A DNA stretch of 64,000 nucleotides from Gloeobacter kilaueensis JS1 (GCF_000484535.1 NC_022600.1:1364001-1428000); one strand, 5' to 3'. Counted from the stretch's first letter, positions 1 to 64,000 are shown. Translations and numbers: made by a program. Notes: generated by a model not told the origin, from the letters alone.

Positions 1-123
1 ATGCCACAGGTTGGTGCATTTGGGGGCACCGGGCAGTCGCGAGGTGCGAGTGCGGACGGAACGTCGAGGGTTTCGGTGAACAGATGGCTGCATGGTAAAC
101 ACGACTTTCCTGGTAGAGCGTGC

Positions 124-3100
124 CTAGCGTCTGCTTGCGTACTGGTAACCGGTGTAGGTCGGCGAAAGGCTCGACCACGACTGGTTGATCTGCTCTTCGT
201 CGTTGATTCGGATACTGGCGCGGTAGTTGCCGGCGGGCAACGTCGGGTAGCGCCGGTAGGGAACGATATCTTCGTTGAAGACAGATAAGTACTCCGGTGA
301 ATCGACGATCGCATCCACTGCCGCCCCAAGCCCCTTCGTCCCGAGAATCTGGACGTAGGTGCTGATCTCCTGCTGGGAGATCGGGGCACGACCCAAGAAG
401 TGCTTGGTCAGCAGTTCGACGACCTTGGGACTGGGATAAGGCTCAAAGAAACGCTTGCGGTAGTTTTCTGAGCGGCCAAGCCGCCGAACGAACTCGCGCA
501 CCGAAATTTCGTTGTTTTTGAGCTTGGACTCCGCCTCGCTCAGGCGCAAAAAGCCCGGCGGAATACCGGCGAAGACGTCCATCACCTGGCGGTAGATGGC
601 GTTGATCGCCAGATCTTTGTCGGTGCGCGTCGCCTGGGGGGTGACCCGGTAGACGCGCTCCAGCTGGCGGCGGAGGGTACCGACGCCTACCTCGACGGAC
701 TGCCCGCCGCTGCGGCTGGCCACACCCAGCTCAAGATACATCGGCTTGCTCATGTCGAGTTGCAGCTTGCTCGCCTCCAGCTTCTGCAAGCCCGCCTGCA
801 CCAGGGGCATTGCCGCGATGTCCATCTTGGATTTAATCGGCTTGAAGCTGGGCACCACCAGACTGTCGTCCTGGCGGGTGAAGCGGTTGTAAAGCTCGAC
901 GGAGTTGGGATAGTTGGCCGCCGGCAGGGTCGGGAACTGCCAGGAAGGCACCGTGTCTTCACCGAACAGCCGCCCGTACTCCTCGCTATCGACGAGGGCA
1001 CCGACCAGCGCCTTGTAGCCCTGGCGGCCCAATAGCCCGTGGTACTTGATGAGTTCCGCCTGGGTTTTGACTGCCCGGCCCAAAAAGTGCTTGAAGGCAA
1101 ATTCGACGACTTTCGTATTCGGATAGCGGTCGTGGAACTGCCTGCGATAAAGCTCCGATTGGCCCAGCTGGCGCACGAATTCTTTGATCGAGATTTCGCG
1201 GTTGCGCAGGCGGCTTTCGAGGTTGCTGAACTCCTTGCGGATGTAGCTTGCGATGTCCTTGTCAAAGACCTGGACGTAGGTAGCGGTGATCAGCGCGTCG
1301 GTGGAAGCCCGGTCCGTCGCCTCGGACTGCTTGAAGACCTTGCGCTGGCGCTTGAGAGCCGGTACCCCCTGATCGACGTACAGCTCCGGCAACGCTCGGG
1401 TGTTGATCGGTGTGCCGAGGGCCATGACGCTATCCATCAGGCGGCTGTTGTCCTCGCGGGGGCTGATGGCGGCGGGCGTCTTGAGCACTTCTGTCGAGCC
1501 GGAGCGGATCTTGCGCAGGTTGAGCCCCGCCGGGGTGAGGTAGCGCTCGTAAGGGAGCACGTCCTCGCCAAAGGTCTCCTGGTACTCAGCCGAATCGAGG
1601 ATCGCGTCGATGACGCCGTAGAAGCCTTTTTTGGAGGCGATGTCGAAGTAGCGGTTGTTTTCGACCCGGTCGTAGGTGGGCCGGCCCAGCAGCCGCCGAT
1701 GGATGTACTCGATCGACTTGCAGACGTAGAACTTCTCCCAGTAGAGCTTGCGGAAGATCTCGGACTTGGCGAGGGCGCGCACGAACTCCTTGACGTTGAT
1801 CTCGCCGTTTTCGAGCTTGATCTCAGGTACACTCAGCCTCTGGCCGCTGTAGAGCTGGCGGCCAAAAATCTGCTGATAGGCGGCGGTGATCAATGCCTGG
1901 ACGCTGCCCTCGTTGCCGACGACACCGGCATTTTGCACAAGACCCTTCGAGCGTCCCCGGTTGGCCTGGGTGAGCTTGAAGACCTTCGGTCCGAGGGTGG
2001 TGGCTGCCGCTTGTGCTCCGTCGGGGTTGCCCCGCTCGTTGGTGATCGGATTGCCGTTGCGGATCAAGATGCGCTTGACATCTTTACCAATCGGAGCCGG
2101 GCGCTCCTGGGGATTGATCGTCGAACTCTTGAAGATCGCTCCAAATTGAATTTCGAGCGGGTCGTTGCCGGAACCGTAGGGGTGCTGGTTTGGCAGGGGC
2201 TGGGTGTAGTCGGCAAATAAGGTGATGAACTGGGGCACCTTGCGGCGCGGTGCGGCGTAGTTGTAAAGATCGTAGGCCGCCCCCCAGTTCCACGACGGCT
2301 GCGCCTCGACCCCCAGCGACCGCTCGTAGGGCACCGTGTCCTCGCCAAAGATGCGCGTGTACTCTTCGGAGTTAATCAGCGCATCGACGAGGGCGTACAG
2401 GCCGCCGCTCGGAATCGACGACTGGCCGCGCACGTTCGGGCTTGAAATAATCGAAAAGTATTTTTGCACCTCGGCCCGCGACTCGGGAGCCCGGCCTAAA
2501 AAGTGCTTGAAGGCCAGCTCCAGCGCCCGCGAATTGATAAAGGGCGTGTAGAACTGCTGGCGGTACAGTTCGGACTTGCCCAGGCGGCGAATAAATTCGC
2601 GCACCGAAATTTCGCCGTTTTTGACCTTCGATTCGGCGTCAGAGAGCCCCTGGCCGTAGGGCTTGAGGTCGCGCTCAAAGACCTGGCGGTAGGCGGCGCG
2701 CACGACGCGCTCTTTGTCGTCGGCGGAGAGATTGACCTTGGGCCGCCCGTCCGCGCCGTAGATCACGGGCATCTTGAAAGTCGTCAGCGAATCGGCTGAG
2801 AGCTTGTAGATCGCGGGGAGCTTGAGGCCGGGCCGGTCCTCCGAGCTGGGCCGCACGATGTCCGGCGGCGCGTCGGAGCGGTCGTTGTCGAGGGCGCGGA
2901 TGACGACGCTGAAGTAAGAAGACACCAGCTTTGCATCGTCGTCGTCTTTGAAGAGGCTGGAAGCTACCTTGCGCATCTCAAGCAGGGCGACGATCGTGGC
3001 GCTGATCGAGCAGGCTTTTTCGATGATCTCGCGCAGGCCGAGGGTGTTGGCCTCGAGAATATTCGGATCGCCCGCCAGAATCGCGTAGGTCAGATAGCGC

Positions 3101-3603
3101 AAGAACCAGTCCAGATCGCGGATTGATTTTTGCATCCGCTCCGGGCCGTAGCGGGCAATATTGATCGGCTCAAAGTCGGGCGGGACCGCAAAGTCACTCG
3201 CCGCCCGCACCGTGCCGCCGCTGCTGCGGGTCGAGAAGATGGATTTGAGGGCGTCTAAAAAGTTGCCCCGGTCCTCGACGATAGGCTCATTGCCAAATTC
3301 GTCGTTGCCGGGGGTGCGCCGGGCCTGGGCCTTGGCCTGCTGGCGCTCAGAGTAGGCCATCGGGCTGCCGCCGACAAAGATACGGTTGGCAGCGCGCGAG
3401 ACGATCCGCTCGGCGTTTTCGGTCAGCGTCGCCACGATCGCGACCCGGCGCTGGCCGTCCGCGAAGAAGCGATCGAGCTGGGAGACTTCGCCGGAATTTG
3501 GATAACGGTCCTCGGCGTTGATCGTGCTGATCGTCTCGGTCAATACCGTCTTATACAGGCGCGGACGCGCTACTGTGCTGCCACTGGTTCCCCTGATACT
3601 CAT
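124..3603 (-). CDS. apcE: Phycobilisome core-membrane linker ApcE (L-CM), four linker repeats
   Basis: ApcE organises the allophycocyanin cylinders of the phycobilisome core, anchors it to the membrane and passes energy to the photosystems. The 1159-residue protein starts with a phycobiliprotein-like domain (about residues 1-240). Cys198, in the motif KACSISATIV, sits where the phycocyanobilin-binding cysteine is expected. Four linker repeats follow at about 300-425, 570-685, 770-885 and 999-1115, each with a FxRxLGxSExYR-type core and an FLGR motif, joined by long arms. In this family, four repeats usually go with a five-cylinder core. A GGGAG ribosome site lies 7 bases before the ATG. No apcA/apcB/apcC follows within the 123 bases left in the window, so the usual apcEABC cluster is not visible here. 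Confidence 0.97.
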   Translation of the reverse strand: MSIRGTSGSTVARPRLYKTVLTETISTINAEDRYPNSGEVSQLDRFFADGQRRVAIVATLTENAERIVSRAANRIFVGGSPMAYSERQQAKAQARRTPGNDEFGNEPIVEDRGNFLDALKSIFSTRSSGGTVRAASDFAVPPDFEPINIARYGPERMQKSIRDLDWFLRYLTYAILAGDPNILEANTLGLREIIEKACSISATIVALLEMRKVASSLFKDDDDAKLVSSYFSVVIRALDNDRSDAPPDIVRPSSEDRPGLKLPAIYKLSADSLTTFKMPVIYGADGRPKVNLSADDKERVVRAAYRQVFERDLKPYGQGLSDAESKVKNGEISVREFIRRLGKSELYRQQFYTPFINSRALELAFKHFLGRAPESRAEVQKYFSIISSPNVRGQSSIPSGGLYALVDALINSEEYTRIFGEDTVPYERSLGVEAQPSWNWGAAYDLYNYAAPRRKVPQFITLFADYTQPLPNQHPYGSGNDPLEIQFGAIFKSSTINPQERPAPIGKDVKRILIRNGNPITNERGNPDGAQAAATTLGPKVFKLTQANRGRSKGLVQNAGVVGNEGSVQALITAAYQQIFGRQLYSGQRLSVPEIKLENGEINVKEFVRALAKSEIFRKLYWEKFYVCKSIEYIHRRLLGRPTYDRVENNRYFDIASKKGFYGVIDAILDSAEYQETFGEDVLPYERYLTPAGLNLRKIRSGSTEVLKTPAAISPREDNSRLMDSVMALGTPINTRALPELYVDQGVPALKRQRKVFKQSEATDRASTDALITATYVQVFDKDIASYIRKEFSNLESRLRNREISIKEFVRQLGQSELYRRQFHDRYPNTKVVEFAFKHFLGRAVKTQAELIKYHGLLGRQGYKALVGALVDSEEYGRLFGEDTVPSWQFPTLPAANYPNSVELYNRFTRQDDSLVVPSFKPIKSKMDIAAMPLVQAGLQKLEASKLQLDMSKPMYLELGVASRSGGQSVEVGVGTLRRQLERVYRVTPQATRTDKDLAINAIYRQVMDVFAGIPPGFLRLSEAESKLKNNEISVREFVRRLGRSENYRKRFFEPYPSPKVVELLTKHFLGRAPISQQEISTYVQILGTKGLGAAVDAIVDSPEYLSVFNEDIVPYRRYPTLPAGNYRASIRINDEEQINQSWSSLSPTYTGYQYASRR

Positions 3604-3947
3604 GCAGACACTCCCGTAACATTTGACTCAAACCAGAGCAAGATTGCCCGGCGAGTCCAGAACATGTCACCAGGACACGGGAGTCCAGGAGCACAATCGT
3701 CATCGACAACAGACCCCAAGATCGCTCCGCACTGTCCCTGGCCAGAAAACACACCCCTCACCACCGGCAAAATCACCCATCAAGAAACGTTGTTAAAAAA
3801 CATTGCATTTGATGAAGCGCGATTTTGCTCCTTGCAGCTTCGTTTACAAAGAAACCACATCGTCAGGTGGAGATCAACGGCAGCTAAAGATAAGTTTTGT
3901 TGCACCCAAAACGCTACGGTAGTAAGCCCAGAGCCGGTTTCAGGTTC
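3604..3947. promoter_or_regulatory. 344-bp gene-free region upstream of apcE
   Basis: No convincing gene lies here. It separates apcE, transcribed leftward, from a small leftward membrane-protein gene. Because apcE is normally highly expressed, its promoter should be in this stretch. The part at 3780-3900 is AT-richer than its surroundings. I could not assign a convincing -10/-35 pair, so the regulatory role is inferred from position only. Confidence 0.4.
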
Positions 3948-4148
3948 TCAGGCGGCAGGGAGCCAGAAGGCGGCGAGGGTGCCTCCGATGCCAAAGCCGA
4001 GGGCAGCGATCATCAAGTTGGCGTGCCAGTCGATGAGCAGGTCGTCCCGCCACAAAAGCCAGAGGCCGACGAGCAGACTGGCGGCCAGGTGCAGGCTCAC
4101 AGCCGCCAGAAAGCTGCCGCAAAAAAGCCAGTAGACGAGGGTTGCCAT
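3948..4148 (-). CDS. Small two-helix membrane protein, unknown function
   Basis: A 66-residue, very hydrophobic protein. Two membrane segments are evident, at about residues 4-32 and 42-62, separated by a short charged loop (LWRDDLLIDWHAN). The ATG at 4148 has an AAGGGTAA stretch about 10 bases upstream that could act as a ribosome site. I do not recognise the family. It lies between apcE and ybeY and is divergent from ybeY. Composition and membrane pattern favour a real gene, but an open frame of this size in GC-rich DNA could arise by chance. Confidence 0.5.
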   Translation of the reverse strand: MATLVYWLFCGSFLAAVSLHLAASLLVGLWLLWRDDLLIDWHANLMIAALGFGIGGTLAAFWLPAA

Positions 4149-4245
4149 AGCCCAAAATTACCCTTTCGGCGGGTTTTTGCGGAGAGAAAGCTGTCTGGCG
4201 TGTAAAATTTCTTAGTAACAACCGCTAACCGCTCGTTGCAGTGAG

Positions 4246-4743
4246 ATGGCTGTCCTGCCGCTCGTAATGCACTTGAATGTGCAGGCTGTAGTCCCCGACC
4301 CGCTCGGAGAAGCAGTCTGGCAGAGGTGGTTTACCGCCTGGTTGAGCGCCTTGCGTCCGGCGGAGCCGGTGGAGTTGACCTTGCGGTTGGTCGATGACGA
4401 GGAGATTCGGCAGCTCAACGCCTGCTTTCGCGAGCTAGACGCTGTGACCGATGTCCTCGCCTTCGAGGCCGGACCTGTACTGGAGCCGGCGGTGGAGGGG
4501 GAGCCTTTTTATCTTGGTGACATCGTCCTATCTGTGCCCAGGGCGACAGGACAGGCGAACCAGTTCGGTCATGCTATAGAAGCGGAACTGGGCTGGCTGG
4601 CTGTTCACGGTCTGCTGCACCTCCTCGGGTGGGACCACCCGGACGAGGCGGCCTGGCAGGCGATGGTGACCAAGCAGGCAGAGCTACTTAAAGGAGTGAA
4701 CGTCGAGTATGACTGGCCGAGCGTCTACCCAATCGATCGATAA
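4246..4743 (+). CDS. ybeY: Endoribonuclease YbeY, rRNA maturation factor
   Basis: A zinc-dependent single-strand endoribonuclease that takes part in 16S rRNA 3'-end processing and ribosome quality control. The protein has 165 residues, typical for the family. The signature HGLLHLLGWDH at residues 121-131 supplies the three zinc-binding histidines. The preceding TDVLAFE and YLGDIVLS segments are also characteristic. A second possible start is the ATG at codon 8 (4267). Its 3' end overlaps the start of dgkA by 35 bases, so the two are probably co-transcribed; the ybeY-dgkA order is widely conserved. Confidence 0.95.
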   Translation: MAVLPLVMHLNVQAVVPDPLGEAVWQRWFTAWLSALRPAEPVELTLRLVDDEEIRQLNACFRELDAVTDVLAFEAGPVLEPAVEGEPFYLGDIVLSVPRATGQANQFGHAIEAELGWLAVHGLLHLLGWDHPDEAAWQAMVTKQAELLKGVNVEYDWPSVYPIDR

Positions 4744-5152
4744 AGCGGCGTCAAGGCGCTCCTGGCGCATCGCTGAGACCCTTTCTAAGAGTTTCTCCTA
4801 TGCCAGTGCCGGGGTGATCTATGCCACCGCCACCCAGCGCAACTTCCGCATTCACCTGGGCATGGGCACCCTCGCCTTTGTGCTCGGGGCGATGCTGCAC
4901 GTCAGTTTGCTTGAGATGGCCGTGATTGGTCTCGCTGTCGCCCTCGTGCTCGCCTTTGAACTGATTAACACCGCTCTTGAGGCCACCGTCGATCTGATCG
5001 TGGGCGAACAGTACCATCGGCTGGCCGAAATTGCCAAAGATTGCGCCGCTGGGGCGGTGCTGGTGGTCTCCTTTGCCTCGCTGGTGGTCGCCACCTGCAT
5101 TCTGCTGCCGCCGCTTTGGCATCTGCTCGCCGCCAAACTTCTGCTAGTTTGA
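4709..5152 (+). CDS. dgkA: Diacylglycerol/undecaprenol kinase family membrane protein
   Basis: An integral membrane kinase of the DgkA superfamily. In Gram-positive bacteria and cyanobacteria these usually phosphorylate undecaprenol or diacylglycerol to recycle lipid carriers and lipids. The 147-residue protein has an N-terminal amphipathic stretch (SFSYASAGV..ATQRNFRIH), three membrane helices, and the family motif ELINTALEATVDL around residues 90-103, whose acidic residues take part in catalysis. The stretch after it, with AKDCAAGAVL, is also typical. It overlaps ybeY by 35 bases and is 23 bases upstream of ndhS. Substrate choice cannot be told from the sequence. Confidence 0.9.
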   Translation: MTGRASTQSIDKAASRRSWRIAETLSKSFSYASAGVIYATATQRNFRIHLGMGTLAFVLGAMLHVSLLEMAVIGLAVALVLAFELINTALEATVDLIVGEQYHRLAEIAKDCAAGAVLVVSFASLVVATCILLPPLWHLLAAKLLLV

Positions 5153-5175
5153 AGATAAACGTAGGAGAGCAGGCT

Positions 5176-5382
5176 GTGGCCACCGATCTGCGTCCCGGAA
5201 TGCCGGTCAAAGTTGTCAACTCCAAAGATCTGTACTACGGCTTTGAAGGCCAGGTCCAAAAGGTCGTCGATGGCTTCGTGGGGGTCATCTTTGCCGGTGG
5301 CAACTGGCTCAAGCACGTGCGCTTCCGGCCCTCCGATCTCGAAGTTGTCGAAGCGCGGGGCAAAAAGCGCGGCAAAAAGTAA
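5176..5382 (+). CDS. ndhS: NAD(P)H dehydrogenase-like complex subunit NdhS
   Basis: NdhS is a small SH3-like subunit of the photosynthetic NDH-1 complex. It forms part of the ferredoxin docking site, so it supports ferredoxin-driven cyclic electron flow. The 68-residue protein carries the family core YYGFEGQVQKVVDG and FAGGNWLKHVRFR, then a basic tail (KKRGKK). I chose GTG 5176 because TAGGAG lies 8 bases upstream and this start gives the expected length; a longer open frame continues upstream into dgkA. It sits directly after dgkA on the same strand. Confidence 0.85.
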   Translation: MATDLRPGMPVKVVNSKDLYYGFEGQVQKVVDGFVGVIFAGGNWLKHVRFRPSDLEVVEARGKKRGKK

Positions 5383-5433
5383 GTTCAAAGAGCCGATCCG
5401 GGTACTTTACTTTCAAGCGCAACCATCGTACCC

Positions 5434-5802
5434 GTGGACATTCTCAAAACTTCGCCGGCGGACGAGCTGGCCATTTATCTGTCCTGCTATCCGCCGGCCC
5501 GTCGCCCCTACCTGCCGGCGGCCCTGCAACTGTATCGCAGCGGCAATCTTGCTGGAGAGCGGCCCATCGAGGGGGCAGAAGCGATCACTTTTGTGGCCCG
5601 CTGGCCCATCAGCGCCCATCCAACCGACCGCATCTGCTGCCAGATCGACTTTATGGACGGTAGCCGGAGGTGGCACTACGCACTGGAACTCACCAACTGC
5701 GAGTGGGTAGGCTACCTGATCGAACTTCTCGCTGCCCGCAGCGACGCGCCACCAGCCCTGCCGGGTGCGTTCTACCGCCGTCTTCTGCACAGGCAGTCCT
5801 AG
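5434..5802 (+). CDS. Conserved-looking hypothetical protein, 122 aa
   Basis: A soluble 122-residue protein beginning at GTG 5434, 51 bases after ndhS and on the same strand. It contains ELAIYLSCYPPARRPYLPA near the N-terminus and a segment rich in aromatic residues and cysteine further on (DRICCQIDFMDGSRRWHYA). No signal peptide or membrane segment is visible. I do not recognise the family. The stop codon overlaps the end of the convergent permease gene by four bases. Codon use matches the neighbours, which supports a real gene, possibly the last member of the ybeY-dgkA-ndhS unit. Confidence 0.6.
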   Translation: MDILKTSPADELAIYLSCYPPARRPYLPAALQLYRSGNLAGERPIEGAEAITFVARWPISAHPTDRICCQIDFMDGSRRWHYALELTNCEWVGYLIELLAARSDAPPALPGAFYRRLLHRQS

Positions 5803-6896
5803 ACTTTCTCCGGCACGTTCTCGCCTAAAAGCCCGCTCGGACGCAAGAGCAGAACCCCCACCAGCACGATGAAGGCAAAGACATCCTTCCATTCGCTGGA
5901 GATATAGCCCGAACCCAGCGATTCGAGCAGCCCGAGCAACAGACCCCCCAGCATTGCGCCGGGAATGTTGCCGATGCCCCCCAGTACGGCGGCGGTAAAC
6001 GCCTTGAGGCCCGCCTGAAAGCCGATAAAAAAGTTGATCGATTTAAAGAAGACCACAAACAGCACCCCGGCCACCGCCGCCAGCGACGAGCCAAGCACAA
6101 AGACGATCACGACGATCGCCCGCGTGTCGATGCCCATCAATTGAGCCGCTTCCATATCCTGGGCGGTGGCGCGCATCGCCTTGCCAAGCCGCGTCCTCTG
6201 CACCAGCCAGGTCAGAATCGCCATCGCCGTCACACTGACGCCCATCGTCAAAAGCTGGGGCAGGGTAAGCTGCACCCCGGCGAAGGCCACGCTCCAGGAA
6301 GGCAAAATTGTATCGGGCGGCACGCGGTCGCGGCTACCGACGATGAGCCGCATCGCGTTCTGCAGCAGGATCGATGCGCCCAGAGCCGTAATGAGAAGCG
6401 ACAGGCGCGGTGTCTTGCGCGGCGGGCTGTTGCGGCTCAAGTAAGCGAATAGGCCCCAGCAGGCCGCCGCCGCCCCCGCCCCAACGAGCGGTCCCAGTGC
6501 CCAATCGAGCAGGCTCGCTCCGCCATGAATGAGGTGATACAGCCACCAGATGCCGCTGCCGACGGCGGCGATAATTGCCAGCTCCAGCTTCTGCAGCGGT
6601 TTTGCTTCGCTCAACAGGGGCCGGTAGGCGAGCCGCTCCAGGCCCATACCCAGCAAAGAACAGACCGCCATCGCCGCCACAAGGGCGATCACAAGCAGGA
6701 GCCACCAGGGCAAGCCGATACTGCCCAGCGTAAAGAACACCCCCAGCGCCACGAAGGCTCCGACCATGAACACCTCGCCGTGGGCGAAGTTGATCAGCTC
6801 CAGAATGCCGTAGACCATCGTGTAGCCCAGGGCAATCAGGGCGTAGACGCTGCCCAGGGTAATGCCGTTGACCAGTTGCTGAATCAGTTCCTGCAA
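5799..6896 (-). CDS. livH: Branched-chain amino acid ABC transporter permease, LivH type
   Basis: An inner-membrane permease of the HAAT family of ABC importers (branched-chain amino acids; related UrtB proteins move urea). The start MQELIQQLVNGITLGSVYAL followed by ALGYTMVYGILELINFAHGE is diagnostic. The C-terminal half shows the usual GIDTRAIVVIVFVLGSSLAAVAG and GGIGNIPGAMLGG motifs. At 365 residues it is longer than the common 290-300; the extra length is a hydrophobic insertion at about residues 100-160. No binding protein, second permease or ATPase gene is adjacent, so its partners must be encoded elsewhere. Substrate is unproven. Confidence 0.9.
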   Translation of the reverse strand: MQELIQQLVNGITLGSVYALIALGYTMVYGILELINFAHGEVFMVGAFVALGVFFTLGSIGLPWWLLLVIALVAAMAVCSLLGMGLERLAYRPLLSEAKPLQKLELAIIAAVGSGIWWLYHLIHGGASLLDWALGPLVGAGAAAACWGLFAYLSRNSPPRKTPRLSLLITALGASILLQNAMRLIVGSRDRVPPDTILPSWSVAFAGVQLTLPQLLTMGVSVTAMAILTWLVQRTRLGKAMRATAQDMEAAQLMGIDTRAIVVIVFVLGSSLAAVAGVLFVVFFKSINFFIGFQAGLKAFTAAVLGGIGNIPGAMLGGLLLGLLESLGSGYISSEWKDVFAFIVLVGVLLLRPSGLLGENVPEKV

Positions 6897-6993
6897 GAGA
6901 ATGCCTCACACTGGCGATATTTCAGACAAAGCGTAGCACCCTGTTTCCGGAACCGGGCGGCTCGAAATCGTTTATCATAGAGACTGCTTTGGC

Positions 6994-7067
6994 GGACGCG
7001 TAGCTCAGCTGGCTAGAGCGCCACGTTGACATCGTGGAGGTCGGGGGTTCGAGCCCCTCCGCGTCCA
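6994..7067 (+). tRNA. tRNA-Val (anticodon GAC)
   Basis: A complete cloverleaf can be drawn. The acceptor stem is GGACGCG/CGCGTCC with discriminator A, the D arm is GCTC...GAGC, the anticodon stem is CCACG/CGTGG around the loop TTGACAT, giving anticodon GAC (valine), and the T arm is GGGGG-TTCGAGC-CCCTC. The terminal CCA is not encoded. A decayed integrase gene starts about 160 bases downstream, so this tRNA is probably the attachment site of a former integrative element. Confidence 0.95.
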
Positions 7068-7075
7068 TCGCCCCC

Positions 7076-7099
7076 AAGCCCGCTTCACAGGCGGGTTTT
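7076..7099 (+). terminator. Probable intrinsic terminator of tRNA-Val
   Basis: CCCGC and GCGGG pair around a seven-base loop (TTCACAG) and are followed by TTTT. The hairpin starts about 10 bases after the tRNA 3' end. The stem is short but well placed. Confidence 0.6.
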
Positions 7100-7168
7100 G
7101 CTGTTTGTGAGAATAGTAGCTCCGTGGCGCAACACAGAGCACCTGTCCTCAAATACGCACATATTGAG

Positions 7169-7219
7169 ACGTATTTGAACGTATTCGCACGTATTTTGGG
7201 TACGATTTGGGTACGAAAT
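7169..7219. repeat. Phased ACGTATT and GGGTACGA repeats between tRNA-Val and the integrase remnant
   Basis: ACGTATT occurs at 7169, 7179 and 7189, a spacing of exactly 10 bases, or one helical turn. It is followed immediately by two copies of GGGTACGA (from 7198 and 7209, spaced 11 bases). The array lies just before the integrase remnant. Possible roles are integrase arm-type binding sites, an attachment core or an operator; none can be decided from sequence. Confidence 0.55.
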
Positions 7220-7230
7220 CGACTCCCACG

Positions 7231-7629
7231 ATGGGCAAATCCGGTAAAGGGACTGTGGTTATCGAAGTGGCAAACGGTCGCCTTAGACTGCGCTGGAGAG
7301 TGGCTGGCGAGCGCTACGCGACGGCTCTGGGACTTGCCGAAGGTGTGGTTAATCGCAAGGTGGCCCAGATGAAAGCAAAGCAGATAGAAGGCGATATCGC
7401 CACCTGGGAGTGGGGGATGCAACCGCACTGGCGCATTGTCGAACTCAATGTCTGGGCAGAGCTGCCGGGCTGGGTGAAGGTGCCTCCCAAGCAGTGCCCC
7501 CGTCCCTTTACTGAAGAAGAGATGGTCCTCATCCCGCAGGTAGCACTCTACTGCTGGCCGTTCTGCTCGCCTCGCTGCTGGAGGATGTCGAGTATCCGCC
7601 GGTTCTCTGTCTGCAATCCCCGGATGTAA
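7231..7629 (+). pseudogene. Tyrosine-type integrase, N-terminal remnant
   Basis: The first ~100 residues resemble the N-terminal arm-binding and core-binding part of phage/cyanobacterial integrases: GKGTVVIEVANGRLRLRW (DNA-binding arm), then a helical stretch, ending in CPRPFTEEEMVLI, which matches the usual RPFT-x-EE entry to the catalytic domain. After about 7540 the frame becomes meaningless because it runs into the opposite-strand coiled-coil gene. The whole catalytic domain (R-H-R-Y residues) is therefore missing. Truncated integrase next to a tRNA is the classical scar of an integrated element. Confidence 0.7.
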
Positions 7630-7973
7630 CCGGAGTTCTCATCGACTCGGGCGGCTACCACGTCGATGCGCCCGATGATGTCGTCGGCCACATCGACCAG
7701 ATTGGTGATAGCGCTCACGGCCATATTGTTGGCCTCAGCTACTTGAACTGTTAGATCCGCGATGGCTAAGGCGTTGGCATCGGTGCGGGCTGCTAAAGCC
7801 TCGATGGCTCGACTGTTGGCCTCTGTCTGCTCAGTCAGTCGGTCAATGCGCCTGTCGGTCGCCGCCTGCTGCCGGATGAGCACTTCGAGGGCGGCCTCAA
7901 TGCGATCGAGCCTGCTGCCCTCCCCAGAATCTCTCTGTTGGCCTGCCCCCTCAAGGGGGTTGCCGGTGGTCAT
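7548..7973 (-). CDS. Coiled-coil protein of a small integrated element
   Basis: A 141-residue protein starting at the ATG at 7973. A longer frame reaches 8033, but the chosen ATG overlaps the stop of the upstream ribbon-helix-helix gene by ATGA, a typical translational coupling. Apart from a disordered start, the sequence is one long heptad-type helix (LDRIEAALEVLIRQQ, IDRLTEQTEANSRAIEALAAR, VAARVDENSGYIRGL). It has no membrane segment. Similar helical proteins are common on cyanobacterial plasmids and integrative elements, but I cannot assign a function. The pair probably forms one operon that survived the loss of the integrase. Confidence 0.65.
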   Translation of the reverse strand: MTTGNPLEGAGQQRDSGEGSRLDRIEAALEVLIRQQAATDRRIDRLTEQTEANSRAIEALAARTDANALAIADLTVQVAEANNMAVSAITNLVDVADDIIGRIDVVAARVDENSGYIRGLQTENRRILDILQQRGEQNGQQ

Positions 7974-8173
7974 CCCTGCTCCTCGTTTCCTGCGATTTCT
8001 AGTTGCTCGGTGCTCAGGCACTCGGAACGACACAGGCGCTCCAGCACTTCAGAGCGAGTAATGCCTAAAGCCTCTGCAACCGCGTCGATGCGCCGGGTGG
8101 CGGTGGGTGTCAACATCACGCGCTGCTTTGACTCGCCCCACTTCCCAGCAGGGGCAAGCCTGTCCCTGGGCAT
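7970..8173 (-). CDS. Small ribbon-helix-helix (CopG-like) DNA-binding protein
   Basis: A 67-residue protein. The stretch KQRVMLTPTATRRIDAVAEALG followed by ITRSEVLERLCR fits a beta strand plus two helices, the arrangement of ribbon-helix-helix repressors such as CopG or antitoxins. It overlaps the downstream coiled-coil gene by four bases (ATGA). No toxin-like partner is evident unless the coiled-coil protein acts as one. The likely role is autoregulation of the two-gene unit; this is inference from fold only. Confidence 0.6.
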   Translation of the reverse strand: MPRDRLAPAGKWGESKQRVMLTPTATRRIDAVAEALGITRSEVLERLCRSECLSTEQLEIAGNEEQG

Positions 8174-8269
8174 CGCTACGACCCTATGCGCATCTACACA
8201 CTAACTCTACATGAACCATGGCATGTGGACATATGGCGACTTAATCGTATGCACACGTGCGCACTACTT

Positions 8270-8716
8270 TTAGAACGCCGCCTGCACCGTGTCGTGGACG
8301 TAGAGGACCGATAGCTGGCGAAAGCGGCGCTTGTACTCGCGAACCAGTTCACCGATCGCCAGTGCCGTTGTCGGAGTGGACGGGTAGAGCAAAACGATCA
8401 CCCGCGATCTTTCGCGCACGAGGGAGCCGCCGGGCGGGCGGAACTGGCCGTTCGCCTCGATGACGGTGAGACCATCGGGAAAGCGGGGAGTGACCACCTC
8501 CGCCAGATAATCCTGCCATTCTTGATCGCTCACTGGGGTACCATCCGGCTTGCTGAGGCCAAAGTACAGTTCGTCGCGGGCGAAAGTGCGGAGAACGGGG
8601 GCTACCGGGGCAGCGGGGGGAGCCTGAGGGACAGCCTGGGCCAGCGCGGGCGGGGCTGACAGCAGGCGGGTAAGAGCAACAAGAAGAAGGGGACAAATTG
8701 AAAGATTCAACGCCAT
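8270..8716 (-). CDS. Exported DUF3574 family protein
   Basis: A 148-residue protein with a signal peptide (LLLVALTRLLSAPPALAQA, cleavage near residue 27), a proline/alanine linker, and a DUF3574 domain: ELYFGLSKPDGTPVSDQEW, VVTPRFPDGLTVIEANGQFR and LVREYKRRFRQLSVL. The biochemical role of DUF3574 is not known to me. The start codon lies inside the last codons of a TonB-dependent receptor remnant (stop at 8707-8709), so this gene was once translationally coupled to an outer-membrane receptor gene that is now mostly deleted. Confidence 0.85.
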   Translation of the reverse strand: MALNLSICPLLLVALTRLLSAPPALAQAVPQAPPAAPVAPVLRTFARDELYFGLSKPDGTPVSDQEWQDYLAEVVTPRFPDGLTVIEANGQFRPPGGSLVRERSRVIVLLYPSTPTTALAIGELVREYKRRFRQLSVLYVHDTVQAAF

Positions 8717-8895
8717 TCCAATCGGCCTCCGATGCGAAAGGTCATACCTGGGGCAGGATTACCGTCGAGGTACTCGTACTGGGTGTCGGTCAGGTTGAAG
8801 ACGCTGCCGGTGAGCGTAAAAAAAGGTGTGAGGGGGATGGCAACGTTCAAATCAAGGTTGAGGAAAGGAGCGGTGGTCACATCCAGAGCTGCGGC
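8707..8895 (-). pseudogene. C-terminal remnant of a TonB-dependent outer-membrane receptor
   Basis: On the minus strand the frame ending at TGA 8707-8709 reads ...LNLDLNVAIPLTPFFTLTGS, then VFNLTDTQYEYL..., and closes with FRIGGRLEWR. This is the pattern of the last beta strands of TonB-dependent receptors: the alternating LDLN-VAI strand, the FNLTDTQY turn and an aromatic-rich C-terminal strand. Upstream of about 8895 the likeness stops, and the frame closes near 8957, so at least 600 residues of a normal receptor are gone. It overlaps the start of the DUF3574 gene, showing the former operon. Confidence 0.75.
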
Positions 8896-8989
8896 AGTGC
8901 GCCGGGGGCAGATGCAGGATCTATCCTTGCGGCAGGGAGTGGTGGCCTGGGCGGCCCGTTAGACTGAGGGTACTGACACAACGGTTTTT

Positions 8990-9343
8990 ATGAGTGGCCT
9001 CAGACCCTATCTGCCTTTGATCATCTTGGTGGGCATCCTGGTCGTCGTGCTCGGCACCGGCCTCTTTTTGATCACTGCCGGTAAGGGCATCGGCCAGTTC
9101 TTCTTTGGCCGGACCTACGCCGAGAGCGAACTGAAGGACTACGTGGCGACGGTGCTCAAAGAGAACCTGCGCGGTGCGAGCTGCCAACCTTTTGACACCG
9201 ACGACAACGGCTACGTCTCCTGCGATTACACAGTATCTGCTCAGCCGGGCATCACCCGCTCGATCGAGTGCGCCGCCTTCGGTATCGGCGGCTTCATCAA
9301 TCGCGGCTGCCGCACCCGCCTGCCCAACTTCCAGACCAATTAA
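8990..9343 (+). CDS. Membrane-anchored hypothetical protein, 117 aa
   Basis: The N-terminus has one strong membrane helix (residues 6-30, LPLIILVGILVVVLGTGLFLI) followed by a periplasmic-looking domain with four cysteines (at about residues 64, 79, 95 and 106), possibly two disulfides. The middle reads SELKDYVATVLKENLRGAS, then DTDDNGYVSCDYT. The start is ATG 8990. I do not recognise the family. It stands alone between the DUF3574 gene and the convergent cysS. Confidence 0.65.
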   Translation: MSGLRPYLPLIILVGILVVVLGTGLFLITAGKGIGQFFFGRTYAESELKDYVATVLKENLRGASCQPFDTDDNGYVSCDYTVSAQPGITRSIECAAFGIGGFINRGCRTRLPNFQTN

Positions 9344-9411
9344 TAACGGGTATGGTGCTCTTGGCCGGGAGCTTATGCCCGATTTAAAATTGCTGCAGGG
9401 CAGGCTGCCTA

Positions 9412-10950
9412 TCAACTCTCGGTCCGTCGCCAGGTTGTCGGTTTGTCCTTGTGATCGATAAGTATGATCCCTTGATCGAGTAGTTGCTGGCGCAGTCGGT
9501 CCGCTTCGCCCCAGTTGCGCTCTTGCCGGGCCTGTTCGCGCAGGCCAATGATGCGCTCGATCTCTTCGATCTCGACTGCCGGTACACCGGTGAGCGCCCC
9601 AGATTCGAGCAACGCGGCTGCTTCGGAGGTGATGCTCAGATCGCCCGCCGCGCCGGATCGAGCATTGACATTTGCAGATAGAGAGACCATCCGAGGTTCG
9701 AGGCCGAGTACGGCAGCCAGGCGCTTGAAGGTCCGCCACTGGCAGGCAAAGGCAGCGCTGTCGTCGAGATTGCCGCCGTGGACGACGATGTTGCGGCCTG
9801 TGATCAGTTTTTTAGAAAGATCGAAGAGGACGGCGAGCGCCTGGGGCGTATTAAAATCGTCGTCCATCGCCTTGACGAAGGTGGCGACGTGCTCCTCTGA
9901 GAGATCGCCCTCCGGCTCCTTGTCGAGCTGGTGGATCAGTTCGTTTAGCGAAAAGACCTTTGCCATCTCCTTCCAGGCGTTCTCGGCGGCGGCGATTGCC
10001 TCTGGTGAGAAAGCGATCGGATTGCGGTAGTGGGTCTGGAGGATAAATAGCCGCAGAGCGATCGGCGAATGGACTCTATAAAGATCGCGCAGGGTGCGGA
10101 AGTTGCCCAGGGACTTGGACATCTTCTCTTCTTCGCCGGAGGTGGAGTTGACGATATTCAAAAAAGCGTTGTGCAGCCAGTAGCGCGCCAGGGGCTTACC
10201 GGTTATCGCTTCAGATTGGGCAATTTCGTTTTCGTGATGGGGAAACTTGAGATCTTCGCCGCCCGCGTGGATGTCGATCGTTTCTCCAAGGGTGGCGCGC
10301 ACCATTGCCGAGCACTCGATATGCCAGCCCGGCCTGCCCGGTCCCCAGGCCGAATCCCAGTGTGGCTCTCCCGGTTTGGCTCCTTTCCAGAGGGCAAAAT
10401 CGAGGGGGTCTTCCTTGCGGGCCTGTTCAGCCTCGCTCACCCGCTCGCTCGCTCCAGCTTCGAGATCTTCGATCCGACGGCCTGAGAGTTTGCCGTAGTC
10501 TTTGAAGCGGCGCACCCGATAGTACACGTCGCCGTCCGATGGGTAGGCGAAGCCCTTGATTTCCAGTTCACCGATCAGCCGCTCGATGGCCGGGAGGCTC
10601 TGGGTCGCCCGTGGGTACTTGTCGGCGGGCAAGATGTTCAGCTGCTCCATATCTTCGAGATAGGCTTCGATGAACGTATTGGCGACTGCACCCATCGAGG
10701 AGCCTGTTTCCTCGGCCCGCTTCAAGATCTTGTCGTCGATGTCGGTGAAGTTCTGGACGTAGGTGACCTCGTAGCCCCGGTAGCGCAGGTAGCGCCGGAT
10801 CGTGTCCCAGACGACATAGGTGCGGCCATGCCCCAGGTGGCTGTAGTCGTAGACGGTGACGCCGCAGACGTAAAAGCGGACCTTGCCGGGCTCGATCGGC
10901 ACGAAGGGTTCTTTTTTGCGGGTGAGGGTGTTGAAAAGTTGCAGGGCCAT
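9412..10950 (-). CDS. cysS: Cysteine--tRNA ligase
   Basis: Class I aminoacyl-tRNA synthetase that charges tRNA-Cys. The protein has 512 residues. [20 protein letters not shown] near residue 27 gives the zinc-binding cysteine and the HIGH-type ATP motif (HLGH). GWHIECSAM and [15 protein letters not shown] are typical CysRS zinc-site segments, and [11 protein letters not shown] is the KMSKS loop. The C-terminal domain is somewhat longer than the common ~460 residues. A 36-base gap separates it from upstream bvdR, so the two may be co-transcribed. Confidence 0.97.
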
Positions 10951-10986
10951 CGGTCGCTCCAGGAGCGGTTCTTTTATCGTAGATGC

Positions 10987-11982
10987 TCAGGCGGGGGCGA
11001 GGGTGAACGTCTCGACAGACACACGAGCGCCACCGACCGCAGATTGCTCGCAGGCACTCGCCACCGCCAAAGCGTGCAGGCTGCGCTCGAGGGTGACATA
11101 AAGTTCGCCCCTGCCCTCCAGATAATCGAGCACGATCGCCGTGTCGCGGGCAAACAATCCTCGCCGCTCGCCCGGTTCAAGGCTGCGGGTGCGCTCGCCC
11201 TCAAAGACCAGGAGCTGCCGTCCGTCGTGCAACAGTCCCCCCTGGCTGCCGGTCAGTTCCAGCTGGGTCTCCGATCGCGCACAGGCACTGCCCTTGGCGT
11301 AGACGATCTGGCCTGTGGCCCCGCTTTCAAAGGCGAGCTGGGCCGCGCACAGGCAGCCACGATAATTGTCACCGCTCAAATCAAAGTAGCGGTTCTGGCA
11401 GAAGACCGAGCGAATCGGCCCCACCAGATCCACGAGCCGCCCGAGTCGGGAGACGGCTCCCACCAGCGGAAAGCCAAAAAGGGCCGTCGAGAAGGTCCAG
11501 CGCCCCGGCTCCGGCAGGCGGGCATTCAGGTTGCTGTAGCGCACGAGGTTGATCGGACCCACCCGCTCCAGCTGGGCTACCAGCGCCTGGTGGATGCCGC
11601 TAATCAGTTCGATGTGCTCGACGTGTAAAAGCCGGTGGTGCGCCCGCGCCAGGGCCGCTAAAGCGATCGCCTCGGTCAGATCCAGCGCCAGGGGATACTC
11701 GACGACGACGTGGGCCCCCCCCAGCAGTGCCCGGCGCACCCACAGGGCGTGATCGCGGTTGGCGGTCGCGACAAACACCAGATCGGCTCCCGCCAGCAAT
11801 TCCTCGCCCCCCGAAACCAGGCCGAATTCTGCAGCGAAGCGGTGCGCCGACTCCGGCTGGTGGCCGATGCAACCTGTGATTTTGACGCGCGGATCGGCTG
11901 CCAGAGCCGTCGCTCGCTGCCGGGCCGCGTAGCCGGTACCGACCACGACGGTCCGAACAGGAGGGGTTAAGAAATGTAACAT
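10987..11982 (-). CDS. bvdR: Biliverdin reductase BvdR (Gfo/Idh/MocA fold)
   Basis: NAD(P)H-dependent reduction of biliverdin to bilirubin. In cyanobacteria this is linked to normal phycobiliprotein levels. The protein has 331 residues from ATG 11982; an alternative GTG lies 21 bases upstream. The N-terminal Rossmann motif is VVVGTGYAARQRA. Segments close to the characterised Synechocystis enzyme, compared from memory, include HVVVEYPLAL, LLHVEHIELISGIHQ, RYSNLNARLPEPGRWTF and RRGLFARDTAIVLDYL. The generic alternative is another Gfo/Idh/MocA oxidoreductase, but the colinear match makes BvdR much more likely. It lies upstream of cysS and divergent from the CGLD27 gene. Confidence 0.85.
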   Translation of the reverse strand: MLHFLTPPVRTVVVGTGYAARQRATALAADPRVKITGCIGHQPESAHRFAAEFGLVSGGEELLAGADLVFVATANRDHALWVRRALLGGAHVVVEYPLALDLTEAIALAALARAHHRLLHVEHIELISGIHQALVAQLERVGPINLVRYSNLNARLPEPGRWTFSTALFGFPLVGAVSRLGRLVDLVGPIRSVFCQNRYFDLSGDNYRGCLCAAQLAFESGATGQIVYAKGSACARSETQLELTGSQGGLLHDGRQLLVFEGERTRSLEPGERRGLFARDTAIVLDYLEGRGELYVTLERSLHALAVASACEQSAVGGARVSVETFTLAPA

Positions 11983-12046
11983 TTGAAGATCGGGCCGATA
12001 CACTGGAGGAGATGGCCTTCTTCAGGATAGGGGTTTCTACCCAGGC

Positions 12047-12544
12047 ATGACGCGCCGGATCTCCACCGCACCGATACCGCCTGAGCAGCGCCCGTTCAAC
12101 GAGTACCAGCAGCTGCGCACGTCGTATTTTTTTCGCTGGGCGACCGTTGAGCCCCGCGCTTACCTGGGGACGATTCTGTGCGTCTGGGCGGGCTCCTGGG
12201 TGGTGAGCGGCCCGGTGGCTGCCTGGAGTTTCCCGCCGGTCCGGATGCCGGTACAGTTTTTCATCGGCGGTGCGGGTGGGGCAGCGATCTTGCTGGGGCT
12301 GGTGCTGTTGCGGCTCTACCTGGGCTGGTCGTACATCCACACCCGCTTACTCTCCGCGAGCGTTCACTACGAGGAGACCGGCTGGTACGACGGCAGCTTC
12401 TGGACCAAACCGCCGGAGGATCTGGCCAAGGACCGGCTGGTGGTCGAGTATCAGGTCGCTCCTGTGATGCGCCGCCTGCATCGCACGCTGGCGGCGCTCG
12501 GCCTGTTCTACGCCCTGGTGGCCCTGCTGTACTGGCTGCTTTAA
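12047..12544 (+). CDS. CGLD27-like (DUF1230) membrane protein
   Basis: A 165-residue membrane protein of a family conserved in cyanobacteria and chloroplasts (CGLD27). Recognisable points are the N-terminal IPPEQRPFNEYQQL, a membrane pair around residues 35-60 and 70-95, then RLYLGWSYIHTRLLS, VHYEETGWYDGSFWTKPPE and DRLVVEYQVAPVMRRL. A last membrane helix closes the protein. The molecular role is not settled; the plant member has been linked to photosynthesis and metal homeostasis. It is divergently arranged with bvdR, sharing a 64-bp promoter region. Confidence 0.85.
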   Translation: MTRRISTAPIPPEQRPFNEYQQLRTSYFFRWATVEPRAYLGTILCVWAGSWVVSGPVAAWSFPPVRMPVQFFIGGAGGAAILLGLVLLRLYLGWSYIHTRLLSASVHYEETGWYDGSFWTKPPEDLAKDRLVVEYQVAPVMRRLHRTLAALGLFYALVALLYWLL

Positions 12545-12550
12545 GAGCCC

Positions 12551-13690
12551 CTACAGGCCAGGGTTGCAGTAGTAGACGCCCTGGACGACGTTGATGGCGG
12601 GCTTGGCAAAAAAGTAAAGGTAAGGCCCGTTGCTGGTAAAGAACACCTGCGGTCTGGCCCGATTTTTGGTCGTCCCGTCGCTGCACTGCCTGTAAAAAGG
12701 AGCGGTCGGGTCGATGCCGGCGATCCAGATGTCCGACGGTTTGCTGCTGCCGGGGGTCGGGTCGCCAATCGTCCCCATGTAGATATACGACTTGCCGTTG
12801 TAGGCAAATACCCCCGGCGAGAGCAGATACGGTCCCTTCGCAGGAGGCACAAGGGTAGTGAGCAGCGCCCAGGCGTTGTTGATATTCTGGTAGACGTTGA
12901 TGCTCGTCTGGTTGCTCACCGCAAAGAGCAGGTAGTTGTCGCCGTACTCGGGAGCCTGCCAGAGCATCGGACTGCTCTTGGGCGGACTGTCGAAGGTGAG
13001 CTGCTGCTGGACTTTTGTATCGATGTTATAAGAAAAGACCTGGGGGACGTTGTTGGCCAGCGCCGTGTAGACGAGGGCGCGCTGACCAGCAATCCAGCTG
13101 ATGTTCTGCACCAGGGTGCCGGGGATCGCGGTCTCGGTGCCTGCGTCGTTGAGGTTGCGCCATTTGCTCGTCGTCTGGCCGCTGCGGGTGGACTGCTGGT
13201 AGAAGATGCGCGGAAAGCCATCGAACTGATCGAGGCTGCCCACCGGAGCGGAGCGGTTGTTGCCGGAGGGCAGGGGATTGGTAAACCACTGGCCGTTGCT
13301 GTTGTAGGCAGAGCCGAGGGCGGCGGTGGCCCCACTGCTGGATGGCAGGGCCGTAAAGACGATCTGGGGGCCGAACTGAGCGGAGTAGACCCAGCGCGGG
13401 CCGATAGCTACCTGATCGGGAGCAAAGAGCGCGCCGGTCGTGACCAGGGTGCCCATACCGGTCGTCGGGTTAAAAGCACCGCTTGTCGGATCGACGAAGC
13501 CAATCCAGACGTTGGCATTTTGATCGGACCAGACAAAGCGCGAGTTGGGCTGGTCGAACTGCAGGTCGGTGATCTTGATGCCAGGAAGCGTGACGAGCAC
13601 ATCGCTGGTGCTCTGGGCCTGGGCGGGCAGAACCGTCAGTGCCGCACACAGGCACAGTGGCAGGGCGAGCTGCCAGTTTGGAAAATGCAT
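12551..13690 (-). CDS. Exported propeller-like protein, paralog 1 of 5
   Basis: A 379-residue protein with a clear signal peptide (cleavage after LPAQAQ, about residue 26) and GGAG 6 bases before its ATG. It belongs to a five-member family in this window. Shared blocks here are VWIGFVDPTSGAFNP, PRIFYQQ, KWRNLNDAGTETAIPG, VFSYNIDTK, WQAPEYGDNY, AYNGKSYIYM, DIWIAGIDPTAPFYRQCSD and a closing YYCNPGL. Regular WI/W-x-N blocks about every 50 residues suggest a beta-propeller, but I do not recognise a named family. It has diverged most at the C-terminus, where the other members read YRADTGLG. Expected location is periplasm or cell surface. Confidence 0.75.
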   Translation of the reverse strand: MHFPNWQLALPLCLCAALTVLPAQAQSTSDVLVTLPGIKITDLQFDQPNSRFVWSDQNANVWIGFVDPTSGAFNPTTGMGTLVTTGALFAPDQVAIGPRWVYSAQFGPQIVFTALPSSSGATAALGSAYNSNGQWFTNPLPSGNNRSAPVGSLDQFDGFPRIFYQQSTRSGQTTSKWRNLNDAGTETAIPGTLVQNISWIAGQRALVYTALANNVPQVFSYNIDTKVQQQLTFDSPPKSSPMLWQAPEYGDNYLLFAVSNQTSINVYQNINNAWALLTTLVPPAKGPYLLSPGVFAYNGKSYIYMGTIGDPTPGSSKPSDIWIAGIDPTAPFYRQCSDGTTKNRARPQVFFTSNGPYLYFFAKPAINVVQGVYYCNPGL

Positions 13691-13700
13691 AAAAGCTCCG

Positions 13701-14879
13701 TTAACGAGGGGCGGAAGAAGAGCGTGCTTGCGAGGGAGCCGTCTGGGGCGGGCCGAGGCCGGTGTCTGCCCGGTACATCTGATAGATCGGATTGGCTCCC
13801 TGGGTGACCACTTGAAAGTATAAGATCTCTGCCTGGCTGGTCGTGAACGCCTTTGGATTTTTGCGCACCTTGAGGGTCGGGTCGCTCACCCGACGATAAA
13901 ACGGCTGGGCCGGATCGACCCCGGCAATCCAGACCTCTGTCGGCACGGTCAGACTTTTTTGATTCTTGCTGGGGGAGGCGACCATGTAGATGTAGGACTT
14001 GCCGTTGTAGACGAAGGGCTGGGGCGACCAGAGGTACTTGCTCGTCGTCGGTGGCGCGAGGGCGGTGACAAACTGCCAGCTACCGCTCTGGTTGTGGTAG
14101 ATGCGAACGCTGAGCTTATCGCTGGTGAGGGTCATCAGGCAGTCGTCGCCTCCGTACTCCGGAGCCTGCCAGATAAAGGCAGAGAGCTTGCCGGGAGCGT
14201 CGAAGGTGATCTGGGTCAGAACGCTCGTATCGATGTTGTAGGTAAAGATCTGGTTGTTGCCGCCAGCGGGCTGGCGGAAGACGACGGCCCGCTCGTTCGG
14301 CACCCAGCGCACCCCCGGAAACTGGGCACCGGGGATGACAAATTGCGCTCCGGAGCTATCGAGGTTGCGCCAGAGCACTAGCTGATTCTCGGTCGTCAGA
14401 TACGAGAGCGCTCCTTTGAGGGCCGGGCTGTCGCTGCCGGTGGGACCGTACTTGTTGGTGCTGTTGGGCAGGGTCTTTGTAACCCAACTTGTGCCGTCGA
14501 ACTGGGCGCTGCCCAGGCTGAAGCGGTTCTGGCTGTCGTAGCGGGTGTAGAGAATAGCAGGGCCAGTGTCGCCGAAGCCGTAGACCGGCCCGTTGCCGAA
14601 GACGAACTCATTGGCAATATTTGTATCGACCAGCACGCCCTGGCCGGAGGGCGGATTGAAGTCGCCCGTGTCCGGATCGATCGTGCCGACCCAGAGCCTG
14701 CCGGACTCATCTCCCCAGGTGAGCTGGTAGTGGCCCTGATCGAAGTCCGGGTCGATCAGGCTCTGGTCCGGGTCGGAGACCAGAACCTCCTGGGCGGAAG
14801 CGGACGGGGTTGCGATCCCGGTCACGGCGGTGAGGAGCAGCGCAGCGACCCATTGCCGAAGCAGGTGCGGAGTTTGCAT
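13701..14879 (-). CDS. Exported propeller-like protein, paralog 2 of 5
   Basis: A 392-residue protein with a signal peptide (AALLLTAVTGIATPSASAQ) and a GAGG ribosome site. Mature start EVLVSDPDQSLIDPDFDQ, then LWVGTIDPDTGDFNPPSGQG, LWRNLDSSGAQFVIPG, IFTYNIDTSVLTQITFD, WQAPEYGGDD, VYNGKSYIYM, EVWIAGVDPAQPFYRRVSDP and KVRKNPKAF, ending YRADTGLG plus a short low-complexity tail (QTAPSQARSSSAPR). It ends 10 bases before the start of paralog 1 on the same strand, so these two arose by tandem duplication and are probably one transcript. Function unknown. Confidence 0.75.
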   Translation of the reverse strand: MQTPHLLRQWVAALLLTAVTGIATPSASAQEVLVSDPDQSLIDPDFDQGHYQLTWGDESGRLWVGTIDPDTGDFNPPSGQGVLVDTNIANEFVFGNGPVYGFGDTGPAILYTRYDSQNRFSLGSAQFDGTSWVTKTLPNSTNKYGPTGSDSPALKGALSYLTTENQLVLWRNLDSSGAQFVIPGAQFPGVRWVPNERAVVFRQPAGGNNQIFTYNIDTSVLTQITFDAPGKLSAFIWQAPEYGGDDCLMTLTSDKLSVRIYHNQSGSWQFVTALAPPTTSKYLWSPQPFVYNGKSYIYMVASPSKNQKSLTVPTEVWIAGVDPAQPFYRRVSDPTLKVRKNPKAFTTSQAEILYFQVVTQGANPIYQMYRADTGLGPPQTAPSQARSSSAPR

Positions 14880-15062
14880 GGGGGAGCCTCAAGGGCCGGG
14901 TTCCAGGGCAACGGAAACAGCCTTCGCAAAAGCAAGACTTTTACCGTTCGCACTGGGCGTTATTCCCCGGCAAAACGCACCCAGACTACCACCACCGATC
15001 GTGCTATTTTGTGTAGCCGCGAGCAATTCTCGAAAATATGCGATCCTTCTCACAGGCGGGTG

Positions 15063-17261
15063 CTATTTGACCTGGAAGTAACTGCTACTTGTGGCCGTGC
15101 CGCCGGGGTTGGTGATCTTCAGCGGGCCGGTGGGAGTGTTCGCCGCGACCGTGGCGGTGATCTGGCTGTCGGATTTGACGGTGAACGAAGCCGCGCTCGT
15201 CCGGCCAACGCTGACGGCGGTGGTGCCGGTAAAGTGGCTGCCGTTGATGGTCACTGCTGTTCCAGCCGGACCGCTGGTAGGCGTGAAGCTGCTGATGGCC
15301 GGGGCGGCGTAGATCTGGAAACTGGAGGCGCTGGTGGTCGAACCGGCAGCGTTGACGACCGTAATCGGTCCACTTTTTGCTCCACTCGGGACGACGACTC
15401 GGACGCTGTTGTTGAACGCTGAGGCAGGCGCAGCAGCGACGCCATTAAAGAGGACGCTGCTTGTCGCTCCGAGGTTGCTGCCGTTGATGGTCACCGAGGT
15501 GCCCACGCCGCCGGAGGGGGGCGAGAAGCTGGTGATGGTGGGGCTATTGACGACGCTGAAGCGAGCGCTGCTGGTGACCGAGGCACCGCCCACCGTGACT
15601 TTGATGGTGCTGGTGCTCACCCCGGCGGGCACCGTCACTGCAATCTGGGTGTCGGAGAGGAAGTTGAAGGCGGCGTAGAGACTGCCGAACTGAACGGAGC
15701 TGACTCCGGTAAAACCGCTGCCTGTGAGGGTGACGGTCGATCCGACCGGCCCACTGGTGGGGCTGAAGCTGCTGAGGGTAGGAAGAACGGTAAAGCCCAG
15801 GGAACTGGTGATCGTGCCGGTGGGTACGGCGACGTTGACGGTGCCGGTGTTCGTTCCGGAACTGACGGTGGCGACGAGCTGGCTGTCGGAGACGACGTTG
15901 AAGGGCACCTTGACGCCGTTGAACTTGACTGCCGTCGCGCTGCTGAGGCCAAAGCCATTCAGGTTGACCGGCGTGCCGACTGCGCCGCTGGTGGGAGAGA
16001 TGGCCGTGAGCCCGGCGGTGACGGTGAAATTTTTGGGAGCCGGAGCGTTGCCGCCGTTGGTGATGAGCAGAACCTGGCCGCTGTTGCCGGTGGCGTTGAT
16101 CGTGGCTGTGACCTGGCTACTGGAGACCTGGCTGAAGGGCACGCTCAGGCCGCCTACAAGCACCGCCCGCGTCCCGCTCAGGTTCTGGCCGCTCAGGGTA
16201 ATCGTCGTACCGACCGGGCCGGTGGTGGGAGCGATGGCTGTGATCTTTGGGGCGGGTGTCAGGGGCAGATCCGAAAGGCAGGCCCAGTTGCGGGCGTAGG
16301 CCAGGTTCGGATCTTGAGCGGGCGCGGAGTGGGGGTCCGCCTCCGGAACGGTGATGAGCAGCCAGTCGTTGTTGGGCGTCGTCTCGCTGGTGGACTGGAC
16401 CATGCCGAGGGTCTTGTAGTTGGTCGTAATCTGGGTGATCGCGTCGTCGCCGATGTGGGACACCCCCTTGAGGCGAGTGGTGGGCGTCTGCCAGGGCAGC
16501 TTGCTGAGCCAGGCAGCGGAGACGGTCTGCGACACGCCCTGGTTGAAGAGCGAGACAGCATCGACCGGTGAAGAGAGAAAACAGACCCGCTCGGTGAGCT
16601 GATCCATCGCGATATAGCCGGCGTGGCCACCGCCCTGGCTGCCGCCCCCGATGCGCACGTGGGACCAATCGACCGTGTTGCCGGCGATTCCTGGCGGGAA
16701 GGGAAAGCCTGCGGGCAGATTCGTCTTCAAAAAGCTGATCAAAGCCGAGAGGCGGTGCATGACACTGTTGGCCTGATTGACGTTTACCAGGGGCGAGGTG
16801 TCGGTGCCGTAGATAATTTCCTGACGAACCTGGCTGTAACAGTTAGTGTCGTTGAGACAGAGCACACCCACTTCGACCGGGTTGGCGTAGGCAAGAGCGA
16901 TCACCAGATAGTTTGCAGAGATGGCCTCCGAGAGGATCTGGCCCGTCGAGAAGCTGTTGCTTACAGGATCGTAGGGCGTGCCAGCTGTGCCCTGCAGGTA
17001 CAGAAGCACCCCCTTGATCTGGCTCGGGTCGCTGGGGATGCCGACGACGTGGTAGCCGAAGCCCTGATCCTCCGGTCCGATATCCTGCATAGCCGGGTCC
17101 GTCTGGCTCGGAACAATAGCGCAGGCAACGCCGCCGGTGATGCTGCCCTGGTCGTAGCTATTGGTCGGACAGACGGCTGTCGAAGCGGCGAGGGCAGGGC
17201 GGGCGAGCACGCCCAAAAAAACACCAAAAAGACTTCCAAAGGCAAGGTGTGCAGCCTTCAT
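15063..17261 (-). CDS. Exported alpha/beta hydrolase-like protein with five IPT/TIG repeats
   Basis: The 732-residue protein has a signal peptide (LFGVFLGVLARPALAAS), an N-terminal domain to about residue 335, and five C-terminal Ig-like IPT/TIG repeats beginning near residues 337, 415, 495, 573 and 650, each with a S/APTSGPVGT-type motif. The N-terminal domain has a nucleophile elbow GGGSQGGGHA (Ser208), a downstream SPVD (Asp234) and a late His311 in EADPHSAPA, together consistent with a serine hydrolase triad; the assignment of Asp and His is inference. TIG repeats usually mediate binding or act as spacers at the cell surface. It sits between secreted paralogs 2 and 3 on the same strand. 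The repeats are also similar at DNA level. Confidence 0.75.
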   Translation of the reverse strand: MKAAHLAFGSLFGVFLGVLARPALAASTAVCPTNSYDQGSITGGVACAIVPSQTDPAMQDIGPEDQGFGYHVVGIPSDPSQIKGVLLYLQGTAGTPYDPVSNSFSTGQILSEAISANYLVIALAYANPVEVGVLCLNDTNCYSQVRQEIIYGTDTSPLVNVNQANSVMHRLSALISFLKTNLPAGFPFPPGIAGNTVDWSHVRIGGGSQGGGHAGYIAMDQLTERVCFLSSPVDAVSLFNQGVSQTVSAAWLSKLPWQTPTTRLKGVSHIGDDAITQITTNYKTLGMVQSTSETTPNNDWLLITVPEADPHSAPAQDPNLAYARNWACLSDLPLTPAPKITAIAPTTGPVGTTITLSGQNLSGTRAVLVGGLSVPFSQVSSSQVTATINATGNSGQVLLITNGGNAPAPKNFTVTAGLTAISPTSGAVGTPVNLNGFGLSSATAVKFNGVKVPFNVVSDSQLVATVSSGTNTGTVNVAVPTGTITSSLGFTVLPTLSSFSPTSGPVGSTVTLTGSGFTGVSSVQFGSLYAAFNFLSDTQIAVTVPAGVSTSTIKVTVGGASVTSSARFSVVNSPTITSFSPPSGGVGTSVTINGSNLGATSSVLFNGVAAAPASAFNNSVRVVVPSGAKSGPITVVNAAGSTTSASSFQIYAAPAISSFTPTSGPAGTAVTINGSHFTGTTAVSVGRTSAASFTVKSDSQITATVAANTPTGPLKITNPGGTATSSSYFQVK

Positions 17262-17449
17262 ACGATTGATTACCCCTACTTGGCTCTCGAGTTCAACGGT
17301 ACGGTTGACGCGCGCAGCAGAACCACCACCGGGCGGACAGAGTGTGCCTGTCCGCCTGGCTAGCCGGGGGAATCAGCTGCAGAGTACCAGGATGGGTATC
17401 CGGTTGAATGCAGCGCAGATCACAAACTGAAGGAAGTCACAGGAAAGTC

Positions 17450-18592
17450 CTACGGACTGCCCAGGCCGGTGTCTGCCCGGAAGATCGCCTTTTGATAACC
17501 GACCGGTTCCAGAAAATAGATAAAAGGCCCGCTCGCGGCAATGAATACCTCCGGATCGCGGCGCACCTTTACTGTCTGGTCGCTCACCTGACGGTAGAAG
17601 GGCAGCTCCGGGTCGATCCCAGCAATCCAGACATCGGTGGGCGCGGTGGCATCCTGGGGGTTCGGCGAGTCGGAGGTGAGCATAAAGATATAGGATTTGC
17701 CGTTGTAGATAAAATTTTCGGCTGAAGAAAGATAATGGCGCGGCGAAGGCGGCTGGAGGGTGTTGATCCGCCGCCAGCTGCCCGCGACGTTGCGGTAGAC
17801 GCCGATCGCCGTGCCATCGACGATCGCAAAGCAGACGTAGTCGTTGTCAAATTCTGGTGCCCGCCACATAAAGGGGGTGCTCTTGTTGCCATCGTCGCTG
17901 CTCACCTGGACCGTCGTGGCGGTGTCGATAAAAAATTCGTATATCTGCTGCGTACCTTTGCTCTTGCGCGGATAGACGACGGCGCGCTCCCCTGCGACCC
18001 AGCTGCCGCCGGGGGGCGAGAGGCCAGGAATCACCCGCTCCGTTGCCGGTCTTGCGATCTCCCGCCACATGGCAACCGGTTGGCCGTTGCGGTTGGTACC
18101 GGCGTAGAGAATGCGCGGGGCCGGGTCTGCCGGATCTTTGCTGCCGATGGGGCCGAGGCGATTGCTGCTATTGGCGAGCAGGGTGCTGCTCCAGTTGGTG
18201 CCATCGAAGCTCGCAACCGCGAGCGCCGTCTGGCCGGTTGAATTGTATTTTGTATAGGCGATCTGGGAGCTATTGCCCAGCGCCCACTCCGGCCCATTGC
18301 CCAGGTGATTCTGGCCAATCGGGACGACGCCGGTATCGAGGAGCAGGCTCTGGCCAGAATTGGGCAAAAAATCGCCCGTCTGCGGATCGACTCTGCCCAG
18401 CCAGAGGTTGCCCGCCTGGTCCTCCCAGCTGAACTGGGCGTTCTGCTGGTCAAATTCTTCGTCGTTGACCAGAAAGGCCGGGTCGGAGACCAGCACGTCT
18501 TGAGCGCTGTCGGCGATCGCTACGCTGGAGAGCACCAGTGTCAGCAGGGCAAGACAACCGGCTGCGATGCGATACAGGCGCGCATGGGGCAT
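17450..18592 (-). CDS. Exported propeller-like protein, paralog 3 of 5
   Basis: About 380 residues from the ATG at 18592, preceded by AGGAG seven bases upstream; a longer frame reaches 18616. Signal peptide IAAGCLALLTLVLSSVAIADS. Mature protein starts QDVLVSDPAFLVNDEEFDQ. Shared blocks: LWLGRVDPQTGDFLPNSGQ, LGNGPEWALG, GPIGSKDPADPAPRILYAG, WRAPEFDNDYVCFAI, IGVYRNVAGSWRRINTLQPP, IYNGKSYIFM, PTDVWIAGIDPELPFYRQVS, KVRRDPEVFI and a final FRADTGLG. It is separated from the TIG hydrolase by 188 bases. Function unknown; likely periplasmic or surface-exposed. Confidence 0.75.
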   Translation of the reverse strand: MPHARLYRIAAGCLALLTLVLSSVAIADSAQDVLVSDPAFLVNDEEFDQQNAQFSWEDQAGNLWLGRVDPQTGDFLPNSGQSLLLDTGVVPIGQNHLGNGPEWALGNSSQIAYTKYNSTGQTALAVASFDGTNWSSTLLANSSNRLGPIGSKDPADPAPRILYAGTNRNGQPVAMWREIARPATERVIPGLSPPGGSWVAGERAVVYPRKSKGTQQIYEFFIDTATTVQVSSDDGNKSTPFMWRAPEFDNDYVCFAIVDGTAIGVYRNVAGSWRRINTLQPPSPRHYLSSAENFIYNGKSYIFMLTSDSPNPQDATAPTDVWIAGIDPELPFYRQVSDQTVKVRRDPEVFIAASGPFIYFLEPVGYQKAIFRADTGLGSP

Positions 18593-18674
18593 GGGGGGAC
18601 TCCTGGGCGGATGCACCGGTTTTCAGCCCAGGATGCCCCTGTCTGGAGGGCACCCTGGGCGCAATAAAGGGGTC

Positions 18675-19922
18675 CTAAGAACCTGGAATGACGGGCGTCG
18701 CCTTCCAGACGGCGGGCAGTTGTCCGGAGACCGCCGGGGCATTGTAGTAGACTACCGGCCCCTGGGTAGTGATAAATACTTCCGGATCCTTGCGGACATT
18801 TGGGGTAGTGTCGCTCACCATCTGAAAAAACGGGGCCGCCGGATCGAGGGTGGCAATCCAGATTTCTGTCGGGTCGGTGCCGTTCAGGTTGTCCGGGTTC
18901 GGGGAGACTACCGCCGAAAAGTAAGACTTGTTTTTATAGAACCAGGGTTCCGGCGAAGCGATGTACTTGTTGGTGGAGGGGACCTGGATGTTGTTGACGA
19001 GCGTCCAGACGCCGTTCGTCTGCCGGTAGACCTCCATCGTGCTGTAGGTGGCGGTGGGGCCAGGCGGGTTGCCCTGGCAGGTGACCATCATCGTGTAGTC
19101 GTTGTTGAATTCTGGAGCCTGGAAGATCCAGGGGCTGTCCTTGTTGCAGGGGGTGTTGGTGAGGATTGTGAGTTGTTTGGTATCGACGTTGTAGGTCGCC
19201 ACCTGCCGGAAGCCTGAGCGCACGTCGATCGTGGTAAAGACCATCGCCCGCTGGCCAGGAATCCAGCGGCCACCAGTGTTGAGCTGGCCTGGCACCTGCT
19301 CGTCGGTGGTGGCGTCGAGGTTGCGCCAGTAAAGGGCGGTGCCCCGTCCGCGCACCGCATCCGGCCCAAGATACAGGAGCCGGGGCGAGGCATCGTTGAC
19401 GTCTTTGCTCGGAATCGGCAATTCTCTGCCGGCGGAGTTGGCGAGAAATCCGGAAACCCAGGTGCTGCCATTTTTGTAGGCGCGTCCGAGGACCTTTTTG
19501 CCGTTTTTGTTGACGGCGGTCCAGACCAGCTGGGGGCCGTAGCTGCCGCCGTAGAGCCACTCGGAGCCGTTGCCAATTGCCGGTACCGGCAGGGCGGTGC
19601 CAGTGCCGTCTACCAGCGTGACCTGACCGCTGGGTGGCACGAGATTGCCAGTATTGGGATCGACGCCGCCAATCCAGACGAAGCCCGACTGATCGATATA
19701 AGTCTGCCGGGCACCGAGCTGGTCGTACTCGTTGTCCTCGATCGGAATACTGGGGTTGCTGACGACGACGTTGGGAATACCAGTCTGGGCCCGACCGGGT
19801 GAACTCAGCACCAGGGCGGCGAGCAGCGCAAGGGGCAGTGAAAGAAATGTAGCAAGCCGGAAGGAACCGGTTTTAAGCGGCGGAACGAGGGACTTCCGCC
19901 AGGAAGTGGGTTGAGGTGTCAT
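18675..19922 (-). CDS. Exported propeller-like protein, paralog 4 of 5
   Basis: About 415 residues from the ATG at 19922. The frame is open to 20111, but the shorter start places a proper signal peptide (LATFLSLPLALLAALVLSSP, cleavage near GRAQ) close to the N-terminus. Blocks shared with the other members: VVVSNPSIPIEDNEYDQ, VWIGGVDPNTGNLVPPSGQ, IGNGSEWLYG, PRLLYLGPD, LYWRNLDATTDEQVPG, TYNVDTKQLTIL, FQAPEFNNDY, PTEIWIATLDPAAPFFQMVS and NVRKDPEVFI. It lacks the final YRADTGLG and ends WKATPVIPGS. It is divergent from the SBBP-repeat gene. Function unknown. Confidence 0.75.
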   Translation of the reverse strand: MTPQPTSWRKSLVPPLKTGSFRLATFLSLPLALLAALVLSSPGRAQTGIPNVVVSNPSIPIEDNEYDQLGARQTYIDQSGFVWIGGVDPNTGNLVPPSGQVTLVDGTGTALPVPAIGNGSEWLYGGSYGPQLVWTAVNKNGKKVLGRAYKNGSTWVSGFLANSAGRELPIPSKDVNDASPRLLYLGPDAVRGRGTALYWRNLDATTDEQVPGQLNTGGRWIPGQRAMVFTTIDVRSGFRQVATYNVDTKQLTILTNTPCNKDSPWIFQAPEFNNDYTMMVTCQGNPPGPTATYSTMEVYRQTNGVWTLVNNIQVPSTNKYIASPEPWFYKNKSYFSAVVSPNPDNLNGTDPTEIWIATLDPAAPFFQMVSDTTPNVRKDPEVFITTQGPVVYYNAPAVSGQLPAVWKATPVIPGS

Positions 19923-20140
19923 GGGGGATTTACCGGGGGTAGTGGAGGGCAGCAGGAGCACATACAGCTTTAGACTGCAGTGCGGTGACCGCAAACAAGT
20001 ATAGCAGTCCTCCGGTAAGTATACTGTGCCTGGCTTCATTCGCAAAATCGTGGTCAAGGCTACAAAAAACTGGCAATCAGGCGGTACCATGTACATCAAC
20101 GTTCTCTGCATCCAGGTTCTTCGACCTGGGATCGCAAGGA

Positions 20141-22240
20141 ATGGTCATACGCTTCCTGCCATTGCCTATGTCCTTCCCCCGCTTCCGCTCGTTCGTCTGG
20201 CTTATGCTTCCTGCCCTGCTGGCCGCTGCTGCGCCCGCTGAAACGCTCCCGATTGCAAATCCTTACGCTCGCCTGCCCCTCAGCTTCGAACCCAATGTCG
20301 GTCAGAGCGACGCTTCTGTGCATTTTGTTGCGCATCAGGGCAACGGCAGCCTGCTGCTTACGCCCGCCGGAGCCTACGTGGCCTTGCATAAAAAATCTTC
20401 TAACCCGGCTGAGAGCAGCACGCGCTCCCTCGTGCGGCTGGCTTTTGTCGGGGCGGACCAGCGGGCTGTCCTGCGCGGTGTGGATCGTCTCCCTGGCCGG
20501 GTCAACTATCTGATGGGCAGCGATCCGCTGGGCTGGCGCACTGGCGTTCCGACCTACCGCCGCGTAGAGGCAAAGGATCTGTATCCGGGCATCGACGTGG
20601 CCTACTACGGCAGGGACCGCCAGTTTGAATACGACCTGCTGGTGGCGGCGGGGGCGGATCCGGCGGCGATCCGGCTGCAGGTCGATGGAGCACAAAGCCT
20701 GTCGATCGATCCTGGGGGCGGGCTTATCATCCGGACGGCGGCGGGCGCGTTGCGCCAGGCACCGCCTGTGGTCTATCAGCTCATCGATAGCAAACGCCGG
20801 TCGGTAGATGGCCGCTACGTCCTGCTCGATCGCCGGACGGTCGCTTTTGCGATCGGCGCTTACGATCGACGCCGGTCGCTAATCATCGATCCGACGCTGA
20901 GCTATGCCACGCTGCTGGGCGGCAGCGGCGGGGACTACGGCGCGGCGATCGCCGCCGACAGTACCGGCAACCTCTACGCGACGGGCTTTACCGACTCCGT
21001 CGATTTTCGGACGCTCAACCCGCTACAGGCAGGACTTGCGGGCAACAGCGATGTCTTCGTCACCAAGTTCAATACCAGCGGCAACGCGCTCGTCTACTCC
21101 ACTTACCTGGGCGGCAGCAACAACGACTACCCCGCCGCGCTCCGCATCGATGGCAGCGGCAACGCCTACGTTGTGGGCTACACCAATTCGACCAACTTCC
21201 CGGTGGCGAACGCTCTTCGATCGACCCTCGCCGGCAACAACGACGCCTTTGTGAGCAAGCTGAACGCCAGCGGCAGCGCGCTTGTCTACTCGACCTACCT
21301 GGGTGGCAGCAGCAACGACATCGCCACCGGTCTGGCCGTTGCCAGTTCGGGCAACCTCTACGTCACCGGTTACACCCTCTCCAGCGATTTTCCGCTCCTC
21401 AAGCCCCTCCAGAGCGTCTACGGCGGTGGAGCCTACGACGCTTTTGTCACCAAGTTCAACGCTGCCGGTAATACCCTCGCCTACTCCACCTACCTGGGCG
21501 GCAGCGGCACCGACTTTGCCAGTGGGATCGCCGTCGATAGCAAGGGCAACGCCTACCTCACCGGCTACACCACCTCCAGCAATTTTCCGGTGGTGGGTGC
21601 CTTCCAGCCCAGCCTCAAGGGTGGCTTCGACGGGTTCGTGAGCAAATTGAACGCCGCCGGTTCAGCTCTGGCCTACTCGACCTACCTGGGCGGCAGCAAG
21701 GGCGATTTCAGCACCGCCATCGCCGTCGGCAGCTCCGGCGATATCTTCGTCACCGGCTACACCGCCTCCACCGATTTTCCAAGAGCCAATGCTTTTCAAA
21801 GCCTGCTCAAAGGCGACCAAAACGCTTTTTTGACCAAGCTCGATGCTGCCGGGACGAGCCTGTCCTACTCGACCTACCTGGGGGGCAGCCGCAGCGAATA
21901 CAGCTACGCCCTGGCGGTCGATAGCAAAGGCAACGCCGTGGTGAGCGGGCTTACCACATCTACGGATTTCCCGACTCTGAGCGCCCTGCAGGCGGGCTAC
22001 AGCGGTGGTCTAGCGGACGCTTTTGTCACCAAATTCAACGCCGTGGGCAGCGCTGTGCAGTACTCGACCTACCTGGGGGGCGGCAGCGAGGACTACAGCT
22101 ACGGCCTTGCCATCGACGGTGCCGACAACACCTACGTCGCCGGTTTTACCTACTCCGCCAACTTCCCGACCACCGCCGGGGCCGTGCAGCAGACACCGGC
22201 TGGGGAGGCGGACGGGTTCTTTCTCAAGATCGGGCCGTGA
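20141..22240 (+). CDS. Exported SBBP-repeat beta-propeller protein
   Basis: About 699 residues from ATG 20141 (alternatives: GTG 19985 and ATG 20168). After a signal peptide (SFVWLMLPALLAAAAPAE) comes an N-terminal domain of roughly 230 residues beginning LPLSFEPNVGQSDASVHF, which usually precedes SBBP repeats. Then follow seven repeats of about 57 residues, each starting with YSTYLGGS or a variant and containing GNxYVTGYTxSxDFP. SBBP repeats are predicted to fold as a beta-propeller. The repeats are also evident in the DNA. The stop codon overlaps the next gene's ATG (TGATG), so it is likely coupled to paralog 5. Probable role: surface binding or adhesion; this is inference. Confidence 0.85.
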   Translation: MVIRFLPLPMSFPRFRSFVWLMLPALLAAAAPAETLPIANPYARLPLSFEPNVGQSDASVHFVAHQGNGSLLLTPAGAYVALHKKSSNPAESSTRSLVRLAFVGADQRAVLRGVDRLPGRVNYLMGSDPLGWRTGVPTYRRVEAKDLYPGIDVAYYGRDRQFEYDLLVAAGADPAAIRLQVDGAQSLSIDPGGGLIIRTAAGALRQAPPVVYQLIDSKRRSVDGRYVLLDRRTVAFAIGAYDRRRSLIIDPTLSYATLLGGSGGDYGAAIAADSTGNLYATGFTDSVDFRTLNPLQAGLAGNSDVFVTKFNTSGNALVYSTYLGGSNNDYPAALRIDGSGNAYVVGYTNSTNFPVANALRSTLAGNNDAFVSKLNASGSALVYSTYLGGSSNDIATGLAVASSGNLYVTGYTLSSDFPLLKPLQSVYGGGAYDAFVTKFNAAGNTLAYSTYLGGSGTDFASGIAVDSKGNAYLTGYTTSSNFPVVGAFQPSLKGGFDGFVSKLNAAGSALAYSTYLGGSKGDFSTAIAVGSSGDIFVTGYTASTDFPRANAFQSLLKGDQNAFLTKLDAAGTSLSYSTYLGGSRSEYSYALAVDSKGNAVVSGLTTSTDFPTLSALQAGYSGGLADAFVTKFNAVGSAVQYSTYLGGGSEDYSYGLAIDGADNTYVAGFTYSANFPTTAGAVQQTPAGEADGFFLKIGP

Positions 22241-23472
22241 TGGAGGCGATTTTCACAGTGATGAATCTAAGACTTGCTCCTCCAGGTAGGCGCTGGGCGC
22301 TTCTTGCAGGTTCTGCCCTGGCGGTGCTCGGAGTGTTGCCCCAGACGGCGCTGGCCCAGAGCTGTTCGCCCTGGACAGCCCCTCCCAACGTCATCGTCTC
22401 CGACACGACCGTTCCCGTCTACGACGCCGAATTTGCCCAAAACGACAACCGCTTTGTTTGGGCAGACGCGGTGGGCACCGTCTGGATCGGCAGGGTCGAT
22501 CCGGCCCTGGGAAGCTGGCTACCGGCGAGTGGGCAGTTCACGCAGGTGACAACCGGTGCGCTCTCGGTGCCCAATACCTCCGGCAACGGCCCCGATTGGG
22601 TCTACAGCCAGCCGTACGGCCACCAGCTTGCAATCACCACTCAAAATGGCAGCGCCGCCCGTGGGCTGGGCAAGGTCTACTTCGACGGCACCAGCTGGCA
22701 GAAGCTCCTCCTCACCAAGGGGCAATCCCGGCAGTTGCCCATCGGCAGCAAGGACGAAAACGATCCACTGCCGCGCATCCTCTACCTGGGACCGCTCAAA
22801 AATCCGCCCCCCGGCTCGACCGGCACCCAGACGCTCTACTGGCGCTACCTCGACGATTACACCTCCGAGCAGATCCTGCCGGGAGTGCTTACCGGTGCCG
22901 GGCGCTGGGTCAAAGGCCGGCGCTCGCTGGTCTATTCGGCCATCGATCTGACAAACAACCTGCGCCAGATCTTCGAGTACGACATCGACACCAGTACCGC
23001 CACCCGACTCACCTCCGATCCGGGCAACAAGGTCAACCCCTGGATGTTTCAGGCACCCGAATTTAACAACGAGTACGTCTTTTTTGAGATCAGCGACTAC
23101 ACGACGATCGGCGTCTACCGCAACATCGCCGGGCGCTGGACGCAGATCGCGACGGTCAAGCCGCCCTCGATCGGCACCTACATCGCCTCCGCCGATCCGT
23201 TCGTCTACGATGGCCGCTCCTACATCTCGATGGTCACCTCCACCAACTCCGACAACCAGAACAAGACCGCCCCGACGGACATCTGGATTGCGAGCATCGA
23301 CGGCAGCTTCTACCGCCAGGTGAGCAATCCGACCACCGGCATCCGCAAGAACCCCCACGTCTACATCACGAGCCAGGGGCCGTTCGTCTACTTCAACGCC
23401 AAGGTCAACACCGGCGGAACGACCGCCTACTACCGCGCCGACTCCGGACTTTTAAGCTGTCCACCCCCTTGA
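22240..23472 (+). CDS. Exported propeller-like protein, paralog 5 of 5
   Basis: About 410 residues from ATG 22240, which overlaps the upstream stop as TGATG; ATG 22261 with GGAGG upstream is an alternative. Signal peptide WALLAGSALAVLGVLPQTALAQ. Family blocks: NVIVSDTTVPVYDAEFAQ, VWIGRVDPALGSWLPASGQ, LPIGSKDENDPLPRILYLG, LYWRYLDDYTSEQILPG, FEYDIDTSTATRLTSD, FQAPEFNNEY, IGVYRNIAGRWTQIATVKPP, APTDIWIASID and YRADSGLLSC. It is the only member on the plus strand, separated from paralog 4 by the SBBP gene, so the expansion spans an inverted block. Function unknown. Confidence 0.75.
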   Translation: MEAIFTVMNLRLAPPGRRWALLAGSALAVLGVLPQTALAQSCSPWTAPPNVIVSDTTVPVYDAEFAQNDNRFVWADAVGTVWIGRVDPALGSWLPASGQFTQVTTGALSVPNTSGNGPDWVYSQPYGHQLAITTQNGSAARGLGKVYFDGTSWQKLLLTKGQSRQLPIGSKDENDPLPRILYLGPLKNPPPGSTGTQTLYWRYLDDYTSEQILPGVLTGAGRWVKGRRSLVYSAIDLTNNLRQIFEYDIDTSTATRLTSDPGNKVNPWMFQAPEFNNEYVFFEISDYTTIGVYRNIAGRWTQIATVKPPSIGTYIASADPFVYDGRSYISMVTSTNSDNQNKTAPTDIWIASIDGSFYRQVSNPTTGIRKNPHVYITSQGPFVYFNAKVNTGGTTAYYRADSGLLSCPPP

Positions 23473-23503
23473 AGCCTTCTTCCCTCGTTGAGGTCGTTGT
23501 TCG

Positions 23504-24727
23504 ATGTCAATCCAGATCGATGTAAAAAGAGGCGTTGCCCGGCTGGGTCTGGCAGCCAGTGTGCTGCTGGCCAGCGGCGGCGGAGCAGGGGCTGCCACCC
23601 TCAGCACCCTTTATACCTTCAGCGGCACCACCCAGAGCAGCGTGGGCGGAGCCGTTCCCTACGGGACACCGGTGCAGGCGAGCAACGGCAACCTCTTTGG
23701 CACCACCTATATCGGCGGCAGTACGGCGAGCACTCTGCCGCTGTGCCCCGCCGGTTGCGGCACGGTCTTTGCGATCACCCCCGCCGGCAGCCTCACGATC
23801 GTGAAATTGTTTGGCGGCAGCGACGGCGCTTTTCCCTACACCGGTGTGGTGGGCAACAACGGTTCGCTCTATGGCACCACCAGCGGCGGCGGCACCTACC
23901 GCTACGGCACGGTCTACAGGATCTCCTCCACGGGCGTGTTCAGTTCGCTCTACTCATTTATGGGTGGCCCAGCGGGGGGCTACGGCGGCAGCGACGGTGC
24001 CTTCCCGAATGCTGCCCTGGTGCTCGCAGACGACGGCAACTTTTATGGCACGACCGCCGGCGGCGGGCTGGGCAACCTGGGCACCGTCTTTCAGATCACC
24101 CCTGCGGGTGTGCTCACGACCCTCTATTCCTTCAGCGGCCCCGACGGCACCAACCCGGTCGCCGGACTGACAGCAGGCAGCGATGGCCGCCTCTACGGCA
24201 CGACCGCTGCCGGAGGAGCCTCCGGGCGCGGCACGGTCTTTGCGATCACGACGGGCGGCGCGCTGACGACCCTTTATTCTTTTGGCGGCGCGGACGGTGC
24301 CTATCCCAAGGGCGGACTGGCAGCAGGCAGCGACGGCAACTTTTACGGCACGACCGTAGGCGGCGGTGTCAACGCCCTGGGCACCGTCTACCGGATCAGC
24401 CCTGCCGGCAGCCTCACCAGCCTGTATTCGTTTGCCGGTCCCGACGGCATCGCTCCCCTCGCCGGTCTCGTAGCGGGCAGCGACGGCAGCTTCTACGGTG
24501 CGACCTACGCCGGCGGCACGGTCAACGCCAGCTGCACCAACGGCTGCGGCACTCTTTTTCGGATCACTCCCGCAGGCAGCCTGAGCACCCTCTACGCCTT
24601 CAGCGGCGGCAGCGATGGCCGCAATCCCGCCACCCGCCTGGTGCAGGGAGGCAACGGCAGCTTCTTTGGCACGACGCCCCTCGGTGGGGCGAACGGCGTC
24701 GGGACAATCTACAAGCTCCAGCCTTGA
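23504..24727 (+). CDS. Exported GloVer (Gloeobacter/Verrucomicrobia) tandem-repeat protein
   Basis: A 407-residue protein with a signal-like start (GLAASVLLASGGGAGAAT) and seven repeats of about 45-60 residues with the pattern GSDGNFYGTT..GG...GTVF.I(T/S)PAG.LTTLYSF. This is the repeat called Gloeo_Verruco or GloVer, found in exported proteins that are sometimes anchored to the envelope. No C-terminal anchor is visible here; the protein ends soon after the last repeat. Start ATG 23504 follows paralog 5 by 31 bases, so SBBP, paralog 5 and this gene look like one operon. Fold is probably a propeller or solenoid; the role is unknown. Confidence 0.88.
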   Translation: MSIQIDVKRGVARLGLAASVLLASGGGAGAATLSTLYTFSGTTQSSVGGAVPYGTPVQASNGNLFGTTYIGGSTASTLPLCPAGCGTVFAITPAGSLTIVKLFGGSDGAFPYTGVVGNNGSLYGTTSGGGTYRYGTVYRISSTGVFSSLYSFMGGPAGGYGGSDGAFPNAALVLADDGNFYGTTAGGGLGNLGTVFQITPAGVLTTLYSFSGPDGTNPVAGLTAGSDGRLYGTTAAGGASGRGTVFAITTGGALTTLYSFGGADGAYPKGGLAAGSDGNFYGTTVGGGVNALGTVYRISPAGSLTSLYSFAGPDGIAPLAGLVAGSDGSFYGATYAGGTVNASCTNGCGTLFRITPAGSLSTLYAFSGGSDGRNPATRLVQGGNGSFFGTTPLGGANGVGTIYKLQP

Positions 24728-24886
24728 GAAGGAGGCAAAAAGCTTTGCTCGCCGCCGCCGACAGCCGGACCGGTCCACCGAGCAATCCATCGCTTATCAA
24801 GAACCGTGACAGAACAGTCTGCCTCGCTGCGGCTCGCCGATAATAATCTGCCAAAGTCATCTGAAAGTGTTGTGTGGGTGGCGAGT

Positions 24887-25141
24887 ATGGCGATGCCGAC
24901 GCTGGATCTTGAGAGTGCGGCCATCTGCGTGCAGGTGCTGGTCCTGGTGGGGATGGCCAGCGCCTGGAAGCCTGACCGCGAAAACCGCCCATCCGGCGGC
25001 GCACAGCAGCCCCAACCCACCTGCCACTACTACTGCGGCTCGCCCTACCTGCGCTGTGCCGTCCATCCCGAGCGGAAAAGTTGCCGGGATTGTCCTTCTT
25101 ACCGCGCCAGCGCCCCAGAGCCTGCAGCCGACAAAATTTAG
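24887..25141 (+). CDS. DUF6464-like small protein with membrane segment
   Basis: About 84 residues from ATG 24887 (or 24893). A hydrophobic segment (AAICVQVLVLVGMASAW) is followed by a cysteine-rich C-terminus, CHYYCGSPYLRCAVHPERKS then CRDCPSY. The SPYLRCAVHP-x-C-x2-C pattern is typical of the cyanobacterial DUF6464 family. Upstream in-frame sequence to 24806 is open but does not look like the family. Likely a membrane-associated metal- or disulfide-containing small protein; the role is unknown. Confidence 0.6.
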   Translation: MAMPTLDLESAAICVQVLVLVGMASAWKPDRENRPSGGAQQPQPTCHYYCGSPYLRCAVHPERKSCRDCPSYRASAPEPAADKI

Positions 25142-25156
25142 TGGGTATCTTGCAAC

Positions 25157-25390
25157 CTAACCGAGCCCATAACTGAGCTGACGGGCCATCGGCATCATCA
25201 AGCCGGCGAGCGTCAACCAGCCAATCAGGCCAATCAAAAGCAACACACCCAGTTCCAACTGGCAACGCCGGCGCTCGGCAGCGGAAATTTGCTCTCTCAG
25301 GGGTTGCTCGTCAGCTGTATCGCCCGTGAGAGGACGCGTCAGATCCGGGGTCGGTGCAACTCGATCTAGAGATTCCATCGCCTGCTCCAT
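25157..25390 (-). CDS. Small single-pass membrane protein, hypothetical
   Basis: A 77-residue protein. The first 45 residues are hydrophilic and partly acidic, followed by one or two close hydrophobic segments (LELGVLLLIGLIGWLTLAGLM). It ends 16 bases from the convergent DUF6464-like gene. I do not recognise it. The charge pattern (soluble head, C-terminal membrane anchor) is plausible for a real protein, but the evidence is limited to that. Confidence 0.45.
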   Translation of the reverse strand: MEQAMESLDRVAPTPDLTRPLTGDTADEQPLREQISAAERRRCQLELGVLLLIGLIGWLTLAGLMMPMARQLSYGLG

Positions 25391-25582
25391 CGATAAACGG
25401 GCCTGGGCCGAAACTGAAACCAGCTTCAGCGGGCAAAAGCGGATCGCGACAAAAAAGAAAGTCTACGCGAAGGCTGTCTTGGTCTATCTGAATCAATCAG
25501 GACCAGCGGAACCTCACACCCTTAGCAACAAATAAAACGCCCTGATGGCGGTAGCTGTCAAGGCCCAAAAGGGGGAGGTGCC

Positions 25583-25621
25583 AAAGAAAAACCCTTCTCG
25601 AGGGTTGCCGTTCGAGAAGGG
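25583..25621 (-). terminator. Strong intrinsic terminator (minus strand)
   Basis: CCCTTCTCGA at 25592-25601 and TCGAGAAGGG at 25612-25621 form a perfect 10-bp stem around a 10-base loop. Read on the minus strand the hairpin is followed by TTTTTCTTT (complement of 25583-25591). It lies downstream of the leftward gene at 25666-26007 and is its likely terminator. Confidence 0.8.
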
Positions 25622-25665
25622 TCGTGCGGATGCTACGCAGGGTGTTAGCGCTGTCAGGGGACTGC

Positions 25666-26007
25666 TCAGGCTCCGTAAGGACAGAACGAAGCGCAGTTCG
25701 TCTCGCGGCGGGGGTCAATCTTGCCACAGAGGCGGCAGATAGAGACGCCCTTTGCATCGACGGCCCGCAATATCTGGCTTTCGTGGCGCTTGAGGGCAAA
25801 GATCGTCTGCTCCGCCCACTGCTCAAGGGGCAGATTCTCAAGATCTTCTACCGTCAACTCGCGCCGGATCGTGGCGATATCTTCTCGAATCTGGGTCAGA
25901 GAATGGCCCGCACGGTAGGTCTGCTCGACCAGGGCGATAAAAAATGCTTTAAACTCCAGATCGATTTCGAGATTGCCTTCTGCGGTGCGCTTCAGTGCTG
26001 CAAACAT
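25666..26007 (-). CDS. Hypothetical protein with C-terminal cysteine cluster, 113 aa
   Basis: A mainly helical protein (IDLEFKAFFIALVEQTYRAG, LEQWAEQTIFALKRHE) ending in a cysteine-rich tail ICRLCGKIDPRRETNCASFC followed by PYGA. The four cysteines suggest a small zinc ribbon. No signal peptide is visible. It is followed by a strong terminator, which supports a real, monocistronic gene. I cannot name the family; a regulatory or RNA/DNA-binding role would be a guess. Confidence 0.6.
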   Translation of the reverse strand: MFAALKRTAEGNLEIDLEFKAFFIALVEQTYRAGHSLTQIREDIATIRRELTVEDLENLPLEQWAEQTIFALKRHESQILRAVDAKGVSICRLCGKIDPRRETNCASFCPYGA

Positions 26008-26115
26008 TGCCGTTGCCTCTCGCTTGCCTCCACAACCCCATACTATGAAGCTTTATGGCTAGATGCAAATCAATGATTTTTATAAAAACGTTCGAGTATT
26101 ATCTATTGATCTGAG

Positions 26116-26145
26116 TAAACAAAAGGCCACCACAGTCGGGTGGCC
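26116..26145 (-). terminator. Intrinsic terminator of the phosphodiesterase-like gene
   Basis: GGCCACC (26125-26131) and GGTGGCC (26139-26145) form a 7-bp stem. On the minus strand the hairpin is followed by TTTTGTTT. It is located 19 bases after the stop of the gene ending at 26164. Confidence 0.75.
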
Positions 26146-26163
26146 AGGGGAGGGCTGATCAAC

Positions 26164-27714
26164 TCAGGGGGCGATGAGTCCCGGCAGGGTTCTGGTCTTT
26201 TCGATCTGTACCGCCTTCAGGGCGTTCGGGTCGAGGCCGAGGGCCCGGAGGATCGTCGGGGCGATCTGGGCGGTCTGCACAGGCGTCTTGATCGTGGCGG
26301 CGCTCAGGCGCGGGTTGGAGACGAGCAGGGCGACGCCAGTATCGTTGGCACCAAAACCGCCGTGCTCGGCAATTTTGCTGGTGCTGCCGGTGTAGATGAC
26401 GCCGAGGGTGGGCTGCACAACAATGTCCGGGGTGCGGCTATCGGTCGTCGGATCGTTAAATTGCAGCTGGAGCAATTGCCCGGCGAGGATCTGCTCGATA
26501 CCGGCCTGGGTCTGGTTGGCGCTGAGGGTGCTTACCGCCTGGGGGGTCTGGGAAGAACTGGTCAGCCACAACAGCGAGATGTCGTCCTCGGTTGCCTGGG
26601 CGACCGTGCTGCCCAAAAGCCCGGCTGGATCGGCGATGCCAGTGTTAAAAGTCTGCAGTTTTGTCGGGTCGATGGGCGTCTGGCCGTGCTTGGCGCTCAC
26701 GATAATCAGCGTCGAGGCGAGCAGACCGCGCTTTTTGAGGGCGCTCACCATCTTGCCCACCGACTGGTCGGTGTGGGCGAGGGCGTCGGCGAGGGCCGGG
26801 CCGGGGGTGCCCTGGCCATCGAGGTAGCCCCCCTGTTCGGACTGGCCGCTCAGCGTCGGGGAGGTGGGCAGTTTCTGGCCGACGCTCACCGCCTGAAAGT
26901 TCATGCCAAACAGGGCCGGCACCGCCGCCCGCTGCGTGCCTGCCGCATTTTTGCCTGCGATCTGGTTGAGGAGGGCCTGGACTTTAAGATCGTCGTAAAT
27001 CTCGGTGCAGGCGACGCTCTTGGTGATGCTCGCAGGCAGAGGCGGCGTGCAGATGGGCGTCACCCCATCGTCGAAGGTGGTGGCGGCGATCTCCGGGGTA
27101 TAGAGGTCGTCTACGCCCTGGCCCGAAGGACCGTTGACAAGATCGTAGGCGAGGTGCTTGTCGGACCAGGCGGTGCGCAGACCGGCGGCTTTTATGACCT
27201 CGAAGACCGTGTTCACCCGCAGGTAGCTGTGGGGAAACACCGGCGAGCAGCCGTGGGCCGGGTCGCGGGGCAGAGCGGCGGTGTTGATGCCGCCGCCGCC
27301 GCCCAGGAGATTGGAATTGATGTCCACCGTCTCGTCGTAGAGGACTTCGGTGCCACTGGAGGCACAGGCGGTATCTGTGGGAGCGGAGAGCTTGCGGTCG
27401 TAGGAATCGTCGTAGAAGACGCCGGTCGAGACGGGCGAGCCGCCGGTGACCATCGCGAGCAGCCCCGGAAACGAATCGGACGGCCTGGAAGCAGAGGCGG
27501 CGCTGAAGGTCACACCGGCTGCGCTCAGACCCGCCAGGGCGGATTGGGGATTGTTCTGGACGTAGTTGGCTAAATCGATGGCGTGCAGGCCGTCGATGCT
27601 CAACAGCAACACTCTTTGAAAATGGCGACCGGCGGCATTTGTTGCCGCCTGAGCCGGGCTCGCGGCAAGCAGGGCAACCAGGCTAAAGGTACAGGCAAAT
27701 TTTTGAACGTTCAT
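26164..27714 (-). CDS. Exported type I phosphodiesterase/nucleotide pyrophosphatase-like enzyme
   Basis: About 516 residues from ATG 27714 (the frame is open to 27810; ATG 27726 is another option). Signal peptide TFSLVALLAASPAQA. The start of the mature protein, RVLLLSIDGLHAIDLANY, is the first metal site of the alkaline-phosphatase superfamily. SRPSDSFPGLLAMVTGGSP supplies the nucleophile region (Ser/Thr). WSDKHLAYDL and SAKHGQTPID (metal-binding Asp/His) and AEHGGFGANDTGVALLVSNP complete the metal ligands. It probably hydrolyses phosphodiesters or phosphoesters in the periplasm; the substrate is unknown. Its upstream region faces the divergent glcD. Confidence 0.8.
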   Translation of the reverse strand: MNVQKFACTFSLVALLAASPAQAATNAAGRHFQRVLLLSIDGLHAIDLANYVQNNPQSALAGLSAAGVTFSAASASRPSDSFPGLLAMVTGGSPVSTGVFYDDSYDRKLSAPTDTACASSGTEVLYDETVDINSNLLGGGGGINTAALPRDPAHGCSPVFPHSYLRVNTVFEVIKAAGLRTAWSDKHLAYDLVNGPSGQGVDDLYTPEIAATTFDDGVTPICTPPLPASITKSVACTEIYDDLKVQALLNQIAGKNAAGTQRAAVPALFGMNFQAVSVGQKLPTSPTLSGQSEQGGYLDGQGTPGPALADALAHTDQSVGKMVSALKKRGLLASTLIIVSAKHGQTPIDPTKLQTFNTGIADPAGLLGSTVAQATEDDISLLWLTSSSQTPQAVSTLSANQTQAGIEQILAGQLLQLQFNDPTTDSRTPDIVVQPTLGVIYTGSTSKIAEHGGFGANDTGVALLVSNPRLSAATIKTPVQTAQIAPTILRALGLDPNALKAVQIEKTRTLPGLIAP

Positions 27715-27909
27715 CGCTTCGCGCATAACTGTGCGGCAGCACGATAAAGGTTCGGTGTGGCGCGAAGGCAACCCCGGCGTGACAGGACGTGTCGGGAAGG
27801 TTAATCGCAAGTTAAGAGTTGGCTACCCCAACAGCACGGTGGAACAGCAGAGCCTGGCCTTTTCGCCTTGATCTACACTGAAGCCATCGTCCTTTGCTGG
27901 TTCGCTTCG

Positions 27910-29376
27910 ATGCTCACCCACCCCCGGCGCGACTGGCGTTCGATCGCCCGGAAGTTTGAAAGCCTGGTCGGCTCTGCCGGGGTCGTCTGGACACCGGAGG
28001 AGTTGCTTGTCTTCGAGTGCGACGGGCTCACCAGCTACAAGCAGCGCCCGGCGATCGTCGTGCTGCCGCGCACGAGCGAAGAAGTATCGGCTGTGCTCAG
28101 GTACTGCTACCAGCAGGAGTTGCCCGTCGTCGCACGCGGTTCGGGCACGGGACTTTCAGGCGGTGCCCTGCCCGTCGAAGGCTGCGTGCTGGTGGTCACC
28201 TCGCGGATGAACCGGATCGTGGCCATCGACTACGCCAACCGCCAGATCACCGTTCAGCCGGGGGTGATCAACAACTGGGTCACCCAGGCAGTCAGTGCTG
28301 CCGGATTCTACTACGCGCCGGATCCGTCGAGTCAGAGCATCTGCTCGATCGGGGGCAACGTCGCCGAAAATTCCGGGGGCGTTCACTGCCTCAAGTACGG
28401 CGTCACCACCAACCACGTCCTGGGCCTGAAGGTCGTTCTGCCGGACGGCGAAATCGTCGAGATGGGCGGGCCGGTGGCCGAGATGCCGGGCTACGACCTC
28501 TGCGGCCTGTTCGTAGGTTCTGAAGGCACCCTGGGCATCGCCACCGAGATCACCCTGCGGCTTCTTAAATCCGCCGAGGCGGTGCGGGTGCTGCTGGCAG
28601 ATTTTGAGACGATCGAGCAGGCGGGGGCAGCGGTTTCGGCGATCATCGGTGCGGGCATCGTCCCCGGCGGCATGGAGATCATGGACAACCTGAGCATCAA
28701 CGCCGTCGAGGACGTGGTGGCGACCAACTGCTATCCCCGCGACGCCGGGGCGATTTTGCTGGTCGAGGTGGACGGCCCGGTCATCGAAGTCGAGCAGATG
28801 GCCCAGGCGGTCGAAGCCCTCTGCCGCACGGCTGGGGCGCGTTCGCTGCGCTCTGCCACCGATGCTCACGAACGGCTATTGCTCTGGAAGGGGCGCAAGG
28901 CGGCCTTTGCGGCGATGGGCCAGCTCAGCCCCAACTATTACGTGCAGGATGGCGTTATCCCCCGCACCCAACTGCAGCGGGTGCTCGCCCGGATCGAGCA
29001 GTTAGGAGCCGAGCACGGCTACCGGGTGGCCAACGTCTTCCACGCCGGTGACGGGAACCTCCACCCGCTCATCCTCTACGACGGGCGGATCGCGGGCGAA
29101 CTCGAAAAAGTCGAGCGCCTTGGCGGCGAAATCCTCAAGCTCTGCGTGCAGGTGGGAGGCAGCATCTCCGGCGAGCACGGCATCGGCGCTGAGAAGCGCT
29201 GCTACATGGGCGAGATGTTCACACCCGTCGATCTGGAGACGATGCAGCAGGTGCGCGCCGTCTTCGATCCAAAGAACCTGGCCAACCCGACAAAGATCTT
29301 CCCCACTCCCCGCACCTGCGGCGAGGCGGCCCGCGCCAAAGCGGCAGCCCACTTCCCACAGGCGGAGCGCTATTAG
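27910..29376 (+). CDS. glcD: Glycolate oxidase/dehydrogenase subunit GlcD (FAD-linked)
   Basis: A 489-residue FAD enzyme that oxidises glycolate to glyoxylate in photorespiration, or a related 2-hydroxy acid. Start ATG 27910 fits the family length; the frame is open from 27868. The FAD-binding 4 domain has RGSGTGLSGGALPVEG and SIGGNVAENSGGVHCLKYGV. The C-terminal domain has NVFHAGDGNLHPLILYDGR and GGSISGEHGIGAEKRCYMG. Close relatives include D-lactate dehydrogenases, so the substrate is inferred. Cyanobacteria often use a lone GlcD-type glycolate dehydrogenase; no glcE/glcF are adjacent. Confidence 0.9.
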   Translation: MLTHPRRDWRSIARKFESLVGSAGVVWTPEELLVFECDGLTSYKQRPAIVVLPRTSEEVSAVLRYCYQQELPVVARGSGTGLSGGALPVEGCVLVVTSRMNRIVAIDYANRQITVQPGVINNWVTQAVSAAGFYYAPDPSSQSICSIGGNVAENSGGVHCLKYGVTTNHVLGLKVVLPDGEIVEMGGPVAEMPGYDLCGLFVGSEGTLGIATEITLRLLKSAEAVRVLLADFETIEQAGAAVSAIIGAGIVPGGMEIMDNLSINAVEDVVATNCYPRDAGAILLVEVDGPVIEVEQMAQAVEALCRTAGARSLRSATDAHERLLLWKGRKAAFAAMGQLSPNYYVQDGVIPRTQLQRVLARIEQLGAEHGYRVANVFHAGDGNLHPLILYDGRIAGELEKVERLGGEILKLCVQVGGSISGEHGIGAEKRCYMGEMFTPVDLETMQQVRAVFDPKNLANPTKIFPTPRTCGEAARAKAAAHFPQAERY

Positions 29377-29380
29377 TGCC

Positions 29381-29794
29381 TCAGGCTTTGGGCATCAGAT
29401 CTTTGTAGCGATAGCTGTAATAAAAGTAACGCGCCTCGTCAAAAGGCTGCAGTTGCCAGCCTTTTGCTTCGACCTTCGGATAGTAGGCGAGAAACTCGCT
29501 CAGTTCCTTGCGGATCGTGTCGTCGAGGTCTTTTTTTTCGCTCAGCAGTGCCTCGCGCTCCGCTTTTTTGGTCGGGCCCACCGCGAGCTTCATTTGCTGG
29601 TCGATCTTTTGGAGCTGCTCGACCGACTCGTCGATCTTGCGCAGCAGCGCCCGTGAAGCTTTCTGAGCGTCCCGTTCGGAGCTGACAGTGATCTGCCCCT
29701 GCAGCGGTGTGGTCACCTCCACTTCACCACCGGAAGAACCGCAACTGACCACCAGTGCCAGCAGCAGCGGCAACCCCAGATACCTCAAGCCCAT
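29381..29794 (-). CDS. Lipoprotein, hypothetical
   Basis: About 137 residues from ATG 29794. The N-terminus is a lipoprotein signal (LGLPLLLALVVSC) with lipobox LVVSC, so the mature protein is lipid-anchored at Cys18. A coiled-coil helical body follows (KASRALLRKIDESVEQLQKI, KKAEREALLSEKKDLDDTIR), then an aromatic tail (RYFYYSYRYKDL). It is convergent with glcD, 4 bases apart, and lies downstream of the DUF3120 gene. Function unknown. Confidence 0.7.
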   Translation of the reverse strand: MGLRYLGLPLLLALVVSCGSSGGEVEVTTPLQGQITVSSERDAQKASRALLRKIDESVEQLQKIDQQMKLAVGPTKKAEREALLSEKKDLDDTIRKELSEFLAYYPKVEAKGWQLQPFDEARYFYYSYRYKDLMPKA

Positions 29795-29814
29795 AGGATC
29801 CTGTCCAACGACTC

Positions 29815-30555
29815 TCAGGATCCTACCAAAAACAGGTTCGCCGTCGCCCAAAAAAGCCCATCGACCAGCAGCGTGCTGAAGACCGCCCCAGCAAAGGCCC
29901 ACCAGTGCAACTTTTCAGACTGCATTGCCCGCACAGTGATCGCAAGCAGCACCAGGCTCACTCCAGCAGCGAGGATCATTCCCGGCAGCGTGTGCATCTG
30001 TGCTAGAGCCGCAGGCAACACCTGGGCAAGCTGGATATTGCTGCCCTCGGCGTTCATCATCCGCTCCCACCAGGGCATCAATCCGGCGGCCATGCAGTAA
30101 AAGTCCGTGATGCAGGTGCCCAAAAACGAACCCAGAAAGAACAGGCTGCCGATGCGAAAGTGACCGAAGGCAAGGGCGAGCAGGGCGATCGGCACCGGCA
30201 GCGCCTCCACCGGCAGGTGCAGCAGCGGCTCGGTGCGCAGCCAGCCCCAGTAGAGACTGCCGGCCCACCAGCTCAGGGTAAAGCCAAAGAGCAGATCGCC
30301 CCACAGCTGCTGCCGGGGCCGATTCCACAGCCACAAGCTGAGCATCAGCCAGCCAAGGGTCGCAAGCAGGCTGATCGACGGAGCGTAGCGCACCAGCGGA
30401 GCCTGGAAGAAAACCGGCACCGAAACAAGAAAAACCGCTGCCCAGAACGTCCGCCAGCGGGCATTCTGGAAGATCGGGAGCGAAAGGCGCTGGCGTTCGT
30501 CGAGTAAGAGCACTGCTTTTAAAGTTAGGGTTGCATTCGTTACTAAGCTTAACAT
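29815..30555 (-). CDS. DUF3120 family integral membrane protein
   Basis: About 246 residues from ATG 30555; the frame is open to 30660, but the preceding part is not family-like. Multiple membrane helices are evident (FWAAVFLVSVPVFFQAPLV, ISLLATLGWLMLSLWLW, PVPIALLALAFGHFRIGSLF, MILAAGVSLVLLAITVRAM). The motifs SLYWGWLRTEPLLHLPVEA and FYCMAAGLMPWWERMM match a cyanobacterial family annotated DUF3120. No function is established. The lipoprotein gene lies directly downstream. Confidence 0.75.
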   Translation of the reverse strand: MLSLVTNATLTLKAVLLLDERQRLSLPIFQNARWRTFWAAVFLVSVPVFFQAPLVRYAPSISLLATLGWLMLSLWLWNRPRQQLWGDLLFGFTLSWWAGSLYWGWLRTEPLLHLPVEALPVPIALLALAFGHFRIGSLFFLGSFLGTCITDFYCMAAGLMPWWERMMNAEGSNIQLAQVLPAALAQMHTLPGMILAAGVSLVLLAITVRAMQSEKLHWWAFAGAVFSTLLVDGLFWATANLFLVGS

Positions 30556-30677
30556 TGCTCTCACGTTTTGCAGCACGAAAATCTGCCGGGGCGGTGGCAT
30601 CTGTCCGGCGGCGTCTGAAAGTAGCCCACCAGGCTGATTGCCGACGATACTGCGCGCCATCTCCTCCCAGGGCTTGC

Positions 30678-31052
30678 GTGGATAGGCGGCACCTTCTTGC
30701 GTTACAGGCAGAAACCCTCGTCGCGGGCTGGCTCGCCGCCTCCGGCGGGCTTATTCTGGCGCGGCGCTGGCGCTGCCGGGGGGGCGAGATCGATCTGGTC
30801 GCCCGTAGCGGCGCGCTGCTGTTGTTTGTCGAGGTCAAAGCCCGCAGCCAGGGGAGTTGGGACAGCGCCGGTCTGGAGGCGGTGGGGGCCACCAAGCGCC
30901 GCCGGATCAGCCGGGCTGCCGAGTTGTACCTGATTGCCCATCCAGATCAGGCCCGGCTGGCCTGCCGCTTCGATGTCGCGCTGGTGGCGATTGCCCCAGG
31001 CGGCCATCTGCAGATCACAAGCTACATCGAGGCGGCGTTCGAGTTGTGTTGA
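30678..31052 (+). CDS. yraN: YraN (UPF0102) family endonuclease-like protein
   Basis: A 124-residue protein from GTG 30678, which gives the standard family length; the open frame extends back to 30531 without family likeness. It carries the YraN core: AETLVAGWLAASGGLILARR, GGEIDLVARSGALLLFVEVK (the E-ID-VEVK nuclease-fold residues), and RRISRAAELYL. YraN proteins have the fold of archaeal Holliday-junction resolvases; their biological role is not firmly known. It overlaps the convergent lhgO by 31 bases. Confidence 0.88.
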   Translation: MDRRHLLALQAETLVAGWLAASGGLILARRWRCRGGEIDLVARSGALLLFVEVKARSQGSWDSAGLEAVGATKRRRISRAAELYLIAHPDQARLACRFDVALVAIAPGGHLQITSYIEAAFELC

Positions 31053-32245
31053 AGTCTGAGGGCGGCCACCCGCTCAGCGATCGCCTGGCCGATGGCGAGG
31101 GAGGCGGTGGCGGCGGGGGAGGGAGCGTTGCAGACGTGCAGCGCGCGCGGCCCTTCGACCAGCAAAAAATCATCGACCAGCCCGCCATCCGGTCGCAGCG
31201 CCTGGGCGCGCACCCCCGCCCCGGCGGGCAGCAGATCCGCTGACTGCACCTCTGGAACGAGCCGCTGGAGGCTTTTGACGAACGCCGCCTTGTTCCAGGA
31301 GCGCCACTGTTCAGCGAGCCCGGCGCGCCAGTGCCTTGCGGCCAGCTTCCAGAAGCCGCCGTAACCCAGCACTTCTTGAAGGTCTTTTCGATCGAAGTCG
31401 CCTTTTTGATAGCCCTCGCGCTTGAAGCTCAAGACAGCGTTCGGTCCGGCGTGGATGCTGCCGTCGATGAGGCGCGTAAAGTGAACGCCCAAAAACGGAA
31501 AAGCCGGGTCCGGTACCGGGTAGACGAGATTGTTGATCAAGTAGCGCTTCTCGCTCACCAGTTCGTAGTACTCGCCGCGAAAAGGAACGATCCGGGCGGG
31601 CGGTTCGCTCCTGGCCAGCCGGGCGAGCCTGTCGCTCCATAGCCCCGCGCAGTTGATGAGAAAGCGGGCCTCGAAGCTGCCGCTGGTCTTTGTCTCGATG
31701 GTCCAGCCCTTTGCCAGTACTTCCAGACGCTCGACCGGGCAGTTGAGCCTGAGCGTTCCGCCCCGCTCGCCTATCAGTTCGGCGTACCGGCGAGCCACCT
31801 CGCGGTAATCGACGATCCCCGCCGTGGGCACGAACAACCCTGCCAGAGCGCGCACGTGCGGCTCCATCCGCCGTACGCCTTCTGCGTCCAGCTTCTCGAC
31901 GGCCAGACCATTTTCTTGCCCGCGCCGGTAGAGTTTTTCGAGATCCGCCAGCTCCCGCGCCTCCGTCGCTGCAATCACCTTGCCGCAGATATCGTGGGCG
32001 ATGCCGTGCTCCCGGCAAAAAGCGACGAGGGCCGCGTTGCCCGCCTTGCAGAGCTGGGCCTTGAGACTGCCGGGCCGATAATAAAGCCCCGAATGGAGCA
32101 CGCCGCTGTTGTGCCCGCTCTGGTGGGCGGCCCAGGTGGCTTCCTTCTCGAAGACAACAATCTCCGCCCCGACAAAGCGCTCAGCGAGGGCCAGCGCCGT
32201 TGCCAGACCGACGACCCCACCGCCAACAATTGCAAAGTCGTACAT
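31022..32245 (-). CDS. lhgO: L-2-hydroxyglutarate oxidase/dehydrogenase
   Basis: A 407-residue FAD enzyme of the DAO family that oxidises L-2-hydroxyglutarate to 2-oxoglutarate and passes electrons to quinone. The N-terminal dinucleotide fold is IVGGGVVGLATALAL, followed by the family signature HQSGHNSGVLHSGLYYRPGS and KAQLCKAGN. GIVDYREVARRYAEL and the C-terminal PAGAGVRAQALRPDGGLVDD also fit LhgO. This would remove a toxic by-product of 2-oxoglutarate metabolism. A glycerol-3-phosphate dehydrogenase-like enzyme is the less likely alternative. Confidence 0.9.
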   Translation of the reverse strand: MYDFAIVGGGVVGLATALALAERFVGAEIVVFEKEATWAAHQSGHNSGVLHSGLYYRPGSLKAQLCKAGNAALVAFCREHGIAHDICGKVIAATEARELADLEKLYRRGQENGLAVEKLDAEGVRRMEPHVRALAGLFVPTAGIVDYREVARRYAELIGERGGTLRLNCPVERLEVLAKGWTIETKTSGSFEARFLINCAGLWSDRLARLARSEPPARIVPFRGEYYELVSEKRYLINNLVYPVPDPAFPFLGVHFTRLIDGSIHAGPNAVLSFKREGYQKGDFDRKDLQEVLGYGGFWKLAARHWRAGLAEQWRSWNKAAFVKSLQRLVPEVQSADLLPAGAGVRAQALRPDGGLVDDFLLVEGPRALHVCNAPSPAATASLAIGQAIAERVAALRLQHNSNAASM

Positions 32246-32333
32246 ACCGAAAACCAGCCAACCAGTCTCCCGGTTGCATCCTAGCTGACCAAATTGGGAG
32301 GAGAGATAGCTCTACCGGTCCAGTGCTTTAGAC

Positions 32334-33239
32334 TCATCGCCGTTGCTGCAGTTGCTCACTAAGTTTTTGATAAAACTCCACTTCAGAAACGCCTTGGGGC
32401 AAGCCTGAAACCTGTCCGTCACCCATCTCGATAATTACCCACTCACCTGAACGCTTTTGGGCAATGTCCAGCGTGAAGAAGCGGCTGGGAATAGCGCGGG
32501 CAAGCTCGATAAATGGTGCAAGGGCTGCCTGCTCTGGAACAGCGATACCAGTGTTCCAGTAGTCGGTCACCATGAGCGGGGCATTGTCCAGAAAGAATAT
32601 GCGCCACTCCCAGGGGCGGGCCGGATCGGTGCCCGCCAGCTCGACGTACTCGCGAAAGACCAGACCAACGCTGAGATCCTTGCCCTGCAGCGCAAGAAAT
32701 CGGCGCACAACCCGCTCGACAGCAGAGCGGTCGGAGGCCGCAGGAATGAAACAGGCTTCGTGCCAGGCATGTTTGGCAGACTTCACGTAGTCCTTGAGCA
32801 CGAGCGGGCTATGCCCGAACTCGGCAAGTCGCGCCATCAACGCATCGACATCGAGTTCACCCGTCAGCGGAAGCCAGACGGTGCGGGGGGTATGGTTAGC
32901 CAGATACGGATATCCCTCCGGGAGATAGTGACAGAGCCTATAGGCAGAAGGCGTATTCACCAGCTGCAGGTTCCGCTCCAGCAGCGCGTTGTAGAGCGAT
33001 TTGTACCCTTCGGGCCGCAGCATCCAGCCCCGAAAAAGCACTGTTTCCCCTGCCTCAGCAGCAGCGACAGCGACGCGCCGAATAGCTCGCGCCGGATTGC
33101 CTTCGAGCAGCGCTTCGAAGTTGAGCACCGACCAGGATAAACCCGCCTGTGATGCTGCCTGCACTTCATCCTCCCAGGCCGGATCGGGCCGGTTCGGGGT
33201 CAGAGGATCGCTGCAAAATAACAGGTGCATCGTCATCAT
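32334..33239 (-). CDS. ATP-grasp domain protein
   Basis: A 301-residue protein with an ATP-grasp-like architecture: an N-terminal region (LFCSDPLTPNRPDPAWEDEV), a middle segment with a nucleotide lysine (SPLVLKDYVKSAKHAWHEAC), and a C-terminal metal-binding part (RIFFLDNAPLMVTDYWN ... EWVIIEMGDGQVSGLP). Proteins of this group ligate an acid to an amine with ATP, but many are uncharacterised. No peptide precursor or other biosynthetic gene is next to it. The start is at MMTMHLL; the ATG three codons later is also possible. Confidence 0.7.
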   Translation of the reverse strand: MMTMHLLFCSDPLTPNRPDPAWEDEVQAASQAGLSWSVLNFEALLEGNPARAIRRVAVAAAEAGETVLFRGWMLRPEGYKSLYNALLERNLQLVNTPSAYRLCHYLPEGYPYLANHTPRTVWLPLTGELDVDALMARLAEFGHSPLVLKDYVKSAKHAWHEACFIPAASDRSAVERVVRRFLALQGKDLSVGLVFREYVELAGTDPARPWEWRIFFLDNAPLMVTDYWNTGIAVPEQAALAPFIELARAIPSRFFTLDIAQKRSGEWVIIEMGDGQVSGLPQGVSEVEFYQKLSEQLQQRR

Positions 33240-33827
33240 TTCGCGGGGCTACGCAAAGAGCAACGAAACAATACAAGGATACAAGCTGCTCCAAGCAGGC
33301 AGTCTGTCATGACATGATTTAGTTAGAGACTAGTAACTAGCAAAGCTCAAGCATTCTCTTGGAAGGAGGTGTCCCATGCACTACAGTCCTACCTCACTTC
33401 AAATTTTAATTCGGAATGTCTATATCGAAATATTCTATACATAGCCGCAGCAGTGGCAGGAGGACTTCTTAGCTAGGTTGGAGCGGTGTTACTTGTACTT
33501 CTTTCGGGTGTTCCACTTTTACTATTAGCTCTTATGATTGTTGCTCTAATCTTCGGTATTGCCTGGGGTGGGCACATACCTCAGACAGTACGTCATCAAA
33601 AGGCGATCTCAAGCAAAACTTCCTGCAGGGACAATCCGAACGCTGGAGAGGTGATTCGACACCGCTAGGATCATCTGCAAGTCTTGAGGTGGGCGCGATG
33701 GCCAGAGTACTGGTACCGCTGGCGGAGGGCAGCCATCGGCTTTGCCAGAATGCTATTTTTATGGCGACTCCTCACACCCAACACCGTCTTAGAAAGGCTC
33801 AAAGGCTCTACAGATAAAGGAGGCAGT
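33240..33827. other. 588-bp stretch with no confident gene; possible broken small membrane ORF
   Basis: This is AT-richer than its surroundings. A near-perfect ribosome site (AAGGAGGTG, 33363-33371) precedes two tiny frames: ATG 33376 (22 codons) and, in another frame, GTG 33370 (35 codons, ending AAAVAGGLLS). The second frame is interrupted by one TAG at about 33475. It then continues as a very hydrophobic stretch (VGAVLLVLLSGVPLLLLALM, then IVALIFGIAWGG). This reads like a ~90-residue membrane protein with one in-frame stop, or two unrelated small frames. I see no RNA gene or mobile element ends. Confidence 0.4.
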
Positions 33828-34805
33828 ATGCGCAGGGCAATAACTGGCCTGGTTCTGTCGGTGGTATGCGCCCTGGTGCCGGCAGTGGCTACCCGTGCCC
33901 AGGAGCCGCGCTTCTTGCCCCAGGGAGCACAAGTCTACGACCGCAAGACGGGACTGACCTGGCAGCGCTGCACCCTCGGGCAACAATGGCGTGGGGAACG
34001 CTGCGACGGAACGGCGACACCTTACACCTGGGATGTCGCTCGTACCCTTTATCGAGACGGCTGGCGTCTGCCGACGATGGCCGAACTAGAAACGCTGATC
34101 GATCCAGAGCGCAAGGCGCGGCGTGTTCACCCCAACATCGATACCACCCTCTTTCCGTACCCAACTGTTGTTCCAACGCAGTCGCGTCCTTTGAGATTCC
34201 CCTTTTACTGGAGCAGCGTGCCGACCAGAGGTTGCATCAGCCAGAGCCGGCGCGGTTGTGCCTACGTCCTTGACCTGTATTCGATCAACAACACCGATGT
34301 CGATAATCTGCCACGCGAAGCGCTGGCGATCGTTCGCCTGGTGAAGGCGGCACCGGCGTCCTCGCCGGGAGTGGATTCAAATTCCTCCAGCAATTCGGTG
34401 GCGGTTTACGGCGACCGCTTCGAGGCAAGCGGCAACGAAGTTCTCGATCGCCGGACGGGTTTGCGCTGGCAGCGCTGCAATACCGGGCAGACCTGGCAGG
34501 CCGGATTGGGTTGTACTGGTGTGCCGCGATACTACACCTACGACGACGCGGCACGAGCAGCGGGCGGCGGTTGGCGTCTGCCCACGAAGGACGAACTGAT
34601 GAGCCTGGTTGAAAAGGGGCGGCCACTGCACATTGACACCGATGCCTTTCTCGATGTCCACAAGGACAAAGCGACCTACTGGACGAGTACCCCCTACGTG
34701 GGCGGCGGTCGCCAGTACTTCTGCGTCAATTTCCCCTTCGGCGACTCGGACAACTGCGATGCGTCGGGCACCAGAGCTTTGCGGCTGGTGCGCGATCAAC
34801 GCTGA
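33828..34805 (+). CDS. Exported protein with two DUF1566 (Lcl C-terminal) domains
   Basis: About 325 residues from ATG 33828, which follows AAAGGAGG by 5 bases; the frame is open from 33684. Signal peptide ITGLVLSVVCALVPAVATRA. Two copies of a DUF1566-type module follow: first VYDRKTGLTWQRCTLGQQW ... DGWRLPTMAELETLIDPE, then EVLDRRTGLRWQRCNTGQTW ... GGWRLPTKDELMSLVEKG. Each has conserved cysteines and a WRLPT motif, and each ends in an AIVRLV/ALRLVR strand. DUF1566 resembles C-type-lectin/FGE-like folds, so surface binding is likely; this is inference. It converges with flv1. Confidence 0.85.
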   Translation: MRRAITGLVLSVVCALVPAVATRAQEPRFLPQGAQVYDRKTGLTWQRCTLGQQWRGERCDGTATPYTWDVARTLYRDGWRLPTMAELETLIDPERKARRVHPNIDTTLFPYPTVVPTQSRPLRFPFYWSSVPTRGCISQSRRGCAYVLDLYSINNTDVDNLPREALAIVRLVKAAPASSPGVDSNSSSNSVAVYGDRFEASGNEVLDRRTGLRWQRCNTGQTWQAGLGCTGVPRYYTYDDAARAAGGGWRLPTKDELMSLVEKGRPLHIDTDAFLDVHKDKATYWTSTPYVGGGRQYFCVNFPFGDSDNCDASGTRALRLVRDQR

Positions 34806-34823
34806 TCCCCCTTCGAGAGCCCG

Positions 34824-36563
34824 CTAGTAGCGGGTGCCCGTCGTCCGAAAGTGAACGGCGGTGCGGCCATTGGCGTCGAGAACATCGCCTCCCTCGGCGA
34901 CGCAGTAGACCAGCCAGTGATCGCCGCACTCCATGCGCTCGGCCACCTGGCACTCGATGTAGGCCAGGGCGTCGGTGAGGATGGGTGAGCCGTTGGCTGC
35001 CACGCGGGTGGAGACGCCCACGAAGCGGTCTTCACCGGGGCCGAAGGGCTTGAGAAAGTGTTTCATCAGGCCCAGGTACCGCTCCTCCGCCAGGATATTG
35101 AGCACAAAGTTCTGGCCTGGATACATCAGCGATTCGATGGCGCGGTCCTTGGCGACGGCGACGGTGAGGCCGGGCGGGTTGAAGGTGGCCTGGGAGACCC
35201 AGGAGGCGAGCATGGCGCTGCTGGTGTCCTCCTCGCGGGCGGTGACGACGCAGAGCGAGCCGACGATCCGGCCCACCGCCTGCTCTACCGGGGTAGCGGC
35301 AGCCGGTACCCGTCCCTGGCGCGCCTTGCGGGTTTTTTTAAGGGCCTGGGCAAAATCGATTCCGGCTTCCTCGCACTCCTGGAGGGTGGCGGCGGTGGGC
35401 TTGAACTTGACGCGGATGGGCTCGAAGCCAAAGCTGTATCCGGCGTTGCGCAATTTGTTCTCCAGCAGGTCGATCGCTTCGCCGCTCCAGCCAAAGGAAC
35501 CGAAGACACCCGCCAGTTGCGCTTTGGGAGCGGTGGCGAGCACGATGCCCAGGGCGGTCTGGATCGGGGTGGGAGCGTGGCCGCCCAGGGTGGGAGAGCC
35601 AATCAAAAAGCCGTCGGTGCGGCTCACCACCTCGCGGATCTCCTCCGGGGTGGCGTGCTCGCAGTTGATTGTCTCGACGGCCACTCCGGCTTTGGTGATG
35701 CCGTGGGCGAGCGCCTGGGCGAGGGTGGCCGTGCTGCCGTAGGCCGAGGCAAAGAGCAACGCCACGCTCAGCGTCTGCTCGATCTGCCCCCGGTTCCATT
35801 CGCGGTAGTAGGCAATCAGATCCAGGCCGCCGGAGCGCAGCAGCGGACCGTGGACCGGAGCGATCGCCCTGGCGGGCCACTCCGCCAGCCGATCGAGCAC
35901 CGCCTCGACCTGGCGGACCTGATTGGCCATCAAGCAGTCGTAGTAGTAGCGGCTGTCTTCGCTGTAGCGGCTGCCGCTGTCGTCGAAGACCGGGGTATCG
36001 GCGACGTGGGCACCGAAGAACTTGTCGGTAAAAAGCATGGCTGTGCGCTCGTCGAACACGCACAGTCCTTCCGGCCAGCGCGGGGTCGGGGTGGGGATGA
36101 ACTGCAGCAGGCGGCCTCCGCCCAGATCCAGCGCTTCCTGGCCGCGCACCACCTGGATCTGCACCGTGAGGCCGGGCGCTTCGCTCTCGATGAGCGAGCG
36201 CAGCGCAATCGCCCCCGGATTGGAGCAGACCACCGCCACGTTCGGAATGCGCTCGACAAGGGCGACCAGGGTCTTGAAGCGGTTCGGGTTGATGTGGCCG
36301 AGCACGATATAGTCGATGTCGCCCAGCGGGATCAACCGCTCCAGTTCGGCGAGAAACAGCGCCGTGAACGTCTCACCCGGCGGGGTGAGCAGGACCGTCT
36401 TCTCGCCGCGCAGCAAAAAGGCGTTGGAGGTAGTGCCGTGCTGACGGGCGTACTCGACCTCGAACTTGAGGCGCACAAAGCTGCGGGAGCGCAAAAACCA
36501 GGTCTCAGGGGCAATCGCGATCGTCTGGATGTCGCGCACGGGAGCGGCGGGCGTGGTCGTCAT
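34824..36563 (-). CDS. flv1: Flavodiiron protein Flv1-type (degenerate diiron site)
   Basis: A 579-residue cyanobacterial flavodiiron protein with beta-lactamase-like, flavodoxin-like and C-terminal flavin reductase domains (the last from about residue 410: PVEQAVGRIVGSLCVVTARE, SAMLASWVSQATFNPPG). The normal iron-binding motif HxExDH is replaced by HINPNR (residues 90-95), and the next histidine position reads PRWPEG instead of LHWPD. Such loss is typical of Flv1/Flv2, which work as heterodimers with Flv3/Flv4 in light-driven reduction of oxygen to water. It starts 15 bases after flv3, forming one operon. Confidence 0.9.
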   Translation of the reverse strand: MTTTPAAPVRDIQTIAIAPETWFLRSRSFVRLKFEVEYARQHGTTSNAFLLRGEKTVLLTPPGETFTALFLAELERLIPLGDIDYIVLGHINPNRFKTLVALVERIPNVAVVCSNPGAIALRSLIESEAPGLTVQIQVVRGQEALDLGGGRLLQFIPTPTPRWPEGLCVFDERTAMLFTDKFFGAHVADTPVFDDSGSRYSEDSRYYYDCLMANQVRQVEAVLDRLAEWPARAIAPVHGPLLRSGGLDLIAYYREWNRGQIEQTLSVALLFASAYGSTATLAQALAHGITKAGVAVETINCEHATPEEIREVVSRTDGFLIGSPTLGGHAPTPIQTALGIVLATAPKAQLAGVFGSFGWSGEAIDLLENKLRNAGYSFGFEPIRVKFKPTAATLQECEEAGIDFAQALKKTRKARQGRVPAAATPVEQAVGRIVGSLCVVTAREEDTSSAMLASWVSQATFNPPGLTVAVAKDRAIESLMYPGQNFVLNILAEERYLGLMKHFLKPFGPGEDRFVGVSTRVAANGSPILTDALAYIECQVAERMECGDHWLVYCVAEGGDVLDANGRTAVHFRTTGTRY

Positions 36564-36578
36564 CGCTGGGCACTCCGT

Positions 36579-38336
36579 CTAGTAGTGGTTGCCGACTTTG
36601 CGGTGGTGGACGGCGGTCACACCCTCAAGGTTCGAGACGCGGCCATTTTCGACGACGCTGTAGACCAGCCAGTGATCGGCAGTTTCCATGCGGCTTGCCA
36701 CCCGGCACTCGATGTAGGCCAGGGCGTCCGCCAGAATCGGCGAGCCGTTGGCCGCCACGAGGGTCTCGACGCCCACGAAGCGGTCCTCGCCGGGAGCAAA
36801 GCGCTTGAGAAAGTGACGGAACAGGGGCGCGTAGTGGCCTTCTTCGAGGACGTTGAGCACAAAAGTATCGCCCACCTGCATCAGCGCCTCGATAGCCCGG
36901 TCCTTGGCAACGGCGATCGTCACCCCAAGGGGGGCAAAGCTCGTCTGGGAAACCCAGGAGGCGAGCATCGCACTTTTAAGGTCGCCCTTGCGGGCGGTAA
37001 TGACGTAGAGCCCGCCGGAAAGGCGGCCCATCGCCTTGTCGAGGTTGACGCTCACCGCCTTCATCTGCTGCACGGTCCGGTCGCGGGTGAGCCACTGGGC
37101 CATGTCGGTGCCGGATTCCTCGCAGAGCTTGTAGTGGGCGGGGGTGGGCAGGGTGGGCGCATCCTCCGCCTCGCGCACGCCTTCCCGTCCGGGCAGGCGG
37201 ATGGGCGGAAAGGCTCTCACCAGGCCCAGGTCGCTGAAGCGGTTCGCCAGCGGAAAGACCGGCTCGTCCGAATCACCGCAGGCTTCGTAGACGCCGAAGG
37301 TCTGCTTTTCTTTGACGTTGGCCAGAATCACCCCCAGAGCGGCCTGACTCGCCTCAGCTGCCGGACCGGCGGTAGGGGGAGTGGCGATCACCACCCCAGC
37401 GCTCTGCTGGACGATCTCCTGCAGTTCGGCGAGCGGAGTGGCGCGCAGATCCACCAGTTCGGCGGCGACGTGGGACTTGGTGATCCCCTGGGCGATCGCC
37501 TGGGAGAGCCGATCGCTGTAGCCGTAATCCGAGACGTAGAAGACCGCGACGCTCGTTGTCGCCTCGCGCTGCTGCAGGCTCCAGCGCCGATAGCGCTCCA
37601 CCAGTTCGTTCAGGTGAAACTTGAGAAGCGGGCCGTGGCCGTTGGCGACAATCTGAATGTCCCCCAGAGGCTCCATGCGCTTGAGCGCCCCCAGCACCGA
37701 ACGGGCGTTCGGGGCCATCAGGCACTCGTAATAAAAGCGATAGTCCGCCTCGATGGCCGCAAGATCTTCGTCGAAGAGCGACTCGCCGCAGTAGTGCATC
37801 CCGAAGGCGTCGCAGGTGTAGAGCACGCCTGTGCCCCGGTCGAAGGTGAACATCGTATCGGGCCAGTGCAGGTTCGGTGCCGAGATAAATTCCAGTACGT
37901 GGCCACCGCCCAGATCGAGGGTGTCGCCGCTTTTGACTGCCCGCTGCGGGAAGCGGCGATGGACCATGCTGGAGAGAAACTGCAGCGCCATGCGCGAGGC
38001 GATTACTGTCGCCTGGGGAGCGAGGGCGAGCACATCGGCGACCAGGCCGCTGTGGTCCGGCTCGGTGTGGCTGATGACGAGGTAATCGATCGACTTTGGA
38101 TCGACGCTGCCCTTGAGTAGATCCAGGTAAAGCTTGCGGAATTTTTCGTGGCTGGTGTCGATGAGCGCTGTCTTCTCGCCCTTGATCAAAAACGAGTTGT
38201 AGGTCGTGCCGTTCTGCAGCCCAAATTCGATGTCGAAGCGGTCGCGGTCCCAGTCGAGCGAGCGCAGCGCCACCGTGTCTTCCGCAATCGGCTGCGATTG
38301 CACCGTCAGCCGCTTTTGCTGCACCAGACTTTGCAT
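36579..38336 (-). CDS. flv3: Flavodiiron protein Flv3-type (canonical diiron ligands)
   Basis: A 585-residue partner of Flv1. The beta-lactamase-like domain keeps the iron ligands H90-x-E92-x-D94-H95 (HTEPDHSG), APNLHWPDTM, TCDAFGMHYCG and ANGHGPLLKF. The flavodoxin-like domain includes VAVFYVSDYGYSDRLSQAIA. The C-terminal flavin reductase domain (about residues 430-585) has GRLSGGLYVITARKGDLKSA. The Flv1/Flv3 heterodimer takes electrons from the photosystem I acceptor side and reduces oxygen to water without making reactive oxygen species. It is the first gene of a two-gene operon. Confidence 0.92.
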   Translation of the reverse strand: MQSLVQQKRLTVQSQPIAEDTVALRSLDWDRDRFDIEFGLQNGTTYNSFLIKGEKTALIDTSHEKFRKLYLDLLKGSVDPKSIDYLVISHTEPDHSGLVADVLALAPQATVIASRMALQFLSSMVHRRFPQRAVKSGDTLDLGGGHVLEFISAPNLHWPDTMFTFDRGTGVLYTCDAFGMHYCGESLFDEDLAAIEADYRFYYECLMAPNARSVLGALKRMEPLGDIQIVANGHGPLLKFHLNELVERYRRWSLQQREATTSVAVFYVSDYGYSDRLSQAIAQGITKSHVAAELVDLRATPLAELQEIVQQSAGVVIATPPTAGPAAEASQAALGVILANVKEKQTFGVYEACGDSDEPVFPLANRFSDLGLVRAFPPIRLPGREGVREAEDAPTLPTPAHYKLCEESGTDMAQWLTRDRTVQQMKAVSVNLDKAMGRLSGGLYVITARKGDLKSAMLASWVSQTSFAPLGVTIAVAKDRAIEALMQVGDTFVLNVLEEGHYAPLFRHFLKRFAPGEDRFVGVETLVAANGSPILADALAYIECRVASRMETADHWLVYSVVENGRVSNLEGVTAVHHRKVGNHY

Positions 38337-38422
38337 AAGTTGCCTCCCAACCGTTCGTCCCAGTACTTACAGCCTAAGCCAGGTAAAAATACGCATTTAT
38401 CGATTTTCGATCATCGCCCTTA

Positions 38423-39295
38423 TCAATCTGCCTCTGCCTGGCCGGTCAGAGCGCGGGCGTGGTGGCGCAGGTGGCTCTCGATAAAGCTGGCAATAAAAAA
38501 GTAGCCGTGGTCGTAACCTTCCTGGCGGCGCAGGACGAGCGGCTGGCCACAGGCGGCACAGGCGTCCTCGAAAAGATCGACCTGCAACTGCTCTGCCAGG
38601 TACGGGTCGGCCAGCCCCTGATCGACCAGAATCGGCAGATCGATCGGGCCTTTGCTCACCAGTTCGGTGGCGTCGTACGCCTTCCAGTGCTCAGGGTCGT
38701 CTCCCAGGTAGCGCGCGAGCGCCTTCTGGCCCCAGGGCGTGCGCGAAGGAGCGCAGATCGGGGCAAAGACCGAGAGCGAGCGGTAGCGGCCCGGATTTTT
38801 AAGGGCGCAGACGAGCGCACCGTGGCCGCCCATCGAGTGGCCGCAGATCCCGGCTCTGGCGCTGTCGGCAGGAAAGTTCTGAGCGACGACCAGGGGCAGC
38901 TCGCCCACCACGTAGCTGTACATCCGGTAGTGGCGGCTCCAGGGCTCGGCGGTGGCATCGACATAAAAGCCGGCACCGCTGCCAAAGTCGTACTCGTCGT
39001 CCTCGCCGGGGATGCCTGTCTTTCGCGGGCTGGTGTCGGGGCTGACCAGCAGCAGGCCCAACTGGGCAGCGACGCGCTGTGCGCCGGATTTGACCATAAA
39101 GTTTTCTTCGGTGCAGGTGAGGCCCTGCAAAAAGTACAGGACCGGCAGCGGTCCCGCTTCTATCTGGGGCGGGCGGTAGACTGCAAAGCGCATCGGGGCG
39201 TTGCAGCTTTCAGAAAAATGCCGGTAAAAACCGACGGTTCCACCGAAGGAGCGGTGTTCGGAGAGAACTTCCAGCACGACAAAATCTCGGCACAC
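38423..39295 (-). CDS. fghA: S-formylglutathione hydrolase
   Basis: A 290-residue esterase-D family serine hydrolase that splits S-formylglutathione into formate and glutathione in formaldehyde detoxification. Typical segments: LPVLYFLQGLTCTEENFMVK, SPDTSPRKTGIPGEDDEYDF, the nucleophile GICGHSMGGHGA, DQGLADPYL (acid) and EGYDHGYFFIASFIESHL (catalytic His). No adhC-type formaldehyde dehydrogenase is adjacent. It is divergent from the antiporter gene with a short gap. Confidence 0.95.
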   Translation of the reverse strand: MCRDFVVLEVLSEHRSFGGTVGFYRHFSESCNAPMRFAVYRPPQIEAGPLPVLYFLQGLTCTEENFMVKSGAQRVAAQLGLLLVSPDTSPRKTGIPGEDDEYDFGSGAGFYVDATAEPWSRHYRMYSYVVGELPLVVAQNFPADSARAGICGHSMGGHGALVCALKNPGRYRSLSVFAPICAPSRTPWGQKALARYLGDDPEHWKAYDATELVSKGPIDLPILVDQGLADPYLAEQLQVDLFEDACAACGQPLVLRRQEGYDHGYFFIASFIESHLRHHARALTGQAEAD

Positions 39296-39341
39296 CTAAC
39301 ACAATGAAAGCATGGTGTCCCGGTTCTGCCTTGGGGGAGCG

Positions 39342-41615
39342 ATGGCGGAGCAACTGAAATTGATCGTCGATATGGTCAGCGTGCTCGGTGCAGCGGCGGC
39401 AGGTGGCTTTGTCACAAGCCGCCTCAGGCAGCCGGTTCTGCTCGGGTATCTGCTGGGCGGGGTGCTGGTCGGTCCTGCTGTTCTGGGCCTGGTCGGGGGC
39501 GGGAGTGAAATCAAAGTCCTCGCCGAGGTGGGTGTCGCCCTGCTCCTTTTTGCCCTCGGCGTCGAATTTTCGATCAAGGACCTGCTCAAGGTGCGGCAGA
39601 TTGCCCTGGGGGGCGGCAGCCTGCAGATTGTGCTCACGATCGCCCTGGGGGGCGGCCTCGCCTATCTCACCGGCTGGGTCGATACGCTGCCTAAGGCAAT
39701 CTTTTTAGGGGCGGTGCTGTCGCTCTCTTCCACCGCCGTCGTCCTCAAAAGTCTCATCGAGCGCAACGAGTTGCAGACCGCCCACGCCCAGGCGATGCTG
39801 GGGATCTTGATCGTTCAGGATCTGGGGCTGGGGCTGATGCTGGCGGTTCTACCGGCGCTCACCCAGCCGCCGGAGGCGATCGGCGGGGCGATCGGCCTGG
39901 CCCTTGTCAAAACAGCTCTGTTCGTCGCCGCTGCGATCGGGGCCGGTATCTGGCTCATCCCGCCCCTGATGCGCCAGGTGGCGCGCACGGGATCGCAGGA
40001 ACTTTTTGTGCTCACCGTCTTTGCCCTCTGCCTCGGGGTAGCGCTTCTGACAGCGGCAATCGGCCTGGGTATCGAGATGGGCGCTTTTGTGGCGGGGCTC
40101 ATGATCTCAGAAGTCGAGTACGCCGATCAGGCCCTCGACAAGGTGCTGCCGATGCGCGACATCTTTGCTACCCTCTTTTTTGCTTCGATCGGCACGCTCA
40201 TCGACCCGGCTTTTTTGCTCGCGAACGCGCCGGTGCTGGTGGGCCTGGTGGCGGTGGCGATGGTGGGCAAAGCCTTGATCGTCACTCCGATTGCGGCGCT
40301 ATTTGGGTATCCGTTCAAGACCGCCTTGATCGTGGGACTCGGGCTCAATCAGATCGGTGAATTTTCTTTTGTGCTCGCTGGAGTGGCCCAGGGGCTGGGG
40401 TTATTTTCGGAGCGGCTCTACGCCCTCACCGTCGGCACCGCCGCGATCACGCTGGTGCTCACGCCGTTCGTCCTCAAAGCCTCGCCGTCGCTGTTTCAAC
40501 TATTAGAACGGTTGCCGGTCCTCGGCCCGCAGTTGGCGGCCAGCCAGGCACCGCGCGCGGTGAGCGTCGAAGAGGGCATCGAGGACCACATCGTCGTCGC
40601 CGGTTATGGCCGGGTGGGCCAGACCCTGGTGCGGCTGTTGCGCTCCCAGGGCTACAGGGTGCTCGTCATCGACAACGACGAAGGAGCCGTCCAGATCCTC
40701 CGCGATCAGTCTCTGCCCTACCTTTTTGGGGATTCGGCAAGCGAGCTGGTGCTCGAAAAAGCCCACCTGGAGCGGGCACGGGCTCTCGCCATCGCCCTGC
40801 CGGATCCGATCGCCACCCGCCTCACCCTCAAGCGCGCCCTCGGCTTCGCCCCCGATCTCGATATCACCGTGCGCGCCCACGCCAACGACGAGATCGACAC
40901 GCTCTACCAACTGGGAGCCAAAGAAGTCGTCCAGCCCGAATTCGAGGCGTCCCTCGAGATGGGAGCCCACTTGCTCGCCGATCTGGGCTCCGGTCCACGG
41001 GCCGCCCGCGAGGCGATCGAGCAGTGCCGGATCGATCATTACCGGATGCTGTTGCCGGATCGACCAGACTACCTGCAGGCCAGCGATCTGCGGGCTGTCT
41101 CCGACGAGCTGGAAGGCGACTGGTTCACCCTCGAACCGACTTCGCCGCTGGTGGGCCTCTCGCTTGCCCAGGCGGATATTCGTCGCCTGACGGGCGTGTC
41201 GATCATGGCGATTCAGCGCGGCAGCCAGACCATCCGCTTTCCTGGCCCCCAGACCCTTCTCACTGCCGGGGACCGCCTGCTGGCGGTGGGCGACGAGGAG
41301 GAGGACGCTGCCTTCGAGCAGCTATTGACCGGCTCCGCGCCTGCCCTCTCCGGGGTGCCGGGGCGCTGGTTCACCGTGCCCCCCGGTTGCTGGCTGGGCG
41401 GCCAGACCCTCGCTGCCGCCGATCTGCGCCGCCGCCACAGTGTGCTCGTCCAGGCGGTCCAGCACGGCAGCCGCCTCATCCGCTTTCCCAACGGCGACAC
41501 TCGTATCTATGCCGATGACCGCCTGCTGCTGTGCGGTTCCGATGCCGCCTTGATCCGGTTTGCCGATACCATTTGTAACAGCACTCAGCAGCCAGCCCTG
41601 GAGCCGCCCGACTGA
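39342..41615 (+). CDS. CPA2-family cation/proton antiporter with RCK-N and two RCK-C domains
   Basis: About 757 residues from ATG 39342, preceded by GGGGGAG; ATG 39312 is an alternative. The membrane part (residues 1-400) has 12-13 helices with the KefB/NapA-type motifs GYLLGGVLVGPAVLGL, LFALGVEFSIKDLL, LSSTAVVLKSLIE and FASIGTLIDPAF. Then comes a TrkA/RCK-N Rossmann domain (IVVAGYGRVGQTLVRLLRSQ), followed by two RCK-C domains in tandem (about 600-670 and 680-755). Most KefB-like proteins have one or none. The transported ion (K+ or Na+) cannot be told. Confidence 0.88.
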   Translation: MAEQLKLIVDMVSVLGAAAAGGFVTSRLRQPVLLGYLLGGVLVGPAVLGLVGGGSEIKVLAEVGVALLLFALGVEFSIKDLLKVRQIALGGGSLQIVLTIALGGGLAYLTGWVDTLPKAIFLGAVLSLSSTAVVLKSLIERNELQTAHAQAMLGILIVQDLGLGLMLAVLPALTQPPEAIGGAIGLALVKTALFVAAAIGAGIWLIPPLMRQVARTGSQELFVLTVFALCLGVALLTAAIGLGIEMGAFVAGLMISEVEYADQALDKVLPMRDIFATLFFASIGTLIDPAFLLANAPVLVGLVAVAMVGKALIVTPIAALFGYPFKTALIVGLGLNQIGEFSFVLAGVAQGLGLFSERLYALTVGTAAITLVLTPFVLKASPSLFQLLERLPVLGPQLAASQAPRAVSVEEGIEDHIVVAGYGRVGQTLVRLLRSQGYRVLVIDNDEGAVQILRDQSLPYLFGDSASELVLEKAHLERARALAIALPDPIATRLTLKRALGFAPDLDITVRAHANDEIDTLYQLGAKEVVQPEFEASLEMGAHLLADLGSGPRAAREAIEQCRIDHYRMLLPDRPDYLQASDLRAVSDELEGDWFTLEPTSPLVGLSLAQADIRRLTGVSIMAIQRGSQTIRFPGPQTLLTAGDRLLAVGDEEEDAAFEQLLTGSAPALSGVPGRWFTVPPGCWLGGQTLAAADLRRRHSVLVQAVQHGSRLIRFPNGDTRIYADDRLLLCGSDAALIRFADTICNSTQQPALEPPD

Positions 41616-41812
41616 GGACAGCTCCGGTGAGTGTGAAGTGTTACTCAGCGAGGAATGGACTGCCAACTGCCAGCTTTCTCGTGCCCATCTTGATATCTTT
41701 AGAAGAGAATTTCTAGGTTTGACCGACCCCTGAGCAGATTTTTTTACAAGCTGAACTGTAAATCAAGCTGTTGTTTAGTCCACTGCAAAAGCGTATTTAT
41801 TTCATAGTGCCG

Positions 41813-42286
41813 ATGTTTCAGAAATTGTTACCCGCCGGTCGCTTTCTCATCCTCATCGCCGTCGCCGGCACGATGGCTGCAACGATAGCCTTGCTTGTCT
41901 ACGGCATTGTCCAGGCAGCCCAGTTGATCGTCGGCGCTTTCGGTGCCGGTATGGTCTCAGCCAAAGGTCTCAAGGGGCTGGCTCTCGGCTTTATCGAGGT
42001 CGTAGACCTCTTCTTGCTGGGCACCGTTTTTTATATCGTTGCCCTTGGTCTGTACGAATTATTTATCGGCGAAATCGCTGTACCCAGGTGGCTGGTAATC
42101 ACCAGCCTGGACGATCTGAAAAGCAAGCTTGTGAGCGTCGTCATCGTTATCCTGGCCATTCTCTTTTTGGGCCAGGTGGTCAGTTGGGATGGTGAACGCA
42201 ACTTACTGCCCTACGGAGGATCAATCGCCCTGGTTATCGCTGCGCTGACCTATTTTCTAAGCCAGAAAGCCAACAAGTCACCTTAG
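41813..42286 (+). CDS. YqhA (UPF0114) family membrane protein
   Basis: About 157 residues from ATG 41813; the frame is open from 41771. Three to four membrane helices are evident (FLILIAVAGTMAATIALLVY, GLALGFIEVVDLFLLGTVFY, LVSVVIVILAILFLGQVV), with the family stretch EVVDLFLLGTVFYIVALGLY and the link ITSLDDLKSKLVSVV. The biological role of the family is unknown. It follows the antiporter gene after 197 bases and is probably transcribed on its own. Confidence 0.85.
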   Translation: MFQKLLPAGRFLILIAVAGTMAATIALLVYGIVQAAQLIVGAFGAGMVSAKGLKGLALGFIEVVDLFLLGTVFYIVALGLYELFIGEIAVPRWLVITSLDDLKSKLVSVVIVILAILFLGQVVSWDGERNLLPYGGSIALVIAALTYFLSQKANKSP

Positions 42287-42355
42287 CACTTGCAGCCTCT
42301 GTTACAATAATAGAGATAAAATCGCTCGTCAAATACAGCTCGATTTCAAATGTTA

Positions 42356-43189
42356 CTACTCTGGAACAATCGGTTGCTGTGGATCAGCCCCAAGACTAAT
42401 ATAATCTAATCGCCACGGCTTTATTAGCACGAATTGACGATAGGACAGTGCTTCCTCTGACACAACCTCAAGATAGCGAAGCTCAATATCTTTCCACTGA
42501 CCTGACTTTGGATCGCGTAACTTTTCAAAAGCGCTCTGAATAGCTGCTCTAGCTGTACCTGCAGCCTTCTCAGATTCCTCAGAATCGGGCTCGATCGAGT
42601 ACAGCAGGGTGATACCCAGTTCGTACACATCGTCTGGTTCCACTTTTACTTCTTCCCTGCCTTCATCCACATCAAACAAGACGGCAATGATTTTAGTACC
42701 GTGAGGTTTTACAGCTTTAGCGATGCGCTCGTCGAGTTTGGCTGCACGTAGACGCCGCTCGAACTCATCTGGAAACGCCGAACGGCGGTACCTGGCCGCA
42801 AGCCAGCGCTGAAAGACTGACCTGTTCGAGTCGGATAATTGATAGTTAGTTTCCGGCTGCAGATCAGCGAATCTGTTCTTTTCAAGGCTGTGTTTATCAA
42901 GAGACGAAAATTCAGCAAAAAGAGGCGGGTTGCCATCAAACTGAATATGTAGAGTACGAGCATTCTTTGCATAGGTGTAGTTCCCATCCAGCTTTGCAAT
43001 GCGGCGGCCCATCACAACCTCAACGTATGGCTCAACGCTCGGATGTTGGGCGAGGTCGCAGTCGTGAGTTGCAACCACAACAACCATCTCTTCTGAGTCT
43101 TTTGAATGCGAGAGCCCCAGACTTTGCCAAGCCCCATCCGCCAATAGCTGCCCCTGACGCCATGGCGTTTCCCTGGTCCATTCGGCCAT
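42356..43189 (-). CDS. Hypothetical protein with THDCDL motif, third gene of a low-GC module
   Basis: A 277-residue soluble protein. Near the start is VVVVATHDCDLAQHP (residues 37-51), a conserved-looking His/Asp/Cys cluster that could bind a metal or be catalytic. Later parts are charged and mixed alpha/beta (IIAVLFDVDEGREEVKVEPD, FVLIKPWRLDYISLG). I do not recognise a named domain. It follows the helix-turn-helix gene by 9 bases and ends the three-gene unit. GC content is visibly lower than in flanking genes, a sign of transfer. Confidence 0.7.
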   Translation of the reverse strand: MAEWTRETPWRQGQLLADGAWQSLGLSHSKDSEEMVVVVATHDCDLAQHPSVEPYVEVVMGRRIAKLDGNYTYAKNARTLHIQFDGNPPLFAEFSSLDKHSLEKNRFADLQPETNYQLSDSNRSVFQRWLAARYRRSAFPDEFERRLRAAKLDERIAKAVKPHGTKIIAVLFDVDEGREEVKVEPDDVYELGITLLYSIEPDSEESEKAAGTARAAIQSAFEKLRDPKSGQWKDIELRYLEVVSEEALSYRQFVLIKPWRLDYISLGADPQQPIVPE

Positions 43190-43198
43190 GGCGACAAG

Positions 43199-43819
43199 CT
43201 ACTCGATATCGTTTTCAGCCGGGAAGTCAGCTTCAGGTGGAGGAGAGATAACCTTTCGGCCAGCGAAGCGTTCCGCCAGGCGTTGCCGCTGTTCAACTTC
43301 GCGACTGACGAGTTGAACAAGCCTTCTGGCAGCTTCCTGGGCGGAACCGCCAATCTGGGCGGTTTCAAGCAGGCTCTTGCCATTCAGCACCGGGCGTTTT
43401 AGAAGAGCGCCAGTGATTGGAATCCCAGCACGAGAAATTATATCCGTAGCCTGCACCAGATCCTCTAATTTTGAGATATGCTCGCGCCTGGGCTGCTCTC
43501 CATTGAGCCAGTTGTAAATAGTCTGACGAGAGACACCAAAGATAGCAGCAAGGTTAGACATCCCAGGAGAGAGCAGATCCCGAACCCGCCGTAATTTTTC
43601 GATAGGTGGGCTGCCCTCCGTGATAATACTCGTCATGAAATCCGCTATATCGGCACTACTGGCCCAGTGCTTCTGAACCCAACGGTAGCTTGCAGAGAGG
43701 GCTGCACCATGTGAATTGCCTGCAACTCTTGCTGTCACCAGGTCACTCAACAGAGAAGTACCCGTCGATGCTCGCCTTCTGCTAATCCAGTTCTCACGGC
43801 CACTTGGTATTGTCTGCAT
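43199..43819 (-). CDS. Helix-turn-helix (XRE-like) regulator, middle gene of the low-GC module
   Basis: A 206-residue protein. Residues about 85-125 form a helix-turn-helix: MSNLAAIFGVSRQTIYNWLN followed by GEQPRREHISKLEDL. A basic, mostly helical C-terminal region follows (SAQEAARRLVQLVSREVEQR, QRLAERFAGRK). It lies 19 bases downstream of the TIGR04255-like gene and 9 bases upstream of the THDCDL gene, so it is certainly part of the same transcript. It probably regulates the module, or uses DNA binding as part of its mechanism. Confidence 0.8.
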   Translation of the reverse strand: MQTIPSGRENWISRRRASTGTSLLSDLVTARVAGNSHGAALSASYRWVQKHWASSADIADFMTSIITEGSPPIEKLRRVRDLLSPGMSNLAAIFGVSRQTIYNWLNGEQPRREHISKLEDLVQATDIISRAGIPITGALLKRPVLNGKSLLETAQIGGSAQEAARRLVQLVSREVEQRQRLAERFAGRKVISPPPEADFPAENDIE

Positions 43820-43838
43820 GTACCTACCTAGATTTTAT

Positions 43839-44612
43839 CTATGCCCAGACCGAAAAAGCATGAGGGGTAACTGTCGCCTGAAATGACTTCAAGATTTCAT
43901 CGTGAAGCGTATCTAGTCTTGAAGCCAGCGTGTCCAGGTTAAACTTCTCGCGGTTTTGATAGAACATGTCTGTGTCGATGATGGCATGACGACCGTTGAA
44001 CCGTGTAAACTTTGGCTCTATTTTCGGTTCTACGGACATCAACTCAAGCGGCAAACCTATATTGCCATCTTGGACGATCACCCGAGACACCAATTGACCA
44101 GCCAAGGTCATCGCTACGCTTTCGCTAAATGAATACAGCATCTTGCCAGCCAGTTTTCCTGATAGACCGAGTACTTCCGTTACCAAATAATCAGCGACTG
44201 TCTCGTTGTCTCGCGGCAACACTGCATCCAGATAGCGTAATCCAGCTCGCTCAGTAAAGTCCAGTTTTAGCACTGAATGAATTGTGGCTAGACCTTCCAG
44301 TAATGTTCTGGAGAACACTTGAAAAGTGTCGTAAGCAGTTGTTTGAAATGATAGGGCATTACTCTCCAGAACAAATACGGATTTGCCTTCTATGTCACCA
44401 AACAGATAGCGCGACTGGGGTGGAAGATTCGGACTGGCTACCTGTTCACCACCCATGTTCAACTGCACGAGTGCCTGCTGGATTTGCCTTTTGAAGTCTG
44501 GAAAGTGCGCACGCCGCATCGTGTCCTGGATAAGAGGAATATAATTTTCAAGATTCAGAACTGCATTAAATTGAATCTGCGCCACGGTGAAGTAGACAGG
44601 CGCGTTACTCAT
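43839..44612 (-). CDS. TIGR04255-like sporadically distributed protein, first gene of the low-GC module
   Basis: About 257 residues from ATG 44612 (ATG 44624 is four codons upstream). The order of features fits the TIGR04255 group: an N-terminal strand PVYFTVAQIQFNAVLNLENY, a middle FGDIEGKSVFVLESNALSFQ, TAYDTFQVFSRTLLEGLATI, and then FTERAGLRYLDAVLP. These proteins appear patchily across bacteria and have no agreed function. It is the first gene of a compact three-gene unit and shares the module's lower GC. Confidence 0.72.
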   Translation of the reverse strand: MSNAPVYFTVAQIQFNAVLNLENYIPLIQDTMRRAHFPDFKRQIQQALVQLNMGGEQVASPNLPPQSRYLFGDIEGKSVFVLESNALSFQTTAYDTFQVFSRTLLEGLATIHSVLKLDFTERAGLRYLDAVLPRDNETVADYLVTEVLGLSGKLAGKMLYSFSESVAMTLAGQLVSRVIVQDGNIGLPLELMSVEPKIEPKFTRFNGRHAIIDTDMFYQNREKFNLDTLASRLDTLHDEILKSFQATVTPHAFSVWA

Positions 44613-44678
44613 CTTGCTGCCCATTGCAGAGACACCTGCAAAAGTTTACACCCAGGTTGACATCTTAGCTTTTTAGAA

Positions 44679-44696
44679 TTCCCCTTTCAAGGGGAA
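44679..44696 (-). terminator. Possible terminator hairpin downstream of the photolyase gene
   Basis: TTCCCCTT (44679-44686) and AAGGGGAA (44689-44696) form a perfect 8-bp stem with a two-base gap. It is located between the photolyase stop and the start of the TIGR04255-like gene. The tail on the minus strand is TTCTAAAAAG, not a good U-run, so termination is uncertain. Confidence 0.4.
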
Positions 44697-44730
44697 GAGG
44701 CCGGAGCGTGCGTCGTCCATGAGGATTTTC

Positions 44731-46212
44731 CTACGTTGGTAAGGTTGAAGGATCTGCGGTGAAAGCCATTCGCATCCGCTCGATGTTGCGGGTTCTGGCT
44801 TCGGTGTGATCGACGATGGGTTCGGGGTAGTCGCGACCGACGATGCAACCGGCCTCGCGCTGGACAGATAGAGGCGCTTTCCAGGGTTCGTAGATAAAGG
44901 CGTCCGGATAGCGCTCAAGAGCGGGCAGATAGTGGCGGACGAAGCGGCCCGCAGGATCGTACTTTTTGGCGAAGCTGATGGGGCTATAGACGCGGTGGTA
45001 GGCGTGAAAAAAAGCGCTCGCCGACAGCCACATCCAGTTGCTCGCGTTGAGGCTCCAGTCTTGATCGACGAGCAACCGCTCGAAGACAGCCTGGCCCGCT
45101 TCCCAGCTTAGCCAGAGATCGCCACGGGTAAGAAAGCAGGCGACGGCGTGGCGGCTCAAATGGTGCAGCCAGCCCTCGCGCTCAAGTTGGTGCATGGCGG
45201 CGTCGATCCACGGATAGCCGGTGCGCCCCTCGCTCCAGGCGGCCAGATAGGCAGGGTTGTCATCCCAGGCAATCTGGCGGCAGATCGGGTTACCTGCCAT
45301 CCGGTCGTAGTTGGGGGTGGCGTAGCCTAAGACATAAAAAAATTCCCGCCAGAGAATCTGGGCAAGCAGCGAGACCGGCGGCTCAGTGTGGGAGCGGGCC
45401 TGGCGATAGATGGCCTGGACTTCGTAGTAGAAGGTGCGGGCTGAGAGGCAACCGAACTTGAGATGGGCTCCTAGAACAGTCGTGGCGGGCGGATCGAAGG
45501 CAGTCGGGTCCGTATCGGGTTTGGCGAAGTGCGCTACCCGCGCCCGATCGGCCAGATAGTCGCCCAGACGCTCTAATCCTGCTGTTTCACCCCCCGGATA
45601 GCGATGGTTCACGGCCTCCAGGTCGGTATAGCCCAGTTCCGTGAGGGTCGGAATGGCGTAGTCCGGGCTTTCGCAGATTTCCGCGATCGGTGGGGGCAGG
45701 TGGGCCGGAGTCGGTTGGGGCTGGGCCGGTGTACCCAGGCGGCTGATGACGCGCAAGAAGGCGCTGTAGGTCAAAGGAGCCCGGCCCCCGCCGGCTTTGA
45801 GCACCGCGTCCGGATCGAAAAGGGTGTGTCCGGTGGGGCTCACCACCTCGATGCCGCACTTTTGGGCGAGGGAGCGCAGGCGCTCGTCCCGATTGCGGGC
45901 GTAGGGTTCGGTGTCGCGCTCGAAGCACAACCGGCCCACCTGCCAGGTGCTGAAGGCGTGGGCGAGGACTTCCTCGGGCTGGCCCCTGAGCACAAGGAGG
46001 CGCGATCCGAGGGTGCGCAACCGGCGATCGAGGTCTACGAGGCTTTCGAGCAAAAAGGCCATCCGGTTGATGCCGACTCGATCCGGATCGATGAAGTGCG
46101 GGTCGAGAACGAAGACGGGCATCAATCGCGTCGCTTTTTGAATCGCCATCTGCAGCGCCGGATTGTCGTGCAGGCGCAATCCCTTGCGAAACCAGAGGAG
46201 GGTGTGGGTCAT
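44731..46212 (-). CDS. Cryptochrome/(6-4) photolyase, animal-like type
   Basis: A 493-residue FAD photolyase-family protein. The N-terminal photolyase domain starts LLWFRKGLRLHDNPAL. The FAD domain includes LLAQILWREFFYVLGYATPN, GYPWIDAAMHQLEREGWLHH followed by LSRHAVACFLTRGDLWLSWE, and DWSLNASNWMWLSASAFF. The two histidines used by (6-4) photolyases correspond to His351 and His355. The strong similarity is to animal (6-4) photolyases and cryptochromes rather than to class I CPD enzymes. It would repair UV (6-4) photoproducts in light or act as a blue-light receptor; which of the two cannot be told. Confidence 0.88.
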   Translation of the reverse strand: MTHTLLWFRKGLRLHDNPALQMAIQKATRLMPVFVLDPHFIDPDRVGINRMAFLLESLVDLDRRLRTLGSRLLVLRGQPEEVLAHAFSTWQVGRLCFERDTEPYARNRDERLRSLAQKCGIEVVSPTGHTLFDPDAVLKAGGGRAPLTYSAFLRVISRLGTPAQPQPTPAHLPPPIAEICESPDYAIPTLTELGYTDLEAVNHRYPGGETAGLERLGDYLADRARVAHFAKPDTDPTAFDPPATTVLGAHLKFGCLSARTFYYEVQAIYRQARSHTEPPVSLLAQILWREFFYVLGYATPNYDRMAGNPICRQIAWDDNPAYLAAWSEGRTGYPWIDAAMHQLEREGWLHHLSRHAVACFLTRGDLWLSWEAGQAVFERLLVDQDWSLNASNWMWLSASAFFHAYHRVYSPISFAKKYDPAGRFVRHYLPALERYPDAFIYEPWKAPLSVQREAGCIVGRDYPEPIVDHTEARTRNIERMRMAFTADPSTLPT

Positions 46213-46272
46213 CGCCCTATTTTCTCAGGCTGTCCGACAGATTAGATAGCGCTGTGAGGAAGAGTTTGGACG

Positions 46273-47157
46273 CTAAGCGCTCTGGGGGGCAAGCCAGAGG
46301 GCGAGGTTGCGCACGTAGGTGTGGGTGTCGGCCAGGGCGCGCGGTTCGCTCTGCATCGTAGTGCCCGGAGGCTCGTTGACAAAGCTCGGGCAACCGGAGC
46401 GGGTGTCCCAGTTGTAGTCGGCGAAGTGGTGAAAGGTCGATTCACAGACGGCCCGACCGGTGGCTTCGGTGCGCTCGAAGGCGATGGCCAGATTGAAGCA
46501 GCGGCCAGTCACCTGGCTGGTACCGCAGGCGATGGCCTGGGCATTGGCTGCCCCTGCCGGCACTTCGACCGCTCCCTCGTGGGGATGGGCCGGAAAGTAT
46601 TCGATGTGGCCCGAGGGAGCCTCGGAGTTGGCCAGCAGCGGGTGCAGGGGTTGTTGAACCTTGATTTTTTGATAGTCGCCGTTGCGCCCGGAGTGGTAGT
46701 TGGGCCAGAGAATCGTGGTCGTATACGGATCGTCGATGCAGCGGCGTGCGGGATCGGACTCGGGGTTTTTGGTGTGGAAGTGATGGGCAGCGCCGACACT
46801 TCCCAGGTTGCACAGCGAACAGCCCAGGTCCATGTGGTCGCGGGCAAGGAGGAGCCCGCCACCTTCGGCATAGAAGGCGTTGATGCCCGCACAATCTGCG
46901 GCGCTCAGGCCATCGCCCACATCGACGGCAAAGAGCCACAATTCATCGAAGTGGGCGCGATCGAGGCTGCTCAGCACCGGGTCGCTGCCCTCTATGTCCG
47001 CCTCGCGGTTGCGGGCGGTGACCGCAAAAAGTGGCTCGCCCTCCTCACCTGGGATCGAAGCGAGATAATCGCTCAAAAGCTGAAAGCGACGAATGTCCCA
47101 ATCGTCGTCGGTCTTAAAAATCGTTGTCTGCAGGAGGATCCGAATCGGTGCTTTCAT
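46273..47157 (-). CDS. Hypothetical protein, possibly ThuA/glutamine-amidotransferase-like fold
   Basis: About 294 residues from ATG 47157 (an ATG at 47172 is also possible; the frame is open to 47256). It begins with a beta strand (IRILLQTTIFKTDDDWDIRR). It contains HFDELWLFAVDVGDGLSAAD and INAFYAEGGGLLLARDHMDL, a pattern like the Rossmann-type core of ThuA-like proteins (strand, helix, GGG turn). Histidines and cysteines cluster after that (CSLCNLGSVGAAHHFH). The C-terminus has FHHFADYNWDTRSGCPSFV. I am not certain of the family. No sugar-utilisation genes are adjacent. Confidence 0.55.
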   Translation of the reverse strand: MKAPIRILLQTTIFKTDDDWDIRRFQLLSDYLASIPGEEGEPLFAVTARNREADIEGSDPVLSSLDRAHFDELWLFAVDVGDGLSAADCAGINAFYAEGGGLLLARDHMDLGCSLCNLGSVGAAHHFHTKNPESDPARRCIDDPYTTTILWPNYHSGRNGDYQKIKVQQPLHPLLANSEAPSGHIEYFPAHPHEGAVEVPAGAANAQAIACGTSQVTGRCFNLAIAFERTEATGRAVCESTFHHFADYNWDTRSGCPSFVNEPPGTTMQSEPRALADTHTYVRNLALWLAPQSA

Positions 47158-47293
47158 TGTCAGGTTCCTCATCAGTAAGGCCAACGTATCACGCCCGCCG
47201 CTCCTTGCGAACCAGCCGTCTTTCCGGGTCGGAATACGGCTATCGCTACTGCACAAGTCGGCCTATAATGCGGCGAGAACTGACCCGAGAAGC

Positions 47294-48394
47294 GTGGGCA
47301 AGCAGATTTTTGTCATTCTGGGACTCGCTGCTCTGCTGGCGAAAGCAGCCTGTGCCCAGAGTGCCGGGGGCGATGTCAACGGCGATGGCCGGGTAGACAG
47401 TCAGGATGTGCAGCGCATCGAGCAGTACCTGCGCGGCGAGCTGGTGTTGCAGGACGACCAGATCAGAGCAGCGGACGCCGACGGCGATGGCCGGGTAACG
47501 GCAAAAGACCGCGATCTGCTGCAGCGGCGCATCGAGAAACTTACCGTCAAATCCAGAAATGGTGGGGCGAGCCTGCTGGAATTAAAGAGTGCCAACAGCG
47601 GCGTCGTCCTCGACAAGGCGACGGGCAAACCGCTTGCCAACGTCGAGGTGGCCCTACCCGACGAAGGGATCAGCGTGCGCACCGACAGCCAGGGCCGATT
47701 TCGGCTGACGCGGGCTCCAGCGGGCAAGATTCTCACCGCCCGCGCCACCAACTACGTCCCCAAGTCGGTGACCCTGGCCAGGAGCAGCAGCGGCCTGCAG
47801 GAAATTTTGCTCGAACAGCTCAGCCCACAACTGATGGTGGTCGATGACCAGCTCTATCACCTGGGCAACGACGACTTCGACCCGAATTCGGCGGGAGCCC
47901 TCGAATTTCACAAGCGCAGTATCGGTGGCCGCTTTGAGAAGACCTTTGAACTCAATTCCTTTCCGCACGAGGATCTGACCCTGCGCATCGGCTCGCTGAT
48001 TGGCCTCGATACACCCGAATCGGTGGCAGCGGGCCAGTCGGGCCTCACCGACCGCGTTCTGCCCCAGGGCGGTCTGCGCGTCTTTCTCAACGGCTCCGCC
48101 GTCAGCCGCATCGTCCTCAACGGCGACAACCTCGAAGTCAGTCTGCCGCGCTGGCTGTTGCAGAAAGGAACGAATCGGCTGCTCTTGAGCGTCGATCCGA
48201 TCGATCAAAACAGTATTTCGATCGTCAAGGTCGATCCTGGCCTCTACGGTGCCCCAGCCGCCGGTGCCTACGACCTGGATGATATAGAATTTGCTCATCT
48301 GGTGGTAGTCGATCCGACCGGCTCGCTGGTGGGTGGCAGACAACAGCGCGAGACTGGAATCGGAAAAAACTCGATATTTCCGGAGCCGCGCTAA
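47294..48394 (+). CDS. Secreted dockerin-like protein, copy 1 of 3
   Basis: About 366 residues from GTG 47294; the frame is open from 47093, but this start gives a signal peptide (IFVILGLAALLAKAACAQ). Next comes a dockerin-like pair of calcium loops (GDVNGDGRVDSQDVQRIEQY and DADGDGRVTAKDRDLLQRRI). A carboxypeptidase-regulatory-like domain follows (LDKATGKPLANVEVALPDEG, VRTDSQGRFRLTRAPAGKIL), then a C-terminal beta-rich domain (YHLGNDDFDPNS, LRIGSLIGLDTPESVAAGQS, VLNGDNLEVSLPRWLL). No cohesin partner is seen in this window. The role is unknown. Confidence 0.8.
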   Translation: MGKQIFVILGLAALLAKAACAQSAGGDVNGDGRVDSQDVQRIEQYLRGELVLQDDQIRAADADGDGRVTAKDRDLLQRRIEKLTVKSRNGGASLLELKSANSGVVLDKATGKPLANVEVALPDEGISVRTDSQGRFRLTRAPAGKILTARATNYVPKSVTLARSSSGLQEILLEQLSPQLMVVDDQLYHLGNDDFDPNSAGALEFHKRSIGGRFEKTFELNSFPHEDLTLRIGSLIGLDTPESVAAGQSGLTDRVLPQGGLRVFLNGSAVSRIVLNGDNLEVSLPRWLLQKGTNRLLLSVDPIDQNSISIVKVDPGLYGAPAAGAYDLDDIEFAHLVVVDPTGSLVGGRQQRETGIGKNSIFPEPR

Positions 48395-48406
48395 AGGAGG
48401 CGTTCG

Positions 48407-49489
48407 GTGGGTCGCGTCGCCCTGGTGCTGTGTCTATTGCTGGGACTGGCGGTGCCTGTCCTGGCCCAGAGCGGCGATGTCAACGGCGATGGCCGCATTG
48501 ACGAGCGGGATATCCAGCTCATCGACGCCTACTTGAACGGTACACAGCTATTGCAGGATGCCCAGATCGTTGCCGCCGACGCCGACCGCGACGGCAAAAT
48601 TACGGCCACCGACCGCGATCTGCTGCAGCGGCGCATTTTGGGCCTCCAGGCTCGGTCCGGCCCCAAAAATAGCCAGGTGGATCTCACCAGCGCCGATGCG
48701 GGTGTCGTCGTCGATAAGGCGACGGGCGCGCCCCTGGCTGGGGTAGAAGTTGCTCTGCCGGACGAAGGGATCAGCGTGCGCACCGACAGCCAGGGCCGGT
48801 TCCGGCTGCCGGGTTCCACCAGCGGCAAGCAGATCCTGACGGCGAGAGCCACCAACTACGCCCCGTCTTCGGTGACAACCCAGAACCGGCGCGGCTTTCA
48901 GTTGGAACTGGAGCGGCTCAACCCCCGACTGGCCGTCCTCGACGACGACCTGCACCACCTGGGAGACGACAACTACGACCGGCGATCGAGCGGAGCGCGG
49001 GAATTTCGCCTGCCCGCCGAAGGCACCCGCTATGTCAAAAGCTTTGTCCTGGCCCGCCTGCCCCAGAGCGACCTGCAACTGCGCATCGGCTCGATCATTG
49101 GCATCGACACCGAGGATGCAATCGCCGCCGGTCAGTCCAACCTGCCTCCCAGCAGCCGTCGGCAGGCCGGTAGCGGCGGGGTGCGGGTGAGTCTCAACGG
49201 CCAGATGCTGCGCGAGCTGGTCCTCAACGGCGACAATCTCACGGTTACGCTGCCCCGTACCCTGCTGCGCCCTGGAACAAATCAGATCGCCCTGGAAGCG
49301 GCTCGCCTCGATCGGGGGGCGGTCGTCTTCAATCCCAGCCCCGATAGCCTCTTTGGCAAGCTGAGCAGCGCTGAACTGCAAGATCTGGGCCTGGGCAGCG
49401 GCGCATTGGACTACGATGACATCGAGTTCACCCATCTGGTGATCGTCGATCCGGCGGGAGGGGCGCTGCCGGAGTCGGAACCCCGCTGA
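48407..49489 (+). CDS. Secreted dockerin-like protein, copy 2 of 3
   Basis: A 360-residue paralog of the upstream gene, starting at GTG 48407 after an excellent AAAGGAGG six bases upstream; 12 bases separate it from copy 1. Signal peptide VALVLCLLLGLAVPVLAQ. The layout is the same: dockerin pair (SGDVNGDGRIDERDIQLIDA, DADRDGKITATDRDLLQRRI), regulatory-like domain (VDKATGAPLAGVEVALPDEG) and C-terminal domain (HHLGDDNYDRRSSGAREFRL, RIGSIIGIDTEDAIAAGQS). DNA identity with copies 1 and 3 is high in the dockerin and the LPDEGI regions. Confidence 0.82.
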   Translation: MGRVALVLCLLLGLAVPVLAQSGDVNGDGRIDERDIQLIDAYLNGTQLLQDAQIVAADADRDGKITATDRDLLQRRILGLQARSGPKNSQVDLTSADAGVVVDKATGAPLAGVEVALPDEGISVRTDSQGRFRLPGSTSGKQILTARATNYAPSSVTTQNRRGFQLELERLNPRLAVLDDDLHHLGDDNYDRRSSGAREFRLPAEGTRYVKSFVLARLPQSDLQLRIGSIIGIDTEDAIAAGQSNLPPSSRRQAGSGGVRVSLNGQMLRELVLNGDNLTVTLPRTLLRPGTNQIALEAARLDRGAVVFNPSPDSLFGKLSSAELQDLGLGSGALDYDDIEFTHLVIVDPAGGALPESEPR

Positions 49490-49524
49490 GCGCTCCGAGC
49501 GTCTTTATTGGTAAGTAAACAAGG

Positions 49525-50664
49525 ATGGATTCCCCCATGCTCCGCGTCGCCTCGCTGGTTGGTCTGACTGTTGTGGTAACGCTTGCCGTCCCCGCCTGGG
49601 CTGAAAGTGGAGATATCAACGGCGATGGCCGGGTGGATAAGCGAGACATCGAACTGATCGACGGTTATCTGAGCGGCACACAGCTATTGCAGGACGACCA
49701 GATCGCTGCTGCCGACGCCGATCGCGACGGCAAGATCACCCAGAACGACCGCGACCTGCTGCAGCGGCGCATCTCGGGCCTGGCCGTCCGTCCTGCCACA
49801 GCCGATCCCCCCCGAGGGCGATCGGCGGCGCGGACAAAAACCGCCGCTGTCCCTGGCCGGGCCGCCATCGACCTCACCAGCGCCGATACGGGTGTCGTCG
49901 TCGATAAGGCGACGGGCGAACCCCTGGCTGGGGTAGAAGTCGCTCTGCCGGACGAGGGAATCACCGTGCGCACCGACAGTCAGGGCCGATTTCAACTGCC
50001 CCGCTCCAGTGCCGGCAAGATCCTGACGGCGAGGGCCACCGACTACGCCCCGGCTGCCGTCGCCGGGGGCAGTTCAGGAGGCTACCAGTTGCAGCTTGAG
50101 CGCCTGTCGCCCCGGCTCACGGTGCTCGACGACAACCTGATCCACCTGGGAGACAACAGCTTCGGTCCCGGCTCGGCCAACTACGCCGAATTTCGCCTGC
50201 CCGCTCGGGGCCGCAGCTACGTGCGCACGTTCAACCTGGCGCGGGTGCCCCAGCGCGACATGATCCTGCGCATCGGCTCGGTGATTGGCCTCGATACGCC
50301 CGAATCGGTGGCCGCAGGCCAATCGCAGTTGCCCCTCTACGGCGCACCGAGCGAAGGGCTACGCATCTCCCTCAACGGTCAGACGATCAAGCAGGTGCTG
50401 CTCAACGGCGACAACATCGCCGTCCTCGTTCCCCGCTGGCTGTTACAGGCCGGAAGCAACGAGTTGCGCCTCGAAACCCACGCCATTGGCGGCAGCGGTT
50501 CGCGGACAATCATCAGCAGCCGCCGGGGAATCGGGCTGGGCGGCTTGCTGGGCGGTCTTTTTGGCCTGGGGGGCGACATGGGCTATCCGATGGACAACAC
50601 CCCCGACTACGACGATCTCGAATTTGCTCACCTCGTGCTCGAAGACCCGAGCGGCGGCAACTGA
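49525..50664 (+). CDS. Secreted dockerin-like protein, copy 3 of 3
   Basis: A 379-residue third paralog. Signal peptide ASLVGLTVVVTLAVPAWAES. Dockerin pair (GDINGDGRVDKRDIELIDGY, DADRDGKITQNDRDLLQRRI), then an insertion rich in Pro/Arg/Ala absent from the other copies (ATADPPRGRSAARTKTAAVP), the regulatory-like domain, and the C-terminal domain (IHLGDNSFGPGSANYAEFRL, RIGSVIGLDTPESVAAGQS). A glycine-rich loop near the end (GLGGLLGGLFGLGGDMG) is also unique. Its 3' end overlaps the convergent dapF by 37 bases. Confidence 0.82.
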   Translation: MDSPMLRVASLVGLTVVVTLAVPAWAESGDINGDGRVDKRDIELIDGYLSGTQLLQDDQIAAADADRDGKITQNDRDLLQRRISGLAVRPATADPPRGRSAARTKTAAVPGRAAIDLTSADTGVVVDKATGEPLAGVEVALPDEGITVRTDSQGRFQLPRSSAGKILTARATDYAPAAVAGGSSGGYQLQLERLSPRLTVLDDNLIHLGDNSFGPGSANYAEFRLPARGRSYVRTFNLARVPQRDMILRIGSVIGLDTPESVAAGQSQLPLYGAPSEGLRISLNGQTIKQVLLNGDNIAVLVPRWLLQAGSNELRLETHAIGGSGSRTIISSRRGIGLGGLLGGLFGLGGDMGYPMDNTPDYDDLEFAHLVLEDPSGGN

Positions 50665-51497
50665 AGCGTACCCTCGAAGACGGTGCGGGCCGGGCCGGTC
50701 ATGAGCAGGTGATTGCTCTCGCTATCCCAGCGGATCTGCAGCGGGCCGCCGGGCAACTCGACCGTCGCCTCCTCCTGGGCCAGGTGGTTGAGCACTGCCG
50801 CCACCAGAACCGCACAGGCTCCGGTGCCGCAGGCGAGGGTTGCCCCCGCTCCGCGCTCCCAGACTTTGACCTGCAGGTGGGTGGGGCTGAGAACCCGGAC
50901 GAAGTGGGTGTTGATTCGCTCCGGAAAGTGGCGCTCGTGCTCGAAGAGGGGCCCGATCCGCTCCAGGTCGATCGCCTCCAGATCCGGCACAAAGATAACG
51001 GCGTGGGGGTTGCCCATGCTGACGCAGGTAACGGACCAGTCGCTTCCGGCCACATTGAGCGGAGCCGCAATCACCTTTTGATCGGCGGGGGCGAGGGTGG
51101 TCGGGATTTCACCAGCGAGCAGGGCAGGAGCTCCCATGTCTACCCGCACCTGGCCATCCGGCAGCAGATCGATGTCGAGCACTCCGGCTCCGGTTTGCAC
51201 CCGGTAGCGATCCGCCGTGGGCTCGATGCCCAGGGTGCGGGCGTAGTGGGCGAGGCAGCGGATGCCGTTGCCGCACATCTGGGCCTCGGAGCCATCGCTG
51301 TTGAAGATACGCATCTGAAAATCGGCGTCACGGGCCTCTAACAAGAAGATGACGCCGTCCGCCCCGACGCCTCTGTGGCGATCACAGACAGCCACCGCCT
51401 GAGCCGCTGAGAGCACTGGCTCGGGTGTGTGGCGATTGTCGATGAGCACGAAGTCGTTTCCGAGTCCCTCGTACTTGGCAAAGGCGAGTGTAGACAT
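50628..51497 (-). CDS. dapF: Diaminopimelate epimerase
   Basis: Converts LL- to meso-diaminopimelate for lysine and peptidoglycan synthesis. The protein has about 289 residues from ATG 51497 (the frame is open to 51530). The start FAKYEGLGNDFVLIDNR is typical. The two catalytic cysteines are in EAQMCGNGIRCLAHYAR and LACGTGACAVLVAAVLNHLA. ISMGNPHAVIF-type (here SMGNPHAVIFV) and NTHFVRV segments also fit. It is convergent with the third dockerin-like gene. Confidence 0.96.
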   Translation of the reverse strand: MSTLAFAKYEGLGNDFVLIDNRHTPEPVLSAAQAVAVCDRHRGVGADGVIFLLEARDADFQMRIFNSDGSEAQMCGNGIRCLAHYARTLGIEPTADRYRVQTGAGVLDIDLLPDGQVRVDMGAPALLAGEIPTTLAPADQKVIAAPLNVAGSDWSVTCVSMGNPHAVIFVPDLEAIDLERIGPLFEHERHFPERINTHFVRVLSPTHLQVKVWERGAGATLACGTGACAVLVAAVLNHLAQEEATVELPGGPLQIRWDSESNHLLMTGPARTVFEGTLQLPPLGSSSTR

Positions 51498-51684
51498 GGG
51501 TGCCCAGGTGATGACTGCACTCCTCATCATCGGCGATCCGCTGCACCGCCGCTACAGAGCCGGCCTTGCTCGAAGAAGCGGGGGTGCCAGTCCCTGAACT
51601 GTCAAACCGGCGTGAAAGGTTGATTTCTCGTGGCTTGAAACGTCTTTCCCTCGTTGAAACACCCGCTAGTGACAGATTAGGGTA

Positions 51685-51976
51685 GTGGTTCATTTGGGTG
51701 AAGGGCTGCCATTTTTCAGCCGCTGTGACTGCGATAATACTTCTATCCGTTCTGCAGGTAGTACTATGACCCGCCGCATCAAAGAGCCTTTGTGCCCTCT
51801 CACCGATGAGGAACAGGCTTACCTCGAAAAAATCGCTCGTCCCGTGACTTGACGCATAAATTCGCTGCTACTGAAAGCATAAATCCGCCGCGTCAAACTG
51901 GAAGCATAAAGCTGCCGAAACGGCAATTTTATGCCTCCAATCGTAAAAATGGTAGCCCTTCACCCAAATGAACCAC
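51685..51976 (+). mobile_element. IS630-type MITE (292 bp) with TA flanks
   Basis: A 27-bp terminal inverted repeat (left 51685-51711, GTGGTTCATTTGGGTGAAGG..., right 51950-51976) matches with a single mismatch and is flanked on both sides by TA, the target of IS630/Tc1-mariner elements. Inside is the start of an IS630-like transposase (ATG 51766, MTRRIKEPLCPLTDEEQAYL then EKIARP), interrupted after 26 codons by repeat copy A. The same right-end sequence closes the broken transposase copy at 53773-53799. It is non-autonomous but could be moved by a related transposase. Confidence 0.85.
51846..51941 (+). repeat. ~96-bp repeat with hairpin, copy A
   Basis: This is the direct copy of 52448-52543. 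It contains GCATAAA at 51854, 51877 and 51904 in direct orientation and an inverted TTTATGC at 51928. Its last 45 bases form a hairpin with an inner stem TGCCG-AAA-CGGCA. It interrupts the transposase start within the MITE. The right arm has two changes compared with copy B. The iterated motif resembles end structures of larger transposons, but the identity is unknown. Confidence 0.75.
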
Positions 51977-52042
51977 TAGAAATCGTACTTGCTTATGAGC
52001 GAAAAACTGGATACTATAAAATTATAGAGTTGTATTAAAATA

Positions 52043-52411
52043 GTGTTTATACCTGACGCAGACAAGATATTCAAGTTTCCTTGGCTAATGAAATCATTAA
52101 TTCTGTCTATCGAGCGTAGAAGTGAAGCAATAAATTGCGCTGAGGTCGATCCTGATTCTCTAATTGAAAAGATGCTTCTTAGAAAGCAGCCGCACAAGAG
52201 GAATCACAACAAGGTGGTTGAAGACTTTGCCTTAAAGTACGGATTGCTGGAGCACCAAGCTGAATCATTTTTGAATATTGATCAATGGAATCCTGCTCTT
52301 CGCCGTAGGTATCAAGGTGCGACAACGCTAAATGATAGAATAGTTGTTCTTAGAGAGCGATTAGTAGGTTTTTTACCGGAGTGTCAAGACGAATTAAATG
52401 AATGGAGATGA
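52043..52411 (+). CDS. Orphan AT-rich gene, 122 aa
   Basis: A 122-residue protein from GTG 52043 (or ATG 52088) of low GC, lying between the MITE and repeat copy B. It is mostly helical and charged (LMKSLILSIERRSEAINCAE, KVVEDFALKYGLLEHQAESF, LRERLVGFLPECQDELNEWR). I recognise no domain. Base composition and position show it came with the mobile elements. It could be cargo of a transposon whose ends are the two repeats, or plasmid-derived. Confidence 0.5.
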   Translation: MFIPDADKIFKFPWLMKSLILSIERRSEAINCAEVDPDSLIEKMLLRKQPHKRNHNKVVEDFALKYGLLEHQAESFLNIDQWNPALRRRYQGATTLNDRIVVLRERLVGFLPECQDELNEWR

Positions 52412-52447
52412 ATTGCGGCGAAGGTGGTGTTTGATGAAGCGACCTGC

Positions 52448-52543
52448 GACTTGACCCATGACTTCGCCGCCACTGGAAGCATAAGCCCGTCGTGTCAAAC
52501 TGGAAGCATAAAGCTGCCGAAACGGCAATTTTATGCTTCCAGT
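52448..52543 (+). repeat. ~96-bp repeat with hairpin, copy B
   Basis: Second direct copy of the element at 51846-51941. The hairpin is perfect here: ACTGGAAGCATAAA (52499-52512) pairs with TTTATGCTTCCAGT (52530-52543), enclosing TGCCG-AAA-CGGCA (52515-52527). It directly abuts the body of the broken IS630 transposase, at the point corresponding to where copy A interrupts the transposase N-terminus. Both copies therefore sit at the same place in the transposase reading. Confidence 0.8.
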
Positions 52544-53799
52544 CGCAGTGCCTACTGTGAACCTGTTGCTTGCGTTCTGCGCGCCAAAGCTTTGCTGCTG
52601 GTGGGTGCTGCTTCTTCCTAACACCCGGACTGCCAGCGCTATCGGCCTGCGCTGTGAGGACACTATCAGTCACTGGGTCCAACGCTTTCACCAGCAGGGA
52701 TCCGCCGCTCTCATGCCCCGACCCCGACCGGGACGGACGCCCATCTACTCCCCCAGCGATCGCCAGTGCATCCTCGATAGCTTTGCTCGTCCACCCCAGC
52801 GCGAAGGCGACAGTACTGCTACTTGGACGGTCAGTACCTTGCAACGCGCCCTGCGCCAAGCTCCTGATGGCTTGCCTGACGTCAGTGGTTACACCGTCTG
52901 GAAGGTCTTAGTCGAGGCGGGGTACCGCTGGCAACGCACCCGCTCCTAGTGTGCGACCGGGACGGCTAAGCGCCTGCGCAAGAACCTCCTCCACATCGTC
53001 CACGACCCGGACACCGAAGCGAAAAAAAGCTGATTGAGGATGCCTACACCCTCGGGGAGCAACTGGGTCTTGCAGTCTGGTGCCAGGATGAGGCCGGTCC
53101 GTTTGGCACCTATCCCTACCCCGGCAATAGCTGGCAACCGCAAGGATGCCCTCAAAAACAGAGTCACCAGTACCTTCGCAACGGTACCGTCAAGCTGCTC
53201 ACCCTGCTGCATCCAGCGACAGGTACGCTGCGGGTCAAGGGGGTGCAAAGTTGACCCAACAGCGTCCTGCATGAGTGGTTGAAGGAGCAACTGACCGATA
53301 TTCTCTCTACCCTGCCGCCTGCATCAGCCCCAGTAAGCGCTGAGGCGACTCGCAGCCAATGGCAAAGGTGGCAGGCTCAATTGCAGGTACGCATCACGTT
53401 GCCTGCAGTGTTGCCCCCTTTGCGGATGCTGCTGGTTTGGGACAACTTGGCGGGGCACAAGACACCGGAGATGGTGCTGTGGCTGTTCGCCCAGGGGGTG
53501 ATGCCGCTGTACACGCCGCTATCGGGGAGTTGGCTCAATATGGCGGAGGCAGTCCAACGGATCCTCAAGCGTCGTGCCTTAGAAGGCCATCATCCTCAAA
53601 GCTGGATGGAGTTGATGGAGTGGTTGGAGGCGACAGCGCAAGGATGGAATCAGCAGCCGACACCGTTCATCTGGAATGGGAGGCGAGCCGAGCGGCGCAG
53701 GCGAGCGAAACTGCATCGTTGCAGTGGCTCAGCGGCAGGCACCTTTCGCAAGCTGCAACGATACCACAAGAATGGCAGCCCTTCACCCAAATGACCCAC
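52544..53799 (+). pseudogene. IS630-family transposase, broken, with right terminal repeat
   Basis: Recognisable transposase pieces appear in different frames: VLRAKALLLVGA then LRCEDTISHWVQRFHQQGSA (helix-turn-helix region); VSGYTVWKVLVEAGYRWQRT before a stop near 52949; [20 protein letters not shown] (first Asp of the DDE motif); then [20 protein letters not shown] and [20 protein letters not shown] (second Asp and Glu). At least two stops or frameshifts separate them. The N-terminus is missing; a 26-codon piece that fits it lies at 51766-51843. The right inverted repeat is 53773-53799, followed by TA. Confidence 0.82.
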
Positions 53800-53838
53800 T
53801 AGTCAGACTAATAATTGACCGCTTCCGTACACTCAGTA

Positions 53839-54717
53839 TCAAATATTTAAAAGCCGATTTACTTTCAATATACTATCCATCAATGATGTACGTAACTGTT
53901 GTGTTCTAGGTACATCCATCATTGTCCCTTTCAAGACCTTAATAGCGAGCCGAGCTTCTCGTTTAATTGACTCATCTTCAGCATTTGCTGAGAATTTAGT
54001 CAAAATTTTAATCTGCTCTAATATATCTATTTTATCTTGAACATCAAGATAATCGTCTTTTTCAACTACATCTCTCATTTGAGAGAACAGCCTAGCAATT
54101 TCTAAGCTAAAGCTACTATTTTGTGCGCTTTTAGCTCTATGATCTACTCGTTGGTCTATACCATTTTTTTCTAAAGCTTGATTAATATGCTCTGCCCATC
54201 TTCTACGCCAGGTTTTCAGAAGTTGAACCTTATCCCAAGCCGGATTTTTTTTGTGCGCGAAGGTGGCTGGTCCAATTGGTCTTGTTGTCAAAAGAATTTG
54301 TGCGAAAAAATTTCTCTTATCGCCCTCTGCCTTCGGTGCGTGGATGCTTATGTCAGCTATCATTCCACGACTCACAAATTGCTCACGTACAAACCCATTT
54401 ACAAGCTCTACGTACTCTGATGCAGGAAGCTCCGCAGGTAGTGACAGAGTAACTTCACGAGCTAGTCTAGCATCACTGCGCCTTTCAAAGCTTTCAACCA
54501 TATTCCACAGCTCCTCTCTATTCAGTGCCCAATTAGGAGCAATGTCAGGAGCAATAATTTCTCGATGTAACACTCCAACTCTCCTGCTATAGTCTGCAGC
54601 TATGCCAGTACTCATATCCATAAGCTTTTCTCCAGCACGATATGCCGCAGCACCTATTGCGGAAAGTTCTCCTGCTCCACGGCGGATAATTTTAACGGAA
54701 AAGCGGTAGATAGCCAT
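53839..54717 (-). CDS. MobA/MobL-type relaxase, shortened and lacking the HxH motif
   Basis: A 292-residue protein of the MobQ relaxase group. The N-terminus (VKIIRRGAGELSAIGAAAYR then AGEKL) is the usual motif I. ELWNMVESFERRSDARLARE and LSLPAELPASEYVELVNGFV are typical. In active enzymes NPHxHVMLTTRP supplies metal-binding histidines; here the matching segment is KRNFFAQILLTTRPIG, so both histidines are gone. It is also shorter than most family members. It is probably inactive, a relic of a mobilisable plasmid. GC is low. It lies just beyond the IS630 right end. Confidence 0.75.
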   Translation of the reverse strand: MAIYRFSVKIIRRGAGELSAIGAAAYRAGEKLMDMSTGIAADYSRRVGVLHREIIAPDIAPNWALNREELWNMVESFERRSDARLAREVTLSLPAELPASEYVELVNGFVREQFVSRGMIADISIHAPKAEGDKRNFFAQILLTTRPIGPATFAHKKNPAWDKVQLLKTWRRRWAEHINQALEKNGIDQRVDHRAKSAQNSSFSLEIARLFSQMRDVVEKDDYLDVQDKIDILEQIKILTKFSANAEDESIKREARLAIKVLKGTMMDVPRTQQLRTSLMDSILKVNRLLNI

Positions 54718-54771
54718 ATATGACCAAAATTCTCAAAAGTGGGAAACAGTCTACTTTTATCTTTTGACCTG

Positions 54772-54819
54772 TAACTGCACCTTAAAGTAACTGCATCCTA
54801 AACTAAGTGCACCCTAATT
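54772..54819. repeat. Three 16-bp iterons upstream of the relaxase gene
   Basis: TAACTGCACCTTAAAG (54772-54787), TAACTGCATCCTAAAC (54788-54803) and TAAGTGCACCCTAATT (54804-54819) are directly adjacent, with no bases between. They lie 54 bases upstream of the relaxase start. Possible roles are iterons of a former plasmid replication origin, part of oriT, or an operator. Confidence 0.7.
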
Positions 54820-55003
54820 GGTAAGGGGCCATTTAAGCAAAAATTGAGAGACTCTAGCTACCGATCTTGGCTCTACCAGGTTAGGGTGGGGATACATTGC
54901 CCGGCTTAGGAAACAGCTCCTTAGTTAGCGATGCATCTGTAGCCTTCATGGGAGGGCCACTCCTGTGACTAAGACCTAAATACATTAAAGGGCAATTTTT
55001 GTT

Positions 55004-55333
55004 ATGCTTCCGGTCTCTAAAGAACCAAGTTCTAGGAAAGCACACCGGGGACGCTTTCAGGCTCAAGGAGGGGGTGTAGAGGAGTCCGTTTCATGGTCGC
55101 AGGATTATCCTCCGAGCAAGGATGACTGTCTGAGGATGCTCGAAGAGCTTAAGCAGAAACTGAGTCGTAGCCAGCAGGAGAGAAGACAGCCGCATTTCGA
55201 TCAAATAAAAGATTTTATTAGCTGTATTAAGGACTGTGAGTGTCAAGGCCCCTTTAAAAAGAGTTACCCTAAGCCCTCTGAAGGTGATATACGAATTGAT
55301 ATAGAAGTGCTGTGTGGTTCTATCCGACCCTGA
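55004..55333 (+). CDS. Hypothetical protein, 109 aa (mobile region)
   Basis: A 109-residue hydrophilic protein from ATG 55004. The middle is basic and helical (DDCLRMLEELKQKLSRSQQE), with a pair of cysteines late (CIKDCECQGPF). No domain is recognised. GC is lower than in host genes. It lies in the plasmid-like region with the relaxase, so it is likely to have arrived with it. The 286 bases before it (54718-55003) hold only the three iterons and no other feature I can see. Confidence 0.45.
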   Translation: MLPVSKEPSSRKAHRGRFQAQGGGVEESVSWSQDYPPSKDDCLRMLEELKQKLSRSQQERRQPHFDQIKDFISCIKDCECQGPFKKSYPKPSEGDIRIDIEVLCGSIRP

Positions 55334-55402
55334 CGGGTACAGTCTTTCAAAGATCCCTAATCTGCGCTAATCTGGAGAAGGAAGTGGCGCGGATATTGAT
55401 TT

Positions 55403-55711
55403 GTGAGCTACATTTCTTTCTTGAGAAAACCGGTCTTAAAATATCAGTTGTGGCTGAGTAAGGATGGCAGTTATACTCTGCTCCCTAAAGACAGTCCTAG
55501 TATGCATTGCCTGCTCGATCAGACTGATGAGCTTTTACAAGAGATTAGCGCTGTGAGCTGGGAAGAAGCCTGCAAGAAGCAGCATGAGCTTTTAGGGTGG
55601 GAGCCTTACCACAGCATGGAAAGCGATGCATGTGAGCAAATAGTTAACCCAAAGCAAATTATGAGAGCTAGGCGCGCTCATACATACTCTCAGGATCAAG
55701 CTTTTGCATAA
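55403..55711 (+). CDS. Hypothetical protein, 102 aa (mobile region)
   Basis: A 102-residue protein from GTG 55403, 69 bases after the previous orphan on the same strand. Segments seen are YISFLRKPVLKYQLWLSKDG and LDQTDELLQEISAVSWEEAC. There is no signal peptide, membrane helix or known motif. Low GC and small size fit a plasmid or phage origin. Confidence that it is expressed is limited. Confidence 0.45.
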   Translation: MSYISFLRKPVLKYQLWLSKDGSYTLLPKDSPSMHCLLDQTDELLQEISAVSWEEACKKQHELLGWEPYHSMESDACEQIVNPKQIMRARRAHTYSQDQAFA

Positions 55712-55874
55712 GGCAAGTGCTGATTTAGAAGTACTTCCTAAAACTTTAATTTGAGGAAATAGGTTGAGAGTACAGGCACGCCCGCTGGTGCTTTCAGCCA
55801 TAGCAGCACCTACCTTCGTCAGTATAGCCTGGGCAGTCTGAGCGCCTGTCCTTCCAGCTTTCTCTCAGCTACTT

Positions 55875-56180
55875 GTGTACCATGCTGCTGCGGAGCGACT
55901 GCTGGCGCTCATACTCTCCCCCCACCTGGCGGACCCAACTTCGGCGACGGAGTGGCTGCAACACTTTCCCGGCGTGATGGTCGTCGTCAAGCCAGGCGAT
56001 AAGCAGATTGGCTGGACAGCGACCGACGATGCTGAGATGGTCCAGAACATGTTCGCGGCCTACAGCGCCCCAGCCTATGTAGCTGCCCGGCAGCAGTTAG
56101 GCATCACCCAGCTCTGGATCTGTCAGATTGATCTGCAGTATTTACCTTCTGCTGGTGAGATCCTCGAGGGCAGCCTGTAA
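55875..56180 (+). CDS. Hypothetical protein, 101 aa
   Basis: A 101-residue protein from GTG 55875 with balanced composition (LLALILSPHLADPTSATEWL, DDAEMVQNMFAAYSAPAYVA, LWICQIDLQYLP). No domain is recognised. GC is close to that of host genes, unlike the two orphans to its left. It overlaps the convergent coiled-coil gene by 39 bases. Confidence 0.45.
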   Translation: MYHAAAERLLALILSPHLADPTSATEWLQHFPGVMVVVKPGDKQIGWTATDDAEMVQNMFAAYSAPAYVAARQQLGITQLWICQIDLQYLPSAGEILEGSL

Positions 56181-56438
56181 GTCGAGCCGCACAAGCCGCC
56201 TCCAGATGCATTCGACGCGTTCAGGGCGTATTGTCTTGGGCTGCTCAGCCCGTTGTGCTCTCAGCCTCGCATGGAACTGGCCGATCGGGCTTTGCTGATA
56301 ATCCCGCTCGAATCGCTCCTCTAGCTCCTGCAACTCTTGACTCCAGGCACGCATCTCGGCGGCGACTGCCTGCAGCTGCGCCGTCAATCGCCGATGGGTC
56401 GCTTCGTCCGGCATCTCAGGTAGGAGTGGTTTGTTCAT
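56142..56438 (-). CDS. Small coiled-coil protein, tandem paralog a
   Basis: A 98-residue, highly charged helical protein (LTAQLQAVAAEMRAWSQELQ, ELEERFERDYQQSP). It shares MPDEATxxxLxxQL and a later FxARxxxxx-Q pattern with the next gene upstream, so the two are tandem duplicates. It may be a small regulatory or structural coiled-coil protein from a plasmid or integrative element. Function unknown. Confidence 0.55.
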   Translation of the reverse strand: MNKPLLPEMPDEATHRRLTAQLQAVAAEMRAWSQELQELEERFERDYQQSPIGQFHARLRAQRAEQPKTIRPERVECIWRRLVRLDLQAALEDLTSRR

Positions 56439-56509
56439 CGCAATCTCCAGAACTGTTGCACTTCGCGAAGGTCTGGAACGAACACTTGGGACAAATTACA
56501 GCTCAGCGC

Positions 56510-56734
56510 TCACGCTGTCTCCGCTCGCTTCACTTGTGCTTCTTGCTGACGGCGAGCGTCGAAGCGGCCCACCAGGCTCTGCGCCTGGCGCTGCTCCAGT
56601 TCGTCTATCAGCTGCTGAATCGCTTCGCTATCCTGGCGCAGGTCCATTCTGGCCGCTCGAAGCTGCTCTGCTAGTTGCTGGCGGGTCGCCTCGTCCGGCA
56701 TCCACGGCTGAGGATTGCTTGTCTGCTCACTCAT
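56510..56734 (-). CDS. Small coiled-coil protein, tandem paralog b
   Basis: A 74-residue, charged helical protein starting MSEQTSNPQPWMPDEATRQQ and continuing LAEQLRAARMDLRQDSEAIQ. It is shorter than paralog a at its C-terminus but has the same MPDEAT opening block and GRFDAR segment. It is located 71 bases upstream of paralog a on the same strand. Between it and the deacetylase gene (56735-56924) I see nothing. Confidence 0.55.
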   Translation of the reverse strand: MSEQTSNPQPWMPDEATRQQLAEQLRAARMDLRQDSEAIQQLIDELEQRQAQSLVGRFDARRQQEAQVKRAETA

Positions 56735-56924
56735 GGCAGCCTCCAGGTGCGTTTGATTTGCTCGACTCTTAGCAATGCAGATTCGATAGGCTCAAGGCAG
56801 GCGCATCCGTTTCTCCTGGCAGTGAGGGCAAAGGCGATGCCAGGAGGACGGCTCCAGCAGTGACAACTGTTCTGCTTCAGCACCGCCAAGCGGCTGCAGC
56901 GTAGCCGCACTCCGACCGGGCAGC

Positions 56925-57938
56925 CTACTGGGGGGCAGCAGCGGGAGCAGGGGCGGGGGCGGAGTTGGCCGGGAGCTGGTTGGCCGGGAGCTGGTTCGGG
57001 TTGATCTGGCTGCGCGGCTTAATCAAGGCGGCCAGCGCCTCGTCCTGCAGCTTCATCAGTTCGGGAACGGTGACGAAGCCGTAGCCTTTTTGTTTGAGCC
57101 CGGCGATGATCTGCGGCAGAGCCGCGACGGTCGGATGGTGGCCGCCACCGTCGTGCATGATGATTACCGCCCCCGGCTTCACGTGATCGAGGACGTTTTT
57201 GATCTCTTTTTGGGGCGTCGTGCTGCGCACGTCGTCGCCTGAGACCACGTTCCAGAGAATGATGCCGTATTTTTTAGAGGCGGCGTAGGCGGCAGGGCCG
57301 GTGTAGAGCTTGCCCCCCGGTGGCCGGAACAATTCGGGCCGGATACCGGCGGTCTGCTCGATGAGCAAGGTGGTGTTTTCGATCTCCGCCTTTGCAGCGG
57401 CGGGGGAGAGCCGGTTGTAGGTGTGGCTCCAGGTGTGGTTGCCGATCACGTGGCCCTCGCCTGCCACCGCCTGCAACAGCTCCGGATTGTTCTGGATCGA
57501 GCGGCCCAGACAGAAGAAGGTCGCCTTGATCTGGTTTTGGCGGAGGATATCGAGGATCGCCTTCGTGCTCACCGGCCAGGGACCGTCGTCGAAGGTGAGG
57601 GCGACGACTTTTTGACTGAAGTCGGCGTTGCCGCCTTTGAAGGTCTTGCCCTGGTAGCGCAGGGGCAGTGTCGAAGCTGGGGCAGCCGGGGCAGAAGCGG
57701 TTTTTTGAGTTGGGGCGGCAACCGGTTTGGGTGTCGCCGCCGGTTTGGGCGGCACGACCGGTGGCGGTGGCAGCGTCGTCACCACCTGGGAGGGCGGCGC
57801 GGTCGTCGCCGGTCTGCTACCCGGCAGGACAGCTGTAAAGAGATACCAGAGGCCACCCGCCACGCCCAGAGCCGGAAGGCCGTAAAGGGACCAGGTTACC
57901 CACGGATTTCTGCGTTTTCTGGGTGGACTCGAAAACAT
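56925..57938 (-). CDS. Polysaccharide deacetylase (NodB-homology), membrane-anchored
   Basis: About 337 residues from ATG 57938, preceded by GAGGG. An N-terminal membrane anchor (WSLYGLPALGVAGGLWYLFT) and a long Pro/Ala/Val linker lead to a NodB domain (about residues 105-310) with all motifs: TFDDGPW (metal Asp), HVIGNHTWSHTYN (metal His pair), RPPGGKL, and AVIIMHDGGGHH. It would deacetylate peptidoglycan or another N-acetylated polysaccharide in the periplasm. The tail is low-complexity (NQLPANQLPANS). It belongs to the envelope cluster with the transglycosylase and amidase. Confidence 0.92.
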   Translation of the reverse strand: MFSSPPRKRRNPWVTWSLYGLPALGVAGGLWYLFTAVLPGSRPATTAPPSQVVTTLPPPPVVPPKPAATPKPVAAPTQKTASAPAAPASTLPLRYQGKTFKGGNADFSQKVVALTFDDGPWPVSTKAILDILRQNQIKATFFCLGRSIQNNPELLQAVAGEGHVIGNHTWSHTYNRLSPAAAKAEIENTTLLIEQTAGIRPELFRPPGGKLYTGPAAYAASKKYGIILWNVVSGDDVRSTTPQKEIKNVLDHVKPGAVIIMHDGGGHHPTVAALPQIIAGLKQKGYGFVTVPELMKLQDEALAALIKPRSQINPNQLPANQLPANSAPAPAPAAAPQ

Positions 57939-58096
57939 ATTTACCCTCAAGGCTTCAAATGACAGCTATCTTCGCTCATCCGCGAAATTTTGGACAGACT
58001 CTCGAACACAGATTTGGTGCCAATTTCGGGACGGCTACGGTGGCTTCCCCCACAGGGAGGATTGCGGTTGTCGGGCGATGCCAGAAAGCCCAGAAT

Positions 58097-60067
58097 TTAA
58101 CCGGACGAGCGGGGCAGTTGCCCTGCAATCCGGCGGCCCTCGTCGGTGTAGAGGCGCAGGTAGTTCCAGTAGTTCTCGTAGATGTTGACGACATAGAAGC
58201 GGGTCTCGCGAAAGGGGATCTGCTCGATGAAGTCCTCCGGGTTGGCCACCGGCGTGCGCTGCACCCAGCGGGAGACGTTGCCCGGCCCAGCGTTGTAGCT
58301 CGCCAGAGCAAGCAGGGTACTGCCGCCGAAGCGCTCGTGGGTATAGCGCAGGTACCACGTCCCCAGGCGCAGGTTGTCATCGACCTTATCTAAATCGAAG
58401 GCACCGGGTTCGCGCTGGGCAATCCAGCGGGCGGTAGAGGGCAACAGTTGCATCAGGCCCACCGCTCCGGAGCGCGAGCGGATTGCAGGCTCGAAGCGCG
58501 ATTCCTGGCGGATGAGCGAGGCGACCAGGAGCGGATTGAGTTTGCGTTCTTCGGACCAGCGCTGCAGTTGCGGTCCAAAAAAAAGCGGATACGCCTGCTG
58601 CCAGCGGCGCGGATCGCCGGGGGGCGAGGCGAGAAGAGTGAGGGTGGACTGGTTGATCGACTGGCGGTACTGGCCGCTCTGGGCTGCCAGTTGGGCACCT
58701 GCCAGCCGCAGCGGGGGGGTGAGTCGCCGGTGGTAGCTTTCTGCCTGCCACTGCTTTTGTGCTCCGTCGAGGTCACCTATCGCCATCAGTTCGGCCAGGG
58801 CAAGGGAGACGCCGCTTACGGGCGGGAGGGGCTGATTCCAGCGCACCGCTCCAGCGAGCGCCTCGATGTTGTATTCGCCGCTTACCAAGCCCAATCGGGA
58901 GGCAGCCCGCCAGGCGTAGTAACTCTGGGGATACTGGCGGAGGACGCTTTGAAACTGGCGGCGGGCCTGGGCTGTCGCTCCGGAGCGCTCCGCCCACTTG
59001 CCCAGCCAGAAGGCGGCTTTTGGGGCGAATGGGTCGTCCGGGTGGTGGGCGATGAGCCAGCGGGCGCGGGATTGGGCTTCAGTCAGATCGCCTTTTTCGG
59101 CGGCGTCCGCCGCCAGTTCCCAGGCAGCGTTGGCCGCCTTGGCGCTCTGGGGGTACTGGGCAATCAAACGGCGATAGAGAGGCAGTGCCTCGTCGGGCGC
59201 TTTGAGGCGCTTGAGAACGGTCTGCACCTGCGCCCAGAGCAATTCATCTCCCCGCGCCGGATGGGCACTCTCGCTCTGGGTAAGGAGGGTGAGGGCGTCG
59301 CTCACCGGCAGGAGTGGGGCGCGCTCGAGGGCCGCATCGACGGTGAGCGGCGAAGTGGGATACAGCCGGGGAAGCTGCTCCAGCAGGGCGAGAGCTTCGG
59401 GTTTACGGCCCAGGCGCTTCAGCACTTGAGCACGGGCAAACAGGCTTTCGGCGCTCATCGGAGCGCGCCCGAGGGCTTGAAGAGCCCGCGTCGGATCGAC
59501 CGGGCGGTAGACCTCCGCCACCGCCTGCCACTGGATCGGGCTCAAGCCGCCCAGTTTTTCCCAGCGGCGGGCCATGGCGTAGGCGAGGGTGCTCTCCGGA
59601 AAGTAGCGCACCAGATGGGCAATCAAGGTGCGATCGTCGGGTGTTGCGACGAGGGCCGCCTCGATCGCCTCACGGCTACGGGGATGGTCGGGGTAGCGCC
59701 GCAACAGTTCGCCCAGGGCGGCGCGCTCTCCCTGGCGGCTCAGATGGGCCAGCGCCTCGGGGATCAGGTTGCTCTTGGGATGCTCCGCTATCCACCGGCG
59801 GCCCTCCCCCCGGCTGAGGGCGACTAAAAGCGACAGACGTTCGGCCAGGGGCGGATAGACCAGCCCTTCGAGCTGCTTGCGGGCAGCGGCGTAATCGCCG
59901 CGCCCGAAGGCTGCACTACCCTCGCGGTAGCGCTGCAGGCGCACCGGGGCGGATTGGGCACCGGTCTGGGCCTGCAAAGCGCCAAAACCGAGCCAGCCTG
60001 CTCCCAACAAAGCCGCCAGCGCAGCGATGGCCAGCAACGAGCGAGGGGAGCGCAGGCGATCGAGCAT
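58097..60067 (-). CDS. Soluble lytic murein transglycosylase (Slt-type) with TPR-like helical region
   Basis: About 656 residues from ATG 60067, preceded by GAGGG; it begins 5 bases after the amidase stop. An N-terminal signal/anchor (SLLAIAALAALLGAGWLGFG) is followed by a long helical superhelix with tetratricopeptide-like repeats (FARAQVLKRLGRKPEALALL, LYRRLIAQYPQSAKAANAAW). The C-terminal SLT domain has LIRQESRFEPAIRSRSGAVG (catalytic Glu about residue 522), LMQLLPSTARWIA, and LASYNAGPGNVSRWV. It cleaves peptidoglycan glycan strands to 1,6-anhydro ends. Confidence 0.93.
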   Translation of the reverse strand: MLDRLRSPRSLLAIAALAALLGAGWLGFGALQAQTGAQSAPVRLQRYREGSAAFGRGDYAAARKQLEGLVYPPLAERLSLLVALSRGEGRRWIAEHPKSNLIPEALAHLSRQGERAALGELLRRYPDHPRSREAIEAALVATPDDRTLIAHLVRYFPESTLAYAMARRWEKLGGLSPIQWQAVAEVYRPVDPTRALQALGRAPMSAESLFARAQVLKRLGRKPEALALLEQLPRLYPTSPLTVDAALERAPLLPVSDALTLLTQSESAHPARGDELLWAQVQTVLKRLKAPDEALPLYRRLIAQYPQSAKAANAAWELAADAAEKGDLTEAQSRARWLIAHHPDDPFAPKAAFWLGKWAERSGATAQARRQFQSVLRQYPQSYYAWRAASRLGLVSGEYNIEALAGAVRWNQPLPPVSGVSLALAELMAIGDLDGAQKQWQAESYHRRLTPPLRLAGAQLAAQSGQYRQSINQSTLTLLASPPGDPRRWQQAYPLFFGPQLQRWSEERKLNPLLVASLIRQESRFEPAIRSRSGAVGLMQLLPSTARWIAQREPGAFDLDKVDDNLRLGTWYLRYTHERFGGSTLLALASYNAGPGNVSRWVQRTPVANPEDFIEQIPFRETRFYVVNIYENYWNYLRLYTDEGRRIAGQLPRSSG

Positions 60068-60072
60068 TGCCC

Positions 60073-61830
60073 TCACCCCGCCGCGTGCAGCCACGATGTC
60101 AGGCCGCGCGTGAGCGAGCGGGCGATGCGCTCTTGAAACGCCGGGCTCAAGAGCCGGGCGTACTCGTCCGGATGGGTCATAAAACCAAATTCGAGCAACA
60201 CAGCCGGGGCTTCCGTCGGGCGGATCACCGCCAGACTATCCCAGAAAAGACCGTAGTCGGGCTGGCCCAGATCGCCTATCAGTTGCCGGTGCAGGGCTTC
60301 GGCGAGGTTGCGGCTCTGCATCTGGTACCAGTAGACCGAGGTGCCGTGCTGCCGGAGCGGGTCGCCGGCATCGGGAAGGGCGTTGTTGTGCAGGCTCAAA
60401 TACACCGTCGGCTGGGTAGCGCGCATCAGCTCGACGCGCCGGGCAAGGGAGACGGTCCGATCGCCCGTGCGGGTCATCAGCACCGTCGCTCCGGCCCGCT
60501 GCAACTGGTTGCGCAGCCGCAGGGCGATCTGGAGGTTGACGGTTTTTTCTTGCACCCCCGAGCAGCCGGTCGAGCCGGTGTCGTTGCCGCCGTGGCCCGG
60601 ATCGAGCATCACCGTCAGGCCCGCCAGGGCGCGGGAGACCCTGGGGGGGCGGCGCAGGGCAATCACCAGCACGTTGCCCTCGTAGCGCAACTGGTAGCCC
60701 CACTGCCGCGAGGAGCGCAGGTCGATATAAAAGCGCATCCCCTGGGGGGTGATGGGCTCCCACTGCACCGAGCGGATGAGCGGGTCGGTGCTCTCAAAGC
60801 GGATAAGGTCGGTGGCCGCCACCGCTCCCCAGAGGCTCACCACCAGGCGGGTCTCCTCCTGGCGGACGCTGGTAGGCAATCGCGTCTCCAGGGGAATCAA
60901 CAGTTCGCTGCCGGTGGCGCTCGTGCGGGTGCGCAGCGAACCGACCGCACTTTTGGGCAGCGGCGTACCGGCGGGCAAAATCCGCAGGTCGCTTTTTTGG
61001 ATCCAGCCTTCGCCCTGCAGGCGGTACCAGTCGCCGCTCTGGGCTATCACCTGCGAGCGGACTCCCTGGGTTAGCGGTGCGAGGCGAGCGTAGCCGGCTC
61101 CCGGTCCGGCTCTGACGATCGCTTCGACGGGGACGACCTCGACGACGACGATCTGGCGCGGATCGAGGGTGGTGATCGCCGCCGGAGCCTGGGCACTCAG
61201 GTTCTGGCCCTGCCAGCGCAACTCGAAGCGCGGCACCTGCTCCCGCCAGGCCGGGTCCGCTGCCAGGCAGCCCCGATAGATGCCGCTAACCAGCTCCCCC
61301 CCAGCCGCGCCGCTCAAGATCGCTGCCGAATCTTCGACGGGCCGAAAAGGCGGCAATTCGCTCAGCATCAGGCTTTTGCCGGCAAGTTCTGCCAGGACGC
61401 GCCCGCCGGGGGTGGCCTGGGCCTCCAGACAGACCGGCGCAAGGGCGGGTACCTGCTGGTCCACCAGCGGCGATCGGACCGCAAGGACGGGCCGGTCGCG
61501 GGCAAGGGGCGGCTCGACCCGGCGCGTTACCTGCTGCTGCTGGCTCTGGAGCGTTCCTTTTTTGTCCCGGTAGACCCAATAAAAAGTGTTCACTCCCGGC
61601 TTGAGCGGCGCGCTGGCAGCAAAGTAGCCCTGGCGGTTGAGCGGCACGGCCCGGCCATCCAGGCGCAGATCGCCCGCCGGTGGAGCGGCACCGATAAAAA
61701 AGATGCTCGCGCTGTCGGTGCGATAGACCGCCGGTGGATAGATGATCCGCAGGGGAGCTGCCAGAGCCGGGGCACCACCGCCGACAATCGTCACAAAGCA
61801 CGCGAATACCAGCGCCGCTATTCTCGTCAT
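60073..61830 (-). CDS. N-acetylmuramoyl-L-alanine amidase (Amidase_3)
   Basis: A 585-residue exported amidase that cuts the bond between muramic acid and the peptide stem. Signal peptide ALVFACFVTIVGGGAPALAA. A long N-terminal part of beta domains follows, including an SH3-like segment (AIVRAGPGAGYARLAPLTQG) and an AMIN-like stretch. The catalytic domain (about 405-585) shows the zinc ligands: VMLDPGHGGNDTGS, QEKTVNLQIALRLRN, YLSLHNNALPD and VLLEFGFMTHPDEY. It is coupled to the downstream transglycosylase gene. Confidence 0.93.
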   Translation of the reverse strand: MTRIAALVFACFVTIVGGGAPALAAPLRIIYPPAVYRTDSASIFFIGAAPPAGDLRLDGRAVPLNRQGYFAASAPLKPGVNTFYWVYRDKKGTLQSQQQQVTRRVEPPLARDRPVLAVRSPLVDQQVPALAPVCLEAQATPGGRVLAELAGKSLMLSELPPFRPVEDSAAILSGAAGGELVSGIYRGCLAADPAWREQVPRFELRWQGQNLSAQAPAAITTLDPRQIVVVEVVPVEAIVRAGPGAGYARLAPLTQGVRSQVIAQSGDWYRLQGEGWIQKSDLRILPAGTPLPKSAVGSLRTRTSATGSELLIPLETRLPTSVRQEETRLVVSLWGAVAATDLIRFESTDPLIRSVQWEPITPQGMRFYIDLRSSRQWGYQLRYEGNVLVIALRRPPRVSRALAGLTVMLDPGHGGNDTGSTGCSGVQEKTVNLQIALRLRNQLQRAGATVLMTRTGDRTVSLARRVELMRATQPTVYLSLHNNALPDAGDPLRQHGTSVYWYQMQSRNLAEALHRQLIGDLGQPDYGLFWDSLAVIRPTEAPAVLLEFGFMTHPDEYARLLSPAFQERIARSLTRGLTSWLHAAG

Positions 61831-61934
61831 TTTTTAACAGAATATTGCGTTTGTTTACGTAAATTCAGGTAGTATGTAGTGAAGAGCAACGTGGAATCGT
61901 TCCACAGCGTTCCGGCCCATTGTTGGTCCGTGCC

Positions 61935-62276
61935 ATGCTGACATACGCGCGCGTTTTGAGCCTTTCCGAGGGCGGTCACTTTACCCCCTTTGCCCACCTT
62001 AATCACCGGATCATTCGCTTCTTGTGCCACTCCCTCGAAGGTCCCGGTTTCCAGGAGGAGGTGCTGGCCGAGGCGATCGAGAATGCAAAGCTGCATTTTA
62101 GCCTGCGCAGTGCGGTGAGAGCCTACGAGGTCTTCGGGAGCAGCTACAGCCAGTTTATCGAGCAGGGCGTCTGCAACCCCCGCTACGACGAGCGCCTCGT
62201 CTGCGATCTTTACGCTGTTTACCGTCGCCGCCTCGAAAGCGACGTTGCCGATTTTTTGCGCTCGCAAATACTCTAA
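61935..62276 (+). CDS. Hypothetical protein, 113 aa
   Basis: A 113-residue soluble protein from ATG 61935 (a start at 61920 is also possible). It is helical with a conserved-looking histidine run early (GGHFTPFAHLNHRIIRFLCH) and EEVLAEAIENAKLHFSLRSA later. It stands alone, divergent from the amidase gene and convergent with pheA, one base from its stop. I recognise no family. Codon use is like that of the neighbours. Confidence 0.55.
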   Translation: MLTYARVLSLSEGGHFTPFAHLNHRIIRFLCHSLEGPGFQEEVLAEAIENAKLHFSLRSAVRAYEVFGSSYSQFIEQGVCNPRYDERLVCDLYAVYRRRLESDVADFLRSQIL

Positions 62277-62277
62277 A

Positions 62278-63108
62278 TCAGTCCGCCTTGACCCGTTCGA
62301 TCCCATAGCTGCCGAGAATCTTCAGTTCTGCCACCAGTGTCTGCACCTCCTGGAGAGCGGCTGCGATCGTCTGAGAACGGCTGTCTCCTTCGAGGTCGGC
62401 AAAGAATAAATATTCGCCTATCACCTTCTTGGTCGGTCGCGATTCGATCTTGGCGAGGTTGATCTGGGCTCGGGCAAAGATAGCCAGGATTTCGTAGAGG
62501 ATGCCGGGGCGATTGCGGCGCAGGCCAAAGGCGATCGAAGTGCATTGGGATGGCAGTCCGGCCCAGAAGGGCTGCTCGCTCACCAGCCAGAAGCGGGTGC
62601 AGTTGTCGGGATGGTCGTTGATCTGCCGCTGCAGGACCGGCAGATCGTGCAGCTGGGCAGCCCGCTCGGAGGCGATAGCCGCACTGCCGGGGCCGAGGTG
62701 GCGCAGGGCCTCGCTGGTGGAGGCGGTGGGGACGCGCTGGACCGCTCCAAGATGTTCTTCGAGCCAGCCCTGGCACTGGGCGAGCGCCTGGGGATGGGAG
62801 TAGACGGTCCGAATAGGGGCGGTGCCCTTCTGGTGACCAATCAGGCAGTGGCGCACCGGCAGTACGAGCGCCCGGCGCACCTGCAGGCTGCTGTAGAGCC
62901 AGAGGGTATCGAGGGTGGCGCTGACGGTGCCTTCGATCGCATTTTCGACCGGCACGACGGCACAGTCGGCCTCGCCGCTGGCGGCGGCGCGCAGGGTGCC
63001 CTGGATGCTCGGGTGGGGCAGCCGCTCGGCCTCCTCGCCCAGAAAGGCGAGGGCCGCCTCCTCGGTATAGGTGCCACCCGGTCCTAAAAAAGCAACGCGC
63101 ACGACCAT
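62278..63108 (-). CDS. pheA: Prephenate dehydratase
   Basis: Converts prephenate to phenylpyruvate in phenylalanine synthesis. The protein has about 276 residues from ATG 63108; the frame is open further upstream inside the next gene. The start VRVAFLGPGGTYTEEAAL is diagnostic. VPVENAIEGTVSATLDTL and the catalytic NCTRFWLVSEQP (TRF motif) follow. A C-terminal ACT domain contains the ESRP motif (AKIESRPTKKVIGEYLFFAD), so feedback inhibition by phenylalanine is expected. It is monofunctional, with no chorismate mutase part. Confidence 0.96.
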   Translation of the reverse strand: MVVRVAFLGPGGTYTEEAALAFLGEEAERLPHPSIQGTLRAAASGEADCAVVPVENAIEGTVSATLDTLWLYSSLQVRRALVLPVRHCLIGHQKGTAPIRTVYSHPQALAQCQGWLEEHLGAVQRVPTASTSEALRHLGPGSAAIASERAAQLHDLPVLQRQINDHPDNCTRFWLVSEQPFWAGLPSQCTSIAFGLRRNRPGILYEILAIFARAQINLAKIESRPTKKVIGEYLFFADLEGDSRSQTIAAALQEVQTLVAELKILGSYGIERVKAD

Positions 63109-63118
63109 GAGGCCGATT

Positions 63119-64000
63119 TTACATCCGGCCCGGCAGCGCGTCAGCACTGAACAGCTCTGGAGCCATGCGCGCCAAAAGCGGATTTTGAACAGCGTTGAAG
63201 TAAAACAAATCCGCCGCCTGGGCAACGGTCCAACCGGCGGTACCGGTGAGCACCTGGCCATCGACGACCGCCAGCCCGTCGAAGGCACCGAGGGAGAGGG
63301 CGATGCGATCGATCCTGGGGACAAAGGGACTGAGAAGCCCGCCCCGCGCTTCGCTCGCGATGTTGGCCGCCACCAGTTCTCCGGCGCGCACGGCCAGTTG
63401 CCCGTTCGGGGCAAAGGTGCGCTCCAATCCGGCATTGAAGGGCCGGATGCTGTCGCCTACCGCGTAGACGTGCGGATAATCGACCAGGCGCAAAAAGGAA
63501 TCGACCCGCAAAAACTGGTCGCGGCGCAACTCTGCCGGTTCTTCTTCGAGGCGCACCGGCTGGATGCCGCCGGTCCAGAACACCGTCTGGCTTGCCAGCT
63601 CCTCGGTGCCCGCGCTCGTTTCGAGCACCACCCCCTCGGCGCGGACGCGGCGCACCTGGCTTGCTGTCTGCACGATCACCCGATGGCGCTTCAGCCAGCG
63701 CAACGCCCACTCCCCGGCAGCTTCGGGCCAGTCGCTCAAAAGCCGCGCCTGCCGCTGGATGAGGTGAATTTGAATCGCCTCGGCCAGTCCGCCGTAGCGC
63801 TGCCGCCAGCGGCGCGCCAGGTGCGACAACTCCGCCGCCAGTTCGACCCCGACGATGCCGCCGCCCACGATCACCCAGCGCAACAGATTTAGATCGCAGC
63901 GGTCGCGCTTGAGGGCGTCCTCCAGGCGCGACCAGTGGGCGAGGATCCGCTCGAGATCTTCGAGGCTATAGAGCGGCAGCGTGTGGCGCGGTGCCCCCGA
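63119..64000 (-). CDS. Type II NADH dehydrogenase-like FAD oxidoreductase (partial; 5' end outside window)
   Basis: The frame stays open to the window edge, so the start is missing. The visible part begins HTLPLYSLEDLERILAHWSR, then the second dinucleotide fold RWVIVGGGIVGVELAAELSH, which is also an ATG-less internal site, not a start. TVFWTGGIQPVRL and YPHVYAVGDSIRPFN (FAD-binding GD motif) and PNGQLAVRAGELVAANI follow. These features fit single-subunit NADH:quinone oxidoreductases (NDH-2) of cyanobacteria, used in respiration and redox sensing. The C-terminal membrane-binding part is short. It ends 11 bases upstream of pheA. Confidence 0.85.
   Translation of the reverse strand, partial: SGAPRHTLPLYSLEDLERILAHWSRLEDALKRDRCDLNLLRWVIVGGGIVGVELAAELSHLARRWRQRYGGLAEAIQIHLIQRQARLLSDWPEAAGEWALRWLKRHRVIVQTASQVRRVRAEGVVLETSAGTEELASQTVFWTGGIQPVRLEEEPAELRRDQFLRVDSFLRLVDYPHVYAVGDSIRPFNAGLERTFAPNGQLAVRAGELVAANIASEARGGLLSPFVPRIDRIALSLGAFDGLAVVDGQVLTGTAGWTVAQAADLFYFNAVQNPLLARMAPELFSADALPGRM

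Follow-up and report, generated by a model that had tools for sequence, protein, structure and literature searches.

Organization of the cluster

The window considered here, a stretch of 64,000 nucleotides, lies inside the closed 4,724,791-base genome of Gloeobacter kilaueensis JS1, Gloeobacter being an early-branching, thylakoid-free cyanobacterial lineage. Eight genes that an earlier note, made from the sequence alone, had located between 12551 and 24727 all exist as open reading frames, and they form two runs that diverge from an intergenic region at 19923-20140. The minus-strand run begins with two members of a propeller family, copy 4 (18675..19922, 415 amino acids, likelier start 19922) and copy 3 (17450..18592, 380 amino acids), continues through a hydrolase gene (15063..17261), and ends with copy 2 (13701..14879, 392 amino acids) and copy 1 (12551..13690, 379 amino acids). 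On the plus strand lie a gene for an exported 699-residue protein with a DUF7948 domain (PF25778, E 4e-60, 204 bits) and SBBP beta-propeller repeats (PF06739, E 2e-57, 191 bits, 7 stretches), both above cut-off (20141..22240); copy 5 of the family (22240..23472, 410 amino acids); and an exported GloVer (Gloeo_Verruco) tandem-repeat protein (23504..24727; TIGR03803, 342 bits against a cut-off of 44, 8 stretches). The open reading frame of copy 3 runs from 18616, with a likelier start at 18592, where AGGAG stands upstream, and the SBBP gene likewise more probably starts at 20141.

The tight spacing reported earlier is correct in every instance: 10 bases separate copies 1 and 2 (13690-13701), a TGATG overlap joins the SBBP gene to copy 5 (22238-22242), and 31 bases precede the gene at 23504. 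A promoter search of the cluster yielded a single sigma-70-like hit (20045-20018, minus strand), a count not above that of shuffled sequence. Given that GC content hardly varies through the cluster (0.61-0.63), what had been called an island is a gene cluster rather than foreign DNA; a shallow look for signs of insertion saw none, and the foreign-island reading was dropped. All eight products appear to begin with an export signal, as had been claimed for them: a hydrophobic stretch stands at the N terminus of each, an AxA-type cleavage site can be seen in most, and a lipobox is absent from all eight.

A family of exported seven-bladed propellers

The five related proteins align over their length; copies 2-5 are each 32-40% identical to copy 1, and 55 columns are invariant among the five. 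The motif blocks by which they had been recognized keep the same order in every copy, although copy 1, the weakest-matching member, deviates at some of them (for example, VTLP instead of VSDP). Their description as uncharacterized also stands. None of the five matches a Pfam or NCBIfam model above its curated cut-off, the hints being confined to TolB and F-box propellers, and our literature search found no paper on this propeller family. When a profile of 23 relatives was compared with the PDB, the sole sequence match was to Acinetobacter TolB (7mx5, E 2e-8), over about two blades.

Structure prediction gives one common fold for the family rather than unrelated folds. The AlphaFold2 model of copy 3, computed from a 23-row alignment (pLDDT 91.3, pTM 0.86), contains seven sets of strands in four-stranded blades, and the chain ends with the seventh blade; judging from strand order, the N-terminal strand at residues 40-42 is probably placed to shut the last blade in a velcro closure. 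The five cluster proteins are one undescribed family of exported beta-propellers, with seven blades by prediction.

Because propellers generally look alike, comparison of the model with known structures tells the fold and not the function. Foldseek ranks TolB first (E 2e-8), and VIA-align gives Z 23 for the PLL, PHL, CV39L and BP39L lectins, Z 21 for the propellers of S9 peptidases, and Z ~20 for PL22, PL25, PL27 and GH145. TolB, of the Tol-Pal system, resembles the family in being exported as well as in being its best structural and sole PDB sequence match; however, the family scores 12.4 bits against the TolB model TIGR02800 (cut-off 343), lacks the N-terminal alpha/beta domain of TolB, with its first propeller strand at residue 40 coming straight after the signal peptide, and has seven blades where the TolB propeller has six. 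The lectins, which score best by VIA-align, are likewise single seven-bladed domains of similar size, yet no sequence kinship with them was found (10-13% identity by structure), and the conserved positions of the family form a ring that is mostly acidic. S9 peptidases, such as prolyl oligopeptidase and acylaminoacyl peptidase, also pair a propeller with an alpha/beta-hydrolase, but their C-terminal catalytic domain is absent from the family chain, none of the five proteins matches Peptidase_S9, and the hydrolases that accompany the family are of esterase type and are encoded in separate genes or fused in the reverse order. The SBBP/DUF7948 and GloVer proteins share the cluster with the family, yet are separate sequence families with models of their own. 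A CylK-like alkylating propeller, suggested by a locus (L049) in which RTX repeats occur with two family propellers, was considered and set aside, with no CylK sequence match found. CylK itself joins a propeller to a Ca-binding domain in one protein (PMC8916777).

A seven-position ring

In most blades the innermost strand opens with an xPE[FW]-type motif (DxEF, NGPEW, APEF, SPEPF, RxDPE). One position per blade, at residues 54, 110, 159, 205, 255, 300 and 356 in the numbering of the 388-residue open reading frame of copy 3, makes up a ring that reads E-E-S-R-E-E-E in 42 of 70 family sequences and E-E-T-R-E-E-E in eight of them. This consensus, E-E-S/T-R-E-E-E, is nearly invariant across phyla; D52, G108 and S298 are invariant in the same 70 sequences, and R352 is 97% conserved. 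To judge from other propellers, the ring would sit where the central channel opens. Within the cluster it is intact in copy 4, reads E-E-S-S-E-E-E in copy 3, and is eroded in the other three, being degenerate in copy 1 (Q-R-S-S-E-G-Q) and copy 2 (D-V-S-R-E-Q-K) and altered in copy 5 (E-D-S-R-E-D-H). Changes at three or more ring positions are confined to this genome, where they affect these three copies and one outside the cluster (L058, E-T-G-Q-E-E-K).

A ring of this kind might be catalytic. Propeller enzymes have their active site at the start of the innermost strands, a placing that the seven conserved polar residues resemble; PL22, PL25, PL27 and GH145 are among the fold neighbors and share a likely polysaccharide context with the family; and sulfatases and esterases, the usual companions of propeller polysaccharide enzymes, are among its partners, as described below. 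The propellers would then themselves be polysaccharide lyases or glycosidases, with the Glu/Arg ring as active or metal site and the partner enzymes stripping decorations. We consider this unlikely. Whereas most lyases and metalloenzymes known with this fold use His or Tyr/His, no histidine is conserved at 60% or more in the 70 family sequences, in which some tyrosines are conserved; the family has no sequence match to these lyases, to GH145, or to any CAZy-type Pfam family; and ring glutamates have been lost in three of the five cluster copies, a loss that would be more easily tolerated in binding proteins.

Distribution and history of the family

The family had been described as five-membered, which is true of the cluster, but the genome as a whole holds 13 members. 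The three congeners carry 7-9 copies each, a further genome (G007) carries one, and Cyanaurora (G008) carries eight, including fragments at the ends of contigs; about 290 other cyanobacteria have no member. Even-handed samples, each of which contained one already-known carrier genome, gave one carrier among 399 Burkholderiales genomes (the previously known Rubrivivax; a second match was weak), three among 289 Verrucomicrobia, and three among 387 genomes of one verrucomicrobial order. Other carriers are Ideonella species, a Lysobacter, a Chromatiaceae bin, a Prochloron-labelled bin and a Hymenobacter plasmid. Given so few carriers in the samples and such scattered finds, the family is rare and patchy across four phyla.

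A 70-sequence tree groups the window copies with other copies of their own genome or, loosely, with those of congeners, and gives none of the five a one-to-one ortholog there; the other three Gloeobacter genomes form clean ortholog sets among themselves. The proteobacterial copies form one main clade within the Gloeobacter-rich part of the tree, and a second small proteobacterial set joins a Gloeobacter copy with 97% support. Since these copies are nested with those of Gloeobacter, the tree suggests transfer of the family between lineages. By DNA comparison, the flanks of the cluster fall at 900, 3265 and 3964 kb in the 4,659,019-base genome of one congener (G001) and are likewise scattered in the other two (G002, G003), and the reading of the locus as a conserved island was rejected for that reason. 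With no orthologs in the tree and with scattered flanks, the cluster is instead a lineage-specific assembly produced by independent expansion. Co-conservation holds at another level: the exact gene set is not kept in the congeners, but a different cluster of the same kinds of genes is present in them.

Association with secreted hydrolases

The minus-strand gene at 15063..17261 had been called hydrolase-like with TIG repeats, and both elements are there; more exactly, it encodes a BPSS1187-family alpha/beta-hydrolase domain (NF047580, 160 bits, cut-off 125) followed by five TIG repeats (PF01833, five stretches), with the nucleophile motif GGGSQGGGHAG, in which GxSQGGGHA is invariant. BPSS1187 appears in the literature as a PCR target for melioidosis, and its profile matches cutinase (E 0.03) and acetyl xylan esterase (E 0.6) too weakly to name a substrate. 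This gene is the sole BPSS1187 copy of its genome. Elsewhere, too, a genome's single BPSS1187 gene lies beside family genes, as in G325 and G327 and at the loci L053, from a Burkholderiales bin, and L049, from the Prochloron-labelled bin; long Arg-rich frames at L046 and L053, probably shadow frames, were ignored. In the three congeners a conserved block combines a family propeller and an SBBP-like one with two hydrolases of the BPSS1187 family, two sulfatases that carry the formylglycine motif CCPSR, and FG-GAP/TIG proteins. At further loci, esterases of BD-FAE or PHB-depolymerase type stand beside the family, and the esterase families vary between lineages.

Of 18 genomes, 11 have an esterase matching NF047580, PF20434 or PF10503 at most 6 kb from a family gene, where 1.16 would be expected (P 2e-10, a value that is optimistically small since the esterase families were picked after the neighbors had been viewed). 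BPSS1187, BD-FAE and Esterase_PHB matches were counted per genome and the near counts read from tables by hand; G002 and G003, as near-identical congeners, and G008, as a fragmented genome, were left out. The remaining seven genomes have no such esterase within 6 kb, as is also the case for most solitary Gloeobacter copies. Among three loci found after the idea had been formed, an esterase stands beside the family in two. A Hymenobacter plasmid carries, next to one another, a BD-FAE esterase (a lipoprotein), three propellers of the family and an SBBP-like T9SS protein, and in the verrucomicrobial genome G1110 a BD-FAE gene is directly beside a family gene; the third, in G1033, is a triple propeller with no esterase in the surrounding 16 kb. 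SBBP-like proteins adjoin the family in the congeners as well as in Hymenobacter, and in G007 an SBBP protein is fused to a family propeller (L071). Hydrolase and family propeller are themselves fused in two Verrucomicrobia (G328, L054; G329, L134). Adjacency to or fusion with secreted esterases thus recurs, in 11 of 18 genomes, two fusions and two of the three later loci.

The fusions, the alpha/beta-hydrolase partner and the nearness of the propeller to TolB/S9-type folds would all suit a propeller that acts in trans as a gate or lid for the hydrolase, a role that S9 peptidases give in cis to their TolB-like propeller. Yet the order in the fusions, hydrolase and then propeller, is the opposite of that in S9, and a fitted lid is hard to square with partners drawn from several hydrolase families. 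The model of the fused L054 protein, built from a shallow alignment, joins fairly confident domains by low-confidence linkers (pTM 0.56) and shows no contact between them. As weak evidence, this model would agree less with a rigid gate of the S9 type than with an enzyme to which an accessory domain is tethered, and we think a gate highly improbable.

The earlier note had proposed a surface system, such as adhesion or a scaffold. The extracellular part of that proposal is plausible, given that one Hymenobacter family propeller carries a T9SS sorting tail and that two others look like lipoproteins. These features, together with the clustering with SBBP, GloVer, FG-GAP and TIG proteins and the multi-propeller chains of Verrucomicrobia (for example, three propellers in one 1479-residue frame), would be compatible with surface adhesion or scaffold proteins whose neighboring hydrolases are incidental in a cluster of exported proteins. 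Nothing, however, speaks specifically for adhesion or a scaffold. Secreted hydrolases, namely esterases and, in congeners, sulfatases, are the partners that recur, and they favor binding of a polymer that is to be processed; the esterase association, fusions included, is far over expectation; and the window proteins are without an evident anchor. Adhesion or a scaffold with incidental hydrolases nearby seems to us unlikely.

A possible role in targeting esterases

In light of the sulfatases, the several kinds of esterase and the L054 model, a ligand-binding propeller that targets esterases would be the simplest account. The exported propellers, lectin-like or carbohydrate-binding-module-like, would serve secreted alpha/beta-hydrolase esterases by bringing them to, or holding them at, an extracellular polymer, and the esterases, with sulfatases in the congeners, would trim or degrade this polymer, which would be esterified and perhaps sulfated. 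The Glu/Ser/Arg ring, with which the seven innermost strands open, would be the binding site, and in this genome duplication with loss of residues from the ring may have altered ligand specificity between copies. That the propellers are ligand-binding accessory proteins of secreted esterases and sulfatases acting on an extracellular polymer is a reading that we favor tentatively, at a little short of probable; the five propellers to one hydrolase in the window are an odd ratio and count against it, as do the genomes and loci with no esterase nearby, the change of esterase family between lineages and the lack of domain contact in the L054 model. A fuller version, in which the ring is the ligand site, the family is the targeting part of secreted esterase/sulfatase systems in four phyla, and the 13 diversified copies serve possibly for the sheath of the organism itself or of its neighbors, is conceivable but doubtful.

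The family is real and undescribed, its fold is known from prediction, and its link to esterases appears to be new and is testable. This has implications for a large exported family of Gloeobacter, absent from the other cyanobacteria sampled, whose nameless hypothetical proteins gain a predicted fold, a signature in the seven-position ring, and a partner enzyme that can be tested. That the pairing recurs in Verrucomicrobia, Burkholderiales and Bacteroidota suggests that this means of directing secreted esterases to a polymer is portable. Just outside the cluster, on the minus strand at 26164..27810, a gene for an exported protein of the phosphodiesterase/alkaline-phosphatase superfamily (PF01663, E 6e-21) is a possible further member.

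Neighboring Genes and Variant Forms of the Family Propellers

Four family loci, namely those of the Prochloron-labelled bin (L049) and the Burkholderiales bin (L053) together with L042 and L046, have a small ORF in common and contain HlyD, methyltransferase, SDR or sulfotransferase genes in a manner reminiscent of a biosynthetic cluster, and L049 also encodes an ACP-NoeE-like protein. It is possible that these four loci are linked to lipid or polyketide export. Cyanaurora encodes two BPSS1187 hydrolases (L112, 4517-11863), each with 7-8 TIG repeats, which are similar to the hydrolase of window gene 15063, although the Cyanaurora pair lies distant from family genes.

A single verrucomicrobial frame of 1479 residues (L132, 7286-11725) carries three family propellers separated by spacers of ~85 residues. 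The Hymenobacter family propeller bearing a T9SS tail (L123, 12465-13888) is annotated as two ORFs with a four-base overlap, a split that is due to a frameshift or a sequencing error. One family copy of the congener G002 (L072, 7251-8614) is interrupted and occupies two frames, being either a pseudogene or an assembly error.

Other Features of the Window

Two neighboring genes (34824-36563 and 36579-38336) encode flavodiiron-type proteins with ODP, flavodoxin, and flavin-reductase domains, and these are probably the paired Flv proteins of cyanobacteria. Further along, the GC content of 52001-56000 falls to 0.46-0.53 vs 0.61, and this stretch, which contains a MobA/MobL relaxase gene (53839-54717), is likely what remains of a plasmid or of an integrative element. 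GC content is also reduced within 42001-46212 (0.50 at 42-44 kb), where a DNA photolyase gene adjoins three ORFs without a Pfam match.
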